This document shows positions 1-56,089 of a stretch of DNA of 56,089 nt, piece after piece (the first letter of the stretch is position 1; the number at the start of each line of letters is the position of its first letter). Origin of the DNA: Bacteroidales bacterium (lineage in GTDB: Bacteria > Bacteroidota > Bacteroidia > Bacteroidales > UBA932). Position numbers and translations under genes: made by a program. The DNA is taken from positions 1-56,089 of the forward strand of contig JAFPWG010000008.1 of assembly GCA_017395045.1 (NCBI GenBank), given 5' to 3'. Under the pieces are notes generated by a model that was given only the letters and a program-made list of their open reading frames with translations, searched no databases and was not told the origin of the DNA.

Positions 1-708
1 CCGGTCGGTCGCCCAGTTCAGGAACCAGCGGAGATAGCCCAACTTCTTCTCGATGGTAGAGTTCTTCAGGCCCACCAGATCCTCCTGATCATAATCATCT
101 CTTTCTCCCTTCTTTTTACGCGGGGTCCGGAGCTTTTTGCTATCGCGCATATATGCGACGAACTCCGTCAGGGTGGCCTCCGTCAGATCGGAGAACTTGA
201 TGTTCTTCTTGAAGGTGGTCAGATCGACGCGCATCGCCTCCATCTTCTCGAAGGTGGCTTCCGTCCAAGCGTTCTTCTCACCGCATTCCTTCAGGAACAT
301 ATCATAGACCTTGAAGAAATCGTGCTCCTTAGGCTTGCGCTCCTTCTTGGGCTCCGGGGCGGGCTTTTGGGGAACGGATCCGTTCAGCCGGTCCTCATAC
401 TTCTTCTGAAGCTGAGACGGCGTCGGAATCTGGTCGATAGCCTCGAAAAACTTGAAGGTGGAATCCATCTGGTCCTTGATGTTCCGGAGCTCGTTATTTA
501 TGGACAGGGCGGTCTCTCCCTTCGGGCCTTTGTAGCCCGACTTGACCAGCTGGGCTTCATCATCCCAGGCTTTGGCATCGACGAGTTGGCATCCGGTCTT
601 CAGATCCAGACGCTGGCTGTTGAAGGTTACACGGAATCTGATCTGATACCGGTTCTTGTCCTTTCCGTAGGCAAAGAGACGGAAAGCTGCATTGCGCTTG
701 ATTTTCAT
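1..708 (-). CDS. Tyrosine recombinase (phage integrase family), N-terminal part, cut by window edge
   Basis: Open on the minus strand from an ATG at 706-708 to the window edge, giving 236 codons with no stop. The N-terminus (KIKRNAAFRLFAYGKDKNRY) and the stretch reading ...LDLKTGCQLVDAKAWD match the arm-binding domain of Bacteroidales tyrosine recombinases. Residues ~120-236 (EHDFFKVYDMFLKECGEKN, then LKNSTIEKKLGYLRWFLNWA) match the SAM-like core-binding domain. The catalytic domain with R-H-R-Y lies outside the window, so activity cannot be judged. Such enzymes integrate or excise conjugative transposons, prophages and mobilisable islands. The gene has its own promoter and lies next to two tiny membrane-protein genes, which suggests the edge of a mobile element. 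Confidence 0.85.
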   Translation of the reverse strand, partial: MKIKRNAAFRLFAYGKDKNRYQIRFRVTFNSQRLDLKTGCQLVDAKAWDDEAQLVKSGYKGPKGETALSINNELRNIKDQMDSTFKFFEAIDQIPTPSQLQKKYEDRLNGSVPQKPAPEPKKERKPKEHDFFKVYDMFLKECGEKNAWTEATFEKMEAMRVDLTTFKKNIKFSDLTEATLTEFVAYMRDSKKLRTPRKKKGERDDYDQEDLVGLKNSTIEKKLGYLRWFLNWATDR

Positions 709-736
709 TTTGCGACCCCTCCGCTAATTATAATCG

Positions 737-815
737 TATCCCAAAAATATCCCAAAAATGCTCGCAGTCGAGCATCGTTGTTTGCAAAGATACGCAATAG
801 AAACCACTCCTGCAA
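737..815 (-). promoter_or_regulatory. Integrase upstream region: promoter, tandem repeat and small palindrome
   Basis: Reading toward the integrase, a -33 TTG (complement of 813-815) and a -7 TATCTTTG (complement of 785-792) lie 20 nt apart, close to the Bacteroidota consensus. Between promoter and start are a perfect 6-bp inverted repeat, TGCTCG-CAGT-CGAGCA (759-774), and a perfect tandem 11-mer, TATCCCAAAAA twice (737-758). Tandem A/T-rich repeats beside an integrase are typical of arm-type binding sites or autoregulatory sites; this role is inferred. Confidence 0.45.
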
Positions 816-872
816 GGGTTTACGAAGGGTGTTGTACTTGGTTTACGATTCTCGTTCTCTCCCGTTATATTT

Positions 873-1070
873 TTATTTGTCCTTTTTGATGTCCCTGATC
901 ACCTTATACTGGGATGCCGCAGTAAGAGCCATGGCAGCCAAACCCATCCACCCGGTTAAAGGGTCAAGAGAAGTCTTGGTGGTATAATCATGAATCAGGA
1001 TAATGCCAAAAGCCACCATCAAAACCAAAGAACACCAGAAAAGGAGTTTGTAAGTTTTCAACTTATCCAT
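873..1070 (-). CDS. Small two-helix membrane protein (65 aa)
   Basis: 65 residues. A Lys-rich N-terminus is followed by a hydrophobic helix at ~9-26 (LLFWCSLVLMVAFGIILI), a short polar loop, a second helix at ~40-52, and a basic end (IRDIKKDK). I recognise no family. It lies 13 nt downstream of another small membrane-protein gene on the same strand, so the two are probably co-transcribed. Neither has homology that I can see. Their position beside the integrase suggests cargo of a mobile element, although chromosomal origin is possible. Confidence 0.5.
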   Translation of the reverse strand: MDKLKTYKLLFWCSLVLMVAFGIILIHDYTTKTSLDPLTGWMGLAAMALTAASQYKVIRDIKKDK

Positions 1071-1083
1071 GCCAAATCTTGAT

Positions 1084-1284
1084 TTACTGTTCGTTGTTCT
1101 TCATCTTGAAGGTAGAATAACCGTAGCCAATCAGGGCAAGGAGATTCAGAATTCCCATAATTCTAATTACAACATCAGGCAAGGGGACAATACTATATGC
1201 CTGATTGAGGCCCGAGATAGCTCCAAGAATAATAAATACAACACAAATTACCCTGAATGTTTTGATGCCTTTATTCTTTTCCAT
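1084..1284 (-). CDS. Small two-helix membrane protein (66 aa)
   Basis: 66 residues. It starts with a basic stretch (MEKNKGIKTFR), then a helix at ~11-29 (VICVVFIILGAISGL), a Pro/Asp loop, a second helix at ~38-55 (VIRIMGILNLLALIGYGYS) and a charged tail. Layout and size resemble the neighbouring 65-aa protein, so the pair may have arisen by duplication and divergence or may work together. No recognisable domain. The local sequence (1060-1340) is visibly more AT-rich than the 1380-2283 gene next door, which is compatible with acquired DNA. Confidence 0.5.
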   Translation of the reverse strand: MEKNKGIKTFRVICVVFIILGAISGLNQAYSIVPLPDVVIRIMGILNLLALIGYGYSTFKMKNNEQ

Positions 1285-1377
1285 GGCAATGATACTCTTG
1301 ATTTCAGTACCAAAGATACTGATTTTGTTCTAATTAGAACAGAAAAGAGGGAAACAGCCTGGGAGCCATTCCTCTTT

Positions 1378-2283
1378 TCAGGCCCGTTTCCCCGGCTTCA
1401 GGATCATGAAGACGACGGCGGCGACGCAGATGGCGATGCCGACAGCCATCCGGGCCGTCAGGGGCTCGCCGAACAGGAGCGTGCCGATCAGGATGGCCGT
1501 GAGCGGTTCAAAGACGCCCAGGACCGCTGTCTTGGTCGGGCCGATATAGCGTGTCGACATGGCCAACGTAAGCATGGAGATCATCGTAGGCACGATCGCC
1601 AGGCCGATGAGGTTTCCCCAATCGGCGGCAGTGTCGATGCCTTCAAGCACCGACCCGCCCTGAAAAGCCCGGATGGCGGCGAACAGGACGGTCCCAGTGA
1701 CCAGCGAATAAAGCGTTAACGTATGCTCCGAGATGTCCCGGATGCGTTTGCTCCGATTCACGATCACCAGATAGAACGAATAGCAAAGCGCCGACCCGGC
1801 GGCCAGCAATATGCCCGGAACCCGGATCTGAACCCCGTCTGAGGGGGCGGAAAGCAGGACGATTCCGCCGAAGGTGGCCAGGATCGACAGCCAAGTCTGC
1901 CAACTGGGATAGAAGCGGAGGAAAACCATGATCAGGGCCACAAACACCGGATACAGGTAAACCAGGGTCGTCGCCAATCCGGACGGGATATAATTGTATG
2001 AGCAGAAGAGCGCAATGCTGCTGCCTGCGAACAGGAGGCCCAGCAGGACGAGCAGGCCGATTCCGCGCCGGCCCGCCCGGAAGGATTCCTTCCTGGCCAG
2101 CATCCACAACGCCAGGATGGTGGCCGCCATCCCATAGCGGAAAAAGAGCATGACCATGATGGGCACACCGCTCTCAATCAACGCCTTCCCGAAAAGCGGA
2201 TTGGCCCCGTATGACGCTCCGGCCAAGATGCCCGCGACATAACCAATCAAGCGCCTTTTCTGGACATGAATGTTCGTTTTCAT
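1378..2283 (-). CDS. EamA-type drug/metabolite transporter (DMT superfamily)
   Basis: 301 residues with about ten hydrophobic helices in two repeated halves, the EamA duplication. Typical signatures are GASYGANPLFGK near the N-terminus, PSGLATTLVYLYPVFVALI at the end of the first repeat, and LGVFEPLTAILIGTLLFGEP in the second. The family exports small metabolites or amino acids across the inner membrane; the substrate cannot be told. It is a single gene with a good promoter of its own. A second, unrelated-looking EamA protein occurs at 26781-27719. Confidence 0.88.
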   Translation of the reverse strand: MKTNIHVQKRRLIGYVAGILAGASYGANPLFGKALIESGVPIMVMLFFRYGMAATILALWMLARKESFRAGRRGIGLLVLLGLLFAGSSIALFCSYNYIPSGLATTLVYLYPVFVALIMVFLRFYPSWQTWLSILATFGGIVLLSAPSDGVQIRVPGILLAAGSALCYSFYLVIVNRSKRIRDISEHTLTLYSLVTGTVLFAAIRAFQGGSVLEGIDTAADWGNLIGLAIVPTMISMLTLAMSTRYIGPTKTAVLGVFEPLTAILIGTLLFGEPLTARMAVGIAICVAAVVFMILKPGKRA

Positions 2284-2305
2284 AGTTTCTGTCAGATTCG
2301 GGGTG

Positions 2306-2335
2306 CAAAGATACTCACAATCTTACACTCCACAA
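2306..2335 (-). promoter_or_regulatory. Bacteroidota promoter for the EamA gene
   Basis: On the minus strand, TTG (complement of 2333-2335), then 19 nt, then TATCTTTG (complement of 2306-2313). This is an exact match to the Bacteroidota housekeeping consensus, about 22 nt upstream of the start codon at 2283. Confidence 0.7.
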
Positions 2336-2423
2336 AACAAGAAAAGAGGCCTTTCGGTCTCTCTATCTTGATATAATTCTCCACCTAGTCTATCTACTTG
2401 CTGAATGGAAATTCCGAAGGAAA

Positions 2424-2458
2424 GTGACCCCCTTCTTCTCTTACGAACGTGACCCCCT
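2424..2458. repeat. Two direct GTGACCCCCT repeats in a 368-bp gene-free stretch
   Basis: The stretch 2284-2651 holds no gene. It contains the EamA promoter, a weak hairpin at ~2343-2367, and two identical 10-mers, GTGACCCCCT at 2424-2433 and 2449-2458, 25 bp apart and followed by a T-run. Closely spaced short direct repeats of this kind occur at the ends of some insertion sequences, so this may be a remnant of a lost element. No transposase fragment is visible. Confidence 0.35.
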
Positions 2459-2651
2459 CAGTCTATCCCTGATAGAAGTTGACTCTGGTTTTTTTACAAA
2501 AATAACGAATCTGTCTCGTCCTGGCAATGCCGGCTATTTATGAAAGAGGACTATTCGAAAAGCCTATGAGATCATCGTTGGAGCCACATCTTCCTCCTTC
2601 TCACTCCACCAAAATATTATTATCTTTGCCTTTGATAATAAACCACCCCCA

Positions 2652-3086
2652 ATGTCTAAAATCTATTTGGCAAGCAGCTGGAGGAATCCCTATCAACCGC
2701 TGGTCCTCAAGGCCTTGCGCGAGGCCGGGCATGAGGTCTATGACTTCCGCAATCCTCCCCACGGAGGAGGCGGATTCAAATGGAACAATGTGGACCCCGA
2801 CTGGGAGAGTTGGAGCAATGAGAAGTACATCGACTCGTTGACCCATCCTGTCGCGGAATTCGGCTTCAGGAACGACATGGACGCCATGCGCTGGGCCGAC
2901 GTCTGCGTTCTCCTCCTTCCCTGTGGGAAATCCGCCCATTCCGAGGCAGGATGGATGCAGGGAGCGGGCAAGCCGACTTATGTATTGCTCACCGACAAAC
3001 AGGAACCCGAGCTGATGTATAAGCTCTTCTCGGGCGTTTTTTCTCGCCTGGAAGATCTCCTTTCCGCCTTAAAGAATGGGCGCTAG
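2652..3086 (+). CDS. Nucleoside 2-deoxyribosyltransferase-like protein
   Basis: 144 residues. The N-terminus MSKIYLASSWRN gives the first strand of a Rossmann-like fold. DVCVLLLPCGKSAHSEAGW near residue 82-100 is the key signature: the Glu in SAHSEAG corresponds to the catalytic Glu of nucleoside deoxyribosyltransferases, and related phage and bacterial proteins share it. The family cleaves or transfers the N-glycosidic bond of deoxynucleosides, or acts on nucleotides as in DNPH1/RCL. A TATCTTTG box at 2621-2628 lies about 20 nt before the start. Monocistronic. The exact substrate cannot be inferred; a role in phage defence or nucleotide salvage is possible. Confidence 0.75.
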   Translation: MSKIYLASSWRNPYQPLVLKALREAGHEVYDFRNPPHGGGGFKWNNVDPDWESWSNEKYIDSLTHPVAEFGFRNDMDAMRWADVCVLLLPCGKSAHSEAGWMQGAGKPTYVLLTDKQEPELMYKLFSGVFSRLEDLLSALKNGR

Positions 3087-3122
3087 GCTCCCGTGACCGG
3101 GCTTGACGGCGCCTCGGGACAA

Positions 3123-3530
3123 CTATTCCGCCTTCTTCCCACTGAATGTCGTCAGCAACCCGTTGGTCAAGGAGTGGCAAGTCAACACCTTGTCTGTCAA
3201 TTCATCTACAATCCGGGTCGTCTTTTCCTTCTTCACCCAACTCTCAAAAACAAGGGTGCTTTTCGCTTTGTCATAGACATAGGTGAAGTACCAATCGTCC
3301 GGATCCTGGAGTTCCGTAGAGGTCTCAAAACTGAGAATCTTCCCCTCGCCGTGTTCCTCGAACTTATAATATCGAATAGGGTGTTCCACCGTAATCTCCG
3401 AACTTCCGGTCGTGTCGATCGTTTTAGACGAAATCTCCCAAACCCCGATCAGCAAATCCTGTGGATCCTTTTGACAGGAGAGAAGGGAAACACAAAGAAG
3501 CAAGGATATCAATATGCCGAATCTTTTCAT
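3123..3530 (-). CDS. Lipocalin-like lipoprotein
   Basis: 135 residues from the ATG whose complement is 3528-3530. I chose it over an upstream in-frame start because it begins a clean lipoprotein signal: MKRFGILISLLLCVSLLSC, with the lipobox Cys at ~19. The mature part opens with DLLIGVWEISSKTID, the first-strand motif (GxW) of small lipocalin-like proteins of Bacteroidota, followed by beta-rich sequence with W and Y every 10-15 residues. Probably an envelope lipoprotein of unknown ligand. It is divergent from the gene at 3638. Confidence 0.7.
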   Translation of the reverse strand: MKRFGILISLLLCVSLLSCQKDPQDLLIGVWEISSKTIDTTGSSEITVEHPIRYYKFEEHGEGKILSFETSTELQDPDDWYFTYVYDKAKSTLVFESWVKKEKTTRIVDELTDKVLTCHSLTNGLLTTFSGKKAE

Positions 3531-3637
3531 GATCAATGTCTGTCCAAGTATGGTTTCTGCACCTAAAATTACACCCATTTTCCCGATTATCAAAAAAAGA
3601 CTATCTTCGCAAAGACAACCCGACATACGACATTCCC

Positions 3638-4072
3638 ATGAAAAGACACCTTTTAATCCTCGCAGGCCTGATGGCCATTGTCTCCTGCAAAGGCCTTTCG
3701 GAAGTCCCCTTCACAAAGCTCGACCACTATTTCTTCAAGTCTGGGCAAGACATCCCCGCCAATCCCAAGATTGACACGGAAGAAGAGTTCACCACCCTCT
3801 TCGGCTTTGCAAGCGTCATGGGAGAAAGCGGGCAACCTACGCCTGTCGATTGGGCCAGGGAATACGTCATCGCGGTCGTGAATCCTGTTACGGACCAGGC
3901 AACCGAGCTCACCCCCGTCTCCCTGTCCCCGAAAGACGGCGAGCTGGTCTTTACCTACAATGAAGCCGTCGGGGAGAAACAGTCCTGGACCATGCAGCCC
4001 GTCCTCCTTGTCAAAGTGGACCGGATAGATGAATACGAAACCGTCCGGCTGGTCAAGCGCGTCGCACATTGA
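3638..4072 (+). CDS. Putative lipoprotein of unknown function
   Basis: 144 residues from ATG 3638; a short signal ending in MAIVSC supports this start, with Cys at ~17. The mature region contains LDHYFFKSGQ, a Thr/Glu-rich stretch and WAREYVIAVVNPVTDQATEL, and looks like a single small alpha/beta domain. I do not recognise the family with certainty; small Bacteroidales lipoproteins of similar size are common. A TATCTTCG box at ~3602-3609 resembles a -7 element shared by the divergent pair. Confidence 0.65.
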   Translation: MKRHLLILAGLMAIVSCKGLSEVPFTKLDHYFFKSGQDIPANPKIDTEEEFTTLFGFASVMGESGQPTPVDWAREYVIAVVNPVTDQATELTPVSLSPKDGELVFTYNEAVGEKQSWTMQPVLLVKVDRIDEYETVRLVKRVAH

Positions 4073-4143
4073 TGTTCCTGTCTCTGTCAGGCCTGCCTCC
4101 GGTCGTTTTGTAAATTGCTTATAATTAAGTGGTTACACATCGG

Positions 4144-4240
4144 GGCGTGCCAGACCTATATTTTTAATTTGAGGCCCGACACGCCTTCTTTCGTAACCTG
4201 TTGATATTCAGCGTGTTCGGAACGGCTCCGTGCCAGGCCT
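4144..4240. repeat. Intergenic palindromic repeat containing the GTGyCAGGCCT motif
   Basis: 4144-4185 can fold with a 14-bp imperfect arm (GGCGTGCCAGACCT against AGGCCCGACACGCC) around an AT-rich loop. Downstream, 4201-4240 has TTGATATTCA ... GTGCCAGGCCT. The same pairing of TTGATA/TTATCA with GTGTCAGGCCTC appears twice at 31583-31703, which suggests a dispersed non-coding repeat family. The stretch 4073-4253 holds no gene. Confidence 0.4.
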
Positions 4241-4253
4241 AAACAGAATGGAT

Positions 4254-5084
4254 ATGAAACGTACGCTCCTCACGCTCGCCCTGTGCCTCGTGGCCTTTGC
4301 CCTGACGGCCGGGGAATATACGGTCCGGGGGCCGGAAGGCGGCTTGTCTTTCAAGGTCGCCCTTCCCGACGGGTTCGACCCCGAGGCCGACCGGTGCCCG
4401 ATGGTGATCCTGATGCACGGCATCTTCTCCAGCAAGGATTTCAATCCGATGCCCTCGCTGGCGAAAGGCCTTGCCCGGGCCGGCATCGCCTCCATCCGCT
4501 TCGACTTCGACGGGCACGGGAAAAGCGATGGCCGGATGCAGGACATGACCATCGAGAAGGAAATCGCCGACGCCATGGCCATCCTGGAGTATGTCCACGG
4601 GCTGCCCTACGTCTCTGAAATCGGCTTCCTGGGCCATTCCCAGGGGGGTGTCGTGGCATCTATGACCGCCGGGCGCATGTCCCTGCAAGGGAAGGACGCC
4701 CCGAAGGGCATGGTCCTCATCGCCCCCGGCGCCGTGATCAAGGAGGCCTGTCAGGGCGGCAAGTTTTTCAACGCCCGATTCGACCCCAAGGACCCGCCGG
4801 AGTACATCCGTTGCTGGGGCGTCAAGAAACTGGGACGCGAATACCTCCTGAGCACCCAGGAGCTGGACATCTTCGGTACTGCCGCCGCATACGATGGCAA
4901 AGTGCTGCTCCTTCACGGAACCCGCGACGGCATCGTCCCCCTCTGGTGCAGTGAGCGCTACAAGGAAACCTACGGCGACCGTTCCGACCTTATCCTGGTC
5001 GACGGGGAAAACCACATGATCACCCGCCGGCGGAGCGAGGTCGTCCAACGGACCGTCGCCTTCTTCAAGGTCGTCTTCCAGTAA
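4254..5084 (+). CDS. Secreted alpha/beta hydrolase, feruloyl/cinnamoyl-esterase-like
   Basis: 276 residues from ATG 4254; ATG 4248 is an alternative. An N-terminal signal peptide (MKRTLLTLALCLVAFALTAG) is followed by an alpha/beta-hydrolase core. HGIFSSKDF supplies the oxyanion loop, GHSQGG holds nucleophile Ser129, HGTRDGIVP holds Asp225, and GENHMI holds His254. The SIRFDFDGHGKSDG stretch and overall layout resemble Est1E/LJ0536-type cinnamoyl esterases that release hydroxycinnamates from plant cell walls. Other carboxylesterase or acyltransferase activities cannot be excluded. It ends at a bidirectional terminator. Confidence 0.8.
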   Translation: MKRTLLTLALCLVAFALTAGEYTVRGPEGGLSFKVALPDGFDPEADRCPMVILMHGIFSSKDFNPMPSLAKGLARAGIASIRFDFDGHGKSDGRMQDMTIEKEIADAMAILEYVHGLPYVSEIGFLGHSQGGVVASMTAGRMSLQGKDAPKGMVLIAPGAVIKEACQGGKFFNARFDPKDPPEYIRCWGVKKLGREYLLSTQELDIFGTAAAYDGKVLLLHGTRDGIVPLWCSERYKETYGDRSDLILVDGENHMITRRRSEVVQRTVAFFKVVFQ

Positions 5085-5090
5085 AACAAA

Positions 5091-5120
5091 AGGGGCAGGA
5101 ACCGAACAGTTCCCGCCCCT
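5091..5120. terminator. Bidirectional hairpin between convergent genes
   Basis: AGGGGCAGGAAC (5091-5102) pairs with GTTCCCGCCCCT (5109-5120), a 12-bp stem with one mismatch and a 6-nt loop. It lies between the esterase stop at 5084 and the convergent lipoprotein stop at 5145; the A-rich left flank gives a U-tract for the minus-strand transcript. Confidence 0.7.
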
Positions 5121-5144
5121 TCTGGCGTCAGGCCGGCGTGGCGA

Positions 5145-6791
5145 TTACCACTCGTAGCCGGCGAACTCGATGTCCTTGGCGGCGCGGTCGAGGAGGCTCT
5201 GGACCTTGATGGCGTTGAGGTTCTCCTTGACACCGGCGGCGTCACCCGTGCGGGCGGCGATGATGGCCTTCAGATACTTCACCTTGGGATCGTTGCAGTG
5301 CACGGCGTTGGCAGCCTTGCCCAGCTGGTTGGTGAGGATGTAGGCCAGGACGGTGTTGTGGCAGCAGCCATCCACGTCGGCGAGGGTCTCGGCGGCGTGC
5401 TCGTACTGTCCGGTCAGGATCTCCACGATGCCCAGGTTCTTCTTCGCGTCGGCATTGCCGGCATTGCGGAAGTAGTTCGCGGCGGTGGCGTAGTCGTTGT
5501 TGCGGAGGGCGACGACACCCTTGGCATTCAGCACGTCGGGATCGGCGGAGTTCAGCTTCGCGAGGGCTTCTTCGGCCTTGGAGACCTTGTTCTCGTTCAG
5601 GTACAGGGCGGCGAGGTTGTACTGGGCGCGGTCGCTGCCGTACTTCTTGACGGCCCTCTTGTAGATGTCTTCCTTCTGGTCGTTGTCCTTCACGAGGGTG
5701 GCGGTGCGGAGGAGGGCTTCCTCATCCAGGACGTCGGCATTGTCCTCGAGGAGCTTCAGGAGCTCGTCGGAGGTGTAGTTCTGGTATTCGACGTTGGCGA
5801 TGAGGCGGGCGCGGCGGAGTTCCGGGAGGACCTCACCCTTGAGGGCGGTGAACACCTGGGACATGTTGCGGATCTCGCTCTCGCGGACGGCCGGGTCGCT
5901 GTACATGGACAGGACGCGGAGGATCAGCTCCTTGTCCTCGATGTCGGACTCCTTCACGAGCTTCTGGAAGCCTTCCCAGTCTTCGCCGAGGCTCTGGATG
6001 GCCGGGCTCTCGATGTCGATCTTCTTGGTCAGTTCCTTCCAGGCCTTGTTGGCGGAGGTGGAACGCTTGTCGGCGAGTTCGTTGTTCTTGCCTTCAGGGC
6101 CTTCCGGGGATGCATAGGCGAGGATCTCGGTGCCGGTGATGCGGGTGCGCTCGTCGGCGTTGATCTTGTCGATGGCGGAGAGGAAGTCCTTGACGGACTT
6201 GCCCTTGAGCTCGGAGTTACGGACATCGGCGCTGTTCACGAGGTACTTGATCTGGCCTTCGGTGGAACCGGGGATGACATCCTGGTAGGCGTCCTTCTTG
6301 AAGGAGACGTTGCCGGAGCGCTTGACCAGCATGTAGGTGGTGTTGGTGCCGTCGGCGACCTTCTTCACGGGGAGGGCGACCTCACGGGTACCCTTGTAGG
6401 CGAGGCCGCGCAGCTCCAGGCGGGCGAACTCCATGCCGTCGACAAAGTCGAAGTGGACACGCTCGCTCACGGTCTGTCCCTTGGAGGAGACGGCCTTGTA
6501 GTTGTCCTTGACCTTCTCGCCCTGGTAGGTGAAGGGCTTCATCTGGGCCTCACCGCCATCGTACACGAGGACGGGAGTGACTTCGAGGTAGGCCTTCGGG
6601 TTGAAGTAGCCTTCCGGATAGGTGACGGAGACGACGGCGTCGATGGATCCGTTCACGGCTTCGAGGACGCCGGGCTCGCAGGTGACCTTCACGTTCTCGG
6701 CCATCTTGGCCATCTTCTCGATGGAGGCGCAGGAAACGGCTGCGGCGAGGATCGCGGCAGCGGAAAGGAGTTTGAAAGTGTTCTTCATCAT
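5145..6791 (-). CDS. Lipoprotein with an OmpA-like region and C-terminal TPR repeats
   Basis: 548 residues. The open frame runs much further upstream, but the real start is the ATG whose complement is 6789-6791 (or 6786-6788). It opens a lipoprotein signal with lipobox AAAVSC (Cys ~21) and lies ~31 nt after a TATATTTG box. Residues ~35-160 form a beta-rich domain. Residues ~180-255 look like a degenerate OmpA-type fold (TEILAYASPEGPEGKNNELA followed by KRSTSANKA). Residues ~390-548 are helical TPR-like repeats (AQYNLAALYLNENKVSKAEEA). Bacteroidales carry such OmpA/TPR lipoproteins in the outer membrane; the function is unknown, perhaps envelope scaffolding. Confidence 0.8.
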   Translation of the reverse strand: MMKNTFKLLSAAAILAAAVSCASIEKMAKMAENVKVTCEPGVLEAVNGSIDAVVSVTYPEGYFNPKAYLEVTPVLVYDGGEAQMKPFTYQGEKVKDNYKAVSSKGQTVSERVHFDFVDGMEFARLELRGLAYKGTREVALPVKKVADGTNTTYMLVKRSGNVSFKKDAYQDVIPGSTEGQIKYLVNSADVRNSELKGKSVKDFLSAIDKINADERTRITGTEILAYASPEGPEGKNNELADKRSTSANKAWKELTKKIDIESPAIQSLGEDWEGFQKLVKESDIEDKELILRVLSMYSDPAVRESEIRNMSQVFTALKGEVLPELRRARLIANVEYQNYTSDELLKLLEDNADVLDEEALLRTATLVKDNDQKEDIYKRAVKKYGSDRAQYNLAALYLNENKVSKAEEALAKLNSADPDVLNAKGVVALRNNDYATAANYFRNAGNADAKKNLGIVEILTGQYEHAAETLADVDGCCHNTVLAYILTNQLGKAANAVHCNDPKVKYLKAIIAARTGDAAGVKENLNAIKVQSLLDRAAKDIEFAGYEW

Positions 6792-6825
6792 ATCGATAAT
6801 AGTTGTATATATGTCTGCCATTTCG

Positions 6826-6853
6826 CAAATATAGCATTTTTTTAGTAATTTTG
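6826..6853. promoter_or_regulatory. Overlapping divergent -7 boxes
   Basis: TATATTTG on the minus strand (complement of 6826-6833) serves the lipoprotein gene. TAATTTTG on the plus strand (6846-6853) serves the sigma54-type activator, whose ATG at 6861 lies only 7 nt after the box, so that message would have almost no leader. The two promoters are close enough to interfere with each other. Confidence 0.5.
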
Positions 6854-6860
6854 CAGTGCT

Positions 6861-8081
6861 ATGGATATACAGGCCCTGAAAAACAAATACGACATCGTCG
6901 GCAACGATCCGGCCCTCACGCAGGCGCTGGAAACGGCGGTGAAGTTTGCGCCGACCGACCTCAGCGTCGTGATCCTCGGCGAAAGCGGCGTGGGCAAGGA
7001 AAACTTCGCCCGGATCATCCATCAGTACTCCAACCGCCGGAACGGAAGTTTCTTCGTGGTAAACTGCGGCGCCCTCGCCAAGGAGCTCGTGAATTCCGAG
7101 CTCTTCGGCCACGTGAAAGGCTCCTTTACCGGATCCACGGAAACCCGTAAGGGCTACTTCGAGGACGCCAACGGCGGCACCCTGTTCCTGGACGAGATCG
7201 CGGAACTCCCGCTGGAGTCGCAGGCCCTGCTGCTCCGCGTGCTCCAGTCCGGCGAGTACCGCAAGGTGGGCTCCAACAAGATCGAGCATACGGACGTGCG
7301 CATCGTCGCGGCCACGAACGTGGACCTGTACGAGGCCGTCCGCCGCGGCAAGTTCCGCGAAGACCTCTATTTCCGCCTGAGCGCCGCGCAGATCCGTATC
7401 CCGGCCCTGCGTGACCGGAAAGACGACATCTACCTGCTGTTCCGCAAGTTCACTTCCGATTTCTCGGAGACGAGCGGGATGTGCAAGATCTCCCTCCGCC
7501 CGGATGCCATCCGCCTGCTGTCGTCCTACCGCTGGCCGGGCAACGTCCGCCAGCTGATGGGCTTCACCCAGGCCCTGACGGCGCAGGTGTCCCGCAAGGT
7601 CACCCCTTCGGTCCAGCGCATCGAGCTGTCCGCCGCGGAACTGGCCCCGTTCATGCCCATGGAGGAGGGCGAGCCCATCCCGGTGGTGGTGGGCGGCGCC
7701 GGGCCGACGACCCAGGGGAGCGGCCTGAACGTGGACTTGCAGCCCATCGTGAAGGCGATTTTCGACCTGAACCAGCGCATCGACGACCTGGAGGCCGTGG
7801 TGAACCGCCGCCAGCTGCCGCCGCCCCCGCCCTCGCGCGAGGAGGAGGCCGAATGGCAGGGGGAATTCACGGCGCCCATCGGCCGGAACGTGAATATGGA
7901 TGCCGACGAACAGCCCCAGGCAGAGGACGCCGGCCTGTCCTGGAAGCACACGCAGGACGACCTGATCCGCAAGGCCCTGGAAAAGCACGCCGGCAACCGC
8001 AAGCTGGCGGCCGAGGAGCTCGGGATGTCCGAACGCACCCTGTACCGCAAGCTGCCTGCAGAATACCGTAAAAAGAAATGA
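6861..8081 (+). CDS. Sigma54-type AAA+ activator without a receiver domain
   Basis: 406 residues. The protein starts directly with the AAA+ domain: Walker A GESGVGKE (~40-47), Walker B TLFLDEI (~107-113), arginine-finger region and RWPGNVRQL. The sigma54-contact loop reads GSFTGS (~87-92), against the canonical GAFTGA. A Pro-rich linker (~265-335) leads to a Fis-type helix-turn-helix (AAEELGMSERTLYRKL, ~380-396). There is no N-terminal receiver, GAF or PAS domain, so the signal input is unknown. Its stop overlaps lptE (ATGA), and the gene order activator-lptE-unknown-secG is one I know from other Bacteroidales. Confidence 0.88.
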   Translation: MDIQALKNKYDIVGNDPALTQALETAVKFAPTDLSVVILGESGVGKENFARIIHQYSNRRNGSFFVVNCGALAKELVNSELFGHVKGSFTGSTETRKGYFEDANGGTLFLDEIAELPLESQALLLRVLQSGEYRKVGSNKIEHTDVRIVAATNVDLYEAVRRGKFREDLYFRLSAAQIRIPALRDRKDDIYLLFRKFTSDFSETSGMCKISLRPDAIRLLSSYRWPGNVRQLMGFTQALTAQVSRKVTPSVQRIELSAAELAPFMPMEEGEPIPVVVGGAGPTTQGSGLNVDLQPIVKAIFDLNQRIDDLEAVVNRRQLPPPPPSREEEAEWQGEFTAPIGRNVNMDADEQPQAEDAGLSWKHTQDDLIRKALEKHAGNRKLAAEELGMSERTLYRKLPAEYRKKK

Positions 8082-8575
8082 AGAAGTTCCTGATAATCAT
8101 CGCCCTGGCCCTGTCCGTCGCCGCGTGTGGGATTTATTCCTTCACGGGGACGAACATCCAGCCCGACGTGAAGACGATCACGATCCCGTACGTGGAATAC
8201 AAGGCCATCCGGGTGAATCCGTCCCTGTCCAACGACATGACGGAGGCCCTCCAGGACAAGTTCCGCAAGCTCACCTCCCTGGAGCAGGTGGACGAGGACG
8301 GCGACCTGGAGCTGGTGTGCGAGATCACCGGCTACGACGTGTCGGCCACGGCCGTCACCGCGAACGAGGTCGCCGCGCAGAACCGCCTGACCGTCACGGT
8401 GAAGATCGAGTTCACGAGCCGGAAGTATCCCGAGGACGACGTGAGCAAGTCCTTCTCGGCCTACGAAGACTACGATTCCAACAATTCCCTCGACGCCGTG
8501 GAGGCCGCCCTCTGCGAAACCATCATCGACAAGCTGGTCGAGGACATCTTCAACGCAACCGTCGCGCAATGGTAA
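8078..8575 (+). CDS. lptE: LptE-like outer-membrane LPS-assembly lipoprotein
   Basis: 165 residues. Lipoprotein signal MKKFLIIIALALSVAACG with Cys ~17, then YSFTGTNIQPDVKTITIPY, the usual opening of Bacteroidota LptE proteins. The rest is an alpha/beta fold (LTVTVKIEFTSRK, EDYDSNNSLDAVEAALCETI). LptE plugs the LptD barrel and helps deliver lipopolysaccharide to the outer leaflet. Translationally coupled to the activator upstream (ATGA overlap) and to the next gene (7-nt overlap). No lptD lies in the window. Confidence 0.82.
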   Translation: MKKFLIIIALALSVAACGIYSFTGTNIQPDVKTITIPYVEYKAIRVNPSLSNDMTEALQDKFRKLTSLEQVDEDGDLELVCEITGYDVSATAVTANEVAAQNRLTVTVKIEFTSRKYPEDDVSKSFSAYEDYDSNNSLDAVEAALCETIIDKLVEDIFNATVAQW

Positions 8576-9171
8576 ACGGAGGCTATATCGACCTGGGGAC
8601 CCTGACGATGGACGAGCTCGTGGGGGTGGTGCACCTGTATCCCTGGTTTGCATCGGCCCGGAAGGAACTGTGTTCCAGGATGTCCCGGATGGGCGGGGAG
8701 GCGGCCTGGGGCACGGACCAGTATGCCGGCGAGGCCTTGTACATCGCCGACCGCCGGAAGGTGGCGGACCTGCTCCGGGCGGGCCGCCGTGCCGAAGGGA
8801 CCGAGCAGGACGTGAAGGAAATCCTCCGGTCCTACATCGCCCCGGAACCGGTATCGGCCCCGGCGGGCGAGGAGACGGAGCGTCCGGTGCACGTCGTGGG
8901 CGGGGACTATTTCTCCCAGGCGCAGTACAACGACGTCCGCCGCAGCGGCGACAACATCTTTACCCGTTTCGCCGTGAAGGTGAAGTCCGACGGAGGGAAG
9001 GACGACCGCACGGGCAGCGACATCGCCGACCGGTTCGCCACGGAAACCCTGGCGCAAATCTTTGCGGAACAGGGTTGTACCGATGAGGCGCGGCGCATTT
9101 ATTCCCGCCTGATTTTGGAAAATCCGGAAAAAAGTGCTTACTTTGCAGCCCTTATCGACAAATTGGATTAA
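8569..9171 (+). CDS. Conserved protein of unknown function between lptE and secG
   Basis: 200 residues, starting at ATG 8569 inside the end of lptE. The N-terminal part (DELVGVVHLYPWFASARKEL) is a short motif seen in Bacteroidota proteins at this locus. The middle is Glu/Pro-rich and probably flexible. The C-terminus (TETLAQIFAEQGCTDEARRI) is a single TPR-like helical pair. No signal peptide, so cytoplasmic. Being locked between lptE and secG suggests an envelope-biogenesis role, but this is inference from position only. Confidence 0.75.
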   Translation: MVNGGYIDLGTLTMDELVGVVHLYPWFASARKELCSRMSRMGGEAAWGTDQYAGEALYIADRRKVADLLRAGRRAEGTEQDVKEILRSYIAPEPVSAPAGEETERPVHVVGGDYFSQAQYNDVRRSGDNIFTRFAVKVKSDGGKDDRTGSDIADRFATETLAQIFAEQGCTDEARRIYSRLILENPEKSAYFAALIDKLD

Positions 9172-9183
9172 AAGATAATAGAT

Positions 9184-9534
9184 ATGAACGTCGCATTCAC
9201 CATCCTGGTCGTCCTGATTGTCCTCGCGGCCATCCTTCTGATCGTGGTCGTCCTCCTGCAGAATGGCAAGGACGGCGGTCTCGCCACCAACTTCACCTCC
9301 GCCAACCAGGCGCTGGGCGTCCGTCAGACCGCCACCATCCTCGAGAAGGCCACCTGGTACCTGATCGGTTTCATCCTCGTGCTTGCCATCGCCAGCACGC
9401 TGGTGATCAGCCACGGCTCCATGGCTGGCTCCCGCGACAGCGTGAGCTCCGAGATCCTGGACGAGGCCGCCCCGGCCGCCGAGACCCCGGCTTTCCCGGT
9501 GGAGATCCCCCAGTCCGATCCGACCCAGGAGTAA
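9184..9534 (+). CDS. secG: Preprotein translocase subunit SecG
   Basis: 116 residues. Two helices (~5-25 and ~57-77) flank the conserved cytoplasmic loop [16 protein letters not shown], the family hallmark. The C-terminal tail is long, acidic and Pro-rich, as in other Bacteroidota SecG. SecG is the non-essential third subunit of the SecYEG channel and helps SecA cycling. It follows the preceding gene by 12 nt and ends the operon that starts with the sigma54-type activator. Confidence 0.92.
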
Positions 9535-9542
9535 TTCCGCGC

Positions 9543-9620
9543 ACTGACAAATTGTCAGTAACCCGGTAAAGGAATAGAGTTTGACGATAGCCGTTTGTCC
9601 GCAAGGGCAGACGGCTGTCG
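9543..9620. promoter_or_regulatory. Palindrome and hairpin between secG and clpB
   Basis: ACTGACAA-A-TTGTCAGT (9543-9559) is a perfect 8-bp inverted repeat with a one-base centre, shaped like a repressor operator. It is followed by a 16-bp G-U-tolerant stem at 9585-9620 (loop GCAA 9601-9604), which may end the secG transcript or cap the clpB leader. A rare clear Shine-Dalgarno AAAGGAG (9641-9647) precedes clpB. Confidence 0.5.
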
Positions 9621-9656
9621 CTGCATATCCCCGCGGACGAAAAGGAGATAATGACT

Positions 9657-11819
9657 ATGGCAAATAACAACGAAAACTCTTTCCTGCAGCGTTTTGCTGT
9701 GAACTTGAACGAGCGCGCCGCCGCCGGCAAGCTGGATCCGGTCATCGGCCGGGACGACGAAATCCGGCGGGTGCTCCAGATCCTGTCGCGGCGTACGAAG
9801 AACAACCCGATCCTGGTGGGCGAGCCGGGCGTGGGCAAGACGGCGATTTCGGAAGGGATCGCCCAGAACATCGTGTCCGGCCGCGTGCCGGAGAACCTGA
9901 AGTCCAAGCAGGTGTATTCCCTGGACATGGGCGCCCTCATTGCGGGTGCGAAATATCAGGGTGAGTTCGAGGAGCGGCTGAAGGGCGTGGTCAAGGAGGT
10001 GGTGGATTCCGCCGGCGAGATCATCCTGTTCATCGACGAGATCCATACCCTCGTGGGCGCCGGACGGTCTTCCGGCGCGATGGACGCATCCAACATCCTG
10101 AAGCCGGCGCTGGCGCGGGGCGAGCTGCGCACCATCGGCTCCACTACGCTGGACGAGTACCAGAAGTATTTCGAGACGGACAAGGCCTTGGAGCGCCGGT
10201 TCCAGATGGTGATGGTGGACGAGCCTTCGCCCGCGGAATCCATCGCGATCCTGCGCGGCCTGAAGGAGCGGTACGAGAACCATCACAAGGTCCGCATCGA
10301 AGACGATGCCCTGATCGCGGCCGTGAACCTGTCGCACCGGTACATCACGTCCCGGTTCCTGCCGGACAAGGCCATCGACCTGGTCGATGAGGCCGCGTCC
10401 AAGCTGCGGCTGGAGATGAACTCCGTGCCGGAGCCCATCGACGACCTGAACAGCGCTATCCGCCAGAAGGAGATCGAGAAGGAGGCCATCAAGCGCGAGG
10501 GCGTGTCCCTGAAGATGGAAAAGCTGGATGCCGAGCTGGCCGAACTGAACGCGAAGCGTGACGAGCTGATGAAGCGCTGGAACGAGGAGAAGGATATCCT
10601 CGCCGGCCTGCAGACGGCCCGTCAGCAGATGGAGGACTACAAGATCCAGGCAGCTTCGGCCGAGCGCGCGGGCGATTATGGCCGCGTCGCGGAACTCCGC
10701 TACGGCAAGATGGTCGCGACGCAGAAGACCATCGACGAGCTCACGGAGAAGGCCGAGGCTATCAAGGAACCCATTGTCACCGAGGCGGTTACCCCGGAAG
10801 ACATCGCGGAGGTCGTAGCCAAGTGGACGGGCATTCCCGTCAAGCGGATGCTGGAGAGCGAGAAGGAGAAACTGCTCCGGATGGAGGCCGAGCTGCACAA
10901 GCGGGTCGTGGGCCAGGACCGGGCCATCCAGGCCGTGTCCGACGCCGTCCGCCGCAACCGGGCGGGCCTGTCCAACGAGAAGCGCCCCATCGGCTCGTTC
11001 CTGTTCATGGGTACGACCGGCGTGGGCAAGACCGAACTGGCGAAGGCCCTTGCGGAGTTCCTGTTCAACGACGAGAACATGATCACCCGGATCGACATGT
11101 CTGAGTACCAGGAGCGGCATACCGTGTCGCGGCTGGTGGGCGCTCCTCCGGGATATGTGGGTTATGACGAGGGCGGCCAGCTGACCGAGGCCGTGCGCCG
11201 GAAACCGTATTCCGTGGTCCTGCTGGACGAGATTGAGAAAGCCCATCCGGATGTGTTCAACGTGCTCCTGCAGGTGCTGGACGACGGCCGGCTCACCGAC
11301 AACAAGGGCCGCACCGTGGACTTCAAGAACACCATCCTGATTATGACCTCCAACGCCGGCTCGGACATCATCCAGAGCTATATGGAGCGTCTGCCGGAGG
11401 TGGACGGGGTGAATGTGCAGGCCATCGCCGAGCGGCGTTCCCTGCTGGACGAATGCTCCGGCCGCGTGCTGGACATCCTCAAGCAGACGGTCCGTCCGGA
11501 GTTCCTGAACCGGATCGACGAGATCATCATGTTCGACCCGCTGTCCAAGGCCGACATCCGCGATATCCTGCACATCCAGATGGACGACCTGCGCCACAAA
11601 CTGTCGGAGAACGGGATTACCATCGCGTTCACGCCGGCCTTCGAGGACTACATGGTGGAGCACGGCTACGACCCGTCTTATGGTGCGCGGCCGATCAAGC
11701 GGCTGATGCAGCGTGAACTGGTGAACCTCCTGGCAAAGTCCATCCTGGACGGTACCGTCCATCGGGACAGCGCTATCCAAGTGGACTCTGCCGGCGGGCA
11801 GATCCTTCTGCGGAATTAG
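9657..11819 (+). CDS. clpB: ClpB-type disaggregase lacking the N-terminal domain
   Basis: 720 residues from ATG 9657, about 10 nt after the AAGGAG site; ATG 9651 is too close to it. The first AAA+ domain begins at once ([15 protein letters not shown]) with Walker A GEPGVGKT and Walker [11 protein letters not shown] full coiled-coil M-domain follows ([20 protein letters not shown] onward), then the second AAA+ domain with [17 protein letters not shown] and sensor GARPIKR. Typical ClpB is ~860 residues, so the ~140-residue Clp-N substrate domain is missing. The M-domain marks it as ClpB rather than ClpA/C. It would work with DnaK to resolve aggregates. Its stop overlaps fabG by 4 nt, tail to tail. 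Confidence 0.9.
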
Positions 11820-12562
11820 CAGTAGAGACCTCCGTTCACGGCGATTACCTGGCCCGTGACGTAGGAGGAGAGCTCCGAAGCGAGATAAAGGGCGGTATTG
11901 GCGATTTCATCGACAGTGCCGCCTCTTTTCATGGGAATGACCTTGATGTATTCCTCGCGGACGGCCTCGGGAAGGGCGTTCGTCATCTCGGAGACGATGA
12001 AGCCCGGGGCGATGGCGTTGGCCCGGATGCCGCGGGAACCCATTTCCTTGGCGACGGATTTGGCCATGGCGATGAGGCCGGCCTTGGAGGAGGCGTAGTT
12101 CACCTGGCCGGGATTGCCCATCTGGCCCGCGATGGAGGCCATGTTGATGATGGATCCGCTGCGCTGCTTGGCCATGCCCGGAATCACCGCGTGGATGAAG
12201 TTGAAGGCCGATTTCAGGTTTACGTTGATGACCGCGTCCCACTGGTCTTCGGTCATCCGCATCACGAGGCCGTCCTTGGTGATGCCGGCGTTGTTCACGA
12301 GGATGTCGATGCGGCCGAAGTCCTTGAGGATCTCATCGACCACGGTGTGGGTCTCTTCGAAATTGGCCGCGTTGGAAGCATAGCCCTTGACCTTATGGCC
12401 GAAAGCGGCGATTTCGGAGATGGTCTCCTGGGCCGCTTCGTTGATGACGAGGTCGGTGAAGGCAACGTCCGCGCCTTCCGATGCGAATTTCAGTGCGATG
12501 GCCTTGCCGATGCCTCTTGCGGCGCCGGTCACGAGGGCCACCTTTCCGTCTAACATACCCAT
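11816..12562 (-). CDS. fabG: 3-oxoacyl-ACP reductase FabG
   Basis: 248 residues; M1 and M3 are both possible starts. Short-chain dehydrogenase signatures are all present: NADP-binding TGAARGIG (~12-19), NNAG (~90), catalytic Ser in MASIAG and the YASSK pair, and the C-terminal VTGQVIAVNGG typical of FabG. It reduces 3-oxoacyl-ACP in type II fatty-acid synthesis. The gene is monocistronic here, with a TATCTTTG box (complement of 12590-12597) 28 nt upstream of the start. Confidence 0.9.
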   Translation of the reverse strand: MGMLDGKVALVTGAARGIGKAIALKFASEGADVAFTDLVINEAAQETISEIAAFGHKVKGYASNAANFEETHTVVDEILKDFGRIDILVNNAGITKDGLVMRMTEDQWDAVINVNLKSAFNFIHAVIPGMAKQRSGSIINMASIAGQMGNPGQVNYASSKAGLIAMAKSVAKEMGSRGIRANAIAPGFIVSEMTNALPEAVREEYIKVIPMKRGGTVDEIANTALYLASELSSYVTGQVIAVNGGLYC

Positions 12563-12589
12563 AGTTCAGCGTTTTAGTAAATCGGTCTG

Positions 12590-12597
12590 CAAAGATA
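12590..12597 (-). promoter_or_regulatory. -7 box of the fabG promoter
   Basis: TATCTTTG on the minus strand, 28 nt upstream of the fabG start; no convincing -33 TTG at the usual distance. Confidence 0.45.
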
Positions 12598-12633
12598 GCA
12601 ATTTTTTCCCGGACGAATAGTACTGCAGGGTGA

Positions 12634-12663
12634 TTGACACACGGGCATAAATCCGTATCTTTG
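12634..12663 (+). promoter_or_regulatory. Promoter of ahcY-nhaA
   Basis: TTG (12634-12636), exactly 19 nt, then TATCTTTG (12656-12663): a textbook Bacteroidota promoter, giving a leader of ~28 nt before ATG 12695. Confidence 0.75.
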
Positions 12664-12694
12664 CAAAACTTTTGATTCAGCAAGATAAACGAAT

Positions 12695-13936
12695 ATGTCC
12701 AGTCACATCAAAGACATCGACCTGTGGGAGAGCGGAGCGCTGAAGATCCGCTGGGTCCGCGACCATATGCCCCTGCTTGCGGGGATAGAGAAAGATTTCA
12801 TGGAGACCAAGCCGTTTGCCGGCTTGAAGGTCGCCCTGAGCGTGCACATGGAGGCGAAGACGGCGCGGCTGTGCCTTTGCCTTGCCGCCGGCGGAGCCGA
12901 GATGTACGCCACCGGCTGCAACCCGCTCAGCACGCAGGATGACGTGGCCGCCGCGCTGGTACACGAAGGATTGAACGTGTTCGCCATCCACGGGGCGACC
13001 ATGGAGGAGTACGAGGCGGACCTGCGCCGCGTGCTGGAGGTGGGCCCGAACATCATCATCGATGATGGCGGCGACCTCGTGACGCTGATGCACAAGGAGT
13101 TCCGCCACCTGCTGCCGAATGTGATCGGCGGGTGCGAAGAGACGACGACCGGCATCCTGCGCCTCAAGGCGATGGACCGCGCCGGCACCCTGTGCTTCCC
13201 GATGATGCTCGTGAACGATGCCGACTGCAAGCACCTGTTCGACAACCGCTACGGCACCGGCCAGAGCGTGTGGAACGGCATCAACCGGACGACGAACCTG
13301 ATCGTCGCCGGAAAGGATGTCGTGGTCGCGGGCTATGGCCTGTGCGGCAAGGGCATCGCGATGCGGGCCAAGGGCCTCGGCGCCCGGGTCATCGTCACGG
13401 AAGTGGATCCGGTCAAGGCACTTGAAGCCGTGATGGACGGGTTCCGGGTGATGCCCATGCTGGAAGCCGCCCCCCTCGGTGACCTCTTCGTGACCGCGAC
13501 GGGCTGCAAGGATGTCATCACCGCCCGGGAGTTCGCCCGGATGAAAGACGGAGCCGTGTGCTGCAACGCCGGCCACTTTGACGTGGAGGTGGATGTCGCC
13601 TGGCTGCGGGCGAACGCCGTTTTGCGGCGGGAAGCCCGCCAGAACATCGAGGCGTTCACCCTGGAGAACGGCCGCACCGTGTACGTGCTCGGCGAAGGTC
13701 GGCTGGTGAACCTCGCCGCAGGCGACGGCCATCCGGCCGAGATCATGGACATGTCCTTCGCCATCCAGGCGCTCAGCGCCCGTTATTTGGTGGAGCACTT
13801 TGCCGACCTTACGAAACGGTTGAACAACGTTCCGGCGGAGATCGACCGCGAGGTCGCGTGCCGGAAACTGGCCGCGGAGGGCGTCGGGATCGACACCCTT
13901 ACCCCTGAACAGTATCTGTACATCTACGGAGAGTAA
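12695..13936 (+). CDS. ahcY: Adenosylhomocysteinase (short, Thermotoga/archaeal type)
   Basis: 413 residues. Signatures: NPLSTQDDVAAAL, GGCEETTTG, NDADCKHLFDNRYGTGQS and the NAD-binding GYGLCGKGIAMRAKGLGA. The length and the NRYGTGQS version of the motif match the short form lacking the ~40-residue insertion of eukaryotic and many bacterial enzymes. It hydrolyses S-adenosylhomocysteine to adenosine and homocysteine after methylation reactions; an S-inosylhomocysteine-preferring variant is possible. The C-terminus ends EQYLYIYGE rather than the usual Lys-Tyr tail that reaches the partner subunit's NAD site. Only 3 nt separate it from nhaA. Confidence 0.87.
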   Translation: MSSHIKDIDLWESGALKIRWVRDHMPLLAGIEKDFMETKPFAGLKVALSVHMEAKTARLCLCLAAGGAEMYATGCNPLSTQDDVAAALVHEGLNVFAIHGATMEEYEADLRRVLEVGPNIIIDDGGDLVTLMHKEFRHLLPNVIGGCEETTTGILRLKAMDRAGTLCFPMMLVNDADCKHLFDNRYGTGQSVWNGINRTTNLIVAGKDVVVAGYGLCGKGIAMRAKGLGARVIVTEVDPVKALEAVMDGFRVMPMLEAAPLGDLFVTATGCKDVITAREFARMKDGAVCCNAGHFDVEVDVAWLRANAVLRREARQNIEAFTLENGRTVYVLGEGRLVNLAAGDGHPAEIMDMSFAIQALSARYLVEHFADLTKRLNNVPAEIDREVACRKLAAEGVGIDTLTPEQYLYIYGE

Positions 13937-13939
13937 ACC

Positions 13940-15355
13940 ATGGCACTGATTCCGATTTACTGGTGGAACAAGGAAGTCCACAACTTCAGGATATCCCAGG
14001 ACAAGTTTTCCAAGCAGCCGTGGGCCAACGGCGTCGTCCTCCTCGCCTGCGTGCTGGTGGCGATGCTGCTGGCGAACCTGCCGTTCACGAAACAGGTCTA
14101 TCACGACGTGCTGGAGACGCAGCTCTCGATGAATATCAAGAGTCCCGACGGGCTCATCGACTGGATGTTCCCGCGGGGGATGACCGTGGAGAAGTTCATC
14201 AACGATATCCTCATGGTGATCTTCTTCTTCACCGTGGGCCTGGAGATCAAACGGGAGGTGGTGTGCGGCGAGCTGTCGTCCTTCAAGAAAGCCATCCTGC
14301 CCGTCATCGCGGCCTTCGGCGGCGTGGTGGTTCCGGCGTTGATCTATACGCTCGTGAACCATGGAACCCTGGCGGGAAGCGGCTGGGGCATCCCCACGGC
14401 CACCGACATCGCCTTTGCGGTGGGAATCCTGTCCATCCTGGGCGACAAGGTTCCCGTGTCCCTGAAGGTGTTCCTGACGGCCCTCGCCATCGCCGACGAC
14501 CTTATCGCCATCCTGGTCGTGGCCTTGTTCTACGGGGGACATGTCGACGGCGTTCTGCTGCTGATTGCGTTGGCGGTCATCGCCTTCGTATTCCTGATGA
14601 AGAAGCTGGGCGAGAAGCGCATCGCTTTCTATGCGGTTCCGGCCATCGTCGTGTGGTTCCTGTTCTACTACAGCGGCATCCACGCCACGATGTCCGGCGT
14701 GGTGATCGCCATGCTCATCCCGATGGACGCGCGCTACAACAAGGCCAAGTTCCACCGCCGCAGCCGCATCCTGTACACCGGACTGGTCGATTCCGAAGCG
14801 GTTTCCACGGGAGAGTCGTTCCCCAACGGCCCGCAACGCTATTACCTGCGCCGGTTGGCCGGTCTGACCAAGAGGTCCATCCCGCCGTCCTACCGGCTTG
14901 AACACATCCTGAACCCCTGGGTGAATTTCTTCATCATGCCCGTCTTCGCCCTGGCGAATGCCGGCGTGGAAATCACGGACCTGTCGTTTTTCAACGTGTT
15001 CCATTTCGACGCGGCGCTCGGCGGCGTTGGGATGGGCATCTTCCTGGGCCTGCTGCTGGGCAAGCCTGTCGGTATTACCCTCGCCTCCTGGATCGCCATC
15101 AAATGCAAGGTGGGAGAGATGCCCGCCAAAGGCACCTGGCCCATGCTTTTCGCCGTCGCCTGCCTGGGCGGCATCGGCTTCACGATGTCCATCTTCGTGG
15201 ACACCCTGAGTTTCGCCGGGCCCGACATTCCGGCCGAGGTGACCGCGCACCTGCGCGACGCCGGCAAGATCGCCGTCCTGATGGGTTCCCTCTGCGCCGG
15301 CGTGCTCGGTTCGCTTCTGATCACCCTGGTGCACAAGGCGCAGCGGAAAAAGTAA
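13940..15355 (+). CDS. nhaA: Na+/H+ antiporter NhaA
   Basis: 471 residues, ~12 membrane helices. The ion-binding elements are intact: TATDIAFA (Asp156, E. coli Asp133) and AIADDLIAI (Asp186/Asp187, E. coli Asp163/164). Also FFFTVGLEIKREVV and GIGFTMSIFV. Longer than E. coli NhaA (388) because of an extra N-terminal stretch and an extended hydrophilic loop at ~270-315. It exchanges sodium for protons and keeps cytoplasmic pH. Co-transcribed with ahcY and followed by a strong terminator. Lithium or sodium stress may relate to AhcY, but no regulatory element shows this. Confidence 0.93.
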   Translation: MALIPIYWWNKEVHNFRISQDKFSKQPWANGVVLLACVLVAMLLANLPFTKQVYHDVLETQLSMNIKSPDGLIDWMFPRGMTVEKFINDILMVIFFFTVGLEIKREVVCGELSSFKKAILPVIAAFGGVVVPALIYTLVNHGTLAGSGWGIPTATDIAFAVGILSILGDKVPVSLKVFLTALAIADDLIAILVVALFYGGHVDGVLLLIALAVIAFVFLMKKLGEKRIAFYAVPAIVVWFLFYYSGIHATMSGVVIAMLIPMDARYNKAKFHRRSRILYTGLVDSEAVSTGESFPNGPQRYYLRRLAGLTKRSIPPSYRLEHILNPWVNFFIMPVFALANAGVEITDLSFFNVFHFDAALGGVGMGIFLGLLLGKPVGITLASWIAIKCKVGEMPAKGTWPMLFAVACLGGIGFTMSIFVDTLSFAGPDIPAEVTAHLRDAGKIAVLMGSLCAGVLGSLLITLVHKAQRKK

Positions 15356-15376
15356 GAATCATTTATTTACCCCCTG

Positions 15377-15415
15377 AAACAACACAAGTTATCAACAGCT
15401 TGTGTTGTTTTTCTT
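15377..15415 (+). terminator. Rho-independent terminator after nhaA
   Basis: A perfect 12-bp stem, AAACAACACAAG (15377-15388) with CTTGTGTTGTTT (15399-15410), and a 10-nt loop, followed by a T-rich tail. The right arm also contains a TTG (15405-15407) 18 nt before TATCTTTA (15426-15433), a likely promoter of comF. Confidence 0.8.
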
Positions 15416-15462
15416 TTCCGTCCGCTATCTTTAGGGTCCCCACCCACCCGGGGCCTTGGACG

Positions 15463-16278
15463 ATGAACCGCTATCTTGAATTTCTCCGTGCCGTCGGCGA
15501 CGTTTTCTTCCCGCGCGAGTGTCTCGTGTGCGGCCGGCGGCTCGGACTGCGCGAGCGGCACCTGTGCCTCGCCTGCGCCGCCGACGTGCCGTTCACGTTC
15601 CACTGGCTCCAGACGCACAATCCGCTGGCGGACCGGTTCAACGAGGTGCTGGAGCACCATCGGGGCACCGAGCCGATGGACTACGCCTATGCGTCGGCCC
15701 TGTTCCTTTACAAAGGCGGCTACAGGTCCATCCCCAAGGCGCTCAAGTACCACGGCGACCTGGCGGCGGGCCGCTTCTTCGGCGCCCTCCTGGGCCGCCG
15801 CCTCGCCGCCGCCCCGCATTTCGCCGACGTGGACCTCATCATCCCGGTCCCGCTTCACTGGACCCGCCGCCGCTCCCGCGGCTACAACCAGGCGGAGGTC
15901 CTTGCCCGCGCCGTCGCCGCTGCCTTCCGCGAGGTCTCCCGTGATTCTCCGGCCGTCATGCCCGGGAAGCTTCCCGTCTGCCGGACGGACCTGCTGGTCC
16001 GCGCCCGCCGCACCCGCACGCAAACCCGCCTCTCCGTGGAGGCGAAGGCACGTAACGTCGCCTCCGCCTTCCGGGTGCCGGTGCACCGTTCCGGCTTCGC
16101 TTGGACTACCCCCGCCCAGGCGCTCGCCCGCGCCCGTCATATCCTCCTGGTTGACGACACGTTCACGACCGGCGCCACCCTGTACGCTTGCTACGCCGCC
16201 CTGCGTCCCTACACCTCGGCCCGCATCTCCGTCGCCACCCTCGCCGCCGTCGAAGGCACCCCCTCCTCCGGTCCATGA
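15463..16278 (+). CDS. comF: ComF-family phosphoribosyltransferase-like protein
   Basis: 271 residues from ATG 15463, placed ~30 nt after the TATCTTTA box; an upstream in-frame extension lies inside nhaA and is rejected. The N-terminus has a zinc-finger pattern (FPRECLVCGRR ... LCLACAADV), the middle PVPLHWTRRRSRGYNQAE, and the C-terminus the PRPP-binding ILLVDDTFTTGATL. ComF proteins take part in DNA uptake during natural transformation; in Bacteroidota the role is unproven. The terminal segment is unusually rich in Ala/Arg/Pro codons with very high GC. Confidence 0.85.
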   Translation: MNRYLEFLRAVGDVFFPRECLVCGRRLGLRERHLCLACAADVPFTFHWLQTHNPLADRFNEVLEHHRGTEPMDYAYASALFLYKGGYRSIPKALKYHGDLAAGRFFGALLGRRLAAAPHFADVDLIIPVPLHWTRRRSRGYNQAEVLARAVAAAFREVSRDSPAVMPGKLPVCRTDLLVRARRTRTQTRLSVEAKARNVASAFRVPVHRSGFAWTTPAQALARARHILLVDDTFTTGATLYACYAALRPYTSARISVATLAAVEGTPSSGP

Positions 16279-16328
16279 AGCCTTGCCCAACCCCTCCAGC
16301 ACCCGCTGCGCGACAAAAACATATGAAA

Positions 16329-16403
16329 ACGTCGCCTCGGCCGTGCTGCAGCACGTACGGGGAGACAAAACCCCTCAAATACGTCCCCTCAGCCGTGCTG
16401 AAG
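16329..16403 (+). repeat. REP-like repeats upstream of the RAYT transposase
   Basis: A 23-nt unit occurs twice, at 16329-16351 and 16381-16403, sharing CCTCrGCCGTGCTG and about 19 of 23 bases. Unit 1 holds a perfect palindrome, GTGCTGCAGCAC (16343-16354). The spacer can fold: ACGTA/TACGT (16353-16357, 16380-16384) plus GGGG/CCCC. Such palindromic repeats beside a Y1 transposase are the substrate type of RAYT proteins. Confidence 0.55.
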
Positions 16404-16430
16404 TAGTAGAACCATACACAGGAAACGAAA

Positions 16431-17336
16431 ATGGATCAAAGACAAAAGCAAAGAGCCGAGTACAAAACGTGGGGAAAGGCGTATTATCATCTTTGTACGG
16501 ATGGGAAAACAAGTACGCTCTGTCATGACGAAGGGGAGTATGTGTATCTGGTAAACACGATATCTCTGATCGATCTGCTATTCCCGATAAAAGTCCATGC
16601 CTATGAGGTGATGCGAAGCCATGTTCACTTGCTTCTTTCCGGGCGAGGCGAAGATTGCGTGGCCGTTTTCGATTATTTGAAAAAGCGGGTGAACACACGC
16701 TTGCGGGAAGATGACCATCAGACACTTCCCCCAGGCTATGGTTTTAAACTCATCCCGGTGAAGGATGAAGAGCAGATGAGGAACAACTTCGTTTACATTG
16801 CCCGGAACGCCTCGCAAGTCCTGGGTATCCGTCCGGGGTGTTATATTTTCGGATCGGCATTCTCATTTTATTCCGGAGTTACGCGCCTTGCCGGCTCCAT
16901 CCGGGCTGGGGACTGCCCGGTCCGGGAATTGAGCCGCATGTTCCGGACGCATACGCCAATTCCTCCCGACCGCCGGATCCATCCCGGCTTAAAGATGGCG
17001 CTGCCACAGGGATTCGTTGACATGAGTGTGCTGTACAAGGTGTTCCCAACGGCGAAAGAGTATGAGATCCGGTTGGTGAAAGACTATGAAGCCTATGTCG
17101 AGGTCGCCGGTCAGTTGGGTGAAGAAGTCGTTTTCTCTTTGGAGGAGGCCCGGGATATTGTCGATATGGAATTGGTGAAGTCGGGACGCAGTTTGTCTGA
17201 CCTGTCCCGCGAGGACCGTTGCCAACTGGCCGTTCAATTGGCCAAACGGTTCCGGCTGAGTGCGCTGACTCTTTCCCAAGTCTTGTTCATTCCGGTCCGG
17301 ATCGTCACCCAAGTGCTTCGGTCAAAACAAAGATGA
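16431..17336 (+). CDS. REP-associated tyrosine transposase (IS200/Y1-like)
   Basis: 301 residues. EVMRSHVHLLLSG holds the HUH metal-binding pair His64 and His66, and NNFVYIARNASQV places a candidate catalytic Tyr at 122. Together these define the Y1 HUH nuclease fold. The C-terminal ~180 residues are extra; the end (LAKRFRLSALTLSQVLFIP) looks like a helix-turn-helix. The lower GC compared with comF and the REP-like repeats just upstream support the RAYT call. RAYTs cut single-stranded REP sequences; most are domesticated, single-copy genes rather than active insertion sequences. Confidence 0.75.
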   Translation: MDQRQKQRAEYKTWGKAYYHLCTDGKTSTLCHDEGEYVYLVNTISLIDLLFPIKVHAYEVMRSHVHLLLSGRGEDCVAVFDYLKKRVNTRLREDDHQTLPPGYGFKLIPVKDEEQMRNNFVYIARNASQVLGIRPGCYIFGSAFSFYSGVTRLAGSIRAGDCPVRELSRMFRTHTPIPPDRRIHPGLKMALPQGFVDMSVLYKVFPTAKEYEIRLVKDYEAYVEVAGQLGEEVVFSLEEARDIVDMELVKSGRSLSDLSREDRCQLAVQLAKRFRLSALTLSQVLFIPVRIVTQVLRSKQR

Positions 17337-17386
17337 AGCATCCATCCGGAGAAATGGTTATCTTTGTATAAACAAACAGTTCCAAG

Positions 17387-17998
17387 ATGAAGAAGCAGAA
17401 CACACCTGGCGGCGGACGGACGATCCGGGAGGAGATGATGTCCGGGCGCCTGTATGATGCGACCGACGGCTCCCTGCTGGGAGAACTGTACTGGGCGCAG
17501 GAGATGTGCCAGGACTACAACGCCTTGCGGATTACGGATTTCGAAGGCAGGAGGGCGCTTCTGGGCAAACTGCTTGGAAAAGCCGGGAAGAACCTGATAA
17601 TCATTCCGCCCTTCTTCTGCGACTACGGTTCCAACATCGAGTTGGGGGACGACGTTTTCATCAATGCCTACTGTGTGATCCTGGACGAGGCGAAGGTCAC
17701 GTTCGGGAACCACGTCTTCGTGGCGCCGCAATGCGGATTCTACACGGCCGGGCATCCGCTGGACAAGGAGTTGCGCCGGAAGAAGCTGGAGTATTCCCTT
17801 CCTATCACGGTCGGGGACGACGTGTGGATCGGGGGGATGGTCGCGGTGATGCCCGGCGTAACCATCGGCTCGGGCAGCGTCATCGGCGGCGGGTCCGTCG
17901 TCGTAAACGATATCCCGGAGGGCGTCCTTGCCGCGGGGAACCCCTGCCGGGTCATCCGGAAGATTACGCCCGAAGACAGGGACCGCTACAGAAGATAG
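17387..17998 (+). CDS. Maltose/galactoside O-acetyltransferase (LbH family)
   Basis: 203 residues. N-terminal helical region (REEMMSGRLYDATDGSLL) as in Maa/LacA/NodL, then left-handed beta-helix hexapeptide repeats (IELGDDVFINAYCVILD, VGDDVWIGGMVAVMPGVTIG). The catalytic His is in FYTAGHPLD, and the CoA-side end is PEGVLAAGNPCRVIRKI. It transfers acetyl from acetyl-CoA to a sugar hydroxyl; the in vivo acceptor is unknown. A TATCTTTG box at 17359-17366 lies ~20 nt upstream. Monocistronic. Confidence 0.88.
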   Translation: MKKQNTPGGGRTIREEMMSGRLYDATDGSLLGELYWAQEMCQDYNALRITDFEGRRALLGKLLGKAGKNLIIIPPFFCDYGSNIELGDDVFINAYCVILDEAKVTFGNHVFVAPQCGFYTAGHPLDKELRRKKLEYSLPITVGDDVWIGGMVAVMPGVTIGSGSVIGGGSVVVNDIPEGVLAAGNPCRVIRKITPEDRDRYRR

Positions 17999-18010
17999 GC
18001 CGATGCGGTT

Positions 18011-18045
18011 TGCAACCCGGTTGCACGCGGGACGACGTACCTTTG
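18011..18045 (+). promoter_or_regulatory. Promoter and palindromic operator of the Zn/Cd ATPase gene
   Basis: TGCAACC-C-GGTTGCA (18011-18025) is a perfect 7-bp inverted repeat with a one-base centre, placed where the -33 region should be, and is followed by TACCTTTG (18038-18045). An operator over the -33 region fits a metal-responsive regulator (MerR, ArsR or Fur/Zur family); the identity is inferred. Confidence 0.55.
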
Positions 18046-18067
18046 CATCAGGAAAACAAGATACGTC

Positions 18068-20026
<1,959 letters not shown>

Positions 20027-20091
20027 CCCGGGGCGCCTTTGCTTTTCTCAGGGGAATTGGCTAACTTGCAGGCCACAAATCGAGGATTGTC

Positions 20092-20787
20092 ATGAAGAAG
20101 CAAGCCGTGTGGTGCATCCCCTGCATCTTTTTCGTCGTCGCCTGTGTCCTGAACCTCATCGGATGCGTTCAGGGATCGGCCTTGGCCGATACCGTGAAAC
20201 CCGCTTTGCTGCCGCTTCTGTGCGCAACTTCGCTTGCGTACCTGCTGGGCCGCGACATCGTGGATTTCAGACCCGTGGGCCTGCTGGCGGCAGCCCAGCT
20301 TCTTGGGTGCACGGGCGACGTGCTGCTCATCCCGGAAGGGTTTGCGTTCTTCGCGAGCGGCATCGCCGCCTTCCTCATCGGCCATCTCTTTTATATGGCC
20401 CTCTTCGGCGGCTTGTCGTGGAAAGGCCTGACCCTCTGGCAGTGGCTGGTTTCGCTGGTCGTGATGGCGGCCGTGGTGCTGGGCCTGGTGAAGGCCATCG
20501 GCGTCCAAGGCGAGTTGTTCTGGCCCATGCTCATCTACGGCTTTTTCCTGATGCTGCTTATTTTCAGCACCCTCGCAGGCGTGTTGAGGATGCCCCGCGG
20601 AAACCGCCGTACCTGGTGGATCCTGCTCCTGGGCGCCCTGCTTTTCACCTTCTCCGACTCCTGCATCGCGATGGGTACTTTCGGGGTGATGACCTTCCCC
20701 CTGCGTCACTTCGTGGTCATGATCACCTACCTGGCCGCACAGTCGCTCCTGGCGGTCGGGGGTGTCCGGCTGATCCTGGGAAGATAG
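20092..20787 (+). CDS. YhhN-family membrane protein (lysoplasmalogenase-like)
   Basis: 231 residues with about eight helices. Family features are LLGCTGDVLLIPEG near residue 75 and FSDSCIAM near residue 190, in which the two conserved Asp residues lie in the membrane, as in TMEM86/YhhN proteins. Those enzymes hydrolyse the vinyl-ether bond of lysoplasmalogens. Bacterial members are mostly uncharacterised, and whether this bacterium makes plasmalogens cannot be told here. Convergent with dtd, whose stop follows directly. Confidence 0.78.
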   Translation: MKKQAVWCIPCIFFVVACVLNLIGCVQGSALADTVKPALLPLLCATSLAYLLGRDIVDFRPVGLLAAAQLLGCTGDVLLIPEGFAFFASGIAAFLIGHLFYMALFGGLSWKGLTLWQWLVSLVVMAAVVLGLVKAIGVQGELFWPMLIYGFFLMLLIFSTLAGVLRMPRGNRRTWWILLLGALLFTFSDSCIAMGTFGVMTFPLRHFVVMITYLAAQSLLAVGGVRLILGR

Positions 20788-21240
20788 CTACTCCTTGTTC
20801 TTCGTGTCGATGCAGATCGTCACGGGGCCGTCATTCAACAGGGTGACCTGCATGTCGGCGCCGAAGGTGCCGGTGGGAACCGGCTTGCCCAGGGCGGTCT
20901 CCAAGGCGGCGCAGAAACGCTCGTACAGGGGGATAGCCGTTTCGGGCCGGGCGGCCCGGATGTAGGCCGGACGGTTGCCCTTCCTGGTCGATGCCATCAG
21001 CGTAAACTGGCTGACGACCAGTACGTCACCGTCGACATCCCGCACGCTCAGGTTCATCACGCCCTCCGCGTCGTCGAAAACCCGGAGGGCGGTGATTTTC
21101 TTCACGAGCCAGTCGATGTCCTCGCCGCCGTCTTCCTCACAGATGCCTACAAGCACGAGAAGACCGCTCCCGATCGAGGCGGTGACTACACCGGAGATGG
21201 ATACGGAAGCATTCCGTACCCGTTGGATGACGACTCTCAT
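20788..21240 (-). CDS. dtd: D-aminoacyl-tRNA deacylase
   Basis: 150 residues, full length for the family. MRVVIQRVRNASVSI at the start, the catalytic SQFTLMA motif (~78-84) and NDGPVTI (~137-143) are intact. DTD removes D-amino acids mischarged on tRNA and also clears Gly-tRNA(Ala), through its cross-subunit Gly-cisPro pocket. It lies 10 nt downstream of the nitroreductase gene on the same strand, so the two are probably co-transcribed. Confidence 0.93.
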   Translation of the reverse strand: MRVVIQRVRNASVSISGVVTASIGSGLLVLVGICEEDGGEDIDWLVKKITALRVFDDAEGVMNLSVRDVDGDVLVVSQFTLMASTRKGNRPAYIRAARPETAIPLYERFCAALETALGKPVPTGTFGADMQVTLLNDGPVTICIDTKNKE

Positions 21241-21250
21241 TCCGTGGAGG

Positions 21251-21877
21251 TTACAGTTCCCTGACGATTTCTTCGAGCGGCTTGCGCTGCTCGTGAAGCT
21301 CCGTAGGCTTGCCCTCGCCTGCGGCCGGATGGCCGATGGCCAGGAGGCCGTAGATCCCGTGCTCTCGCATTTCCGGGAAGGCTTCGCGGATCTTGCGGGG
21401 GTCGAAATCCCAGATCCACATGTTCGCCAGTCCCACGTCTGTGGCCGTGAGCATCAGGTGCGTAAGGACGATGGCGGCGTCGGTCTTAGCTGCGTTGATC
21501 CCGTCGCTCTCGCGGGTCCAGGCTTCCTCGTTCCGGCAACCGACGATGAGGACGACCGGTGCGCCGTAGCAGGGATGGACTTCGCGGAGTTTGGCGAGGG
21601 CTTCCTCGCTCTTGACCACCCAGATGCGGGTAGGCTGAAGGTTCTTGGCCGACGGGGCCAGGCGTCCGGCTTCCAGGATCATCTCCAGTTTGGAGGCGGA
21701 GACGGGATAGTGGTTGAACGCGTGGCAGGAATACCGGCTCTCCAGGATGTGCATGAAGGCATCGGAGCCGTATTTCTTCCTCTTGATCTGCTCTTCCACG
21801 TCGGCGAAGGCGGCGCGGTGGTGGATCTTGGAGATATCGCCCAGGCGGCTTAAGAACTTTCCTTTCATATCGGTCAC
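21251..21877 (-). CDS. Nitroreductase-family flavoprotein
   Basis: 208 residues; an alternative start is M4. Typical FMN-binding signatures: ILESRYSCHAF near residue 45 (the R-S-x-R type loop), AGRLAPSAKNLQPTRIWVV, and a C-terminal GIYGLLAIGHPA. Members use NAD(P)H to reduce nitroaromatics, quinones or flavins, acting as dimers. The N-terminal ~38 residues before the domain are longer than usual and basic. First gene of a two-gene unit with dtd. Confidence 0.85.
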   Translation of the reverse strand: MTDMKGKFLSRLGDISKIHHRAAFADVEEQIKRKKYGSDAFMHILESRYSCHAFNHYPVSASKLEMILEAGRLAPSAKNLQPTRIWVVKSEEALAKLREVHPCYGAPVVLIVGCRNEEAWTRESDGINAAKTDAAIVLTHLMLTATDVGLANMWIWDFDPRKIREAFPEMREHGIYGLLAIGHPAAGEGKPTELHEQRKPLEEIVREL

Positions 21878-21950
21878 ATTTTACGCTTGGACGGCAAGAT
21901 ACTAAAAATAATCCGGAAAATTTATAACTTTGCCGAAAACAGATAACAAG

Positions 21951-22187
21951 ATGGCCGGAAAATTAAAAGCCGTATGGCGGTTTTACCGGGAGGGCTTCAG
22001 GAACCAGACGTGGGGGCGTCCGCTCATCTGGCTTGTAGTCCTCAAGTTTTTCATCTTGTTCGCGATCCTCAGGGTCTTCTTTTTCCGCCCGGCGATGTCC
22101 GGGATGACGGAAGGGGAGAAGATCGAGACGGTGAGCGATCGTCTGACCCGCAACCACGATACGACTAAAACGAATAACCTATTATAA
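21951..22187 (+). CDS. DUF4492 small membrane protein linked to cytochrome bd
   Basis: 78 residues from ATG 21951. A TTG 21 nt upstream lies inside the TAACTTTG box (21925-21932) and is unlikely as a start. One hydrophobic helix (PLIWLVVLKFFILFAILRVFFF) sits between a basic amphipathic N-terminus (AVWRFYREGFRNQTWG) and a polar tail. This matches DUF4492 proteins that precede cydA in Bacteroidota. Like CydX in E. coli, it may stabilise the oxidase; that is inference by analogy. It lies 4 nt before cydA. Confidence 0.8.
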   Translation: MAGKLKAVWRFYREGFRNQTWGRPLIWLVVLKFFILFAILRVFFFRPAMSGMTEGEKIETVSDRLTRNHDTTKTNNLL

Positions 22188-22191
22188 CACT

Positions 22192-23679
22192 ATGGAAGTG
22201 ATAACCTGGTCACGCCTCCAGTTTGCGATGACCGCTGCGTATCACTGGCTCTTCGTCCCGCTCACACTGGGCCTGGCGCTGGTGATGGCCATCATGGAGA
22301 CGCTCTATGTCGTCAAGAAAGACGATTCCTGGAAAAAGACCGCCCAGTTCTGGATGAAGGTATTCGCCATCAACTTCGCCGTGGGCATCGCCACCGGCAT
22401 CATCCTGGAATTTGAGTTCGGCACCAACTGGAGCAATTATTCGTGGTTCGTCGGCGACATGTTCGGCGCACCCCTCGCCATCGAAGGCATCCTCGCCTTC
22501 TTCATGGAGGCGACCTTCTTCGCCGTGATGTTCTTCGGCTGGGAGAAGGTGTCCAAGCGCTTCCACCTGGCCTCGACCTGGCTCACCGGCATCGGCGCCG
22601 CCATCTCCGCTTACTGGATCCTGGTGGCCAACGGCTGGATGCAGAACCCCGTGGGCACGACCTTCAACCCCGACACCGTCCGAAGCGAGATGGCGTCGGC
22701 CCAGGCTTTCTGGGAGGTGGTCACCAACCCCGTCGCCGTGTCCAAGTTCTTCCACAGCGTCACCAGCGGCTGGGTCGTGGGCGGGGTCTTCGTCGCCGGC
22801 GTAAGCTCCTGGTACCTGCTGAAGGGCCGTGAGACGGTGTTTGCGAAGAAGAGCCTGCTCATCGGAGGCCTGGTGGGCATCATCGGTTCCTTTGCCGTGA
22901 TGCTTTCCGGAGATTCCTCCGGCGTCCATGCGGCCGAGTTCCAGCCCATGAAACTGGCCGCGGCCGAAGGCCTGCGGGACGGCGGCCGCCGGGCGGCCTT
23001 CACCATCGTCCCGGGCGTCAGGATTCCCGGAATGCTCTCCATTCTCGCCACCCACAGCCTGGACGGCTACGTTCCCGGCATCAACGATATCCTGAACGGC
23101 TACACCGACAATGACGGCAACGAGATTCCGTCGGTCGCCGAGAAGATGGAACGCGGCCGGATGGCGCTGGACGCCCTCGCCGCCTACCGGGAGAACCGGG
23201 AGACGGATCCGGAAGCGGCGGCCGCCGCCCGGGCGATCCTGGACGAGAACGTCCAGTATATGGGCTACGGCCATCTCGAGAAGCCGGAGGACGTGATTCC
23301 TCCCGTTGGGATCGTGTTCTGGTCGTTCCGCCTGATGATCGGCATCGGAATGCTCCTGCTGCTGGTGCTTCTGCTGACCGTCTGGTTCACCTGGAAGGAG
23401 AAGCTGAAAGGGAAGAAATGGCTCCTGTGGACGATGCTTTGCTGCATCCCGCTGGCCTACCTGTGCGGCCAGTTCGGCTGGATCGTGGCCGAGGTGGGCC
23501 GTCAGCCGTGGACCATCCAGGGCCTCCTGCCCGTGAACGTCGCCATCTCCAGCCTCAGCGCCGCGGCGGTGAAGACGACCTTCTTCATCTTCCTGGGCGT
23601 GTTCGCCCTGTTCCTCATCATTGAAATCCGGATCATGCTCGGCGCCATCCGGAAGGGACCGCAAATATCGGAGGACTGA
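22192..23679 (+). CDS. cydA: Cytochrome bd ubiquinol/menaquinol oxidase subunit I
   Basis: 495 residues, ~9 helices. Haem ligands are visible: His18 (AAYHWLFVP) and His188 (KFFHSVTSG), and acidic Glu98 and Glu106 in the helix IEGILAFFMEATF match E. coli Glu99/Glu107. The GWIVAEVGRQPW motif ends the quinol side. The periplasmic Q-loop (~260-340) is of the short type, with an acidic, Ala-rich stretch. The enzyme reduces O2 to water with very high affinity, useful to a gut anaerobe exposed to traces of oxygen. It forms an operon with the DUF4492 gene and cydB. Confidence 0.95.
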   Translation: MEVITWSRLQFAMTAAYHWLFVPLTLGLALVMAIMETLYVVKKDDSWKKTAQFWMKVFAINFAVGIATGIILEFEFGTNWSNYSWFVGDMFGAPLAIEGILAFFMEATFFAVMFFGWEKVSKRFHLASTWLTGIGAAISAYWILVANGWMQNPVGTTFNPDTVRSEMASAQAFWEVVTNPVAVSKFFHSVTSGWVVGGVFVAGVSSWYLLKGRETVFAKKSLLIGGLVGIIGSFAVMLSGDSSGVHAAEFQPMKLAAAEGLRDGGRRAAFTIVPGVRIPGMLSILATHSLDGYVPGINDILNGYTDNDGNEIPSVAEKMERGRMALDALAAYRENRETDPEAAAAARAILDENVQYMGYGHLEKPEDVIPPVGIVFWSFRLMIGIGMLLLLVLLLTVWFTWKEKLKGKKWLLWTMLCCIPLAYLCGQFGWIVAEVGRQPWTIQGLLPVNVAISSLSAAAVKTTFFIFLGVFALFLIIEIRIMLGAIRKGPQISED

Positions 23680-23682
23680 GCC

Positions 23683-24822
23683 ATGACGTACGAAATCCTG
23701 CAAAACTATTGGTGGTGCCTGGTGTCCCTGCTGGGCGGCCTGCTCGTGGCCCTGATGTTCGTCCAGGGCGCCAACCTGCACCTTGGGAACAAGAAACTGG
23801 ACAACGTCCAGAAACGGATGGTCCTGAACGCCACCGGGCGCAAATGGGAGTTGACCTTTACGACCCTGGTAACCTTCGGCGGTGCGTTCTTCGCCTCTTT
23901 CCCGCTGTTCTACAGCACCAGTTTCGGCGGAGCCTACTGGGTATGGATGATCCTGCTCGTCACCTTTGTCTTCCAGGCGGTATCCTATGAATTCCAGCAC
24001 AAGAAGGGGAACCTGCTGGGCGTGAAGGGCTTCCGCATCGCCTTGATGGTCAATGGTTTCCTGGCTCCGTTCCTGGTGGGGACGGCCGTGGGCACCTTCT
24101 TCACCGGTTCCGATTTCACCGTGGACAAGGCGGCGATCGCCGACCCGTCTTCCCCGGTCATCAGCACATGGGGCAGCGGCTGGCACGGACTCGAGGCCCT
24201 TGCCCAGCCCCATGCGGTGCTCCTGGGCCTGTGCCTTGTGGGCCTGACCACCCTCCTGGGTGCCCTTTACGTGCTTCAGTACGTGGAGAACGGCGGCGTC
24301 CGGAAGCGGATGCACGAGACCATCCACCGGTTCTCCATCCCCTTCGTGATCCTGTTCGTGGCGTGGCTCGCCATGCTGGTCCTGAGGAACGGCTATGCCG
24401 TGGATCCGGACGGAACGGTGACCGTCCAGCAATACAAGTACCTGGACAACCTCCTGCAGATGCCGGGCGTCCTGGCGATGCTCGTCGTGGGCGTCGGCCT
24501 CATCATCTGGGGTCTGGCCCAAGGGGCGCAGATCGAGTCCCACCGGGGCTTCTGGCCGGCTGCCGGCGGAACCGTGCTTGTGGTGATGGCGGTGTTCTTT
24601 CTCGCCGGATTAAACAATACGGCCTACTATCCGTCGAACACGGACCTGCAGAGTTCCCTGACCATCCGCAACAGTTCATCCAGCTATTTCACGCTCACTG
24701 TGATGTCCTGGGTGTCGCTCCTGATTCCCTTCGTGGTGGCCTATATCGCATACGCCTGGCGTGCGATGGACCGCAAGAAAATCACCCTCGACGAAATCGA
24801 GGGACCGGGGAACAAGTATTGA
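23683..24822 (+). CDS. cydB: Cytochrome bd oxidase subunit II
   Basis: 379 residues, ~8 helices. Start TYEILQNYWWCLVSLLGGLL, then FVQGANLHLGNKKLDNVQKR, a Bacteroidota form of the usual DGFDLG region, and ALAQPHAVLLGLCLVGLTTL. It supports the quinol-oxidising CydA and completes the bd complex in the inner membrane. It follows cydA by 3 nt. Its stop lies 2 nt from the stop of the convergent GH29 gene, so no room remains for a separate terminator. Confidence 0.93.
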   Translation: MTYEILQNYWWCLVSLLGGLLVALMFVQGANLHLGNKKLDNVQKRMVLNATGRKWELTFTTLVTFGGAFFASFPLFYSTSFGGAYWVWMILLVTFVFQAVSYEFQHKKGNLLGVKGFRIALMVNGFLAPFLVGTAVGTFFTGSDFTVDKAAIADPSSPVISTWGSGWHGLEALAQPHAVLLGLCLVGLTTLLGALYVLQYVENGGVRKRMHETIHRFSIPFVILFVAWLAMLVLRNGYAVDPDGTVTVQQYKYLDNLLQMPGVLAMLVVGVGLIIWGLAQGAQIESHRGFWPAAGGTVLVVMAVFFLAGLNNTAYYPSNTDLQSSLTIRNSSSSYFTLTVMSWVSLLIPFVVAYIAYAWRAMDRKKITLDEIEGPGNKY

Positions 24823-24824
24823 TC

Positions 24825-26186
24825 CTATAGACTGAATTTCAGGGCCACGGGCTCGTCGGCAAGGCCTTTCGGCAGTTTCACCGTCACCTTGCCGTCGCGG
24901 ACCGTGGCCTTGACGCGCTTTCCGTTGTTCAGGACGGTGACCCGGCCTTTCGGCAGGTTGCCGGTCCAGGTGAGTTCTGCGGGAAGACGCTCTCCGTCCG
25001 GGAGGGCGTAGACGGCGTACATCGTCTGGCCGTCCTTGGAGATGTCGAACCACAGGCTGCCGTCGTGGTAATTCTCCGTCGTGCGGGTGTTGTAAATGGC
25101 TTCGCCGCAGCGGCGGAGCCAGGCGCCGATCTCCCGCAGGATGACGACGGCTTTTTCCTCGATGACACCGTCCGGCGTAGGCCCCACCCCGAGTGCCAGG
25201 CAGCCGCCCTTGGCGGTGATCTCGGCGAGGGTGCCGATGATCCTGCGGGCGCTCTTGTAATGCGGGTCAGGGGTCCATCCCCAGTCGTTCCCGAGGGTCA
25301 TGCAGGATTCCCAGGGGTGGTCCAGTTGGGTCTTCGGGACGGACTGTTCCGGTGTCTGGTAGTTCTCGTTCGGCCCCTGGATGGTCCGGTCCACGCAGAT
25401 GAGCCCCGGGCTCACGCGGCGGGCTTCCGGCAGGATCTCGTTCAGGCCCACTTCATCGCCGGTGATCCAGCCGCCGTCCAGCCAGAGGATGTCCAGCCGC
25501 CCATACCGGCCGCCGGTGATCTCGCGAAGCTGGTTCTTCGTGAATGCCACGTATTTTTCCCACCAGTCGGGATGCATCTCGCGCTTGTAGTTGGGCATCC
25601 GGTTCGGCGTGGCGTAATAGGGGTTCCAGAATCCGTCGCAGTGCCAGTCGGGCTTGGAGAAATAGGCGCCGATCAGGAAGCCCTTCGGGCGGAAGGCGTC
25701 GAAGACGTATTTGGCGATGTCCTTTTTCGGGTTCGACGCGAACGGCCCGGCTTTTGCCACGGAGAAGTCCGTGAACTCGGAATCGAACATGCAGAATCCG
25801 TCATGGTGCTTGGTCGTGAATATCATGTACTTCATGCCGGCGTCCTCGAAGACGTCGGCCCACTGCTGCGGGTTGAATCCCACCGGATTGAACACCTTGG
25901 ACAGGCCCCAGTACCACTGTTTGTAGCCTTCGTAGGTGGTCCCTTCCGGCCGGACGATCCAGTCCTCGTTGCACAGGTTCCAGGACTCTACGATGCCGGG
26001 CACGCTGTACAGTCCCCAGTGCATCAGGACGCCGAATTTGAGATCCTGCCACGCGTCCAGCTTTTCGAGGACCTGCGGGTCCGTGGGCCATACATAACCG
26101 TCGGAGCGTTCATGGACGGCACTGTTCTGGGCGAAGGAGGAAAGGGCGGCGGCAAGGGCCGCGACGGACAGGAGAAAGCGTTTCAT
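24825..26186 (-). CDS. GH29 alpha-L-fucosidase, secreted
   Basis: 453 residues from the ATG whose complement is 26184-26186; it opens a clear signal peptide ending SSFAQ, whereas the longer open frame does not. The (beta/alpha)8 barrel shows FGVLMHWGLYSVPG, FTTKHHDGFCMFDSE and LDILWLDGGW with the likely nucleophile Asp237. A C-terminal beta-sandwich (~360-453) follows. Family GH29 releases alpha-L-fucose with retention from host or plant glycans. The acid/base Glu cannot be placed by eye. It stands alone, not inside a PUL. Confidence 0.85.
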   Translation of the reverse strand: MKRFLLSVAALAAALSSFAQNSAVHERSDGYVWPTDPQVLEKLDAWQDLKFGVLMHWGLYSVPGIVESWNLCNEDWIVRPEGTTYEGYKQWYWGLSKVFNPVGFNPQQWADVFEDAGMKYMIFTTKHHDGFCMFDSEFTDFSVAKAGPFASNPKKDIAKYVFDAFRPKGFLIGAYFSKPDWHCDGFWNPYYATPNRMPNYKREMHPDWWEKYVAFTKNQLREITGGRYGRLDILWLDGGWITGDEVGLNEILPEARRVSPGLICVDRTIQGPNENYQTPEQSVPKTQLDHPWESCMTLGNDWGWTPDPHYKSARRIIGTLAEITAKGGCLALGVGPTPDGVIEEKAVVILREIGAWLRRCGEAIYNTRTTENYHDGSLWFDISKDGQTMYAVYALPDGERLPAELTWTGNLPKGRVTVLNNGKRVKATVRDGKVTVKLPKGLADEPVALKFSL

Positions 26187-26250
26187 ATCAGGTCGTTTGG
26201 ACAAATATCGTGATTTTTTTCTATCTTTAACCGCTCTAACAGTGAATGTA

Positions 26251-26781
26251 ATGAAAAGATTGATACTGACCTTTGCCACCTTGCTGGCGGGCGTCCTGGC
26301 CTTCGCGCAGAGTCTCGAAGGGACCTGGACGGGGAAAGAGAACCTGGAAGACAACTCCGACGGGGCTGACGTTTCTGCGACGGCCACCGTATCCTATACC
26401 ATCAAGGGAGAGTCTTATTCGACGAAGATGCTGGTCGTCATGGACATGTCGGCCGAAGCGGAAGGCGGGGAGGTGACGATGAAGATCACCATCACGGGAT
26501 CGAATGCCGGAACCTGGGCCCGCCAGGGCAACATCCTCACCTTCACTCCGGACAAGAGGTCGAAGCCGAAGATCGACGTGAAGGTGGAAGGCATCCCTTC
26601 CGTCCTTGCATCGATGCTGATCGCCCCGGCCAAGCGGGAACTTTCCAAAGGCCTTAAGGAGACGGAACGGTACAAGATCATCTCCCTCACCGACAAGGAG
26701 TTGGTTCTGGAGGATATTCTGACTGAGAAGGAGATCAAGGCCGGAGAGAAAGCTGACCGGATCACGTTCCTGAAGAAATAG
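26251..26781 (+). CDS. Exported protein of unknown function (lipocalin-like)
   Basis: 176 residues from ATG 26251; a signal peptide ending VLAFAQ fixes the start. The mature part opens SLEGTWTGKENLED, a GxW-type first strand, and continues as alternating beta strands with few Cys or aromatic residues. Resembles small lipocalin-like proteins but I cannot assign a family firmly. A TATCTTTA box at 26222-26229 serves it, divergent from the fucosidase. Its stop overlaps the GTG start of the next gene by one base. Confidence 0.65.
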   Translation: MKRLILTFATLLAGVLAFAQSLEGTWTGKENLEDNSDGADVSATATVSYTIKGESYSTKMLVVMDMSAEAEGGEVTMKITITGSNAGTWARQGNILTFTPDKRSKPKIDVKVEGIPSVLASMLIAPAKRELSKGLKETERYKIISLTDKELVLEDILTEKEIKAGEKADRITFLKK

Positions 26782-27719
26782 TGGCTTCCCGCAGCATCAG
26801 ATACCATCTCCTGGCCCTGGCGGTCGTCGCCGTATGGGGCGTCACGTTCGTGAGTACGAAGGTGCTTATCGGTGCAGGGATGCATCCGGTGGCCATTTTC
26901 TTCGTCCGTTTCCTGATGGCATATGCGGGAATCTGGTTCTATATCTGGCTGTCGCACGGGAGTTCCAAGCTCTGGTATGGCTGGAAGGAAGAATTGGTGT
27001 TCCTGCTGTTAGGCGTTTCCGGAGGATCGTTCTATTTCCTTACGGAGAACATGGCGCTCGCCTATACACAGGCGAGCAACGTGGCGTTCCTGGTCTGTTC
27101 GGCACCGCTGTTCACGGCCATATTCACTTTGATTTACAGGCGTTTCGGGAAGGGACGGTTTGCCGACGGCCTGGAGAATATCCAGTTGGGATGGGCGCTT
27201 GTGGGGGGAACCCTGCTCGCCCTTTCCGGAATGGCGCTGGTCGTGTTCGACGGGGCGCAGCTGCATTTATCGGCCCAGGGAGACCTGCTCGCCATCGGGG
27301 CCGCCTTGTGCTGGGCGGTGTACAGCCTGTTCATGGGGCAGATGACGCGGGAATACGGGACGGTAACGGCGACCAGGAAGGTGTTCTTCTACGGACTTTT
27401 GACCATCCTTCCCTTCCTGGGAGGCTATGGCGATTCCCTGTCTCCGGCCATCCTGGGCCGGCCTGTCGTATGGGGGAACCTGCTGTTCCTGGGCCTGATG
27501 GCGTCGTTGGTCTGTTTCATTGCCTGGAACCTTGTGATGGACAAGCTGGGAAACGTCACGTCCACCAACTACGTCTACCTGAACCCGGTTTTCACACTCA
27601 TCACCGCGACGATCCTTCTGGGCGAGCGCCTCACGGTCCCGGCCGCCATCGGATGCGCCGCCATCCTTGCAGGCGTCGTCTGGGCGGGAACGGCTCACGA
27701 TTCCGGCAAAGTCCGGTAA
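26781..27719 (+). CDS. EamA-type DMT transporter, GTG start
   Basis: 312 residues in ten helices with the EamA duplication: VWGVTFVSTKVLI at the start, NVAFLVCSAPLFTAIFTLI in repeat one, and STNYVYLNPVFTLITATILL near the end of repeat two. The start is GTG 26781 in a TAGTG overlap, so translation is coupled to the gene before. A small metabolite or amino-acid exporter of unknown substrate. It ends at a strong terminator. Confidence 0.87.
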   Translation: MASRSIRYHLLALAVVAVWGVTFVSTKVLIGAGMHPVAIFFVRFLMAYAGIWFYIWLSHGSSKLWYGWKEELVFLLLGVSGGSFYFLTENMALAYTQASNVAFLVCSAPLFTAIFTLIYRRFGKGRFADGLENIQLGWALVGGTLLALSGMALVVFDGAQLHLSAQGDLLAIGAALCWAVYSLFMGQMTREYGTVTATRKVFFYGLLTILPFLGGYGDSLSPAILGRPVVWGNLLFLGLMASLVCFIAWNLVMDKLGNVTSTNYVYLNPVFTLITATILLGERLTVPAAIGCAAILAGVVWAGTAHDSGKVR

Positions 27720-27724
27720 AAGGT

Positions 27725-27759
27725 AAGGCCGTCGCCCTGGTGCTGCGACGGCCTTTTTT
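27725..27759 (+). terminator. Rho-independent terminator
   Basis: Perfect 11-bp stem, AAGGCCGTCGC (27725-27735) with GCGACGGCCTT (27745-27755), a 9-nt loop, then a run of T. Confidence 0.85.
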
Positions 27760-27762
27760 GTT

Positions 27763-28053
27763 TCAATTGCTTGCCGAAAGATACTCTTTCAGCGCCTCTA
27801 CATAGCCCCGGAAGGCCTCCAGGCCGGCCGGGGTGATCTTGCAGGCGGTGCGGGGCATCTTCCCCTTGAAGCCTTTCTCCACCGTTATGTAACCGGCGGC
27901 GGCGAGTTTGTCGATCTGCACGCTGAGGTTTCCGGAAGTCGCGCCTGTCTGTTTCTTGAGGTAGGTGAAGTCGGCCTCGTCCACTCCTGCCAGAATGGAC
28001 ATGACGGCCAGTCTGAGCTCCGAATGAAGGAGCGGGTCTAACTTGGGAAACAT
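27763..28053 (-). CDS. Winged-helix transcriptional regulator
   Basis: 96 residues: a single winged helix-turn-helix domain. Helices SELRLAVMSILAG and FTYLKKQTGATSGNLSVQIDKL form the HTH, and AAGYITVEKGFKGKMPRTACKI forms the wing. It resembles the short MarR/ArsR-like regulators (transcriptional regulator family near PadR) that in Bacteroidota are paired with a membrane protein. It lies 3 nt after that partner gene and probably represses the operon. No ligand-binding domain is present. Confidence 0.78.
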   Translation of the reverse strand: MFPKLDPLLHSELRLAVMSILAGVDEADFTYLKKQTGATSGNLSVQIDKLAAAGYITVEKGFKGKMPRTACKITPAGLEAFRGYVEALKEYLSASN

Positions 28054-28056
28054 GGG

Positions 28057-28644
28057 TTACTTGTTCTGAAGCTTCATGATGCAGCCGGTGACGAGCAGGA
28101 GGACACCGCCCAGCGTGAAGATGAGCAGCTGCGCCTCGCTCTTGACCAGCATGGCGACGATGGCTCCGCAGACGCCCAGGAGGAAGCCGCAGATGATGAT
28201 GGGCCAGTTCTTCAGCAGGACGCCGGACATGCATTCGGCCAGGCCCATGATGATGACGATGATCAGCGACACGTTCATGGGAACCAGGCAGATGGCGATG
28301 GCGCTGAGCGTGATGGCGAACGTGCCGAAGACGCGCCACACGCCGCTGAGCATCTTGCTCACTTCGTTCTGGGGAACATCGACGTCGTATTTGCCCATCA
28401 GCGCCGCGGCAGGGTAGCCGATGACCGGCATGGCGAACCACAGGAAGTTCCATTGCGGCATTCCGGTAAAATGCCACAGCAGGTAGATGACAAGAGAGGT
28501 GACGGTGAGCAGCGCACCCCAAAGCATGAAGTATTTTGCGCTGTTTCGGAGGATGCCTTTCCGGCTCTTGTTAAAGGTTTCGGTGATGACCTGAAGGCTT
28601 TGCTGGGCGGTCATTTCGTTGTTTTGTTCCATTGTATCAATCAT
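28057..28644 (-). CDS. Multi-helix membrane protein paired with a wHTH regulator
   Basis: 195 residues. A polar N-terminus of ~35 residues, then about six helices (~38-59, 66-84, 104-121, 124-141, 147-167, 173-190). No catalytic or transport motif is visible. First gene of a two-gene operon with a small winged-helix regulator, an arrangement that in many Bacteroidota and Firmicutes accompanies membrane-stress or efflux responses. I do not assign a function. Confidence 0.72.
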   Translation of the reverse strand: MIDTMEQNNEMTAQQSLQVITETFNKSRKGILRNSAKYFMLWGALLTVTSLVIYLLWHFTGMPQWNFLWFAMPVIGYPAAALMGKYDVDVPQNEVSKMLSGVWRVFGTFAITLSAIAICLVPMNVSLIIVIIMGLAECMSGVLLKNWPIIICGFLLGVCGAIVAMLVKSEAQLLIFTLGGVLLLVTGCIMKLQNK

Positions 28645-28697
28645 TTAAATGGTTTATGAGGTGCAGCGCGGCTGCGCAGTCCGCCTGAATCTCGGTG

Positions 28698-28728
28698 CAA
28701 ATATAAACAAGTTTACATTATAAACCAA
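28698..28728 (-). promoter_or_regulatory. Promoter with possible operator for the membrane protein/regulator pair
   Basis: On the minus strand TTG (complement of 28726-28728), 20 nt, then TATATTTG (complement of 28698-28705). The spacer contains GTTTA-CATTA-TAAAC (28711-28725), an interrupted 5-bp inverted repeat that could be the regulator's own operator. Confidence 0.5.
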
Positions 28729-28766
28729 ATTTAAATGAAGTTTTTTTCATAGACCGCCGGTAGCGG

Positions 28767-29159
28767 TCAGATCCTCGGTTTCTGGATGACCCGGATGATG
28801 AGGGAGATGAAATAGACGATGAGGCCGTAGAAGGTGGGAATCAGGGTCACTTTCAGGCCGCCGCACATGACGGCAGGACTGATGTCGCCGAAAAGATGGA
28901 GGACGTCCAGCACCTGGAGAATGCCCAACAGCGTTCCGAAAACGGCGAAGACCAGGGCGGCGATGCCGATTTCTTTCACCCAGCGGGGTGCTTTCCATGC
29001 GGCGATGAACAGAGCGATGAGTAGCAGCGAGATGCCGATCATCCAGACCAGTCCGCCTTCCACGAAGAGTTGAGGAAGCGTCACGCTGGCCCGTTCGATG
29101 GTTACCGGTTGGGAGACTCCCAGGGAGTCCACGACATAATAGGTTTCTTCTTTGATCAT
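28767..29159 (-). CDS. Small MotA/TolQ/ExbB-like proton-channel family membrane protein
   Basis: 130 residues from the ATG whose complement is 29157-29159. About three helices. The C-terminal half (ISPAVMCGGLKVTLIPTFYG, then a last helix IVYFISLIIRVIQK) matches the conserved core of MotA/TolQ/ExbB proteins. TolQ and ExbB are ~220-240 residues, so this is a reduced form with a shortened cytoplasmic region. No ExbD/TolR partner is adjacent. TACCTTTG (complement of 29184-29191) is its -7 box. Divergent from the LytTR gene. It may be an accessory energiser or a standalone channel-like protein. Confidence 0.7.
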   Translation of the reverse strand: MIKEETYYVVDSLGVSQPVTIERASVTLPQLFVEGGLVWMIGISLLLIALFIAAWKAPRWVKEIGIAALVFAVFGTLLGILQVLDVLHLFGDISPAVMCGGLKVTLIPTFYGLIVYFISLIIRVIQKPRI

Positions 29160-29183
29160 GGCGTTTGTGTTTTTTGTTCGAAG

Positions 29184-29296
29184 CAAAGGTACGACGGAAT
29201 CGGCCTTGTCTCCAAAGTTGAAACCCATTCCCGGTCTGTCAAAACCCACCGCGGTGCGTTCCGGTTTGTATCCGCACGGGATTTTATCTATTTTTG
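29184..29296. promoter_or_regulatory. Divergent promoters for the MotA-like and LytTR genes
   Basis: Minus strand: TTG (complement of 29213-29215), 21 nt, TACCTTTG (complement of 29184-29191). Plus strand: TTG 29266-29268, 20 nt, TATTTTTG 29289-29296, ending 7 nt before ATG 29304, so the LytTR message would have a very short leader. Confidence 0.55.
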
Positions 29297-29303
29297 CGTT
29301 GGA

Positions 29304-30005
29304 ATGAGAGCTCTCGGAAGGATCGCATACTGGCTGGCAGCCCTTGCCCTGTTGACCGCCATCCTCTTCAGCCTGGACTATACGTTGGCCCAGGCCGTCC
29401 TGATCAGCCTGATCTTCTGCCCCTGCGCCCTGGCGCTGGAGTACCTGATGCCCAAAGCCCGGAAGCCGATGGACAAAGTCTACCTGTCGCTGGCGGTTCT
29501 GGTCGCCGTGATCGTCCTGATCCTGTTCCTTCATTATTCTATATGGTCCAGGATCAACCAGTTCGGGTACCAGTCCGAAAAGCAAGTCGCTCCCATGCTC
29601 ATCAACCCGGCTTTTCTGGGACTCATCCTCACGGCCCTTTCCATCGGCGACTTCTTCTGGGCCAAATGGCTGGGCCGGCGTTTCAAGGCGGAGGACCGCA
29701 CCGTCACCTTCTTCTCCGAACGGAAAAGCGTGACGCTTAAGCTCTCCGACATCGCCTACGTGGAATCCAACGACACCGAAGTCCGTGTCGTGACGGCCTC
29801 CGGCGAATCCTATCGCAACAAGACCGGCATTTCCCAATGGGAGAACCTCCTGTCTGACGGCTTCCTCCGCATCCACCGCTCCTATCTGGTCAATACCGCC
29901 CTCTCCACTCCCGGCCCGCAGGATACCGTTCTCGTCGGCGGCAAGGAACTCCCTGTCTCCAGGAAGTACAAAGACAGCGTAAAGGCGGAACTGGCATCCC
30001 GGTGA
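29304..30005 (+). CDS. Membrane-anchored LytTR-family transcriptional regulator
   Basis: 233 residues from ATG 29304. The N-terminal ~120 residues form four helices (~6-24, 28-48, 58-78, 100-119). A LytTR DNA-binding domain follows (~132-231): LKLSDIAYVESNDTEVRVV, GFLRIHRSYLVN and LPVSRKYKD are its standard motifs. There is no response-regulator receiver domain, so the membrane part probably senses directly. Such proteins usually regulate adjacent genes, here perhaps the divergent MotA-like gene. Confidence 0.85.
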   Translation: MRALGRIAYWLAALALLTAILFSLDYTLAQAVLISLIFCPCALALEYLMPKARKPMDKVYLSLAVLVAVIVLILFLHYSIWSRINQFGYQSEKQVAPMLINPAFLGLILTALSIGDFFWAKWLGRRFKAEDRTVTFFSERKSVTLKLSDIAYVESNDTEVRVVTASGESYRNKTGISQWENLLSDGFLRIHRSYLVNTALSTPGPQDTVLVGGKELPVSRKYKDSVKAELASR

Positions 30006-30076
30006 TGCCTGTCGGCAATTGCTCCGGGAACGTTGTCGTTTTCGGTGGAAATATCCTATATTTGTAGGAAACAGTC

Positions 30077-31525
30077 ATGCCCATGAACCAGCTCCATCTC
30101 AAGCAGGAGGCCGTCCGGTGTCTGCTTTGCGAAAATGCCCCTTGTACCGCCGCCAGCAGCCAGGGGGACCCTGCCCGGGCCGTCCGGGCCGTCCGATTTG
30201 ACAACGTAGCCCTGGGTGCCCGCCTGTTCGCGGCTTGCAGCGAACAGGACCTGGAGGCCGCCGAGAAGGCCTGCATCCACTACGACAGGCCTGTCCGCCT
30301 GCGGGAAATCGCCAAATCCTTGCCCGAACCCGTTCCTGCGGAAGGGCGCCCTTCGTTGGAAATCGATTTCTGCGGCCTGCACTGCGAGAATCCCTTCTTC
30401 CTGGCCTCTTCCGCCGTCTGCACGAACTATGAGATGGTGTCCGCGGCCCTGGAAGCGGGCTGGGCAGGCGTGTTCTACAAGACCATCTGCCTGCAGGAAA
30501 TCCAGGAGGTCTCTCCCCGTTTCGACGCCGTGAAACGGGCCGACAGCAGTTTTGCCGGTTTCCGCAACATGGAGCAGCTGTCGGAGAATCCGGTGGAGAT
30601 GGACTTCGACATCCTCCGTCGGCTCAAGCAGAACTATCCCTCCAAGATCATCGTCGCTTCCATCATGGGGCAGACGGAGGAGCAGTGGATCGAACTGGCC
30701 AGGATGGCCGAGGATGCCGGGGTCGACGCCGTGGAACTGAACTTCTCCTGCCCGCAGATGCGTCTTGCCGGGATGGGCAGCGACGTGGGCCAGAACCCCG
30801 AACTCGTTACCTTTTACACGGCTTATGTCAAGCAGGCCGTCCGGATTCCCGTCATCCCCAAGATGACGCCGAATGTCGCCTCGATGACGCAGTTCGCCCT
30901 GGCCGCCCATTTCGCCGGGGCCGACGGCATCTCCGCCATCAACACCGTCAAGTCCGTGACGATGGGGGCCGACGTGAACGGCCGGCGGATCGTTTCCGGT
31001 TACTCCGGTTCGGCGGTCAAGCCCATCGCCCTCCGTTTCATCCTGGAGATGGCAAGCAATCCCGTCATGCCGAACCTCCAGCTATCGGGCATCGGCGGCA
31101 TCACCACCTGGCGGGATGCGCTGGACTTCATCCAGCTGGGCTGCCAGAACGTCCAGGTGTGCACGGCTGTCATGCAGTACGGTTACCGGATTATCGACGA
31201 CCTCATCGACGGGATGCAGAACTACATGGCCTCCCGGGGCGTTTCCTGCGTGAAAGACCTGGTGGGTGAGGAACTTCCGCTCTTCGTCCGCACTGCGGAC
31301 CTGGACCGCACGACGGTCGTTTATCCGGTCATCGACCGGAACGCCTGCATCGGCTGCGGCCGCTGCTACATCTCCTGCCGGGACGGCGGGCACCAGGCCA
31401 TCACCTTCGGCGAGGACCGCCGGCCACGCATCGTGGGTAGCAAGTGCGTCGGCTGCCACCTGTGCTACCTCATCTGTCCCACCGACGCCATCGGTCTCTC
31501 CAAACGGGTGCCCAAGCGGAAATGA
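30077..31525 (+). CDS. preA: PreA-like dihydropyrimidine dehydrogenase subunit with extra N-terminal domain
   Basis: 482 residues; E. coli PreA has 411. Residues ~94-385 are the FMN-binding dihydroorotate-dehydrogenase-like barrel (NPFFLASSAVCTNYEM, VELNFSCPQM with the active-site Cys, and KPIALRFILEMA). The C-terminus carries two [4Fe-4S] motifs, CIGCGRCYISC and CVGCHLCYLIC. The N-terminal ~75 residues resemble the Fe-S domain normally found at the start of PreT: CLLCENAPC keeps three Cys (15, 18, 23), but the fourth is Ser27. No preT is adjacent. Probably reduces or oxidises a pyrimidine with an unknown electron partner. TATATTTG at 30057-30064 is the promoter. Confidence 0.83.
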   Translation: MPMNQLHLKQEAVRCLLCENAPCTAASSQGDPARAVRAVRFDNVALGARLFAACSEQDLEAAEKACIHYDRPVRLREIAKSLPEPVPAEGRPSLEIDFCGLHCENPFFLASSAVCTNYEMVSAALEAGWAGVFYKTICLQEIQEVSPRFDAVKRADSSFAGFRNMEQLSENPVEMDFDILRRLKQNYPSKIIVASIMGQTEEQWIELARMAEDAGVDAVELNFSCPQMRLAGMGSDVGQNPELVTFYTAYVKQAVRIPVIPKMTPNVASMTQFALAAHFAGADGISAINTVKSVTMGADVNGRRIVSGYSGSAVKPIALRFILEMASNPVMPNLQLSGIGGITTWRDALDFIQLGCQNVQVCTAVMQYGYRIIDDLIDGMQNYMASRGVSCVKDLVGEELPLFVRTADLDRTTVVYPVIDRNACIGCGRCYISCRDGGHQAITFGEDRRPRIVGSKCVGCHLCYLICPTDAIGLSKRVPKRK

Positions 31526-31582
31526 TCCCAGTTACTGCCCGACTTTCCCGGAACCGGCACGCGTGGATTTGTAAATGATTGA

Positions 31583-31795
31583 TTGATAGTCAATTGTGTT
31601 TTTAATGGTGTCAGGCCTCTTCTTCAAGGTTCAGGCTTGCCACCACCGTTTTTGTAGAATATTGATTATCAATTAGTTCTATATGAGTTGGTGTCAGGCC
31701 TCCGGAGGGAGGCCCAGGGGCGCCAAAGCCCCCTCTCCGAGGAAGGGGGATTTAGGGATGGGGTAACGTGGAGGCGCCCGAGGGCGCGAGAACAC
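31583..31795 (+). repeat. Intergenic repeat cluster: GTGTCAGGCCTC pair and GC-rich hairpins
   Basis: The stretch 31526-31871 has no gene. TTGATAGTCA (31583-31592) plus GTGTCAGGCCTC (31608-31619), and again TTGATTATCA (31662-31671) plus GGTGTCAGGCCTCC (31690-31703), form a direct repeat ~80 nt apart related to 4201-4240. From 31697 on, several GC-rich hairpins follow one another: GGCCTCC-GGAG-GGAGGCC (31697-31714), GGGGC/GCCCC, CCCCCT/AGGGGG, and a GGCGC pair. This resembles the repetitive extragenic elements common in Bacteroidota intergenic DNA. Confidence 0.5.
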
Positions 31796-31812
31796 AGGTA
31801 CAACGGTATAAA

Positions 31813-31865
31813 CGGAAAATCGCCAGCAACTTGCAGACCTTGCTACAAAGTGCTGACGATTTTCG
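31813..31865 (-). terminator. Long inverted repeat downstream of tRNA-Leu
   Basis: CGGAAAATCGCCAGCA (31813-31828) pairs with TGCTGACGATTTTCG (31851-31865), one mismatch, 22-nt loop. On the minus strand it lies just after the tRNA gene and ends in a T-rich arm, so it is a likely terminator or processing structure. Confidence 0.55.
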
Positions 31866-31871
31866 TTCTCG

Positions 31872-31956
31872 TGCCCAAAGCCGGGCTCGAACCGGCACGT
31901 CTTTAAGGGACACTGGATTTTGAGTCCAGCGCGTCTACCAATTCCGCCATTCGGGC
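31872..31956 (-). tRNA. tRNA-Leu (anticodon CAA)
   Basis: 85 nt on the minus strand. The acceptor arm GCCCGAA pairs with TTTGGGC. The D-arm contains AATTGGTAGACGC, typical of tRNA-Leu. The anticodon arm CTGGA-CTCAAAA-TCCAG gives anticodon CAA. A variable arm (TGTCCCTTAAAGACG) marks a class II tRNA. The T-arm is GCCGG-TTCGAGC-CCGGC. The CCA end is not encoded. A consensus promoter lies 30 nt upstream. Confidence 0.95.
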
Positions 31957-31985
31957 AAGGGACGTTTCCGGAAGGAGACGGACTG

Positions 31986-32034
31986 CAAATTTACCGCAAT
32001 TTCGGAGAATTGCAAAATATTTCCCGTATCTTTG
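31986..32034. promoter_or_regulatory. Divergent promoters of tRNA-Leu and the aroB operon
   Basis: Minus strand: TTG (complement of 32013-32015), exactly 19 nt, TAAATTTG (complement of 31986-31993) for tRNA-Leu. Plus strand: TATCTTTG (32027-32034) for aroB, with its ATG at 32041 only 7 nt later and no good -33 TTG. The tRNA -33 element overlaps the aroB upstream region. Confidence 0.6.
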
Positions 32035-32040
32035 CATCCT

Positions 32041-33093
32041 ATGCAGAAAGAGATCGTCATCAGCATCGACGGGAAGGCGGCCGGCCGGGTGGCTGGCGGA
32101 AGCCGTATCGCCGGGATTGCACCGTTGCTTGCGGGAGAGGAGGAGGTGTTCGTCGTCTATGATGCGAACGCGGACTGGGTGGCGGCGGAGGTGATCGCCG
32201 CCGTGCCGGGAGTGCGGGGCAGCATCGCCCTGGAAGCCTCGGAAGCGGGGAAGTCGATGGAAACGGTGCTGCTGATCACCCGTTCGCTGCTGGAAGCCGG
32301 GGCGTCCCGGAAGGCGCTGGTGCTCGCCATCGGCGGAGGAATCACCACCGACCTGGCGGGATTTGCGGCGTCCATCTACAAGCGCGGTGTCCGGTATGCG
32401 AACCTGCCGACGACCCTTCTCGCCCAGGTCGACGCCGCCGTCGGCGGCAAGACAGGCGTGAATCTAGACGATTACAAGAATATGCTGGGCGTCATTGTCC
32501 AGCCGGTGTTCACCTTCATCTGCGCCGAGGTCCTGCGGACCCTCCCGCGTCGGGACTTCCTGTCCGGGGCGGCGGAGATGCTGAAGACCTTCCTCATTGA
32601 GAATCAGGACGATCACTATGACCGGGCGGTCCGCTGGCTCACTGCGGGCGGCTCCGACGCGGAGCGGCAGGAACTCGTTTTCGCCGCCGCCGGCGTGAAG
32701 GCCGGGATCGTCTCGCGCGACCCGTTCGAGGCCGGCGAGCGCCGGAAGCTGAACCTGGGTCATACGTTTGCGCACGCCATCGAGCACGAGGCGCGGCAGC
32801 GCGGGGACGACATCACCCACGGCGAGGCCGTGGCGATGGGCATGGTCCTCGCGGCCCGGCTCGGCGACGCCCTGGGCGTGTCCGCCGGCCTGGAGGCCCG
32901 CCTGACGGCGGACTTCGCCGCCGTCGGCCTGCCCGTCGCGTCGCCGTATCTCCTGGAGACCCTCGCCGAGGCGATGGACAAGGACAAGAAGGCCGAAGGC
33001 GGTCTTGTCCACTTCGTCCTCGCCGAGCGCATCGGCTCGGTCGTCCTCCGCGACCTTCCCGTCGCCGAAGCCATTAACCTGTTGACCCGATGA
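32041..33093 (+). CDS. aroB: 3-dehydroquinate synthase
   Basis: 350 residues from ATG 32041. NAD- and metal-binding motifs are intact: AIGGGITTDLAGFAAS, NLPTTLLAQVDAAVGGKTGVN, LSGAAEMLKTFLI, LNLGHTFAHAIEHE and HGEAVAMGM, which supply the Zn ligands (Glu and two His). It converts DAHP to 3-dehydroquinate, the second step of the shikimate pathway. First gene of the aro-suf operon; the stop overlaps the next start (ATGA). The promoter box nearly touches the start codon, so the transcript may be leaderless. Confidence 0.93.
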   Translation: MQKEIVISIDGKAAGRVAGGSRIAGIAPLLAGEEEVFVVYDANADWVAAEVIAAVPGVRGSIALEASEAGKSMETVLLITRSLLEAGASRKALVLAIGGGITTDLAGFAASIYKRGVRYANLPTTLLAQVDAAVGGKTGVNLDDYKNMLGVIVQPVFTFICAEVLRTLPRRDFLSGAAEMLKTFLIENQDDHYDRAVRWLTAGGSDAERQELVFAAAGVKAGIVSRDPFEAGERRKLNLGHTFAHAIEHEARQRGDDITHGEAVAMGMVLAARLGDALGVSAGLEARLTADFAAVGLPVASPYLLETLAEAMDKDKKAEGGLVHFVLAERIGSVVLRDLPVAEAINLLTR

Positions 33094-35186
33094 TCTGTAC
33101 ATCCATACAAGGCAAGACGCTGGAGGAAATCCTCGCGATCCTGGACAGCGGCGAAGTGGAGATGGCCGAAATCCGGCTGGACCGCTGCGAATTGGACGAG
33201 GAGGAGATCGAGACGCTGTTCTCCGGCTCCGACGTGCCGCTCATTGCGACCTGCCGGATCGCCGAAGCCGCCCTCCGCGTGCAGGGGGAGGAAAACCTCC
33301 TGGCCGACGCCGGCAAAGTCCTTTCGGAAGACGGACTCTACCTCTCCGAACCGCGCCGGAGCCGCAATGCTGCGGAGGAATTTGCTGAGAATCAGCTCTT
33401 GAAAGCCATCGAGGCCGGTGCGAAATATGTGGACCTGGAAATGGAGGCCCCGCCGATGACGGGCCGCAAGATCCGCCAGGCCTGCCAGCAGTACGGGACA
33501 ATGCTCATCCGCTCGTTCCACGATTTCGAGGGCACCCCGCCCGAGGCGACGTTGCTGTCCCTGCTGGAAAAAGGCCGCCGCTTCGGTGGTGACGTGGTCA
33601 AGATCGTGACCACGGCGGGCTCCGATGCCGATGCCGAAACCGTGCTGTCGCTCTACCGCGAGGCGGAGCCGGGCACGCTCGTGGCCTTCTGCATGGGCTC
33701 CGCAGGACGCGCATCGCGTCTGGAGGCCCTCCGCCACGGCGCCCCCTTCACATACGCCTGCCTCTCGCCCGAAGAAGCTACGGCCCCCGGCCAGTGGACC
33801 GCCGCCGAAATGCGTGACGCCGTCTATGGCGGATTCCGCTTCATCGGCTCGAAGGATCTCTCGATGCCGGCGTCGAAAAGCTTCGCGCAGCGGGCGATCG
33901 TGGCCGCCGCGCTGGCCAGCGGCACGTCCCACCTCTCCGGCTATTCGCCCTGCGGGGACAACGAATCGGCCCTCGCGGCGGCCAGGCGGCTGGGCGCCCG
34001 CGTGAAGGCGGACGGCTCCAATTTGGAGATCACGGGCATTGGTGCTTTTGAGAAGTGCCTGTCCATCAATGAGATAAGCACCGGAGAATCCGGCTTCCTC
34101 ACGCGGATGCTCATCCCCGTGCTGTCGGTCGTCGCCGACGGTCCGGTGCGCGTGACGGGTGAGAAGACGCTGCTCAAGCGTCCCCTCGCCGCGGCGCATG
34201 ACATCATGGCTTCGTTCGGCGTTCGGCTGGTGCCGGAAGGCATCGACCCGGCGCGCAAGAACGACTGCTACATCCCCCTGACCGTGAAGGGTCCGCTGGT
34301 GCCCGGCCGGGCCGACGTGTCCGGCAAGGGCGGCTCGCAGCTCATCTCCGGCCTGCTGGCGGCCCTGCCGCTGGCCGGGAGCCGGTCCACGGTGTATGTC
34401 CACGACCCCCGCAGCATCCCCTATCTGTTCATTACCGTGGACGTGCTCCGCAAGTTCGGCATCGAGATCGGCTCGGAGATGGAAGGGAACGAGGATTTCC
34501 TGCAGACGCAGGACTGGACCTTGTGCACGGGCGTGACGTTCAAGATGCGCGGACACCAGCACTACCACGCGGCGGATTTCCGCATCGAAGGCGACTGGTC
34601 CAGCGCGGCGAACTTCCTCGTCGCGGGCGCCATCTTCGGTGAAGTGGAGGTGGAAGGGCTTGATACCCAGTCCCTTCAGGCCGATATCTCCATCATGGAC
34701 ATCCTGATGGACGCCGGGGCGGGCATGTCCCAGCTGGAAGGCGGGACGCCCACGACCGGTCCGCTCCACGTGGCCAGGGCTCCGCTGAACGCCTTCGAAA
34801 CCGACCTGAACAACTGCCCCGACCTCTTCCCGATCGTGGCCGTTCTCGCCGCTTTCTGCCCGGGCGTCAGCCGCATCCGCGGCGTGGAGCGTCTCGCGCA
34901 CAAGGAGACGGACCGTGCCGCCGCCATCGTGGAGATGCTCACGAAGATGGGAGTTCCCGTCCAGGTCGATGAAGACGAAATGACCGTCGAAGGTATGGGC
35001 CTCCCGCAGCGGATCCTGACCGGAAACCTGCTGAAAGGCGGAAAATTCACTTCCCACGCCGACCATCGCATGGTGATGGCCCTCAAAGTCGCATCCCTGG
35101 GCTGCGACGCCCCCGTGGAGATCGACGACACCGCCTGCGTCGCGAAGTCCTTCCCGGGCTTTAATGGTTTATTCGACAGACTATGA
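33090..35186 (+). CDS. aroDA: AroD-AroA fusion: type I 3-dehydroquinate dehydratase plus EPSP synthase
   Basis: 698 residues in one frame. Residues 1-~240 are a type I dehydroquinase: MAEIRLDRCE, IATCR, YVDLEMEA, RSFHDFEGTPP (catalytic His144), DVVKIVTTA (Schiff-base Lys171) and FCMGSAGRASRL. Residues ~253-698 are EPSP synthase: MPASKSFAQRAIVAAAL, TGESGFLTRML, GDWSSAANFLVAGAI, DLFPIVAVLAAFC and LAHKETDRAAAI. The enzymes act at steps 3 and 6 of the shikimate pathway, separated by AroE and AroK, which are not in the window. ATGA overlaps join it to aroB and aroC. No linker longer than ~15 residues is visible. Both halves keep their key residues. Confidence 0.9.
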   Translation: MICTSIQGKTLEEILAILDSGEVEMAEIRLDRCELDEEEIETLFSGSDVPLIATCRIAEAALRVQGEENLLADAGKVLSEDGLYLSEPRRSRNAAEEFAENQLLKAIEAGAKYVDLEMEAPPMTGRKIRQACQQYGTMLIRSFHDFEGTPPEATLLSLLEKGRRFGGDVVKIVTTAGSDADAETVLSLYREAEPGTLVAFCMGSAGRASRLEALRHGAPFTYACLSPEEATAPGQWTAAEMRDAVYGGFRFIGSKDLSMPASKSFAQRAIVAAALASGTSHLSGYSPCGDNESALAAARRLGARVKADGSNLEITGIGAFEKCLSINEISTGESGFLTRMLIPVLSVVADGPVRVTGEKTLLKRPLAAAHDIMASFGVRLVPEGIDPARKNDCYIPLTVKGPLVPGRADVSGKGGSQLISGLLAALPLAGSRSTVYVHDPRSIPYLFITVDVLRKFGIEIGSEMEGNEDFLQTQDWTLCTGVTFKMRGHQHYHAADFRIEGDWSSAANFLVAGAIFGEVEVEGLDTQSLQADISIMDILMDAGAGMSQLEGGTPTTGPLHVARAPLNAFETDLNNCPDLFPIVAVLAAFCPGVSRIRGVERLAHKETDRAAAIVEMLTKMGVPVQVDEDEMTVEGMGLPQRILTGNLLKGGKFTSHADHRMVMALKVASLGCDAPVEIDDTACVAKSFPGFNGLFDRL

Positions 35187-36373
35187 ACACTTTTGGAACC
35201 ATATTCAGAGTAGGCATCTTCGGCGAATCGCACGGAGAGGAGATTGGCGTCGTCGTGGACGGCGTCGCGCCCGGACTGGAACTGGGCGAGCAGGATTTCC
35301 TGGCCGACATCGCCCGCCGCAGGAGCGGGGCGAAAGGTACGACCCCGCGCATCGAAGCCGATGAGCCGCACATCCTGAGCGGCGTTTATGAAGGTCACAC
35401 GACCGGTGCTCCGCTCACCATTGTATTCCGCAATACGAACACCCGCAGCAACGATTATGAAGGCTTGCAGGACGTTCCGCGTCCGGGTCATGCCGATTAT
35501 ACCGCCAACCTCAAGTACGGCGGGTTCCAGGATCCGCGCGGCGGCGGCCACTTCTCCGGCCGCCTGACGCTTCCCGTCGTCGCGGCGGGCGTCATCGCGA
35601 AAAGACTCCTCTCGGCTACCGTGGCCGGCGCCACGCGTGGCCAGGTGCAGTTCCGCTGCGACGCCGCCCTTACCGAAATCGGTGGAATCACGGATGCAGC
35701 GCAGTGGGATGCCGTTTTGGAGCAGGCCCGCCAGGAAGGCGATTCCCTCGGCGGAGTCGTCGAATGCGTCGTGAGCGGAATTCCCGCCGGACTGGGCGAA
35801 CCCTTCTGGGACAGTGTGGAGTCGAAGCTTTCGCACGCCATCTTCGCCATTCCCGGCGTCCGCGGCGTGGAATTCGGCGACGGCTTTGCCGCCGCCCGGA
35901 TGAAAGGTTCCGAGCACAACGATGTGTACGCCCCGTTCGGCGCCAGCAACTGCGGGAGCCAGCAGCACGAGTGCTGCCACGGCGGCGAGGGCCACGAGTG
36001 TCACGGCGAAGGCCATGACCACGAAGGCGGCTGCTGCCATGACGGCGAAGGCCACGAAGGCGGTCACTGCCACGGTGAAGGTCATCACGAGGGTGGCTGC
36101 TTCCATCGCCGCAGGGGCCTGGTCACCCCTGCCACGAATCACGCCGGCGGCGTGAACGGCGGCATCACCAACGGTAACCCGCTGGTGTTCCGCGTGGCTT
36201 TCAAACCCACTTCCAGTATCGCCAAAGCCCAGGAAACCTATGATTTCGCCAAGGGAGAAATGACCACCCTGCAGGTTCCGGGCCGTCACGACACCTGTTT
36301 CGCCCTCCGCACGCCCGTCATCGTGGAGGCCATGGCTGCCATCGTCCTGGCGGACCTTCTCGGTCAATCCTAG
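35183..36373 (+). CDS. aroC: Chorismate synthase with a His/Cys-rich insertion
   Basis: 396 residues. The synthase landmarks are present: GIFGESHGEEIG with catalytic His17, RRSGAKGTTPRIE, RPGHADYTANLKYG (His103), DPRGGGHFSGR, GSEHND (242-247) and, after the insert, TNHAGGVNGGITNG (318 on; the usual motif is TNxAGG). Between residues ~252 and ~313 lies a 60-residue segment with 13 His, 8 Cys and many Gly/Glu that ordinary chorismate synthases lack; they run from GSEHND to TNxAGG with only ~15 residues. The frame is continuous. The enzyme needs reduced FMN and makes chorismate from EPSP. Coupled to aroDA (ATGA) and 6 nt before sufB. Confidence 0.93.
   Translation: MNTFGTIFRVGIFGESHGEEIGVVVDGVAPGLELGEQDFLADIARRRSGAKGTTPRIEADEPHILSGVYEGHTTGAPLTIVFRNTNTRSNDYEGLQDVPRPGHADYTANLKYGGFQDPRGGGHFSGRLTLPVVAAGVIAKRLLSATVAGATRGQVQFRCDAALTEIGGITDAAQWDAVLEQARQEGDSLGGVVECVVSGIPAGLGEPFWDSVESKLSHAIFAIPGVRGVEFGDGFAAARMKGSEHNDVYAPFGASNCGSQQHECCHGGEGHECHGEGHDHEGGCCHDGEGHEGGHCHGEGHHEGGCFHRRRGLVTPATNHAGGVNGGITNGNPLVFRVAFKPTSSIAKAQETYDFAKGEMTTLQVPGRHDTCFALRTPVIVEAMAAIVLADLLGQS
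35940..36118 (+). other. Segment of aroC encoding the His/Cys/Gly/Glu-rich insert
   Basis: Codes for residues ~253-312 of AroC. The core unit GEGHE(x)GGCxH recurs about four times with His every 3-6 residues (262, 266, 271, 274, 278, 280, 286, 291, 295, 297, 301, 302, 308) and Cys at 257, 264, 265, 273, 284, 285, 296 and 306. The DNA is built from near-repeats of GGCxACGAAGGC-like units, which points to origin by repeat expansion. The insert is followed by RRRG before the conserved fold resumes. Confidence 0.85.
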
Positions 36374-36379
36374 ACACGT

Positions 36380-37822
36380 ATGGACCAGGACAAGCAGATC
36401 ATACAGGAATTCACTGCCGGGGAGTACAAGGAAGGCTTCGTGACGGATGTGGAGCAGGAGTTCGTGCCCAAGGGTCTGAACGAAGACATCATCCGTACGA
36501 TTTCCCGCCTGAAGGAGGAGCCGGACTGGCTGCTGGAATTCCGCCTGGACGCGTTCCGGAAATGGCAGAAGATGGAAATGCCCCGCTGGGCCCACCTGGA
36601 CCTCCCCGAAATCGACTTCCAGGACATCATCTATTACGCCGCCCCCAAGAAGGACAAGGACCGCCCGAAGGAGATCGATCCGAAACTGGCCGAAACCTTC
36701 GAGAAACTGGGCATCCCCCTGAAGGAGCGCGACGTGCTCGCCGGGGTCGTGGCCGTGGATGCCGTATTCGACTCTGTTTCAGTTACAACCACCTTCCGGA
36801 AAACGCTGGCGGAGAAAGGCATTATCTTCTGCTCGTTCTCCGAGGCAGTGAAGGAGCATCCGGACCTGGTGCGGAAATATCTCGCCACCGTGGTCCCTTC
36901 CGGCGACAATTATTTCGCCGCCCTGAACAGCGCCGTGTTCTCCGACGGCTCTTTCTGCTACATCCCCAAGGGGGTGCGCTGCCCGATGGACCTCAGCAGT
37001 TACTTCCGGATCAACGCCCGCGGTACCGGCCAGTTCGAGCGCACGCTCATCGTGGCCGACGAGGGGTCTTACGTAAGTTATATGGAAGGCTGTACCGCGC
37101 CCATGCGCGATGAGCAGCAGCTCCACGCCGCCGTGGTGGAAATCATCGTGGAGAAGGATGCCGACGTCAAATACTCCACCGTCCAGAACTGGTATCCCGG
37201 CGACGCCGACGGCAAGGGCGGCATCCTGAACCTTGTCACCAAGCGCGGCATCTGCAAGGGCGACGGGGCGCACCTGAGCTGGACCCAGGTGGAAACGGGT
37301 TCCGCCATTACCTGGAAGTACCCGTCGACCATCCTGAAGGGGGACAATTCGGCCTCCGAGTTCTATTCCGTGGCGGTCACGAACAACTACCAGCAGGCCG
37401 ATACGGGCACGAAGATGGTCCACATCGGCCGGAACACCAAGAGCCGCATCGTCTCGAAGGGCATTTCCGCCGGCCGCAGCCAGAACAGCTACCGCGGCCT
37501 GGTGCGGATGAACGCCGGGGCGAAGAACGCCCGCAACTATTCGCAGTGCGACAGCCTCCTGATCGGTTCCAAATGCGGGGCCCACACCTTCCCGGTCATC
37601 CGCTCGGACAACCCGACGGCCGTCGTGGAGCATGAGGCTACGACCTCGAAGATCAGCGAGGACCAGCTGTTCTACTGCAACCAGCGCGGCATCGGCCCCG
37701 AAGAGGCCGTGGGCCTGATCGTCAACGGGTATGCCCGGGAGGTCCTCTCCCGCCTCCCGATGGAGTTCGCGGTGGAGGCGCAGAAACTGCTGCAAGTATC
37801 ACTTGAAGGATCGGTAGGATGA
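36380..37822 (+). CDS. sufB: Fe-S cluster assembly scaffold SufB
   Basis: 480 residues, normal length. [32 protein letters not shown] in the beta-helix and [31 protein letters not shown] near the C-terminus are SufB hallmarks (cluster-related Cys in SQCDSLLIG). It forms SufBC2D, on which [4Fe-4S] clusters are built using sulfur from SufS/SufE. Sits in the operon just after aroC. Its end overlaps the pnuC start by 4 nt. Confidence 0.95.
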
Positions 37823-38443
37823 TGGAATGGACTGATATCGTTTTATTTACGCTCGGCGGAAAGCCGGTGCTGCTGCTGGATCTCATCAGCTCGCTGCTGG
37901 GACTTGCGACCGTATTTCTCGCCGGCCGGAACTCGAAGTACAACTTCTGGGTGGGGTACCTTTATACGGCGGCCCTGTTTTTCCTGTTCTGGTCGCGGAA
38001 CCTGTACGCGAACCTGCTGCTCCAGCCCATCTCCCTGGCCATCAACGTATTCGGCCATTGGCGCTGGACGCATCCGAAGGAGGATGAACGTTCGTCGGAG
38101 GATGCGAACAAGTTGAAGGTCAGCATGCTTTCCTGGCCGCAGCGGGGATTCACCGTCGCGGCGATCCTGGTCGTCGCCCTGGCCTGGGGCTGGGTGATGA
38201 AGTCGCTCTTCCCCTCCAATCCGGCGCCCTACCTGGACTGCTGCGTGACGGTCCTGATCCTCACGGCGCAGCTGCTGTCGGCCATGAAGAAATGGGACTG
38301 CTGGATGGCCTGGCTCATCGTGAACGTGACCCAGATCATCCTGCATGTCAGCGTGGGCAACGTGTTCATGCCCATCGTGTGCGGCCTGTACCTGGTGAAC
38401 GGTCTCTGGTCGCTGTATTCCTGGATGAAACTGTACAAGAAAA

Positions 38444-38451
<8 letters not shown>
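37819..38451 (+). CDS. pnuC: Nicotinamide riboside transporter PnuC
   Basis: 210 residues, ~7 helices. [37 protein letters not shown] and [15 protein letters not shown] match the PnuC fold, including the conserved Trp/Asn residues of the substrate channel. It takes up nicotinamide riboside for NAD synthesis. Overlaps sufB at its start and sufC by 8 nt at its end, so it is truly embedded in the suf operon. No thiamine riboswitch or NadR site is visible, so the nicotinamide-riboside assignment rests on family resemblance; related PnuT carries thiamine. Confidence 0.83.
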
Positions 38452-39187
<736 letters not shown>

Positions 39188-39189
39188 GG

Positions 39190-39783
39190 ATGGGATACGG
39201 CAATTACAGGGATCCGATGAAGGCCCGGCCGGCACAGTACGTGGTCGGGGCCGGCGAGAAGCTGGAACTGTCCTTCGTCGTGCTGCCCGGCGAGTCGCGG
39301 GACATCGAGGTGTCCATCGACCTGGTGGGTGAAGGGGCGGAGGTCACGCTCAAGGGCCTGTACCTGTGCGGCGGCGACGAGCGGGTGAACTTCCGCATCC
39401 TGATGCATCACCGGGCACCGGGCTGCGTCTCGCACCAGCTGTTCAACGGCATCGCGAGCGGTTCGTCCAAGGTGACTTTCGAGGGCCGCATCGTCGTGGC
39501 GCCGGATGCCCAGAAGACCGAGGCCTACCAGGAGAACCACAACATCGTCCTGTCCGACGACGCGCACGTGGAAGCTACGCCCCAGCTGGAGATCTATGCC
39601 GACGACGTCAAGTGCTCCCATGGAGCCACTGTCGGCCGCCTGGACGAGGAGGCTCAGTTCTACATGCGTTCCCGAGGCATACCCGAGCAGGAAGCGCGCG
39701 TCCTGCAGATGCTGTCCTTCCTGTCTTCCGTGACTCCGGAAGGGCGGGAGAAGGAGATTGAGGGCGCCGTCCGCGCCTTGTAA
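39190..39783 (+). CDS. sufD: Short SufD-like protein
   Basis: 197 residues, while usual SufD proteins are about 400-450. What remains is part of the beta-helix and the C-terminal helical domain: GCVSHQLFNGIASGSSKVTF, NHNIVLSDDAHVEATPQLEI and VKCSHGATVGRLDEEAQFY, which keeps the His of CSHGATVG. The N-terminal helical domain and roughly half of the helix coils are missing; the start at 39190, 2 nt after sufC, leaves no room upstream. It could still dimerise with SufB through the kept end. No sufS or sufE follows. Confidence 0.85.
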   Translation: MGYGNYRDPMKARPAQYVVGAGEKLELSFVVLPGESRDIEVSIDLVGEGAEVTLKGLYLCGGDERVNFRILMHHRAPGCVSHQLFNGIASGSSKVTFEGRIVVAPDAQKTEAYQENHNIVLSDDAHVEATPQLEIYADDVKCSHGATVGRLDEEAQFYMRSRGIPEQEARVLQMLSFLSSVTPEGREKEIEGAVRAL

Positions 39784-39806
39784 GTCCCAAATAATTCCTA
39801 TCTTTG
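39778..39806 (+). promoter_or_regulatory. Promoter of the DUF6377 regulator gene
   Basis: TTG 39778-39780 (inside the sufD end), 18 nt, TATCTTTG 39799-39806; the ATG follows at 39811, so initiation would give an almost leaderless message. Confidence 0.6.
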
Positions 39807-39810
39807 CGAC

Positions 39811-41445
39811 ATGCGCTCAAAGGCTAGTGTCTTACTCTCCTTTGCGGTTGTCGCCCTGATGGCGGCCGCCTGCGTCCGGCATGACCAGCTGGACCATTCC
39901 ACCCGCCGGCTGCTGAACGAGCTGGACGGCTACGTAGCAGCCCGGGAGGTGTACGTGGCCCGCAAGCTGGACCAGATGGAAGCCCTCCACAAGCTGTGCC
40001 GTACCACGGAAGACCCGGAACGCCGTTTCGACCTGGAGATGACGATGGCCGGCGAATACTTCGCCTTCAGTTTTGATTCCACGCAGGCCTGCCTGAAGCG
40101 CTGCCAGGAACTGGCCCTGGCTTTGAAGGACCGGGAGCGCCACGACCTCGCCACCATCCAGTTGGGCCACCTGTATGCCAAGGCCGGCAGTTACATGGAG
40201 GCCAACAGCATCCTGTATGGGCAGATTGACACGGCCGCCTTGTCGGAAGATCTTCTGAATGAATATCTTTACTACCTTTACGACTTCAGCAGGGACCTGG
40301 CTGGGAATTCCGGCATGGTGGAGCGGTTGTCCATCCCGCCGGCCGTCTCTTTCCGGAACCGTCTTCTGGCCCGGCTTCCCAAGGACAGTGAAAAATGGCG
40401 CACCCTTCGTCGGGATGAATTGTATGATGAAGGGCGGCTGGCATCGGCCGACAGCCTTGCGCGCATCCTGCTCGCCGGCACCAGTCCGGAGGAGCATGAT
40501 TACGCCATCTATGCCTTCCATCTCTCCGACATCGCGGAGCGGGACGGCCGCCCGGCTGACCGGATCGCCTGGCTCGTCCGTTCGGCGGAGTGCGACCTGA
40601 TCAATGCCGTCCGGGACTACGCATCCCTGACGATGGTGGCCCAGAACATCGTTTCCCAGGATGTGGACCGGTCGTTCCGTTACCTCCGGATCGCCCAGGA
40701 GGACGCCCTGGCCTATAATGCGAAACTGCGTCCGTGGCAGATTTCCCGCTTCCTGATGGAAGTGGAGGACGCCTATACCGCCCGGCAGGCACGGGCCCGC
40801 ACCCTTTCCAGGATTTCCGCGATCCTGCTTGCCATCCTGGTTGCGGCCCTTTCCATCATCACCTGGTTCCTGGTTTCCAAGTCCCGGAAACTCTCCAGGG
40901 TGCGGGAACAGCTGGAGAGCAGCAATGCCAAGCTGGCCCGCGCCAACGAGGAACTCAACGGGCTGAACAAGCAGATTTCCAAGGCCGACAAGATGAAGGA
41001 GGGCTATATCATCGATTTCCTGCAGGGCCTTTCGGAACAGGTCGCCGTACAACGGTCGGAGGATAACCGTTTCCGAAACCTGCTGAAGCAGGGCAAGTCG
41101 GACCAGCTGTTCAAGGAGCTGGCCATCTCCGAACGGTCGGAGCGGACGCGGGAGGAGTTCTATCGCAAGTTCGACGAGACTTTCCTGGGCCTGTACCCCG
41201 ATTTCGTGGAACAGTTCAACGGCCTTCTCCAGGAGGGAGCTCGCATCAATCCGCCGAAGGACAGGCTCACGACGGAGCTACGGATTTTCGCCCTGATCCG
41301 CCTCGGTGTGGACGATTCCAAGAAGATCGCGGCCATGCTGGACTACTCCGTGAGCACCATCTATAACTATAAGGTTGCCGTGAAGAATGCGGCCCTCGGA
41401 GACCGCGACAAGTTCGAAGAGCAGGTGAAAATGATTGGAAAGTAG
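39811..41445 (+). CDS. DUF6377-type PUL regulator with TPR-like sensor and C-terminal HTH
   Basis: 544 residues. A lipoprotein-like signal (VVALMAAAC, Cys ~21) is followed by a helical TPR-like region (~30-320), a transmembrane helix at ~332-352 (ISAILLAILVAALSIITWF) and a coiled coil (~355-400). The conserved C-terminal domain (~400-544) ends in a LuxR-like HTH (MLDYSVSTIYNYKVAVKN). This is the layout of the DUF6377 proteins found next to SusCD pairs. The periplasmic part probably senses oligosaccharides or partner proteins, and the cytoplasmic HTH controls the locus downstream. Encoded directly upstream of susC. Confidence 0.82.
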   Translation: MRSKASVLLSFAVVALMAAACVRHDQLDHSTRRLLNELDGYVAAREVYVARKLDQMEALHKLCRTTEDPERRFDLEMTMAGEYFAFSFDSTQACLKRCQELALALKDRERHDLATIQLGHLYAKAGSYMEANSILYGQIDTAALSEDLLNEYLYYLYDFSRDLAGNSGMVERLSIPPAVSFRNRLLARLPKDSEKWRTLRRDELYDEGRLASADSLARILLAGTSPEEHDYAIYAFHLSDIAERDGRPADRIAWLVRSAECDLINAVRDYASLTMVAQNIVSQDVDRSFRYLRIAQEDALAYNAKLRPWQISRFLMEVEDAYTARQARARTLSRISAILLAILVAALSIITWFLVSKSRKLSRVREQLESSNAKLARANEELNGLNKQISKADKMKEGYIIDFLQGLSEQVAVQRSEDNRFRNLLKQGKSDQLFKELAISERSERTREEFYRKFDETFLGLYPDFVEQFNGLLQEGARINPPKDRLTTELRIFALIRLGVDDSKKIAAMLDYSVSTIYNYKVAVKNAALGDRDKFEEQVKMIGK

Positions 41446-41650
41446 CGGGTTCCGGTCTATTATTCCACTACTTTTTTTGCCTATTAAAATCTTTTAATAA
41501 GCTATTATTCAATAAGATAGCTACTACTTTGCGATACTTTTATTTCCTTATACGCGCGGTGTATGTTCATCGCGCGTAATTTTGCACTTGACCAAGTGTC
41601 GGAACACAACTCATTTAACAATAACCAACGCACAACCAAACCAAACGCGT
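41446..41650 (+). promoter_or_regulatory. AT-rich control region of the susC operon
   Basis: Contains TATTAAAA-TC-TTTTAATA (41482-41499, perfect 8-bp arms), AGCTAT...ATAGCT (41500-41505 and 41517-41522), and ACGCGCG...CGCGCGT flanking ~41551-41577. A -7 box TAATTTTG lies at 41577-41584, giving a leader of ~63 nt before ATG 41651. The palindromes are candidate binding sites for the DUF6377 regulator. Confidence 0.5.
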
Positions 41651-41986
41651 ATGAAAAGATTTGCTACTCTAATCCTTGCATTGGGATTGAGCCTGGCTGC
41701 ATTCGCGCAGAACGTTACCGTCAAGGGTATCGTCCTGGACAATGCGCGCCAGCCGATTATCGGCGCTTTTGTCGTTGAGCAGGGAACCAGCAACGGTACC
41801 ATGACCGGCCTGGACGGAGACTTCACGCTCCGCGCGGCTGAGGGCGCCGTCCTGGAAATCTCCTGTATCGGCTATGTGACCCAGACCGTTACGGCCGTTC
41901 CGGACCGCACCCTGGAAATCATCCTCCCCGAGGATGCCGAGATGCTGGAGGAAACCGTCGTCATCGGTTATGGCGTCCAGAAATAA
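41651..41986 (+). CDS. SusC N-terminal part: signal peptide, carboxypeptidase-like domain and TonB box, ending at an in-frame TAA
   Basis: 111 residues. The signal peptide ends AAFAQ (20). Residues ~22-100 are the beta-sandwich N-terminal extension (NVTVKGIVLDNARQPIIGA, SNGTMTGLDGDFTL) usual in SusC proteins, then the TonB-box region EETVVIGYGVQK. The TAA at 41984-41986 stops the frame where the plug normally continues. The next codons (TCC GTG GTG ACG) read on in the same frame, so this is one gene interrupted by a stop, not a frameshift. AAA to TAA is a single-base change; GVQKKS is what an intact gene would have. Confidence 0.75.
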   Translation: MKRFATLILALGLSLAAFAQNVTVKGIVLDNARQPIIGAFVVEQGTSNGTMTGLDGDFTLRAAEGAVLEISCIGYVTQTVTAVPDRTLEIILPEDAEMLEETVVIGYGVQK

Positions 41987-41989
41987 TCC

Positions 41990-44900
41990 GTGGTGACGGC
42001 CGCCATCTCGTCGGTTACTTCCGATGACCTGAAGGTCCAGTCCCAGAACCGTCTGGACAACATGCTCCAGGGCATGACCTCCGGTGTCCAGGTCACCCAG
42101 CATTCCGGTGCCCCGGGCGCCAGCTCCACGGTGATCGTCCGTGGTGTCGGCTCCATCAACCATGCGACTCCGCTGTATATCGTGGACGGCATGCCGGCCG
42201 GCAGCATCGACTACATCAACCCGAACGACATCGAGCGCATCGACGTGCTCAAGGATGCCGCCTCCGCCGCCGTTTACGGCGCCCGTGCGGCCGACGGCGT
42301 GGTCCTGGTGACCACCAAGTCCGGTTCTGAAGGAAAGACCGTCGTGGATTACAACTTCTCCTACGGTTTCCAGAACCCCTGGCGCAAGCCCGCCGTGCTC
42401 AATGCTACGGAATATGCCATCATGATGAACGAGGGCATGCTCAACGCCGGCAACGCTCCCATCTATGACGATCCCTATTCCCTCGGAAAGGGAACCGACT
42501 GGGTGGACGCCGTTTTCGACAAGAACGCCCCCATCGTCAAGCACGACGTCAACGTTTCCGGTGGAAACAGCCGTGTAAACTACAGCGTTTCGGGTGGCTA
42601 TCTCACCACGAAGGGTACGATCGGCGGACGGTTCGACCAGTCCTACTATGACAGGATGACGATGCGCGAGAATATCGGCATCACCCTGTTTGACGAGACG
42701 GCTTCCCGCAGCTGGCTGAACAAGATGACCATCGGAAACCAGGTTTCCTTCGCGCACATCAAGTCGGCCGGCATCTCGGCCAACTCCGAATACGGTTCCC
42801 CGCTGGGCTCCGCCCTGGGCATGTCCCCGCTGGATCCCATCTATGCCGATGCCGCCGAAGAGGCCCGCTACCAGTCCCTCTATCCGGCCGGTTATCCTTA
42901 TATTATCCGTAACAGCGAGGGCGTTGCATACTTCATCGCCGACGGCGGTACCTACAACGAGCAGGCCAACCCGATCGCCATGCTGGACCGTCCGCACGGC
43001 TACAGCAGCACCGACAAGATCGTGGGCAGCCTGAACGCCGAGCTCCAGCTGCTCAACGGCCTGAAGCTCCGCAGCGCCGTCACCATGGACCTTTCTTATG
43101 TTTACGGTCACAGCTATACCAAGCAGTATTTTCTGACCTCCAAGAGCTACAGCCTGGATTCGGTCACTGAAACCAAGGTGTATGACAAGACCGGGAAAGA
43201 ATCCACCGTCGAGAAGATCAACTACGGTTCCTCCGCTTCCCAGAGCATGAACCGCTACTACAGCTATCAGGTGGAAAACACCCTGACGTATGACAAGGTG
43301 TTCGGCAAGCACACGCTGAACGCGGTGCTGGGCCAGTCGGCCTACATGTCTAATTCTTCCTATCTGGGCGCTTCCTCCATGGGCCTGCAGTATCCGGATG
43401 ACCCCTGGAAGATCAGCGTGGACAATACCCTCGGCCAGCAGAAGGACGGCGACCGCAACGGTTGGGGCCGCTGGAACTCCATCCCTTACAGCATCCTCTC
43501 CTACTTCGGCCGCGTTTCCTATAACTATGACGAGCGCTTCCTCGCTCAGGCGACGATCCGCCGGGATGCTTCCTCGCACTTCGGTCCCAACAACAAGTGG
43601 GGTACCTTCCCGTCCGCATCCCTCGGATGGAACCTCAAGAATGAGGAGTTCCTGAAATACAATACCGTCATCTCCATGGCCAAGCTCCGCGCTTCCTGGG
43701 GTATCAACGGTAAGGACAACCTGAGCGACTTCCTGTATGCCGTGTACGCGCAGTCCGGCAACAACTATGTCTTCGGTTCCGGCGCCAACGCTACCGAGAG
43801 CATCAAGATCGGTGTGAAGGCTTCCGGTCTGGCGAACCCGAACGCCAAGTGGGAGCAGTCCATCCAGACTGACTTCGGTGTGGATTTGGGCCTCTGGGGC
43901 AATAAGTTCACCGCCACCGTCGACTACTATATCAAGGACGCCTCCGGCATGCTGATGGAAATGCAGGTGCCTACCTATGCGGGCGACTCCGCGCCGACCG
44001 GCAACGTGGGTACGATGCGCAACTACGGTGTCGAGTTCGACCTCGGCTGGCGCAGTGCCATCGGCGATTTCAACTACGGCATCAAGGCTAACGCCTCCTA
44101 CAACCGCAACAAGCTCACCAGACTGGCCGACGACGCTTCCTACATCATTACCTCCAGCCACAAGATCGGTTCCCTCACCCGTGGCGAAGTGGGTGAAGTG
44201 TTCCCTTACTTCTGGGGCTGGAAGACCGACGGCGTGTTCCAGAACTGGGATGAGATCAACGCTTATGTGAACGAAGAAGGCAATCTGATCCAGCCCAACG
44301 CCCAGCCCGGCGACTTCCGCTGGGTGGATGTCAACCCCGACGGCGTCATCAACGACGACGACCGGACCAAGATCGGCAAGGGTATTCCTGACTGGACCTT
44401 CGGCCTCACGCTCACCATGGATTGGAAGGGCTTCGACTTCAGCATGCTCCTCCAGGGCCAGTATGGCGTCCAGGCGCTCAACGTCACCCGCCGTACCGAC
44501 CTGTATTACATCAACCTTCCGAAGACCATCCTCAACCGCTGGACCGGCGAAGGTTCCACCAACAAGTATCCCCGTTTCGCCTTTGATTCGGCCAACGAGA
44601 ATTACCGCGTCTCCGACTACTGGATGGAGGACGCCTCGTTCCTGCGCGCCCGCAACATCCAGCTGGGCTACACCCTGCCTGCCAACCTCACCCGGAAGGC
44701 CTTCATCTCCCGCATGAGGGTGTTCGGACAGGTCGAAAACGCCTTTACGCTCACCAAGTACTCCGGTTGCGATCCGGAAGTTTCCAGCGGATTCCGGGAA
44801 GTGGGCGTGGACCGCGGTGTCTATCCCCAGAACCGGACCGTCACCTTCGGTGTGAACGTGACCTTCGGCGGCGGCCATCGCAGCGCCATTACTCCTACCC

Positions 44901-45349
44901 CTGTTGACCAGTACGTTCCCGCCCAGGTCGTCGAAAGGGTTGTCGAAAAGATTATCGAGAAACCCGTGGAAGTGGTGAAGGAAGTGGTCAAGGAGGTCGT
45001 CAAGGAAGTCCCTGCGAGCACGCTCGACGGCGCTTACAACGACGACATCTACTTCCTGATCGGCAAGGCCGAAATCCGTCCTGACGAGGCCTTCAAGCTG
45101 GGCCGCATCGCCCAGATCATGGCCGAGAATCCGGATGCCACGATCACGATCACCGGTCACGCCGATTCCGGCACCGGTACCGCCGAGATCAACAAGGAAC
45201 TGTCCGCGCAGCGCGCCGCCACCGTGGCGGAGATGCTCAGGAAGGCCGGCATTGCCGCCAACCGCATTTCCTTCTCTTCCACCGGCACCGATGCGGATCC
45301 TTCCGCTACTCCTGAAAGCAACCGTGTTGCCATCTGCATCGTCAAATAA
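41990..45349 (+). CDS. SusC-like TonB-dependent transporter body with C-terminal OmpA domain
   Basis: 1119 codons open from GTG 41990, same frame as 41651. Plug domain ~1-115 (LDNMLQGMTSGVQV, SINHATPLYIVDGMPAG, AASAAVYGARAADGVVLV), then a 22-strand beta-barrel ending RTVTFGVNVTF near 44870, where SusC proteins normally stop. It continues with a Pro/Val linker, a repeat of VVEKxxEKP/VVKEV units (~44920-45010), and an OmpA-type peptidoglycan-binding domain (IYFLIGKAEIRPDE to the end). SusC imports glycan oligomers across the outer membrane with SusD as lid. Reinitiation at GTG or stop readthrough would be needed for the plug to be made with the TonB box. Confidence 0.88.
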   Translation: MVTAAISSVTSDDLKVQSQNRLDNMLQGMTSGVQVTQHSGAPGASSTVIVRGVGSINHATPLYIVDGMPAGSIDYINPNDIERIDVLKDAASAAVYGARAADGVVLVTTKSGSEGKTVVDYNFSYGFQNPWRKPAVLNATEYAIMMNEGMLNAGNAPIYDDPYSLGKGTDWVDAVFDKNAPIVKHDVNVSGGNSRVNYSVSGGYLTTKGTIGGRFDQSYYDRMTMRENIGITLFDETASRSWLNKMTIGNQVSFAHIKSAGISANSEYGSPLGSALGMSPLDPIYADAAEEARYQSLYPAGYPYIIRNSEGVAYFIADGGTYNEQANPIAMLDRPHGYSSTDKIVGSLNAELQLLNGLKLRSAVTMDLSYVYGHSYTKQYFLTSKSYSLDSVTETKVYDKTGKESTVEKINYGSSASQSMNRYYSYQVENTLTYDKVFGKHTLNAVLGQSAYMSNSSYLGASSMGLQYPDDPWKISVDNTLGQQKDGDRNGWGRWNSIPYSILSYFGRVSYNYDERFLAQATIRRDASSHFGPNNKWGTFPSASLGWNLKNEEFLKYNTVISMAKLRASWGINGKDNLSDFLYAVYAQSGNNYVFGSGANATESIKIGVKASGLANPNAKWEQSIQTDFGVDLGLWGNKFTATVDYYIKDASGMLMEMQVPTYAGDSAPTGNVGTMRNYGVEFDLGWRSAIGDFNYGIKANASYNRNKLTRLADDASYIITSSHKIGSLTRGEVGEVFPYFWGWKTDGVFQNWDEINAYVNEEGNLIQPNAQPGDFRWVDVNPDGVINDDDRTKIGKGIPDWTFGLTLTMDWKGFDFSMLLQGQYGVQALNVTRRTDLYYINLPKTILNRWTGEGSTNKYPRFAFDSANENYRVSDYWMEDASFLRARNIQLGYTLPANLTRKAFISRMRVFGQVENAFTLTKYSGCDPEVSSGFREVGVDRGVYPQNRTVTFGVNVTFGGGHRSAITPTPVDQYVPAQVVERVVEKIIEKPVEVVKEVVKEVVKEVPASTLDGAYNDDIYFLIGKAEIRPDEAFKLGRIAQIMAENPDATITITGHADSGTGTAEINKELSAQRAATVAEMLRKAGIAANRISFSSTGTDADPSATPESNRVAICIVK
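44881..45349 (+). other. Linker and OmpA-like peptidoglycan-binding domain fused to SusC
   Basis: Linker: about 45 residues, Pro-rich first, then repeated VVEK/VVKE units likely to form a charged helix or extended spacer. Domain, ~105 residues: DDIYFLIGKAEIRPDEAFKL, ATITITGHADSGTGT, INKELSAQRAATVAEML and GIAANRISFSSTGTD. The Asp of GHADS and the Arg of SAQRAATV match the two residues of OmpA that hold meso-diaminopimelate. The domain is complete and ends at the gene's stop. Confidence 0.85.
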
Positions 45350-45367
45350 TCGAAGAACGAACGAGAT

Positions 45368-46879
45368 ATGAAAAAGATAGTTTTTGCACTCAGTGCCCTT
45401 GCCGTCCTGCTGACTGCCTGCTCCAAGGATTTCATCAATCCCCGGCACAACAGTTCAGAACCGCTTGACGAGTACTTCAATACACCGGAGCGTCTGTTCC
45501 AGTGCCTGGTGGCTGCCTACGACCCGCTGGAGTGGTACGACTATGCCTTCGGCCAGTACGACAACCTCCACCTCATCTTCGACGTGATGGGTGACGACGT
45601 GTATGCCGGCGGCTCCAACGAGGGCGATCAGCCCATCATCGTGAAGACGCACTACTACACGGCGACTTCCACCGACCTGCCCAACCAGATGTGGACCGTC
45701 AACTATTCCGGCATCAACCGCGCCGCGACCCTCATCAAGTATGTGGAGGGAGCCGAGGGCGTGGACGAGACCACCAAGAAACTCTATGTGGCTGAAGCCA
45801 AGGTCCTCATGGCCTACTACTACAACATGCTCTGGAAGCTCTGGGGCAACGTCCCTTACTGGGAGGAACTCCTGGAGTCCCCGTACATCGCCCCGCAGCT
45901 GGGCCACGACGAGGTCTATGCCAACTTCATCAAGCTCCTCGAGGATGCGATCGCCATGAACGTCCTTCCGATGAAGGCGAGCGTCGGCGACGAAGGCCGC
46001 GTGACCAAGGCCATGGCCTACATGCTGTACACCGAGGCCGTCCTGTACCAGAACGACCAGTCCCGCTACCAGACCGCCCTGAACTACATGAAGGAGATCA
46101 TCTCCAGCGGCCAGTATTCCCTCGTTGCCGACTTCGCCGGCATCTGGGAAGAGAGCGGCGAATGGGGTCCCGAGTCCATCTGGGAGATCAACTACATCTC
46201 CGAAGGCGGTATCCGTGACTGGGACAACTCCATCGCTACCGGCGGACAGGTGAACTCCATCCTCACCGGTATCCCCGCCCCGAAGAACGTGCCCGACTAT
46301 CATGAGGGCTGGGGCTTCGGCACCATCGCCAAGAGCGCATATGACATGTACGACGACGACGACATCCGCAAGGACGGCGGCATCCTGAACTTCGCGAAAT
46401 ACGCGGAGGAGCACCCCGGTGCGGAATACACCCCGCGCTGGCAGGATACCGGCTTCTGGAACCGCAAATACATCGCCCGCGAAGGCGGCAACCACGGTTA
46501 CAAGGCTTCCGACAACGTGAACTACTGCAACAACGAACGCATCTACCGCTACGCCGAGACCCTCCTGAACGCCGCCGAGCTTTCCGTCCTTCTGGGACAG
46601 GATGGCAGCAGCTACCTCAAGCAGGTCCGCGACCGCGCCCACTGCCACGATACCGGCACCACCCGCGAAGACATCATCCAGGAACGCCACAAGGAGTTCG
46701 TGGGCGAAGGAAAGCGCTATTGGGACCTGGTCCGTTCCGGTCTGGCTTCTTCCGTCCTCAAGGCTTCCAACCACGAGTGGCGCCAGAACGACTGGACCGA
46801 GAACAAGAAGTACTGGCCCATCCCCCAGGGCGAGATCGACAAGGATCCGAGTATCCAGCAGAACAATTACAACAATTAA
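45368..46879 (+). CDS. SusD/RagB-family glycan-binding lipoprotein
   Basis: 503 residues. Signal ending LLTAC (Cys ~18), then the SusD domain: MWTVNYSGINRAATLIKYV, AKVLMAYYYNMLWKLWGNVP (helical TPR-like scaffold) and the C-terminal ERHKEFVGEGKRYWDLVRSG followed by YWPIPQGEIDKDPSIQQN, both RagB/SusD signatures. It sits on the cell surface, forms the lid of the SusC channel and captures oligosaccharides. It follows susC by 18 nt. No sign of truncation. Confidence 0.93.
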   Translation: MKKIVFALSALAVLLTACSKDFINPRHNSSEPLDEYFNTPERLFQCLVAAYDPLEWYDYAFGQYDNLHLIFDVMGDDVYAGGSNEGDQPIIVKTHYYTATSTDLPNQMWTVNYSGINRAATLIKYVEGAEGVDETTKKLYVAEAKVLMAYYYNMLWKLWGNVPYWEELLESPYIAPQLGHDEVYANFIKLLEDAIAMNVLPMKASVGDEGRVTKAMAYMLYTEAVLYQNDQSRYQTALNYMKEIISSGQYSLVADFAGIWEESGEWGPESIWEINYISEGGIRDWDNSIATGGQVNSILTGIPAPKNVPDYHEGWGFGTIAKSAYDMYDDDDIRKDGGILNFAKYAEEHPGAEYTPRWQDTGFWNRKYIAREGGNHGYKASDNVNYCNNERIYRYAETLLNAAELSVLLGQDGSSYLKQVRDRAHCHDTGTTREDIIQERHKEFVGEGKRYWDLVRSGLASSVLKASNHEWRQNDWTENKKYWPIPQGEIDKDPSIQQNNYNN

Positions 46880-46891
46880 TCCCGGGCAATC

Positions 46892-49363
46892 ATGAAAACA
46901 ATCTGGCAATATATCGCTATCGCTGCGCTGGCTGTTTCCGCTGCCGCCTGTACTCCTGAGTATCCGGTTCCCAACCAGGCAGGCCTCCCGCAGGCTTCCG
47001 ACCTGGACGTGACCATCACGGTGGACCAGACCACCAACTACGTCACCTTCTTGATGAACAACAAGGGAGTGGTTCCCGTGTGGATTTTCGGCGACCAGAA
47101 GATCGACGGAAAGGCCGGCAAGAAGTACTCCTATACCGACAACAACGTCTCCCTCCGCTTCCGTGACGCGGGTGAATACACCGTGGAAGTGAAGGCCTAC
47201 AACGCCAACGGCATTTCCCAGGGTTCCCTGGTGAAGACCTTCACCCTGGACAACACCTACCGCGATCCGTTCGATCCGGCTCCTTATGTCAAGGCCATCT
47301 CCAACGGCGCTTCCCAGACCTGGATCTGGAACAGCGCCGAGGCCGGGCACATCTCCTGCGGCCCTGTCGGGGACCCGAAGGGTTGGTGGCAGGTCGAGCC
47401 CAACGGCAAGAAGGACTTCCTGTATGACGACCTGATGACCTTCGACTCCGAAGGTAACTACACCTACAATCCGGTCGACGGCCAGGCCTATGCCAAGAAG
47501 GACGCCGAGTATCCTGCGGGACACGCGATCCTGGACGACGACTACCTCTTCCCGGCCGAGAAGAAGACCTCGAAGTTCACCTTCGAGAACAACTGGAACG
47601 ACGCCGGCATCGAGGAGATCTTCCTCGTGCTGGAACCGGGCAGCATCCTCTCTTATGTCGTGCACAAGTCCCTCGTGGACGAGCCGCGCTACCAGATCCT
47701 GGAGACCAAGACCAGCGCCATGAAGAAGAAGCTTCAGTTCATGGCGACCGCTTCGACCCCGACCAATAAGGACGGTATCTCTTTCTATTACGAGTTCGTT
47801 CCCGAAGGTTCCATCGCAGGTGCCGACGACCCGCTCTTCGGCAAGGAGAGCAAGGCCTGGATCCTGGACAATGAGACCAAGGGTTACATGGGTTGCGGCG
47901 GCAGCATCGGCAATCCGCTCGAGTGGTGGAACGCCAACCCGCACGAGAAGGATGACTATGGCGTGAAGGACGATGTCCTGACCTTCTTCAAGGACGGCAA
48001 GTACGTGTTCGATCCGGGTGCCGACGGCATGGTCTACTGCAACTGGGAGTCCGACTATCACCACGAGCTGTGGGATGGCGGCCAGAACAGCGACTACGAC
48101 GCCCCCGCCGAGGTCCAGACCTCGACCTACACCCTGGGTTCCGACGCCGATGGCGACTACATCGAACTTCCGGCCGGCATCTTCTTCAGCTATGTGGCCA
48201 ACAAGGCTGTCCTGAGCGAACCCACCCGCCTGTACATCACCGAACTGACGGAGGCGAAGATGGTGCTCGTGGCCAAGTTCAACGGCATCTGCTGGCAGTT
48301 CATCTTCAAGCCCCGTGACGGCGTGCCCGCCCAGGAGGATCCGCTGTTCGGCATCACCAGCAAGACGTGGGTCTATGACAACGACGCCCAGGGTTATCTG
48401 GGCTGCGGCGGCAGCATCGGCAATCCGACCGAGTGGTGGAACGGCGCTCCGCACGACAAGGACGCTTACGGCGTGAAGGATGACGAACTTACGTTCTTTG
48501 CCGATGGCAAATACACCTTCAATCCCGGTGAAGACGGCATGGTTTACTGCAACTGGGAGTCCAACTATCACCACGAGCTGTGGGATGGTGTCCAGAACAG
48601 CGACTATGACGCTCCCGCCGATCCGCAGGAGGCGACTTATACGCTGGACAGCGACGACGACGGCGACTACATCGAACTCCCGGCCGGCATCTTCTTCGGC
48701 TATGTGCCGAACAAGGCCGTCCTGGATACGCCCACGAAGCTGTATATCAAGGAGAACACCAAGGACAGGCTGGTCCTGGTGGCCAAGTTCGACGGCATCT
48801 GCTGGCAGATGATCTTCCGTCCCAAGGAAGGCCAGGGCGGTGGCGGCGAACCCGCCTCGCTGGAGGAAGCCCTTGTCGGCTCCTGGACCTGGGATGCGGA
48901 CCAGAACGGCCACTTCGGCTGCGGCCCTGATCTGGGCAATCCCCTGGGGTGGTGGAGTGGCGAGGCCCATTGCAAGGACAACGCCCACATGTACGACGAC
49001 GTCATCACCTTCACGGCCGACGGCAAGTACACCCTGGACCCGGTGGACGGTTTCTCCTACATGAACAAGGATGTGACTTTCCTGAACGACCGCAAGGGCG
49101 ATTCTCCCTATGGTGACGATTTCCTCTTCACGAACGAGAAGACGACCTGGAGTTTCACCCTCGACGAAGAGAATGACCTCGACGTGATCAAGCTCGCCGA
49201 CGGCGGTCTCTTTACCTACATCCCCAACAACGCCTTTGAGGATGAGCCCTGGCTCTATGTCAAGTCCTGTTCGGCGGACCAGCTTGTTCTCATGACCTAC
49301 ACGGCGACCGGGAACAACGGTGGCTCCATCGCCTGGCAGTACATTCTCAAGCGCGTCAAGTAA
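46892..49363 (+). CDS. SusE-like surface lipoprotein with four repeated ~165-residue domains
   Basis: 823 residues. Lipobox SAAAC (Cys ~20), then an Ig/PKD-like domain (~35-125). Four repeated units follow, each with a W-W/GxxGCG/GNPxxWW start, a D-x-LTF-x-DGKYT strand and a beta-rich end. Units 2 (from ~47826) and 3 (from ~48337) are nearly identical; units 1 and 4 resemble each other more than 2 and 3 (NPVDG/DPVDG forms). The position after susD suggests a surface glycan-binding protein that presents the polysaccharide to GH16. I do not recognise the repeat family. Confidence 0.82.
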   Translation: MKTIWQYIAIAALAVSAAACTPEYPVPNQAGLPQASDLDVTITVDQTTNYVTFLMNNKGVVPVWIFGDQKIDGKAGKKYSYTDNNVSLRFRDAGEYTVEVKAYNANGISQGSLVKTFTLDNTYRDPFDPAPYVKAISNGASQTWIWNSAEAGHISCGPVGDPKGWWQVEPNGKKDFLYDDLMTFDSEGNYTYNPVDGQAYAKKDAEYPAGHAILDDDYLFPAEKKTSKFTFENNWNDAGIEEIFLVLEPGSILSYVVHKSLVDEPRYQILETKTSAMKKKLQFMATASTPTNKDGISFYYEFVPEGSIAGADDPLFGKESKAWILDNETKGYMGCGGSIGNPLEWWNANPHEKDDYGVKDDVLTFFKDGKYVFDPGADGMVYCNWESDYHHELWDGGQNSDYDAPAEVQTSTYTLGSDADGDYIELPAGIFFSYVANKAVLSEPTRLYITELTEAKMVLVAKFNGICWQFIFKPRDGVPAQEDPLFGITSKTWVYDNDAQGYLGCGGSIGNPTEWWNGAPHDKDAYGVKDDELTFFADGKYTFNPGEDGMVYCNWESNYHHELWDGVQNSDYDAPADPQEATYTLDSDDDGDYIELPAGIFFGYVPNKAVLDTPTKLYIKENTKDRLVLVAKFDGICWQMIFRPKEGQGGGGEPASLEEALVGSWTWDADQNGHFGCGPDLGNPLGWWSGEAHCKDNAHMYDDVITFTADGKYTLDPVDGFSYMNKDVTFLNDRKGDSPYGDDFLFTNEKTTWSFTLDEENDLDVIKLADGGLFTYIPNNAFEDEPWLYVKSCSADQLVLMTYTATGNNGGSIAWQYILKRVK
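47826..48834 (+). repeat. Internal tandem duplication in the SusE-like gene
   Basis: 47826-48320 and 48337-48834 encode domains that agree over most of ~165 residues (GMVYCNWES and YHHELWDG occur in both), with long stretches of identical DNA. This indicates a fairly recent duplication. Confidence 0.8.
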
Positions 49364-50487
49364 TGCATCTGCGGCTAGAAATCAAAGGGTTGCTGCTGCT
49401 TTGTGCGGCAACCCTTTTCAACTTTTCCTGCGGATGCGGGACGGAGCCGGTTCCTTCGCCCTCGGACGCTACGCTGACGGTCAGTCCCTCCAGCGTGGAT
49501 GCCGATTATGAGGCACAGACGGTGATCCTGACCGTTACCGCCACCGGGGACTGGGGTGTATCGGCCGCTGACAAGGACTGGTGCACCGTGACCCCTTCGG
49601 GCGGAATCAAGGGCACGTCGGAAGTCAAGGTCGCCCTCGCGACCAACCGGACCGGGAAGGAGCGCGCGAACACCATCCTGTTCCGCTACGGGTCCAAGAC
49701 GCTGGAAGTACCTGTGAAACAGGGTTTCAGCGAGGAAGACCTGCCGCCGGATCCGGGTGAGATCGTGGTCCCCGAGGGCTATTCGCTGAACTGGCACGAG
49801 GAGTTCGAGGATGACGGCGTTCCCTCGCTCGACGACTGGTGGTATGAGACCGGCGGCGGTGGCTGGGGAAACAACGAAGACCAGGTCTATGTGGCCGGTT
49901 CCCAGAATGGCGAGAAACTGGCCTTCATCTCCGACGGCTCCCTGAAGATCCAGGCGAAGAAGATCGGCGGCACCGTCTATTCCATCCGGATGAACACCAA
50001 GCGTTCCTGGACCTACGGCTGGTTCGAAGCGCGCCTCAAGGTGTCCGATGTCCCGGGCAGCTGGCCCGCATTCTGGATGATGCCGCAGAACTTCAAGACC
50101 TGGCCCGGAGACGGCGAGATCGACATCATGGAATATGCCATCTCCACCCAGGGGAAGAACAAGTCGTCCTCCAGCATCCACTGCAACGCCTACAACTGGC
50201 CGAACGGGACGCAGAAAACGCACGTCCAGCCGGTCTCCAATGCGGCGTCCGAGTTCCATGTGTACGCACTCGAATGGACGTCGTCCGAGATGAAGTTTTA
50301 CATCGACGGGAAACAGCACCTGGTCTTCCGGAACGAAGGGAAGGGGTACAACTCCTGGCCTTTCGACGCCCCCTTCTACCTCAAGTTCAACATGGCCTGG
50401 GGCGGAAACATGGGCGGCACGACCAGCGAAGCGATGCTTCCCGCCACCTACGAAATCGATTACGTCCGCGTATTCACCAAGAAATAG
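49363..50487 (+). CDS. GH16 endo-beta-1,3(4)-glucanase (laminarinase) with BACON domain
   Basis: 374 residues. Signal with lipobox-like FNFSC (Cys ~23), a BACON-type beta domain (~36-122, with DKDWCTVTPSGG), a Pro linker, then a GH16 jelly roll (~140-374). The catalytic motif GEIDIMEY gives Glu252, Asp254 and Glu257 (ExDxxE form), as in laminarinases; SWPAFWMMP is the substrate-side strand. Predicted to cut beta-1,3-glucan at the cell surface. The start overlaps the preceding stop by one base (TAATG). Confidence 0.92.
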   Translation: MHLRLEIKGLLLLCAATLFNFSCGCGTEPVPSPSDATLTVSPSSVDADYEAQTVILTVTATGDWGVSAADKDWCTVTPSGGIKGTSEVKVALATNRTGKERANTILFRYGSKTLEVPVKQGFSEEDLPPDPGEIVVPEGYSLNWHEEFEDDGVPSLDDWWYETGGGGWGNNEDQVYVAGSQNGEKLAFISDGSLKIQAKKIGGTVYSIRMNTKRSWTYGWFEARLKVSDVPGSWPAFWMMPQNFKTWPGDGEIDIMEYAISTQGKNKSSSSIHCNAYNWPNGTQKTHVQPVSNAASEFHVYALEWTSSEMKFYIDGKQHLVFRNEGKGYNSWPFDAPFYLKFNMAWGGNMGGTTSEAMLPATYEIDYVRVFTKK

Positions 50488-50490
50488 GAA

Positions 50491-52737
50491 ATGAAACAGA
50501 TCCGTACCCTTTGCCTGGCGGCCGGCCTCCTGCTGGCGGTATCCTGCCGGGGACCGAAGACCGACAGCACCATCGGAGCCTCCTCCGATACGGAACGCCG
50601 CGTGGAGAGCCTGCTCTCCCGGATGACCCTGGCCGAGAAGATCGGCCAGATGAACCAGGTGTCCGCCGGCGGTGACGTGTCCAACTATGCCGACGCGCTG
50701 CGCAAAGGGCAGATCGGCTCCATCCTGAACGAGGTGGATCCGGCGAAAATCAACGAGTACCAGCGCATCTGCCTGGAAGAGTCACGGCTGGGCATCCCCC
50801 TGCTGGTGGCCCGGGACGTGATCCACGGTTTCCATACCGTTTTCCCGATCCCGCTGGGCCTCGCGGCCACCTTCGATCCCGACCTTGTCGAGGAGGGAGC
50901 GCGGACCGCCGCCCTGGAAGCGACGGCGCAGGGCGTCCGCTGGACGTTCTCGCCGATGCTGGACATCGCCCGTGACCCGCGCTGGGGCCGCATCGCCGAA
51001 GGCAGTGGAGAGGATACATACCTGGACGCCCGGATGGCCGAAGCCATGGTGTACGGCTATCAGGGCCGGCAGGCGGATTCCACGTCCATGGCGGCCTGCA
51101 TCAAGCATTTCGTCGGTTACGGCGCCGCGGAAGGCGGCCGTGACTACAACAGCACCTTCCTGACCGAGCGGCAGCTCCGGAACGTGTATCTGCCTCCGTT
51201 CGAGGCTGCCGTGAAGGCCGGGGCCCTGACGCTGATGACTTCCTTCAACGACAACGACGGCGTGCCGTCCACCGGCAACACCTTCGTGGTGAAGGACGTC
51301 CTCCGCGGGGAATGGGGTTTCGACGGCCTGGTGGTCACTGACTGGAATTCGATGGGAGAGATGATCGCGCACGGGTTCGGCACGGACCGCAAGGACGTGG
51401 CCCGGAAGGCCCTGGAGGCGGGCGTGGACATGGACATGATGACCTATGGTTTCCTGTCGCACCTGGAGGAGTTGGTCAAGACCGGCGCCGTGAAGGAATC
51501 GGCCATCGACGATGCCGTCCGGAACATCCTGCGGGTAAAGGTCCTGCTGGGACTCTTCGAGCATCCGTACGTGGATGTGGAGAAGGGGGTCGCGGTGCAG
51601 TATGCGCCGGAGCACCTGGCCGCCGCGCAGCGGTCTGCCGAGGAGTCCGTCATCCTGCTCAAGAACGACGGCGTACTGCCCCTGAAGGCCGCTACCGTCC
51701 GCTCGATCCTGGTGACCGGTCCCATGGCCGACGCTCCGCACGACCAGCTGGGTACCTGGGCCTTCGACGGTGACAAGGGCCACACGGTCACGCCCCTGAA
51801 GGCGCTTCGGGAGCGCTTCCCGGGCAAGGTAACCTTTGTTCCCGGCCTGCGCTACAGCCGCGAGAAGCGGAATGCCTTTCAGGATGTGGTCGCCGCCGCC
51901 CGCCGCGCTGACGTGGTGCTGGTGTTCCTGGGCGAGGAGGCCATCCTTTCCGGAGAGGCACATTCACTGGCCGATCTGAACCTGAAAGGCTCGCAGAGCG
52001 AACTGCTCGCAGCCCTGAAGGCCACCGGGAAGCCGGTCGTAGCCACGGTGATGGCCGGACGGCCGCTGACCGTCGAACGTGACCTCCCGAACTGCAATGC
52101 CCTGCTTTATGCCTTCCATCCCGGAACGATGGGCGGCCCGGCGCTGGCAAACCTCCTTTTCGGCGACGTGAATCCTTCCGGAAAGACGCCCGTCACCTTC
52201 CTGCGCACGGTGGGCCAGGCTCCGCTTTATTACAGCCATAACATGACCGGACGCCCCTATAACGGGGAAACCCTCATCGACGACATCGGGATGGAAGCCG
52301 GCCAGACCTCGCTGGGCAATACGTCCTACTATCTGGACTATGGCGCCTATCCGCTGTTCCCGTTTGGCTATGGCCTGAGTTACACGCAGTTCGCCTATTC
52401 CGGCATCGTCCTGGACAAGGCCGTTTACGGAAAGGACGACGAGATCAAGGTCTCGTTGACCCTCTCCAATACCGGTAACTGCGACGGTACGGAAGTGGTG
52501 CAGGTGTATGTCCGCGACCTGGTGGGTTCGGTCACCCGCCCGGTGAAGGAACTGAAGTCCTTCGAGCGGGTGTCCCTGAAAGCCGGCGAAAGCCGGGACC
52601 TGGAGATCCGGATTCCGGTGTCCGAACTAGCCTTCTACGGCCTGGACGGCGTGAAGAAAGTGGAGCCCGGTGATTTCCAGCTCTGGGTGGCCGGCGACAG
52701 TGCTTCCGGCGATCCGGTTCCTTTTACGGTTCAATAA
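50491..52737 (+). CDS. GH3 beta-glucosidase (BglX type)
   Basis: 748 residues. Lipobox LLAVSC (Cys ~19). The (beta/alpha)8 domain has LARDVIHGFHTVFPIPLG-type sequence, KHFVGYGAAEGGRDYN and nucleophile Asp284 in VVTDWNSMG. The alpha/beta sandwich has LGEEAILSGEAHS with the probable acid/base Glu, and a C-terminal FnIII-like domain ends YGLSYTQFAYSG...GDFQLWV. It removes glucose from oligosaccharide ends, most likely the products of GH16 and GH30 in the periplasm or at the surface. It follows GH16 by 3 nt. Confidence 0.93.
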   Translation: MKQIRTLCLAAGLLLAVSCRGPKTDSTIGASSDTERRVESLLSRMTLAEKIGQMNQVSAGGDVSNYADALRKGQIGSILNEVDPAKINEYQRICLEESRLGIPLLVARDVIHGFHTVFPIPLGLAATFDPDLVEEGARTAALEATAQGVRWTFSPMLDIARDPRWGRIAEGSGEDTYLDARMAEAMVYGYQGRQADSTSMAACIKHFVGYGAAEGGRDYNSTFLTERQLRNVYLPPFEAAVKAGALTLMTSFNDNDGVPSTGNTFVVKDVLRGEWGFDGLVVTDWNSMGEMIAHGFGTDRKDVARKALEAGVDMDMMTYGFLSHLEELVKTGAVKESAIDDAVRNILRVKVLLGLFEHPYVDVEKGVAVQYAPEHLAAAQRSAEESVILLKNDGVLPLKAATVRSILVTGPMADAPHDQLGTWAFDGDKGHTVTPLKALRERFPGKVTFVPGLRYSREKRNAFQDVVAAARRADVVLVFLGEEAILSGEAHSLADLNLKGSQSELLAALKATGKPVVATVMAGRPLTVERDLPNCNALLYAFHPGTMGGPALANLLFGDVNPSGKTPVTFLRTVGQAPLYYSHNMTGRPYNGETLIDDIGMEAGQTSLGNTSYYLDYGAYPLFPFGYGLSYTQFAYSGIVLDKAVYGKDDEIKVSLTLSNTGNCDGTEVVQVYVRDLVGSVTRPVKELKSFERVSLKAGESRDLEIRIPVSELAFYGLDGVKKVEPGDFQLWVAGDSASGDPVPFTVQ

Positions 52738-52751
52738 AACAGACCAATCCG

Positions 52752-54206
52752 ATGAAGATGTTTCCGCTGATCCTTACCGCAGCCTTGCTGCTGGGTTGCA
52801 ACCAGAAGCCGGAGGAGAATCCGGAGCCTCCGGTGCCGTCCGACGGTCCCGTCGCCGCCGTATATACCACTTCTGTGGCCGGGAAACGCTTCGAGGAGAG
52901 CACGGTTTTCCTCGGAAAGCCGGAAGACGTGCATTTCTACAAGGTAGAGCGCAGCGGCGAGACGTTCCAGTCGGTGGACGGGTTCGGCCTGGCCATCACT
53001 CAGGCCAGTTGCTACAACCTGCTGCTGATGCCCGCCGAAGACCGTATCGCCTTCCTGACGGAACTGTTCAGCCGAGAGAAGGGCATGGGGTCGTCCCTGA
53101 TCCGCGTGTGCATAGGCGGTTCCGATTTCTCCCTGGACGAATTCACCTGGTGCGACGAGCCCGGGATGGAGAACTTCGCCGTCCATCCCCTGGACGAGGA
53201 GTGGCTGTTTCCGGTCCTGGACGAGATCTTCCGGATCAATCCGGACGTCAAGATCATCGGCTCGCCCTGGAGCTGTCCCAGATGGATGAAGATCTCCGAG
53301 AGCGGGGGATTCTATGACGCCTGGAAGGGCGGTTGCCTGAGCCCGGCGCATTATCAGGATTATGCCGACTATTTCGTGCGCTGGATCCGCGAGATGGAAA
53401 GTCGCGGGTATCCCATTTACGCCGTCACCCTGCAGAACGAGCCGTTGAACCCGGGAAACTCCATGTCGCTGTACATGTCCTGGGAAGACCAGCGGGATTT
53501 CATCAAGCAGGCGGTGGGCCCGGCCTTCCGCGCGGCGGGAATCCATACGAAGATCCTGCTCTTCGACCACAATTACGATTACGACGACATCTCTTCGCAG
53601 CGGGATTATCCGCTGCACATCCTGGAGGATGCCGAGGCCGCTCAGTACGTGGCAGGCAGCGCCTGGCATAACTACGGCGGCCATGTCTCCACGCTGGACA
53701 AAGTCCACAGCGCTTTTCCCGACAAGGACATCTATTTCACGGAAGCCTCCATCGGCACGTGGAACTATTCCTTCGACGGCTGCCTGATCAACGACTTCCG
53801 GGATATCTTCCTGGGGACGCTGGGCCGTTACGGAAAGGGGGTCACCCTTTGGAACCTGATGCTGGACGACCAGCGGAAACCTTACCGCCCCGGCGGGTGC
53901 TCCACCTGCTTCGGCGCTGTGACCCTGTCCACGTCCGACCACAAGTCCATCATCCGTAACAGCCACTATTACAATGTGGCACACTGCTCCAAGGTGCTGC
54001 AGCCGGGCGCTGTCCGGCTGGGAACCAAGGGTTATGAGACCGCAGGCCTTACCTACCAGTGGTATCGGAATCCGGACGGTTCCCAGGCGCTGCTTCTCCT
54101 GAACGAGGGTTCCTCCGACACGATGGTGAACTTCGTCTCGGACAAGTATTCGCTCGCTTGTAGGGTACCCGCCAAGGCCATCCAGTCTATCCGCTGGAAA
54201 GAATAG
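52752..54206 (+). CDS. GH30 glucanase (beta-1,6-glucanase/glucosylceramidase-like)
   Basis: 484 residues. Lipobox LLLGC (Cys ~16). The barrel shows QSVDGFGLAITQAS, SPWSCPRWMK, acid/base Glu230 in VTLQNEP and nucleophile Glu331 in YFTEASIG; a C-terminal beta sandwich follows. This is the GH30 subfamily that includes beta-1,6-glucanases. With GH16 and GH3 it points to a branched beta-1,3/1,6-glucan such as laminarin or a fungal glucan. Encoded 14 nt after the GH3 gene. Confidence 0.9.
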   Translation: MKMFPLILTAALLLGCNQKPEENPEPPVPSDGPVAAVYTTSVAGKRFEESTVFLGKPEDVHFYKVERSGETFQSVDGFGLAITQASCYNLLLMPAEDRIAFLTELFSREKGMGSSLIRVCIGGSDFSLDEFTWCDEPGMENFAVHPLDEEWLFPVLDEIFRINPDVKIIGSPWSCPRWMKISESGGFYDAWKGGCLSPAHYQDYADYFVRWIREMESRGYPIYAVTLQNEPLNPGNSMSLYMSWEDQRDFIKQAVGPAFRAAGIHTKILLFDHNYDYDDISSQRDYPLHILEDAEAAQYVAGSAWHNYGGHVSTLDKVHSAFPDKDIYFTEASIGTWNYSFDGCLINDFRDIFLGTLGRYGKGVTLWNLMLDDQRKPYRPGGCSTCFGAVTLSTSDHKSIIRNSHYYNVAHCSKVLQPGAVRLGTKGYETAGLTYQWYRNPDGSQALLLLNEGSSDTMVNFVSDKYSLACRVPAKAIQSIRWKE

Positions 54207-54214
54207 GATACGGC

Positions 54215-55861
54215 ATGCGCTCCAGGTTTTCGATGGCATTGACGCTTGTGGCTGCCCTTTTTGTGGCTGCCGCTTGCCATAGGGATGAGCCCGAACCGCA
54301 GAAAACGCCCCGGCTCGTCTCCGTCGCCGTGTCTGAAACCGCCCTTGAACTGATGGCGAAAGGAAGCGCAGAACTCCATTTCCGGGTCGCGGAGGCGGAC
54401 TATGCTTTCAACTATACCGTGGATTCTCCGGAATGCCGGGTCCGGCTATCGGGAAAGGACGGGAAGGTTCCGTCGGAATTCCGGATTTCCCGGATCGTAC
54501 CCGGGGCGGAAAAGGGATCGTACACGGCTACGCTGACGGATCTGGGCCTGAGTGAGGATTACACGCGGGAAGTGCGGCTGATGATCGCGGACGGCCCCGA
54601 TTCCTTCATCCCTTCCGGTTTCTTTACGGTCCGGAGCGAGGGGGCCGGATACGGCATCCTCGTGAAGACCGGCCTTCCGACCGTATATGTCGATACGCAG
54701 AACGGCCAGGCAATCAACTCCAAGACCACCTACGTGCCGGCTACGCTCCGGATTAAGGGTGAAGGCGGATTTGAAGGTTTGGGGGACGTGGCGTGCGAGA
54801 TCCGCGGACGCGGGAATACGACCTGGTATTGGCCCAAGAAGCCGTATCTGCTCAAACTGGAGGAGAAACAGCCCGTTTTCGGGATGTACAGGCACAAGCG
54901 CTGGATCCTGCTGGCGAACTTCATGGACCGGACGCTGATGCGGAACCTGGTGTCCATGAAGGTGTCGTCCCTGACTTCCCTGGCCTGGACGCCGGGCTGC
55001 GTGCCCGTGGAACTGGTCCTGAACGGGGTGCACAAGGGCTCATATCTGCTGATCGAGCAGGTGCGGGTGGACAACCACCGGGTGGACGTCACCGAGATGA
55101 AGCCGACTGACAACGACGGGAACAACGTCACGGGCGGGTACCTGCTGGAGCTGGACTTCCACTTTGACAATGAGGTGCAGTGGATCGACCCGCACGGCGA
55201 GAACGGCCAGATGGCGAACCGGAAAGGCATCCCCTTCGGCGTCAAGTATCCCGACCCCGACGACCTTACTTCCCAGCAGCAGGCCTACATCAAGAAATAT
55301 GTCTACGACACGGCAGAGGCGCTGTATGGCGAGAACTTCCGGGATCCGGAGAAAGGCTATGCCGCCTGGCTGGACGTGGATTCGTTCGTCGATTACTGGA
55401 TCGTGTTTGAGGTGATGGGAAACCACGAACTGGGCAATCCGGGCAGCGTGTTCATGCACAAGGACCGGGGCGGGAAACTCGTCGCCGGCCCCTGCTGGGA
55501 CTTCGACTGGGGGGTCCTTTCCTATAATACCTCACCCCATGCCAAAACGGGCCTGGTCAACGGCAGGGCCATCTGGTATGCGCGGCTTTTCCAGGACCCC
55601 GCTTTCAAGGCCAAGGTGAAGGCGCGCTTCCAGGAACTGCTGCCGGAGCTGCAGAAGATTCCGGCCTATATGGACGAGTGTGAGAAACTGCTGACGGAGT
55701 CCGCCCGGCTGAATTTCCTGATGTGGAACCCGGCCGACGACGCCTCCCAGAACGGCGGCTGGATCATCAACGGTGACGAGAACATGACTTTCCACAACGC
55801 CGTGGCCCGTCTCAGGAACAATTACAACGAGCGGCTGGAAGTCATTTCCAGGAACCTTTAG
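54215..55861 (+). CDS. CotH-kinase-like lipoprotein
   Basis: 548 residues. Lipobox VAAAC (Cys ~21), an N-terminal Ig-like domain (~33-140), then a CotH-like protein kinase domain (~150-530). Motifs: RGRGNTTWYWPKKPYLLKL (ATP-binding region of CotH), LANFMDRTLMRN, LNGVHKGSYLLIEQ and CWDFDWG (DxD metal-binding motif). In Bacillus, CotH phosphorylates spore coat proteins; Bacteroidota homologues are surface or secreted proteins of unknown role. It is the last gene of the glucan locus, 8 nt after GH30, so it may modify a PUL protein or a glycan. Confidence 0.87.
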   Translation: MRSRFSMALTLVAALFVAAACHRDEPEPQKTPRLVSVAVSETALELMAKGSAELHFRVAEADYAFNYTVDSPECRVRLSGKDGKVPSEFRISRIVPGAEKGSYTATLTDLGLSEDYTREVRLMIADGPDSFIPSGFFTVRSEGAGYGILVKTGLPTVYVDTQNGQAINSKTTYVPATLRIKGEGGFEGLGDVACEIRGRGNTTWYWPKKPYLLKLEEKQPVFGMYRHKRWILLANFMDRTLMRNLVSMKVSSLTSLAWTPGCVPVELVLNGVHKGSYLLIEQVRVDNHRVDVTEMKPTDNDGNNVTGGYLLELDFHFDNEVQWIDPHGENGQMANRKGIPFGVKYPDPDDLTSQQQAYIKKYVYDTAEALYGENFRDPEKGYAAWLDVDSFVDYWIVFEVMGNHELGNPGSVFMHKDRGGKLVAGPCWDFDWGVLSYNTSPHAKTGLVNGRAIWYARLFQDPAFKAKVKARFQELLPELQKIPAYMDECEKLLTESARLNFLMWNPADDASQNGGWIINGDENMTFHNAVARLRNNYNERLEVISRNL

Positions 55862-56089
55862 TCTTCCCAGGATAAAGTCCTGCTTCCGTCGGGATTCACC
55901 GTGATATGGACCCTGAGGGTCTCTTCGGGGAGAAGGTCCTCGATGTTCTCCGGCCATTCCATCAGGCACAGGCAGCCGCTGTCCAGATAGTCGTACAGGC
56001 CGATGTCGTAGGCCTCCTCGAGCCGTTCGATCCGGTAGAAATCAAAGTGATACATGGGCTCGCCCGAGCCGGTGCGGTATTCGTTGACA
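55858..56089 (-). CDS. tsaE: TsaE, tRNA t6A biosynthesis ATPase, C-terminal part (cut by window edge)
   Basis: 77 codons are visible, extending past the window end. VNEYRTGSGEPMYHFDFYRI is the conserved region of TsaE, followed by DIGLYDYLDSGCLCLMEWPENIEDLLP. TsaE works with TsaB/TsaD to make N6-threonylcarbamoyladenosine on tRNAs. The Walker A part lies outside the window. Convergent with the CotH gene, overlapping it by 4 nt at the stops. Confidence 0.9.
   Translation of the reverse strand, partial: VNEYRTGSGEPMYHFDFYRIERLEEAYDIGLYDYLDSGCLCLMEWPENIEDLLPEETLRVHITVNPDGSRTLSWED

Follow-up and report, generated by a model that had tools for sequence, protein, structure and literature searches.

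The window, that is, the whole stretch of 56,089 nucleotides analysed here, is one complete contig (C10) of a genome of 2.67 Mb that is 96% complete. It carries a glycan locus in which a susC gene continues into an OmpA-like domain. The features of the locus are as follows.

39811..41445, + strand: DUF6377 protein, 5' of susC (PF19904, E 5.2e-66)
41651..41983, + strand: N-terminal piece of SusC, with a signal-like start (from the sequence) and CarboxypepD_reg (PF13715, E 2.5e-15)
41984..41986, + strand: in-frame TAA stop, where relatives read Lys; context VQK*SVVTA
41987..44866, + strand: plug and complete SusC barrel ending in TFGVNVTF (TIGR04056 to position 981 of 981; Plug PF07715; TIGR04057 signature)
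44867..45037, + strand: linker of 57 residues that starts with GG and has few Pro and VVEK/VVKE repeats; predicted to be disordered
45038..45346, + strand: OmpA-like domain
45164..45166, + strand: Asp codon (D1059) of the putative diaminopimelate pocket, invariant in a 35-row alignment
45212..45214, + strand: Arg codon (R1075) of the same putative pocket, invariant in the same alignment
45368..46879, + strand: SusD partner lipoprotein (PF07980, E 8.8e-26)
49363-50487, + strand: glycoside hydrolase of the locus, GH16 with BACON
50491-52737, + strand: glycoside hydrolase of the locus, GH3
52752-54206, + strand: glycoside hydrolase of the locus, GH30

The set of SusC, SusD, GH16, GH3 and GH30 suggests that the substrate is a beta-glucan, and the DUF6377 protein may regulate the locus. 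Between SusD and the glycoside hydrolases lies an 823-aa protein (46892-49363) with only weak matches to PKD/MG3, which is perhaps a surface glycan-binding protein. A CotH kinase-like protein (54215-55861) is found at the end of the glycan locus, near the contig end. In another part of the window, a 698-aa ORF (33090-35186) joins a type I dehydroquinase domain to an EPSP synthase domain behind it, and thus holds two steps of the shikimate pathway in a single chain.

The sequence-only reading took the frame to be open from 41651 to 45349 and missed the TAA at 41984-41986. This stop separates the signal-like start and the CarboxypepD domain (CarboxypepD_reg_2 in Pfam) from the remainder, and there is no frameshift. 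At this site the two closest fused relatives, L034 and L035, have Lys, as does the unfused orthologue L177; the two fused relatives share 1,040 and 1,058 identical residues with the window protein over 1,234 aligned columns. The TAA may be a real nonsense mutation or a sequence error. If real, it is recent, because there is no frameshift and the barrel gives a dN/dS of 0.10-0.14 when compared with the two relatives. Given the stop, the fused protein may not be made in the window strain. Two other fused genes (L047 and L089) have a seemingly broken SusC part away from contig ends, which indicates that stops or frameshifts also occur in other copies.

The window protein matches TIGR04056 (SusC/RagA) at 41717-44866 with 869.9 bits, above the curated cut-off of 368.25 bits, over model positions 2-981 and with one stop within. 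The TIGR04057 SusC/RagA signature scores 59.3 bits (cut-off 46.2), and the Plug domain, 3' of the stop, scores 70.9 bits. In the structure model, the last barrel strand consists of residues 948-960 counted from 41990, and SusC chains such as 8aa4 are the top structural matches of the barrel. By profile and fold, it is a SusC barrel and not a small OmpA-type barrel. The chain runs for 160 residues beyond the barrel end, and these include the OmpA domain, which PF00691 matches at 45050-45310 with 57.9 bits (cut-off 27.2). The claim that a SusC goes on past its C-terminal aromatic strand into an OmpA domain therefore holds, and the VVEK/VVKE repeats placed between the two are indeed in the linker. 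The fold of the OmpA domain matches known peptidoglycan-binding OmpA domains. As claimed, the domain is complete and keeps the Asp and Arg, both of which are invariant in the 35 aligned fused proteins.

The fusion recurs within the same genome. PF00691 matches it 11 times, in five cases on a SusC protein, and 5/24 SusC proteins above the TIGR04056 cut-off have an OmpA tail. The SusC and OmpA matches of the other four fused genes are free of stops; in one of these genes, L012, the open frame lacks an ATG upstream of residue 180. Among named genomes, a scan for relatives of the tail gave 289, and the best 80 loci, with titles naming Bacteroidales or Bacteroidia, were used as the tail set. In 66 of these 80, the title gives a ruminant host, a gut site or an RUG/RUI label (RUG presumably denotes a rumen genome). 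Tail and SusC lie within one ORF of at least 600 aa in 75/80 loci. The remaining five have SusC sequence directly 5' of the tail; four are at contig ends and one is broken. A possible ORF start lies -52 to +31 bases from the tail stop in 78/80 loci, the other two being at contig ends. All 78 downstream ORFs have an invariant Cys near their start, and SusD families match 56, 55, 48 and 19 of them in overlapping sets. The pocket Asp is kept in 79/80 tails and so is the Arg, which removes the objection, raised in the sequence-only reading itself, that the pocket could be absent. The fused SusC at L033 (942-4793) ends in a divergent OmpA tail from which the pocket Asp is gone, possibly a degenerate anchor. 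At L015 (2979-11298), a susC without a tail is followed by a 615-aa ORF and then by a susC with an OmpA tail, and this second SusC has no CarboxypepD domain. In 12 genomes picked for having fusions, ORFs counted by OmpA match and a length of 930-1410 aa give 3 to 9 OmpA matches per genome.

The spread of the fusion was examined with a profile of the barrel end, linker and OmpA domain (A3). In the genus sample, 44/400 genomes (17/150 among those of good quality) have at least one match at E ≤ 1e-70, with at least 102 matches in all when at most four are scored per genome; the other 356 have none at this threshold. The tail is missing from most SusC proteins and from these 356 genomes, which indicates that importers work without it. 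In the family sample of 249, the full-span matches among those listed lie in the window genome and in three genomes of another genus. In the order sample (393 genomes, E ≤ 1e-70) and in the phylum sample (395 genomes), the window genome alone gives a full-span match; 12 more genomes of the phylum sample match at E ≤ 1e-60 by the barrel part only. Among 31 genomes searched with the generic PF00691 profile (29 from outside the family), the five longest foreign OmpA ORFs of those listed are VWA, PD40 or TSP3 proteins. SusC proteins with other types of OmpA tail may occur elsewhere.

The tail is a module that can be exchanged: SusC-SusD pairs that are otherwise orthologous occur with it and without it. 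SusC proteins whose ends are covered by the sequence fall into two classes: they stop no more than one residue away from the end of the barrel model, or have 151-193 residues more, apart from L086 (12 residues), a fragment cut within the barrel. In the tree set, Phe stands at the barrel end in 77/84 fused proteins, before the tail, and in 42/46 unfused ones. Of the 30 best-matching orthologues of the window gene, three (the window gene itself included) are tailed, and the other 27 have their last residue exactly at the barrel end. The nearest unfused orthologue is 94% identical to the window SusC over the 489 residues tested. In trees of the 20 best of the 30 orthologues, the three fused ones do not form a clade, as judged by the AU test on barrel protein (p 1.6e-4), barrel DNA (p 6e-23) and susD DNA (p 1.6e-4). 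Of 16 unfused orthologues with at least 85% identity, 14 share an almost identical stop and spacer, CAGAC.ACGGA.ATG; this speaks for an unfused ancestor. It is also possible that the unfused state arose through recombination with unfused alleles, that is, by loss. The tails of the three fused members group together (support 93), so the tail may also have been gained once and later exchanged or lost. The trees do not separate gain from loss of the tail, and support in the tail tree is thin.

Comparison of barrels and tails points to movement between genes. In a FastTree tree of 130 barrels (84 fused), which gave long-branch warnings, the fused label needs 18 changes, 14 of which are forced by well-supported branches. 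These barrels are 130/163 SusC rows, after removal of duplicate entries of a gene, of fragments and of loci from other taxa, and the sample is non-random, consisting of the best tail matches and the best SusC matches of four genomes. A second tree, in which 73 tails stand with 42 free-standing OmpA domains from the genus, needs 4 changes, 2 of them forced; it rests on few columns, many of its forks are unresolved, and one short row and near-identical rows (≥93%) were left out. In this tree, 68/73 tails form one clade (97) with no sampled free-standing OmpA inside, and the five outside it are L012, the group of L025, L027 and L030, and L033. Identity comparisons were made without these five tails of other types. 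OmpA identity averages 65% where barrels are <25% identical (1466/3081 pairs), and it is 72% where barrels are 60-80% identical. One ancestral fusion inherited vertically is not favoured, both by the 18 label changes on barrels versus 4 on tails and by the 65% identity between tails of such distant barrels. Within a genome, also without those five, the excess of tail identity is small (69.1 vs 66.5, 58 pairs), and 6/2000 label shuffles were as high.

Ten pairs were compared at the DNA level as illustrations and not for a rate: eight paralogue pairs chosen for high tail and low barrel identity, and two orthologue controls. The paralogue pairs are 76-93% identical in OmpA and 59-68% in the linker, versus 45-55% in the last 300 barrel bases and 47-51% at the susD start. 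The control pairs are similar throughout, the linker excepted. These tracts, which are limited to the module, are most simply explained by recombination whose endpoints fall within the repetitive linker and close to the stop codon. Among the free-standing OmpA porins of the genus, some carry a VVEK/VVKE linker immediately behind the last strand and others an Ala-rich one resembling the L012 tail; thus these porins point to the source of the tails. A single origin of all tails is not favoured, since the L012 tail joins free-standing OmpA domains with Ala linkers (95) and L025, L027 and L030 form a separate group (99), but the starred branches force only 2 changes. Tails would have been taken from OmpA-type porins at least twice, perhaps four times, after which recombination would have carried one type into many unrelated SusC genes. 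We lean slightly towards a mobile wall-anchor cassette, in which the linker and OmpA domain recombine between unrelated SusC genes, between the barrel Phe and the stop, and switch importers between free and wall-anchored. In that case, with similarly guarded preference, anchoring would be a selectable and reversible trait in ruminant gut Bacteroidales.

To our knowledge, it is an open question what holds a beta-barrel transporter while TonB pulls its plug, as is the need for a fixed position relative to the wall-bound Ton motor. We consider it probable, at roughly 70%, that the fused protein is a TonB-dependent glycan importer of the SusC type whose tail is exchangeable and anchors it to peptidoglycan. 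The tail, attached right after the last aromatic residue of the barrel, would face the periplasm, and its OmpA domain would clasp diaminopimelate of the wall through the Asp/Arg pair. The SusCD complex would thereby be tethered to peptidoglycan via the flexible VVEK/VVKE linker. Such a tether might brace the importer when TonB pulls, hold it close to the wall-bound Ton motor, or save it from loss in vesicles, and anchoring would be gained or lost while the importer itself is unchanged. For nearness to the Ton motor, a review that does not mention OmpA reports binding of ExbD to peptidoglycan (PMC11658791). The likely wall anchor proposed earlier is supported as a reading, and it may, as was suggested with it, withstand the pull of TonB or fix the PUL complex in place. 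The computations show the domains and fold, the conserved pocket residues, purifying selection, recurrence, recombination-like tracts confined to the module, and orthologues with and without the tail; wall binding, its mechanical or positional effect and its benefit are what we infer. Against an anchor stand the stop in the window copy, the absence of the tail from most SusC proteins and the lost Asp of L033; moreover, OmpA-type folds can have other roles, and a shared fold shows no function.

Several other explanations of the tail were considered. The tail might retain SusC on the cell when outer-membrane vesicles bud, and not bear TonB force. Surface proteins are reportedly enriched by preference in the vesicles of B. 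thetaiotaomicron and B. fragilis (PMC13088901), and the tail occurs on very different SusC proteins, as expected if it acts on position whatever the substrate. The present analyses do not tell vesicle retention from force bearing, and we regard the former as possible but unlikely.

SusC-SusD operons are probably substrate-induced. The fused proteins could be mainly extra links between outer membrane and wall, in which abundant SusC barrels serve as OmpA does and transport is unaffected, and up to 9 long OmpA ORFs per genome would suit this. However, tails are found on single SusC-SusD operons of many kinds, which would be poor constant tethers if induced, and the job is not vacant because free-standing OmpA porins (L002, L009 and L010) are present in the window genome. 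There are two precedents: in E. coli, OmpA links the lattice of outer-membrane proteins to the wall (PMC11648852), and OmpM is both tether and channel (PMC10628300). We hold a general tether to be an improbable main role.

It is very unlikely that the module is a neutral passenger, a selfish or accidental C-terminal add-on that is spread by recombination and tolerated by importers. Its presence is patchy and the tracts are limited to the module, as this would predict, but the dN/dS of the OmpA part is 0.12-0.19, near that of the barrel, versus 0.23-0.30 in the linker (three pairs of three sequences). This indicates that the tail is under purifying selection; retention of the pocket residues and preservation of the barrel end and downstream SusD also oppose a passenger. 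An assembly artefact joining SusC and OmpA genes, a possibility raised in the sequence-only reading, might be suspected from the stop in the window copy but is refuted by recurrence, as the same junction is present in many independent assemblies and five times in the window genome.

If right, the preferred reading of an exchangeable wall anchor would extend the known kinds of outer-membrane tether to TonB-dependent transporters, and would show a C-terminal domain moving as a unit between paralogues. Natural matched importers, about 90% identical, with and without the putative anchor, offer a test of anchoring. The architecture had been put forward as not known to be an established one, and among the results listed by searches of open-access literature none describes a TonB-dependent importer that carries an OmpA tail. 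Both parts belong to known families and it is the combination that lacks a precedent there; the movement between importers is the more surprising part.

The fused protein can be compared with four known systems. OmpM has SLH as its wall-binding domain, and no SLH family is among the Pfam matches of the fused proteins. If the anchor reading is right, the fused SusC resembles OmpM of diderm Firmicutes in combining channel and tether in one chain; OmpM is reported to be absent from Gracilicutes (PMC10628300). Like SusC/RagA proteins (TIGR04056), it has a CarboxypepD domain, a plug, a barrel and a downstream SusD in the window locus, but it goes 160 residues past the terminal aromatic strand into an OmpA domain. 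It shares with OmpA-type porins the same kinds of linker and an OmpA domain directly after the last barrel strand, whereas its barrel is a TonB-dependent SusC transporter and not a small OmpA barrel. It shares the fold and the Asp/Arg positions with Pal and other OmpA-like peptidoglycan-binding proteins, but in those the carrier is a lipoprotein or small porin, and here it is a transporter.
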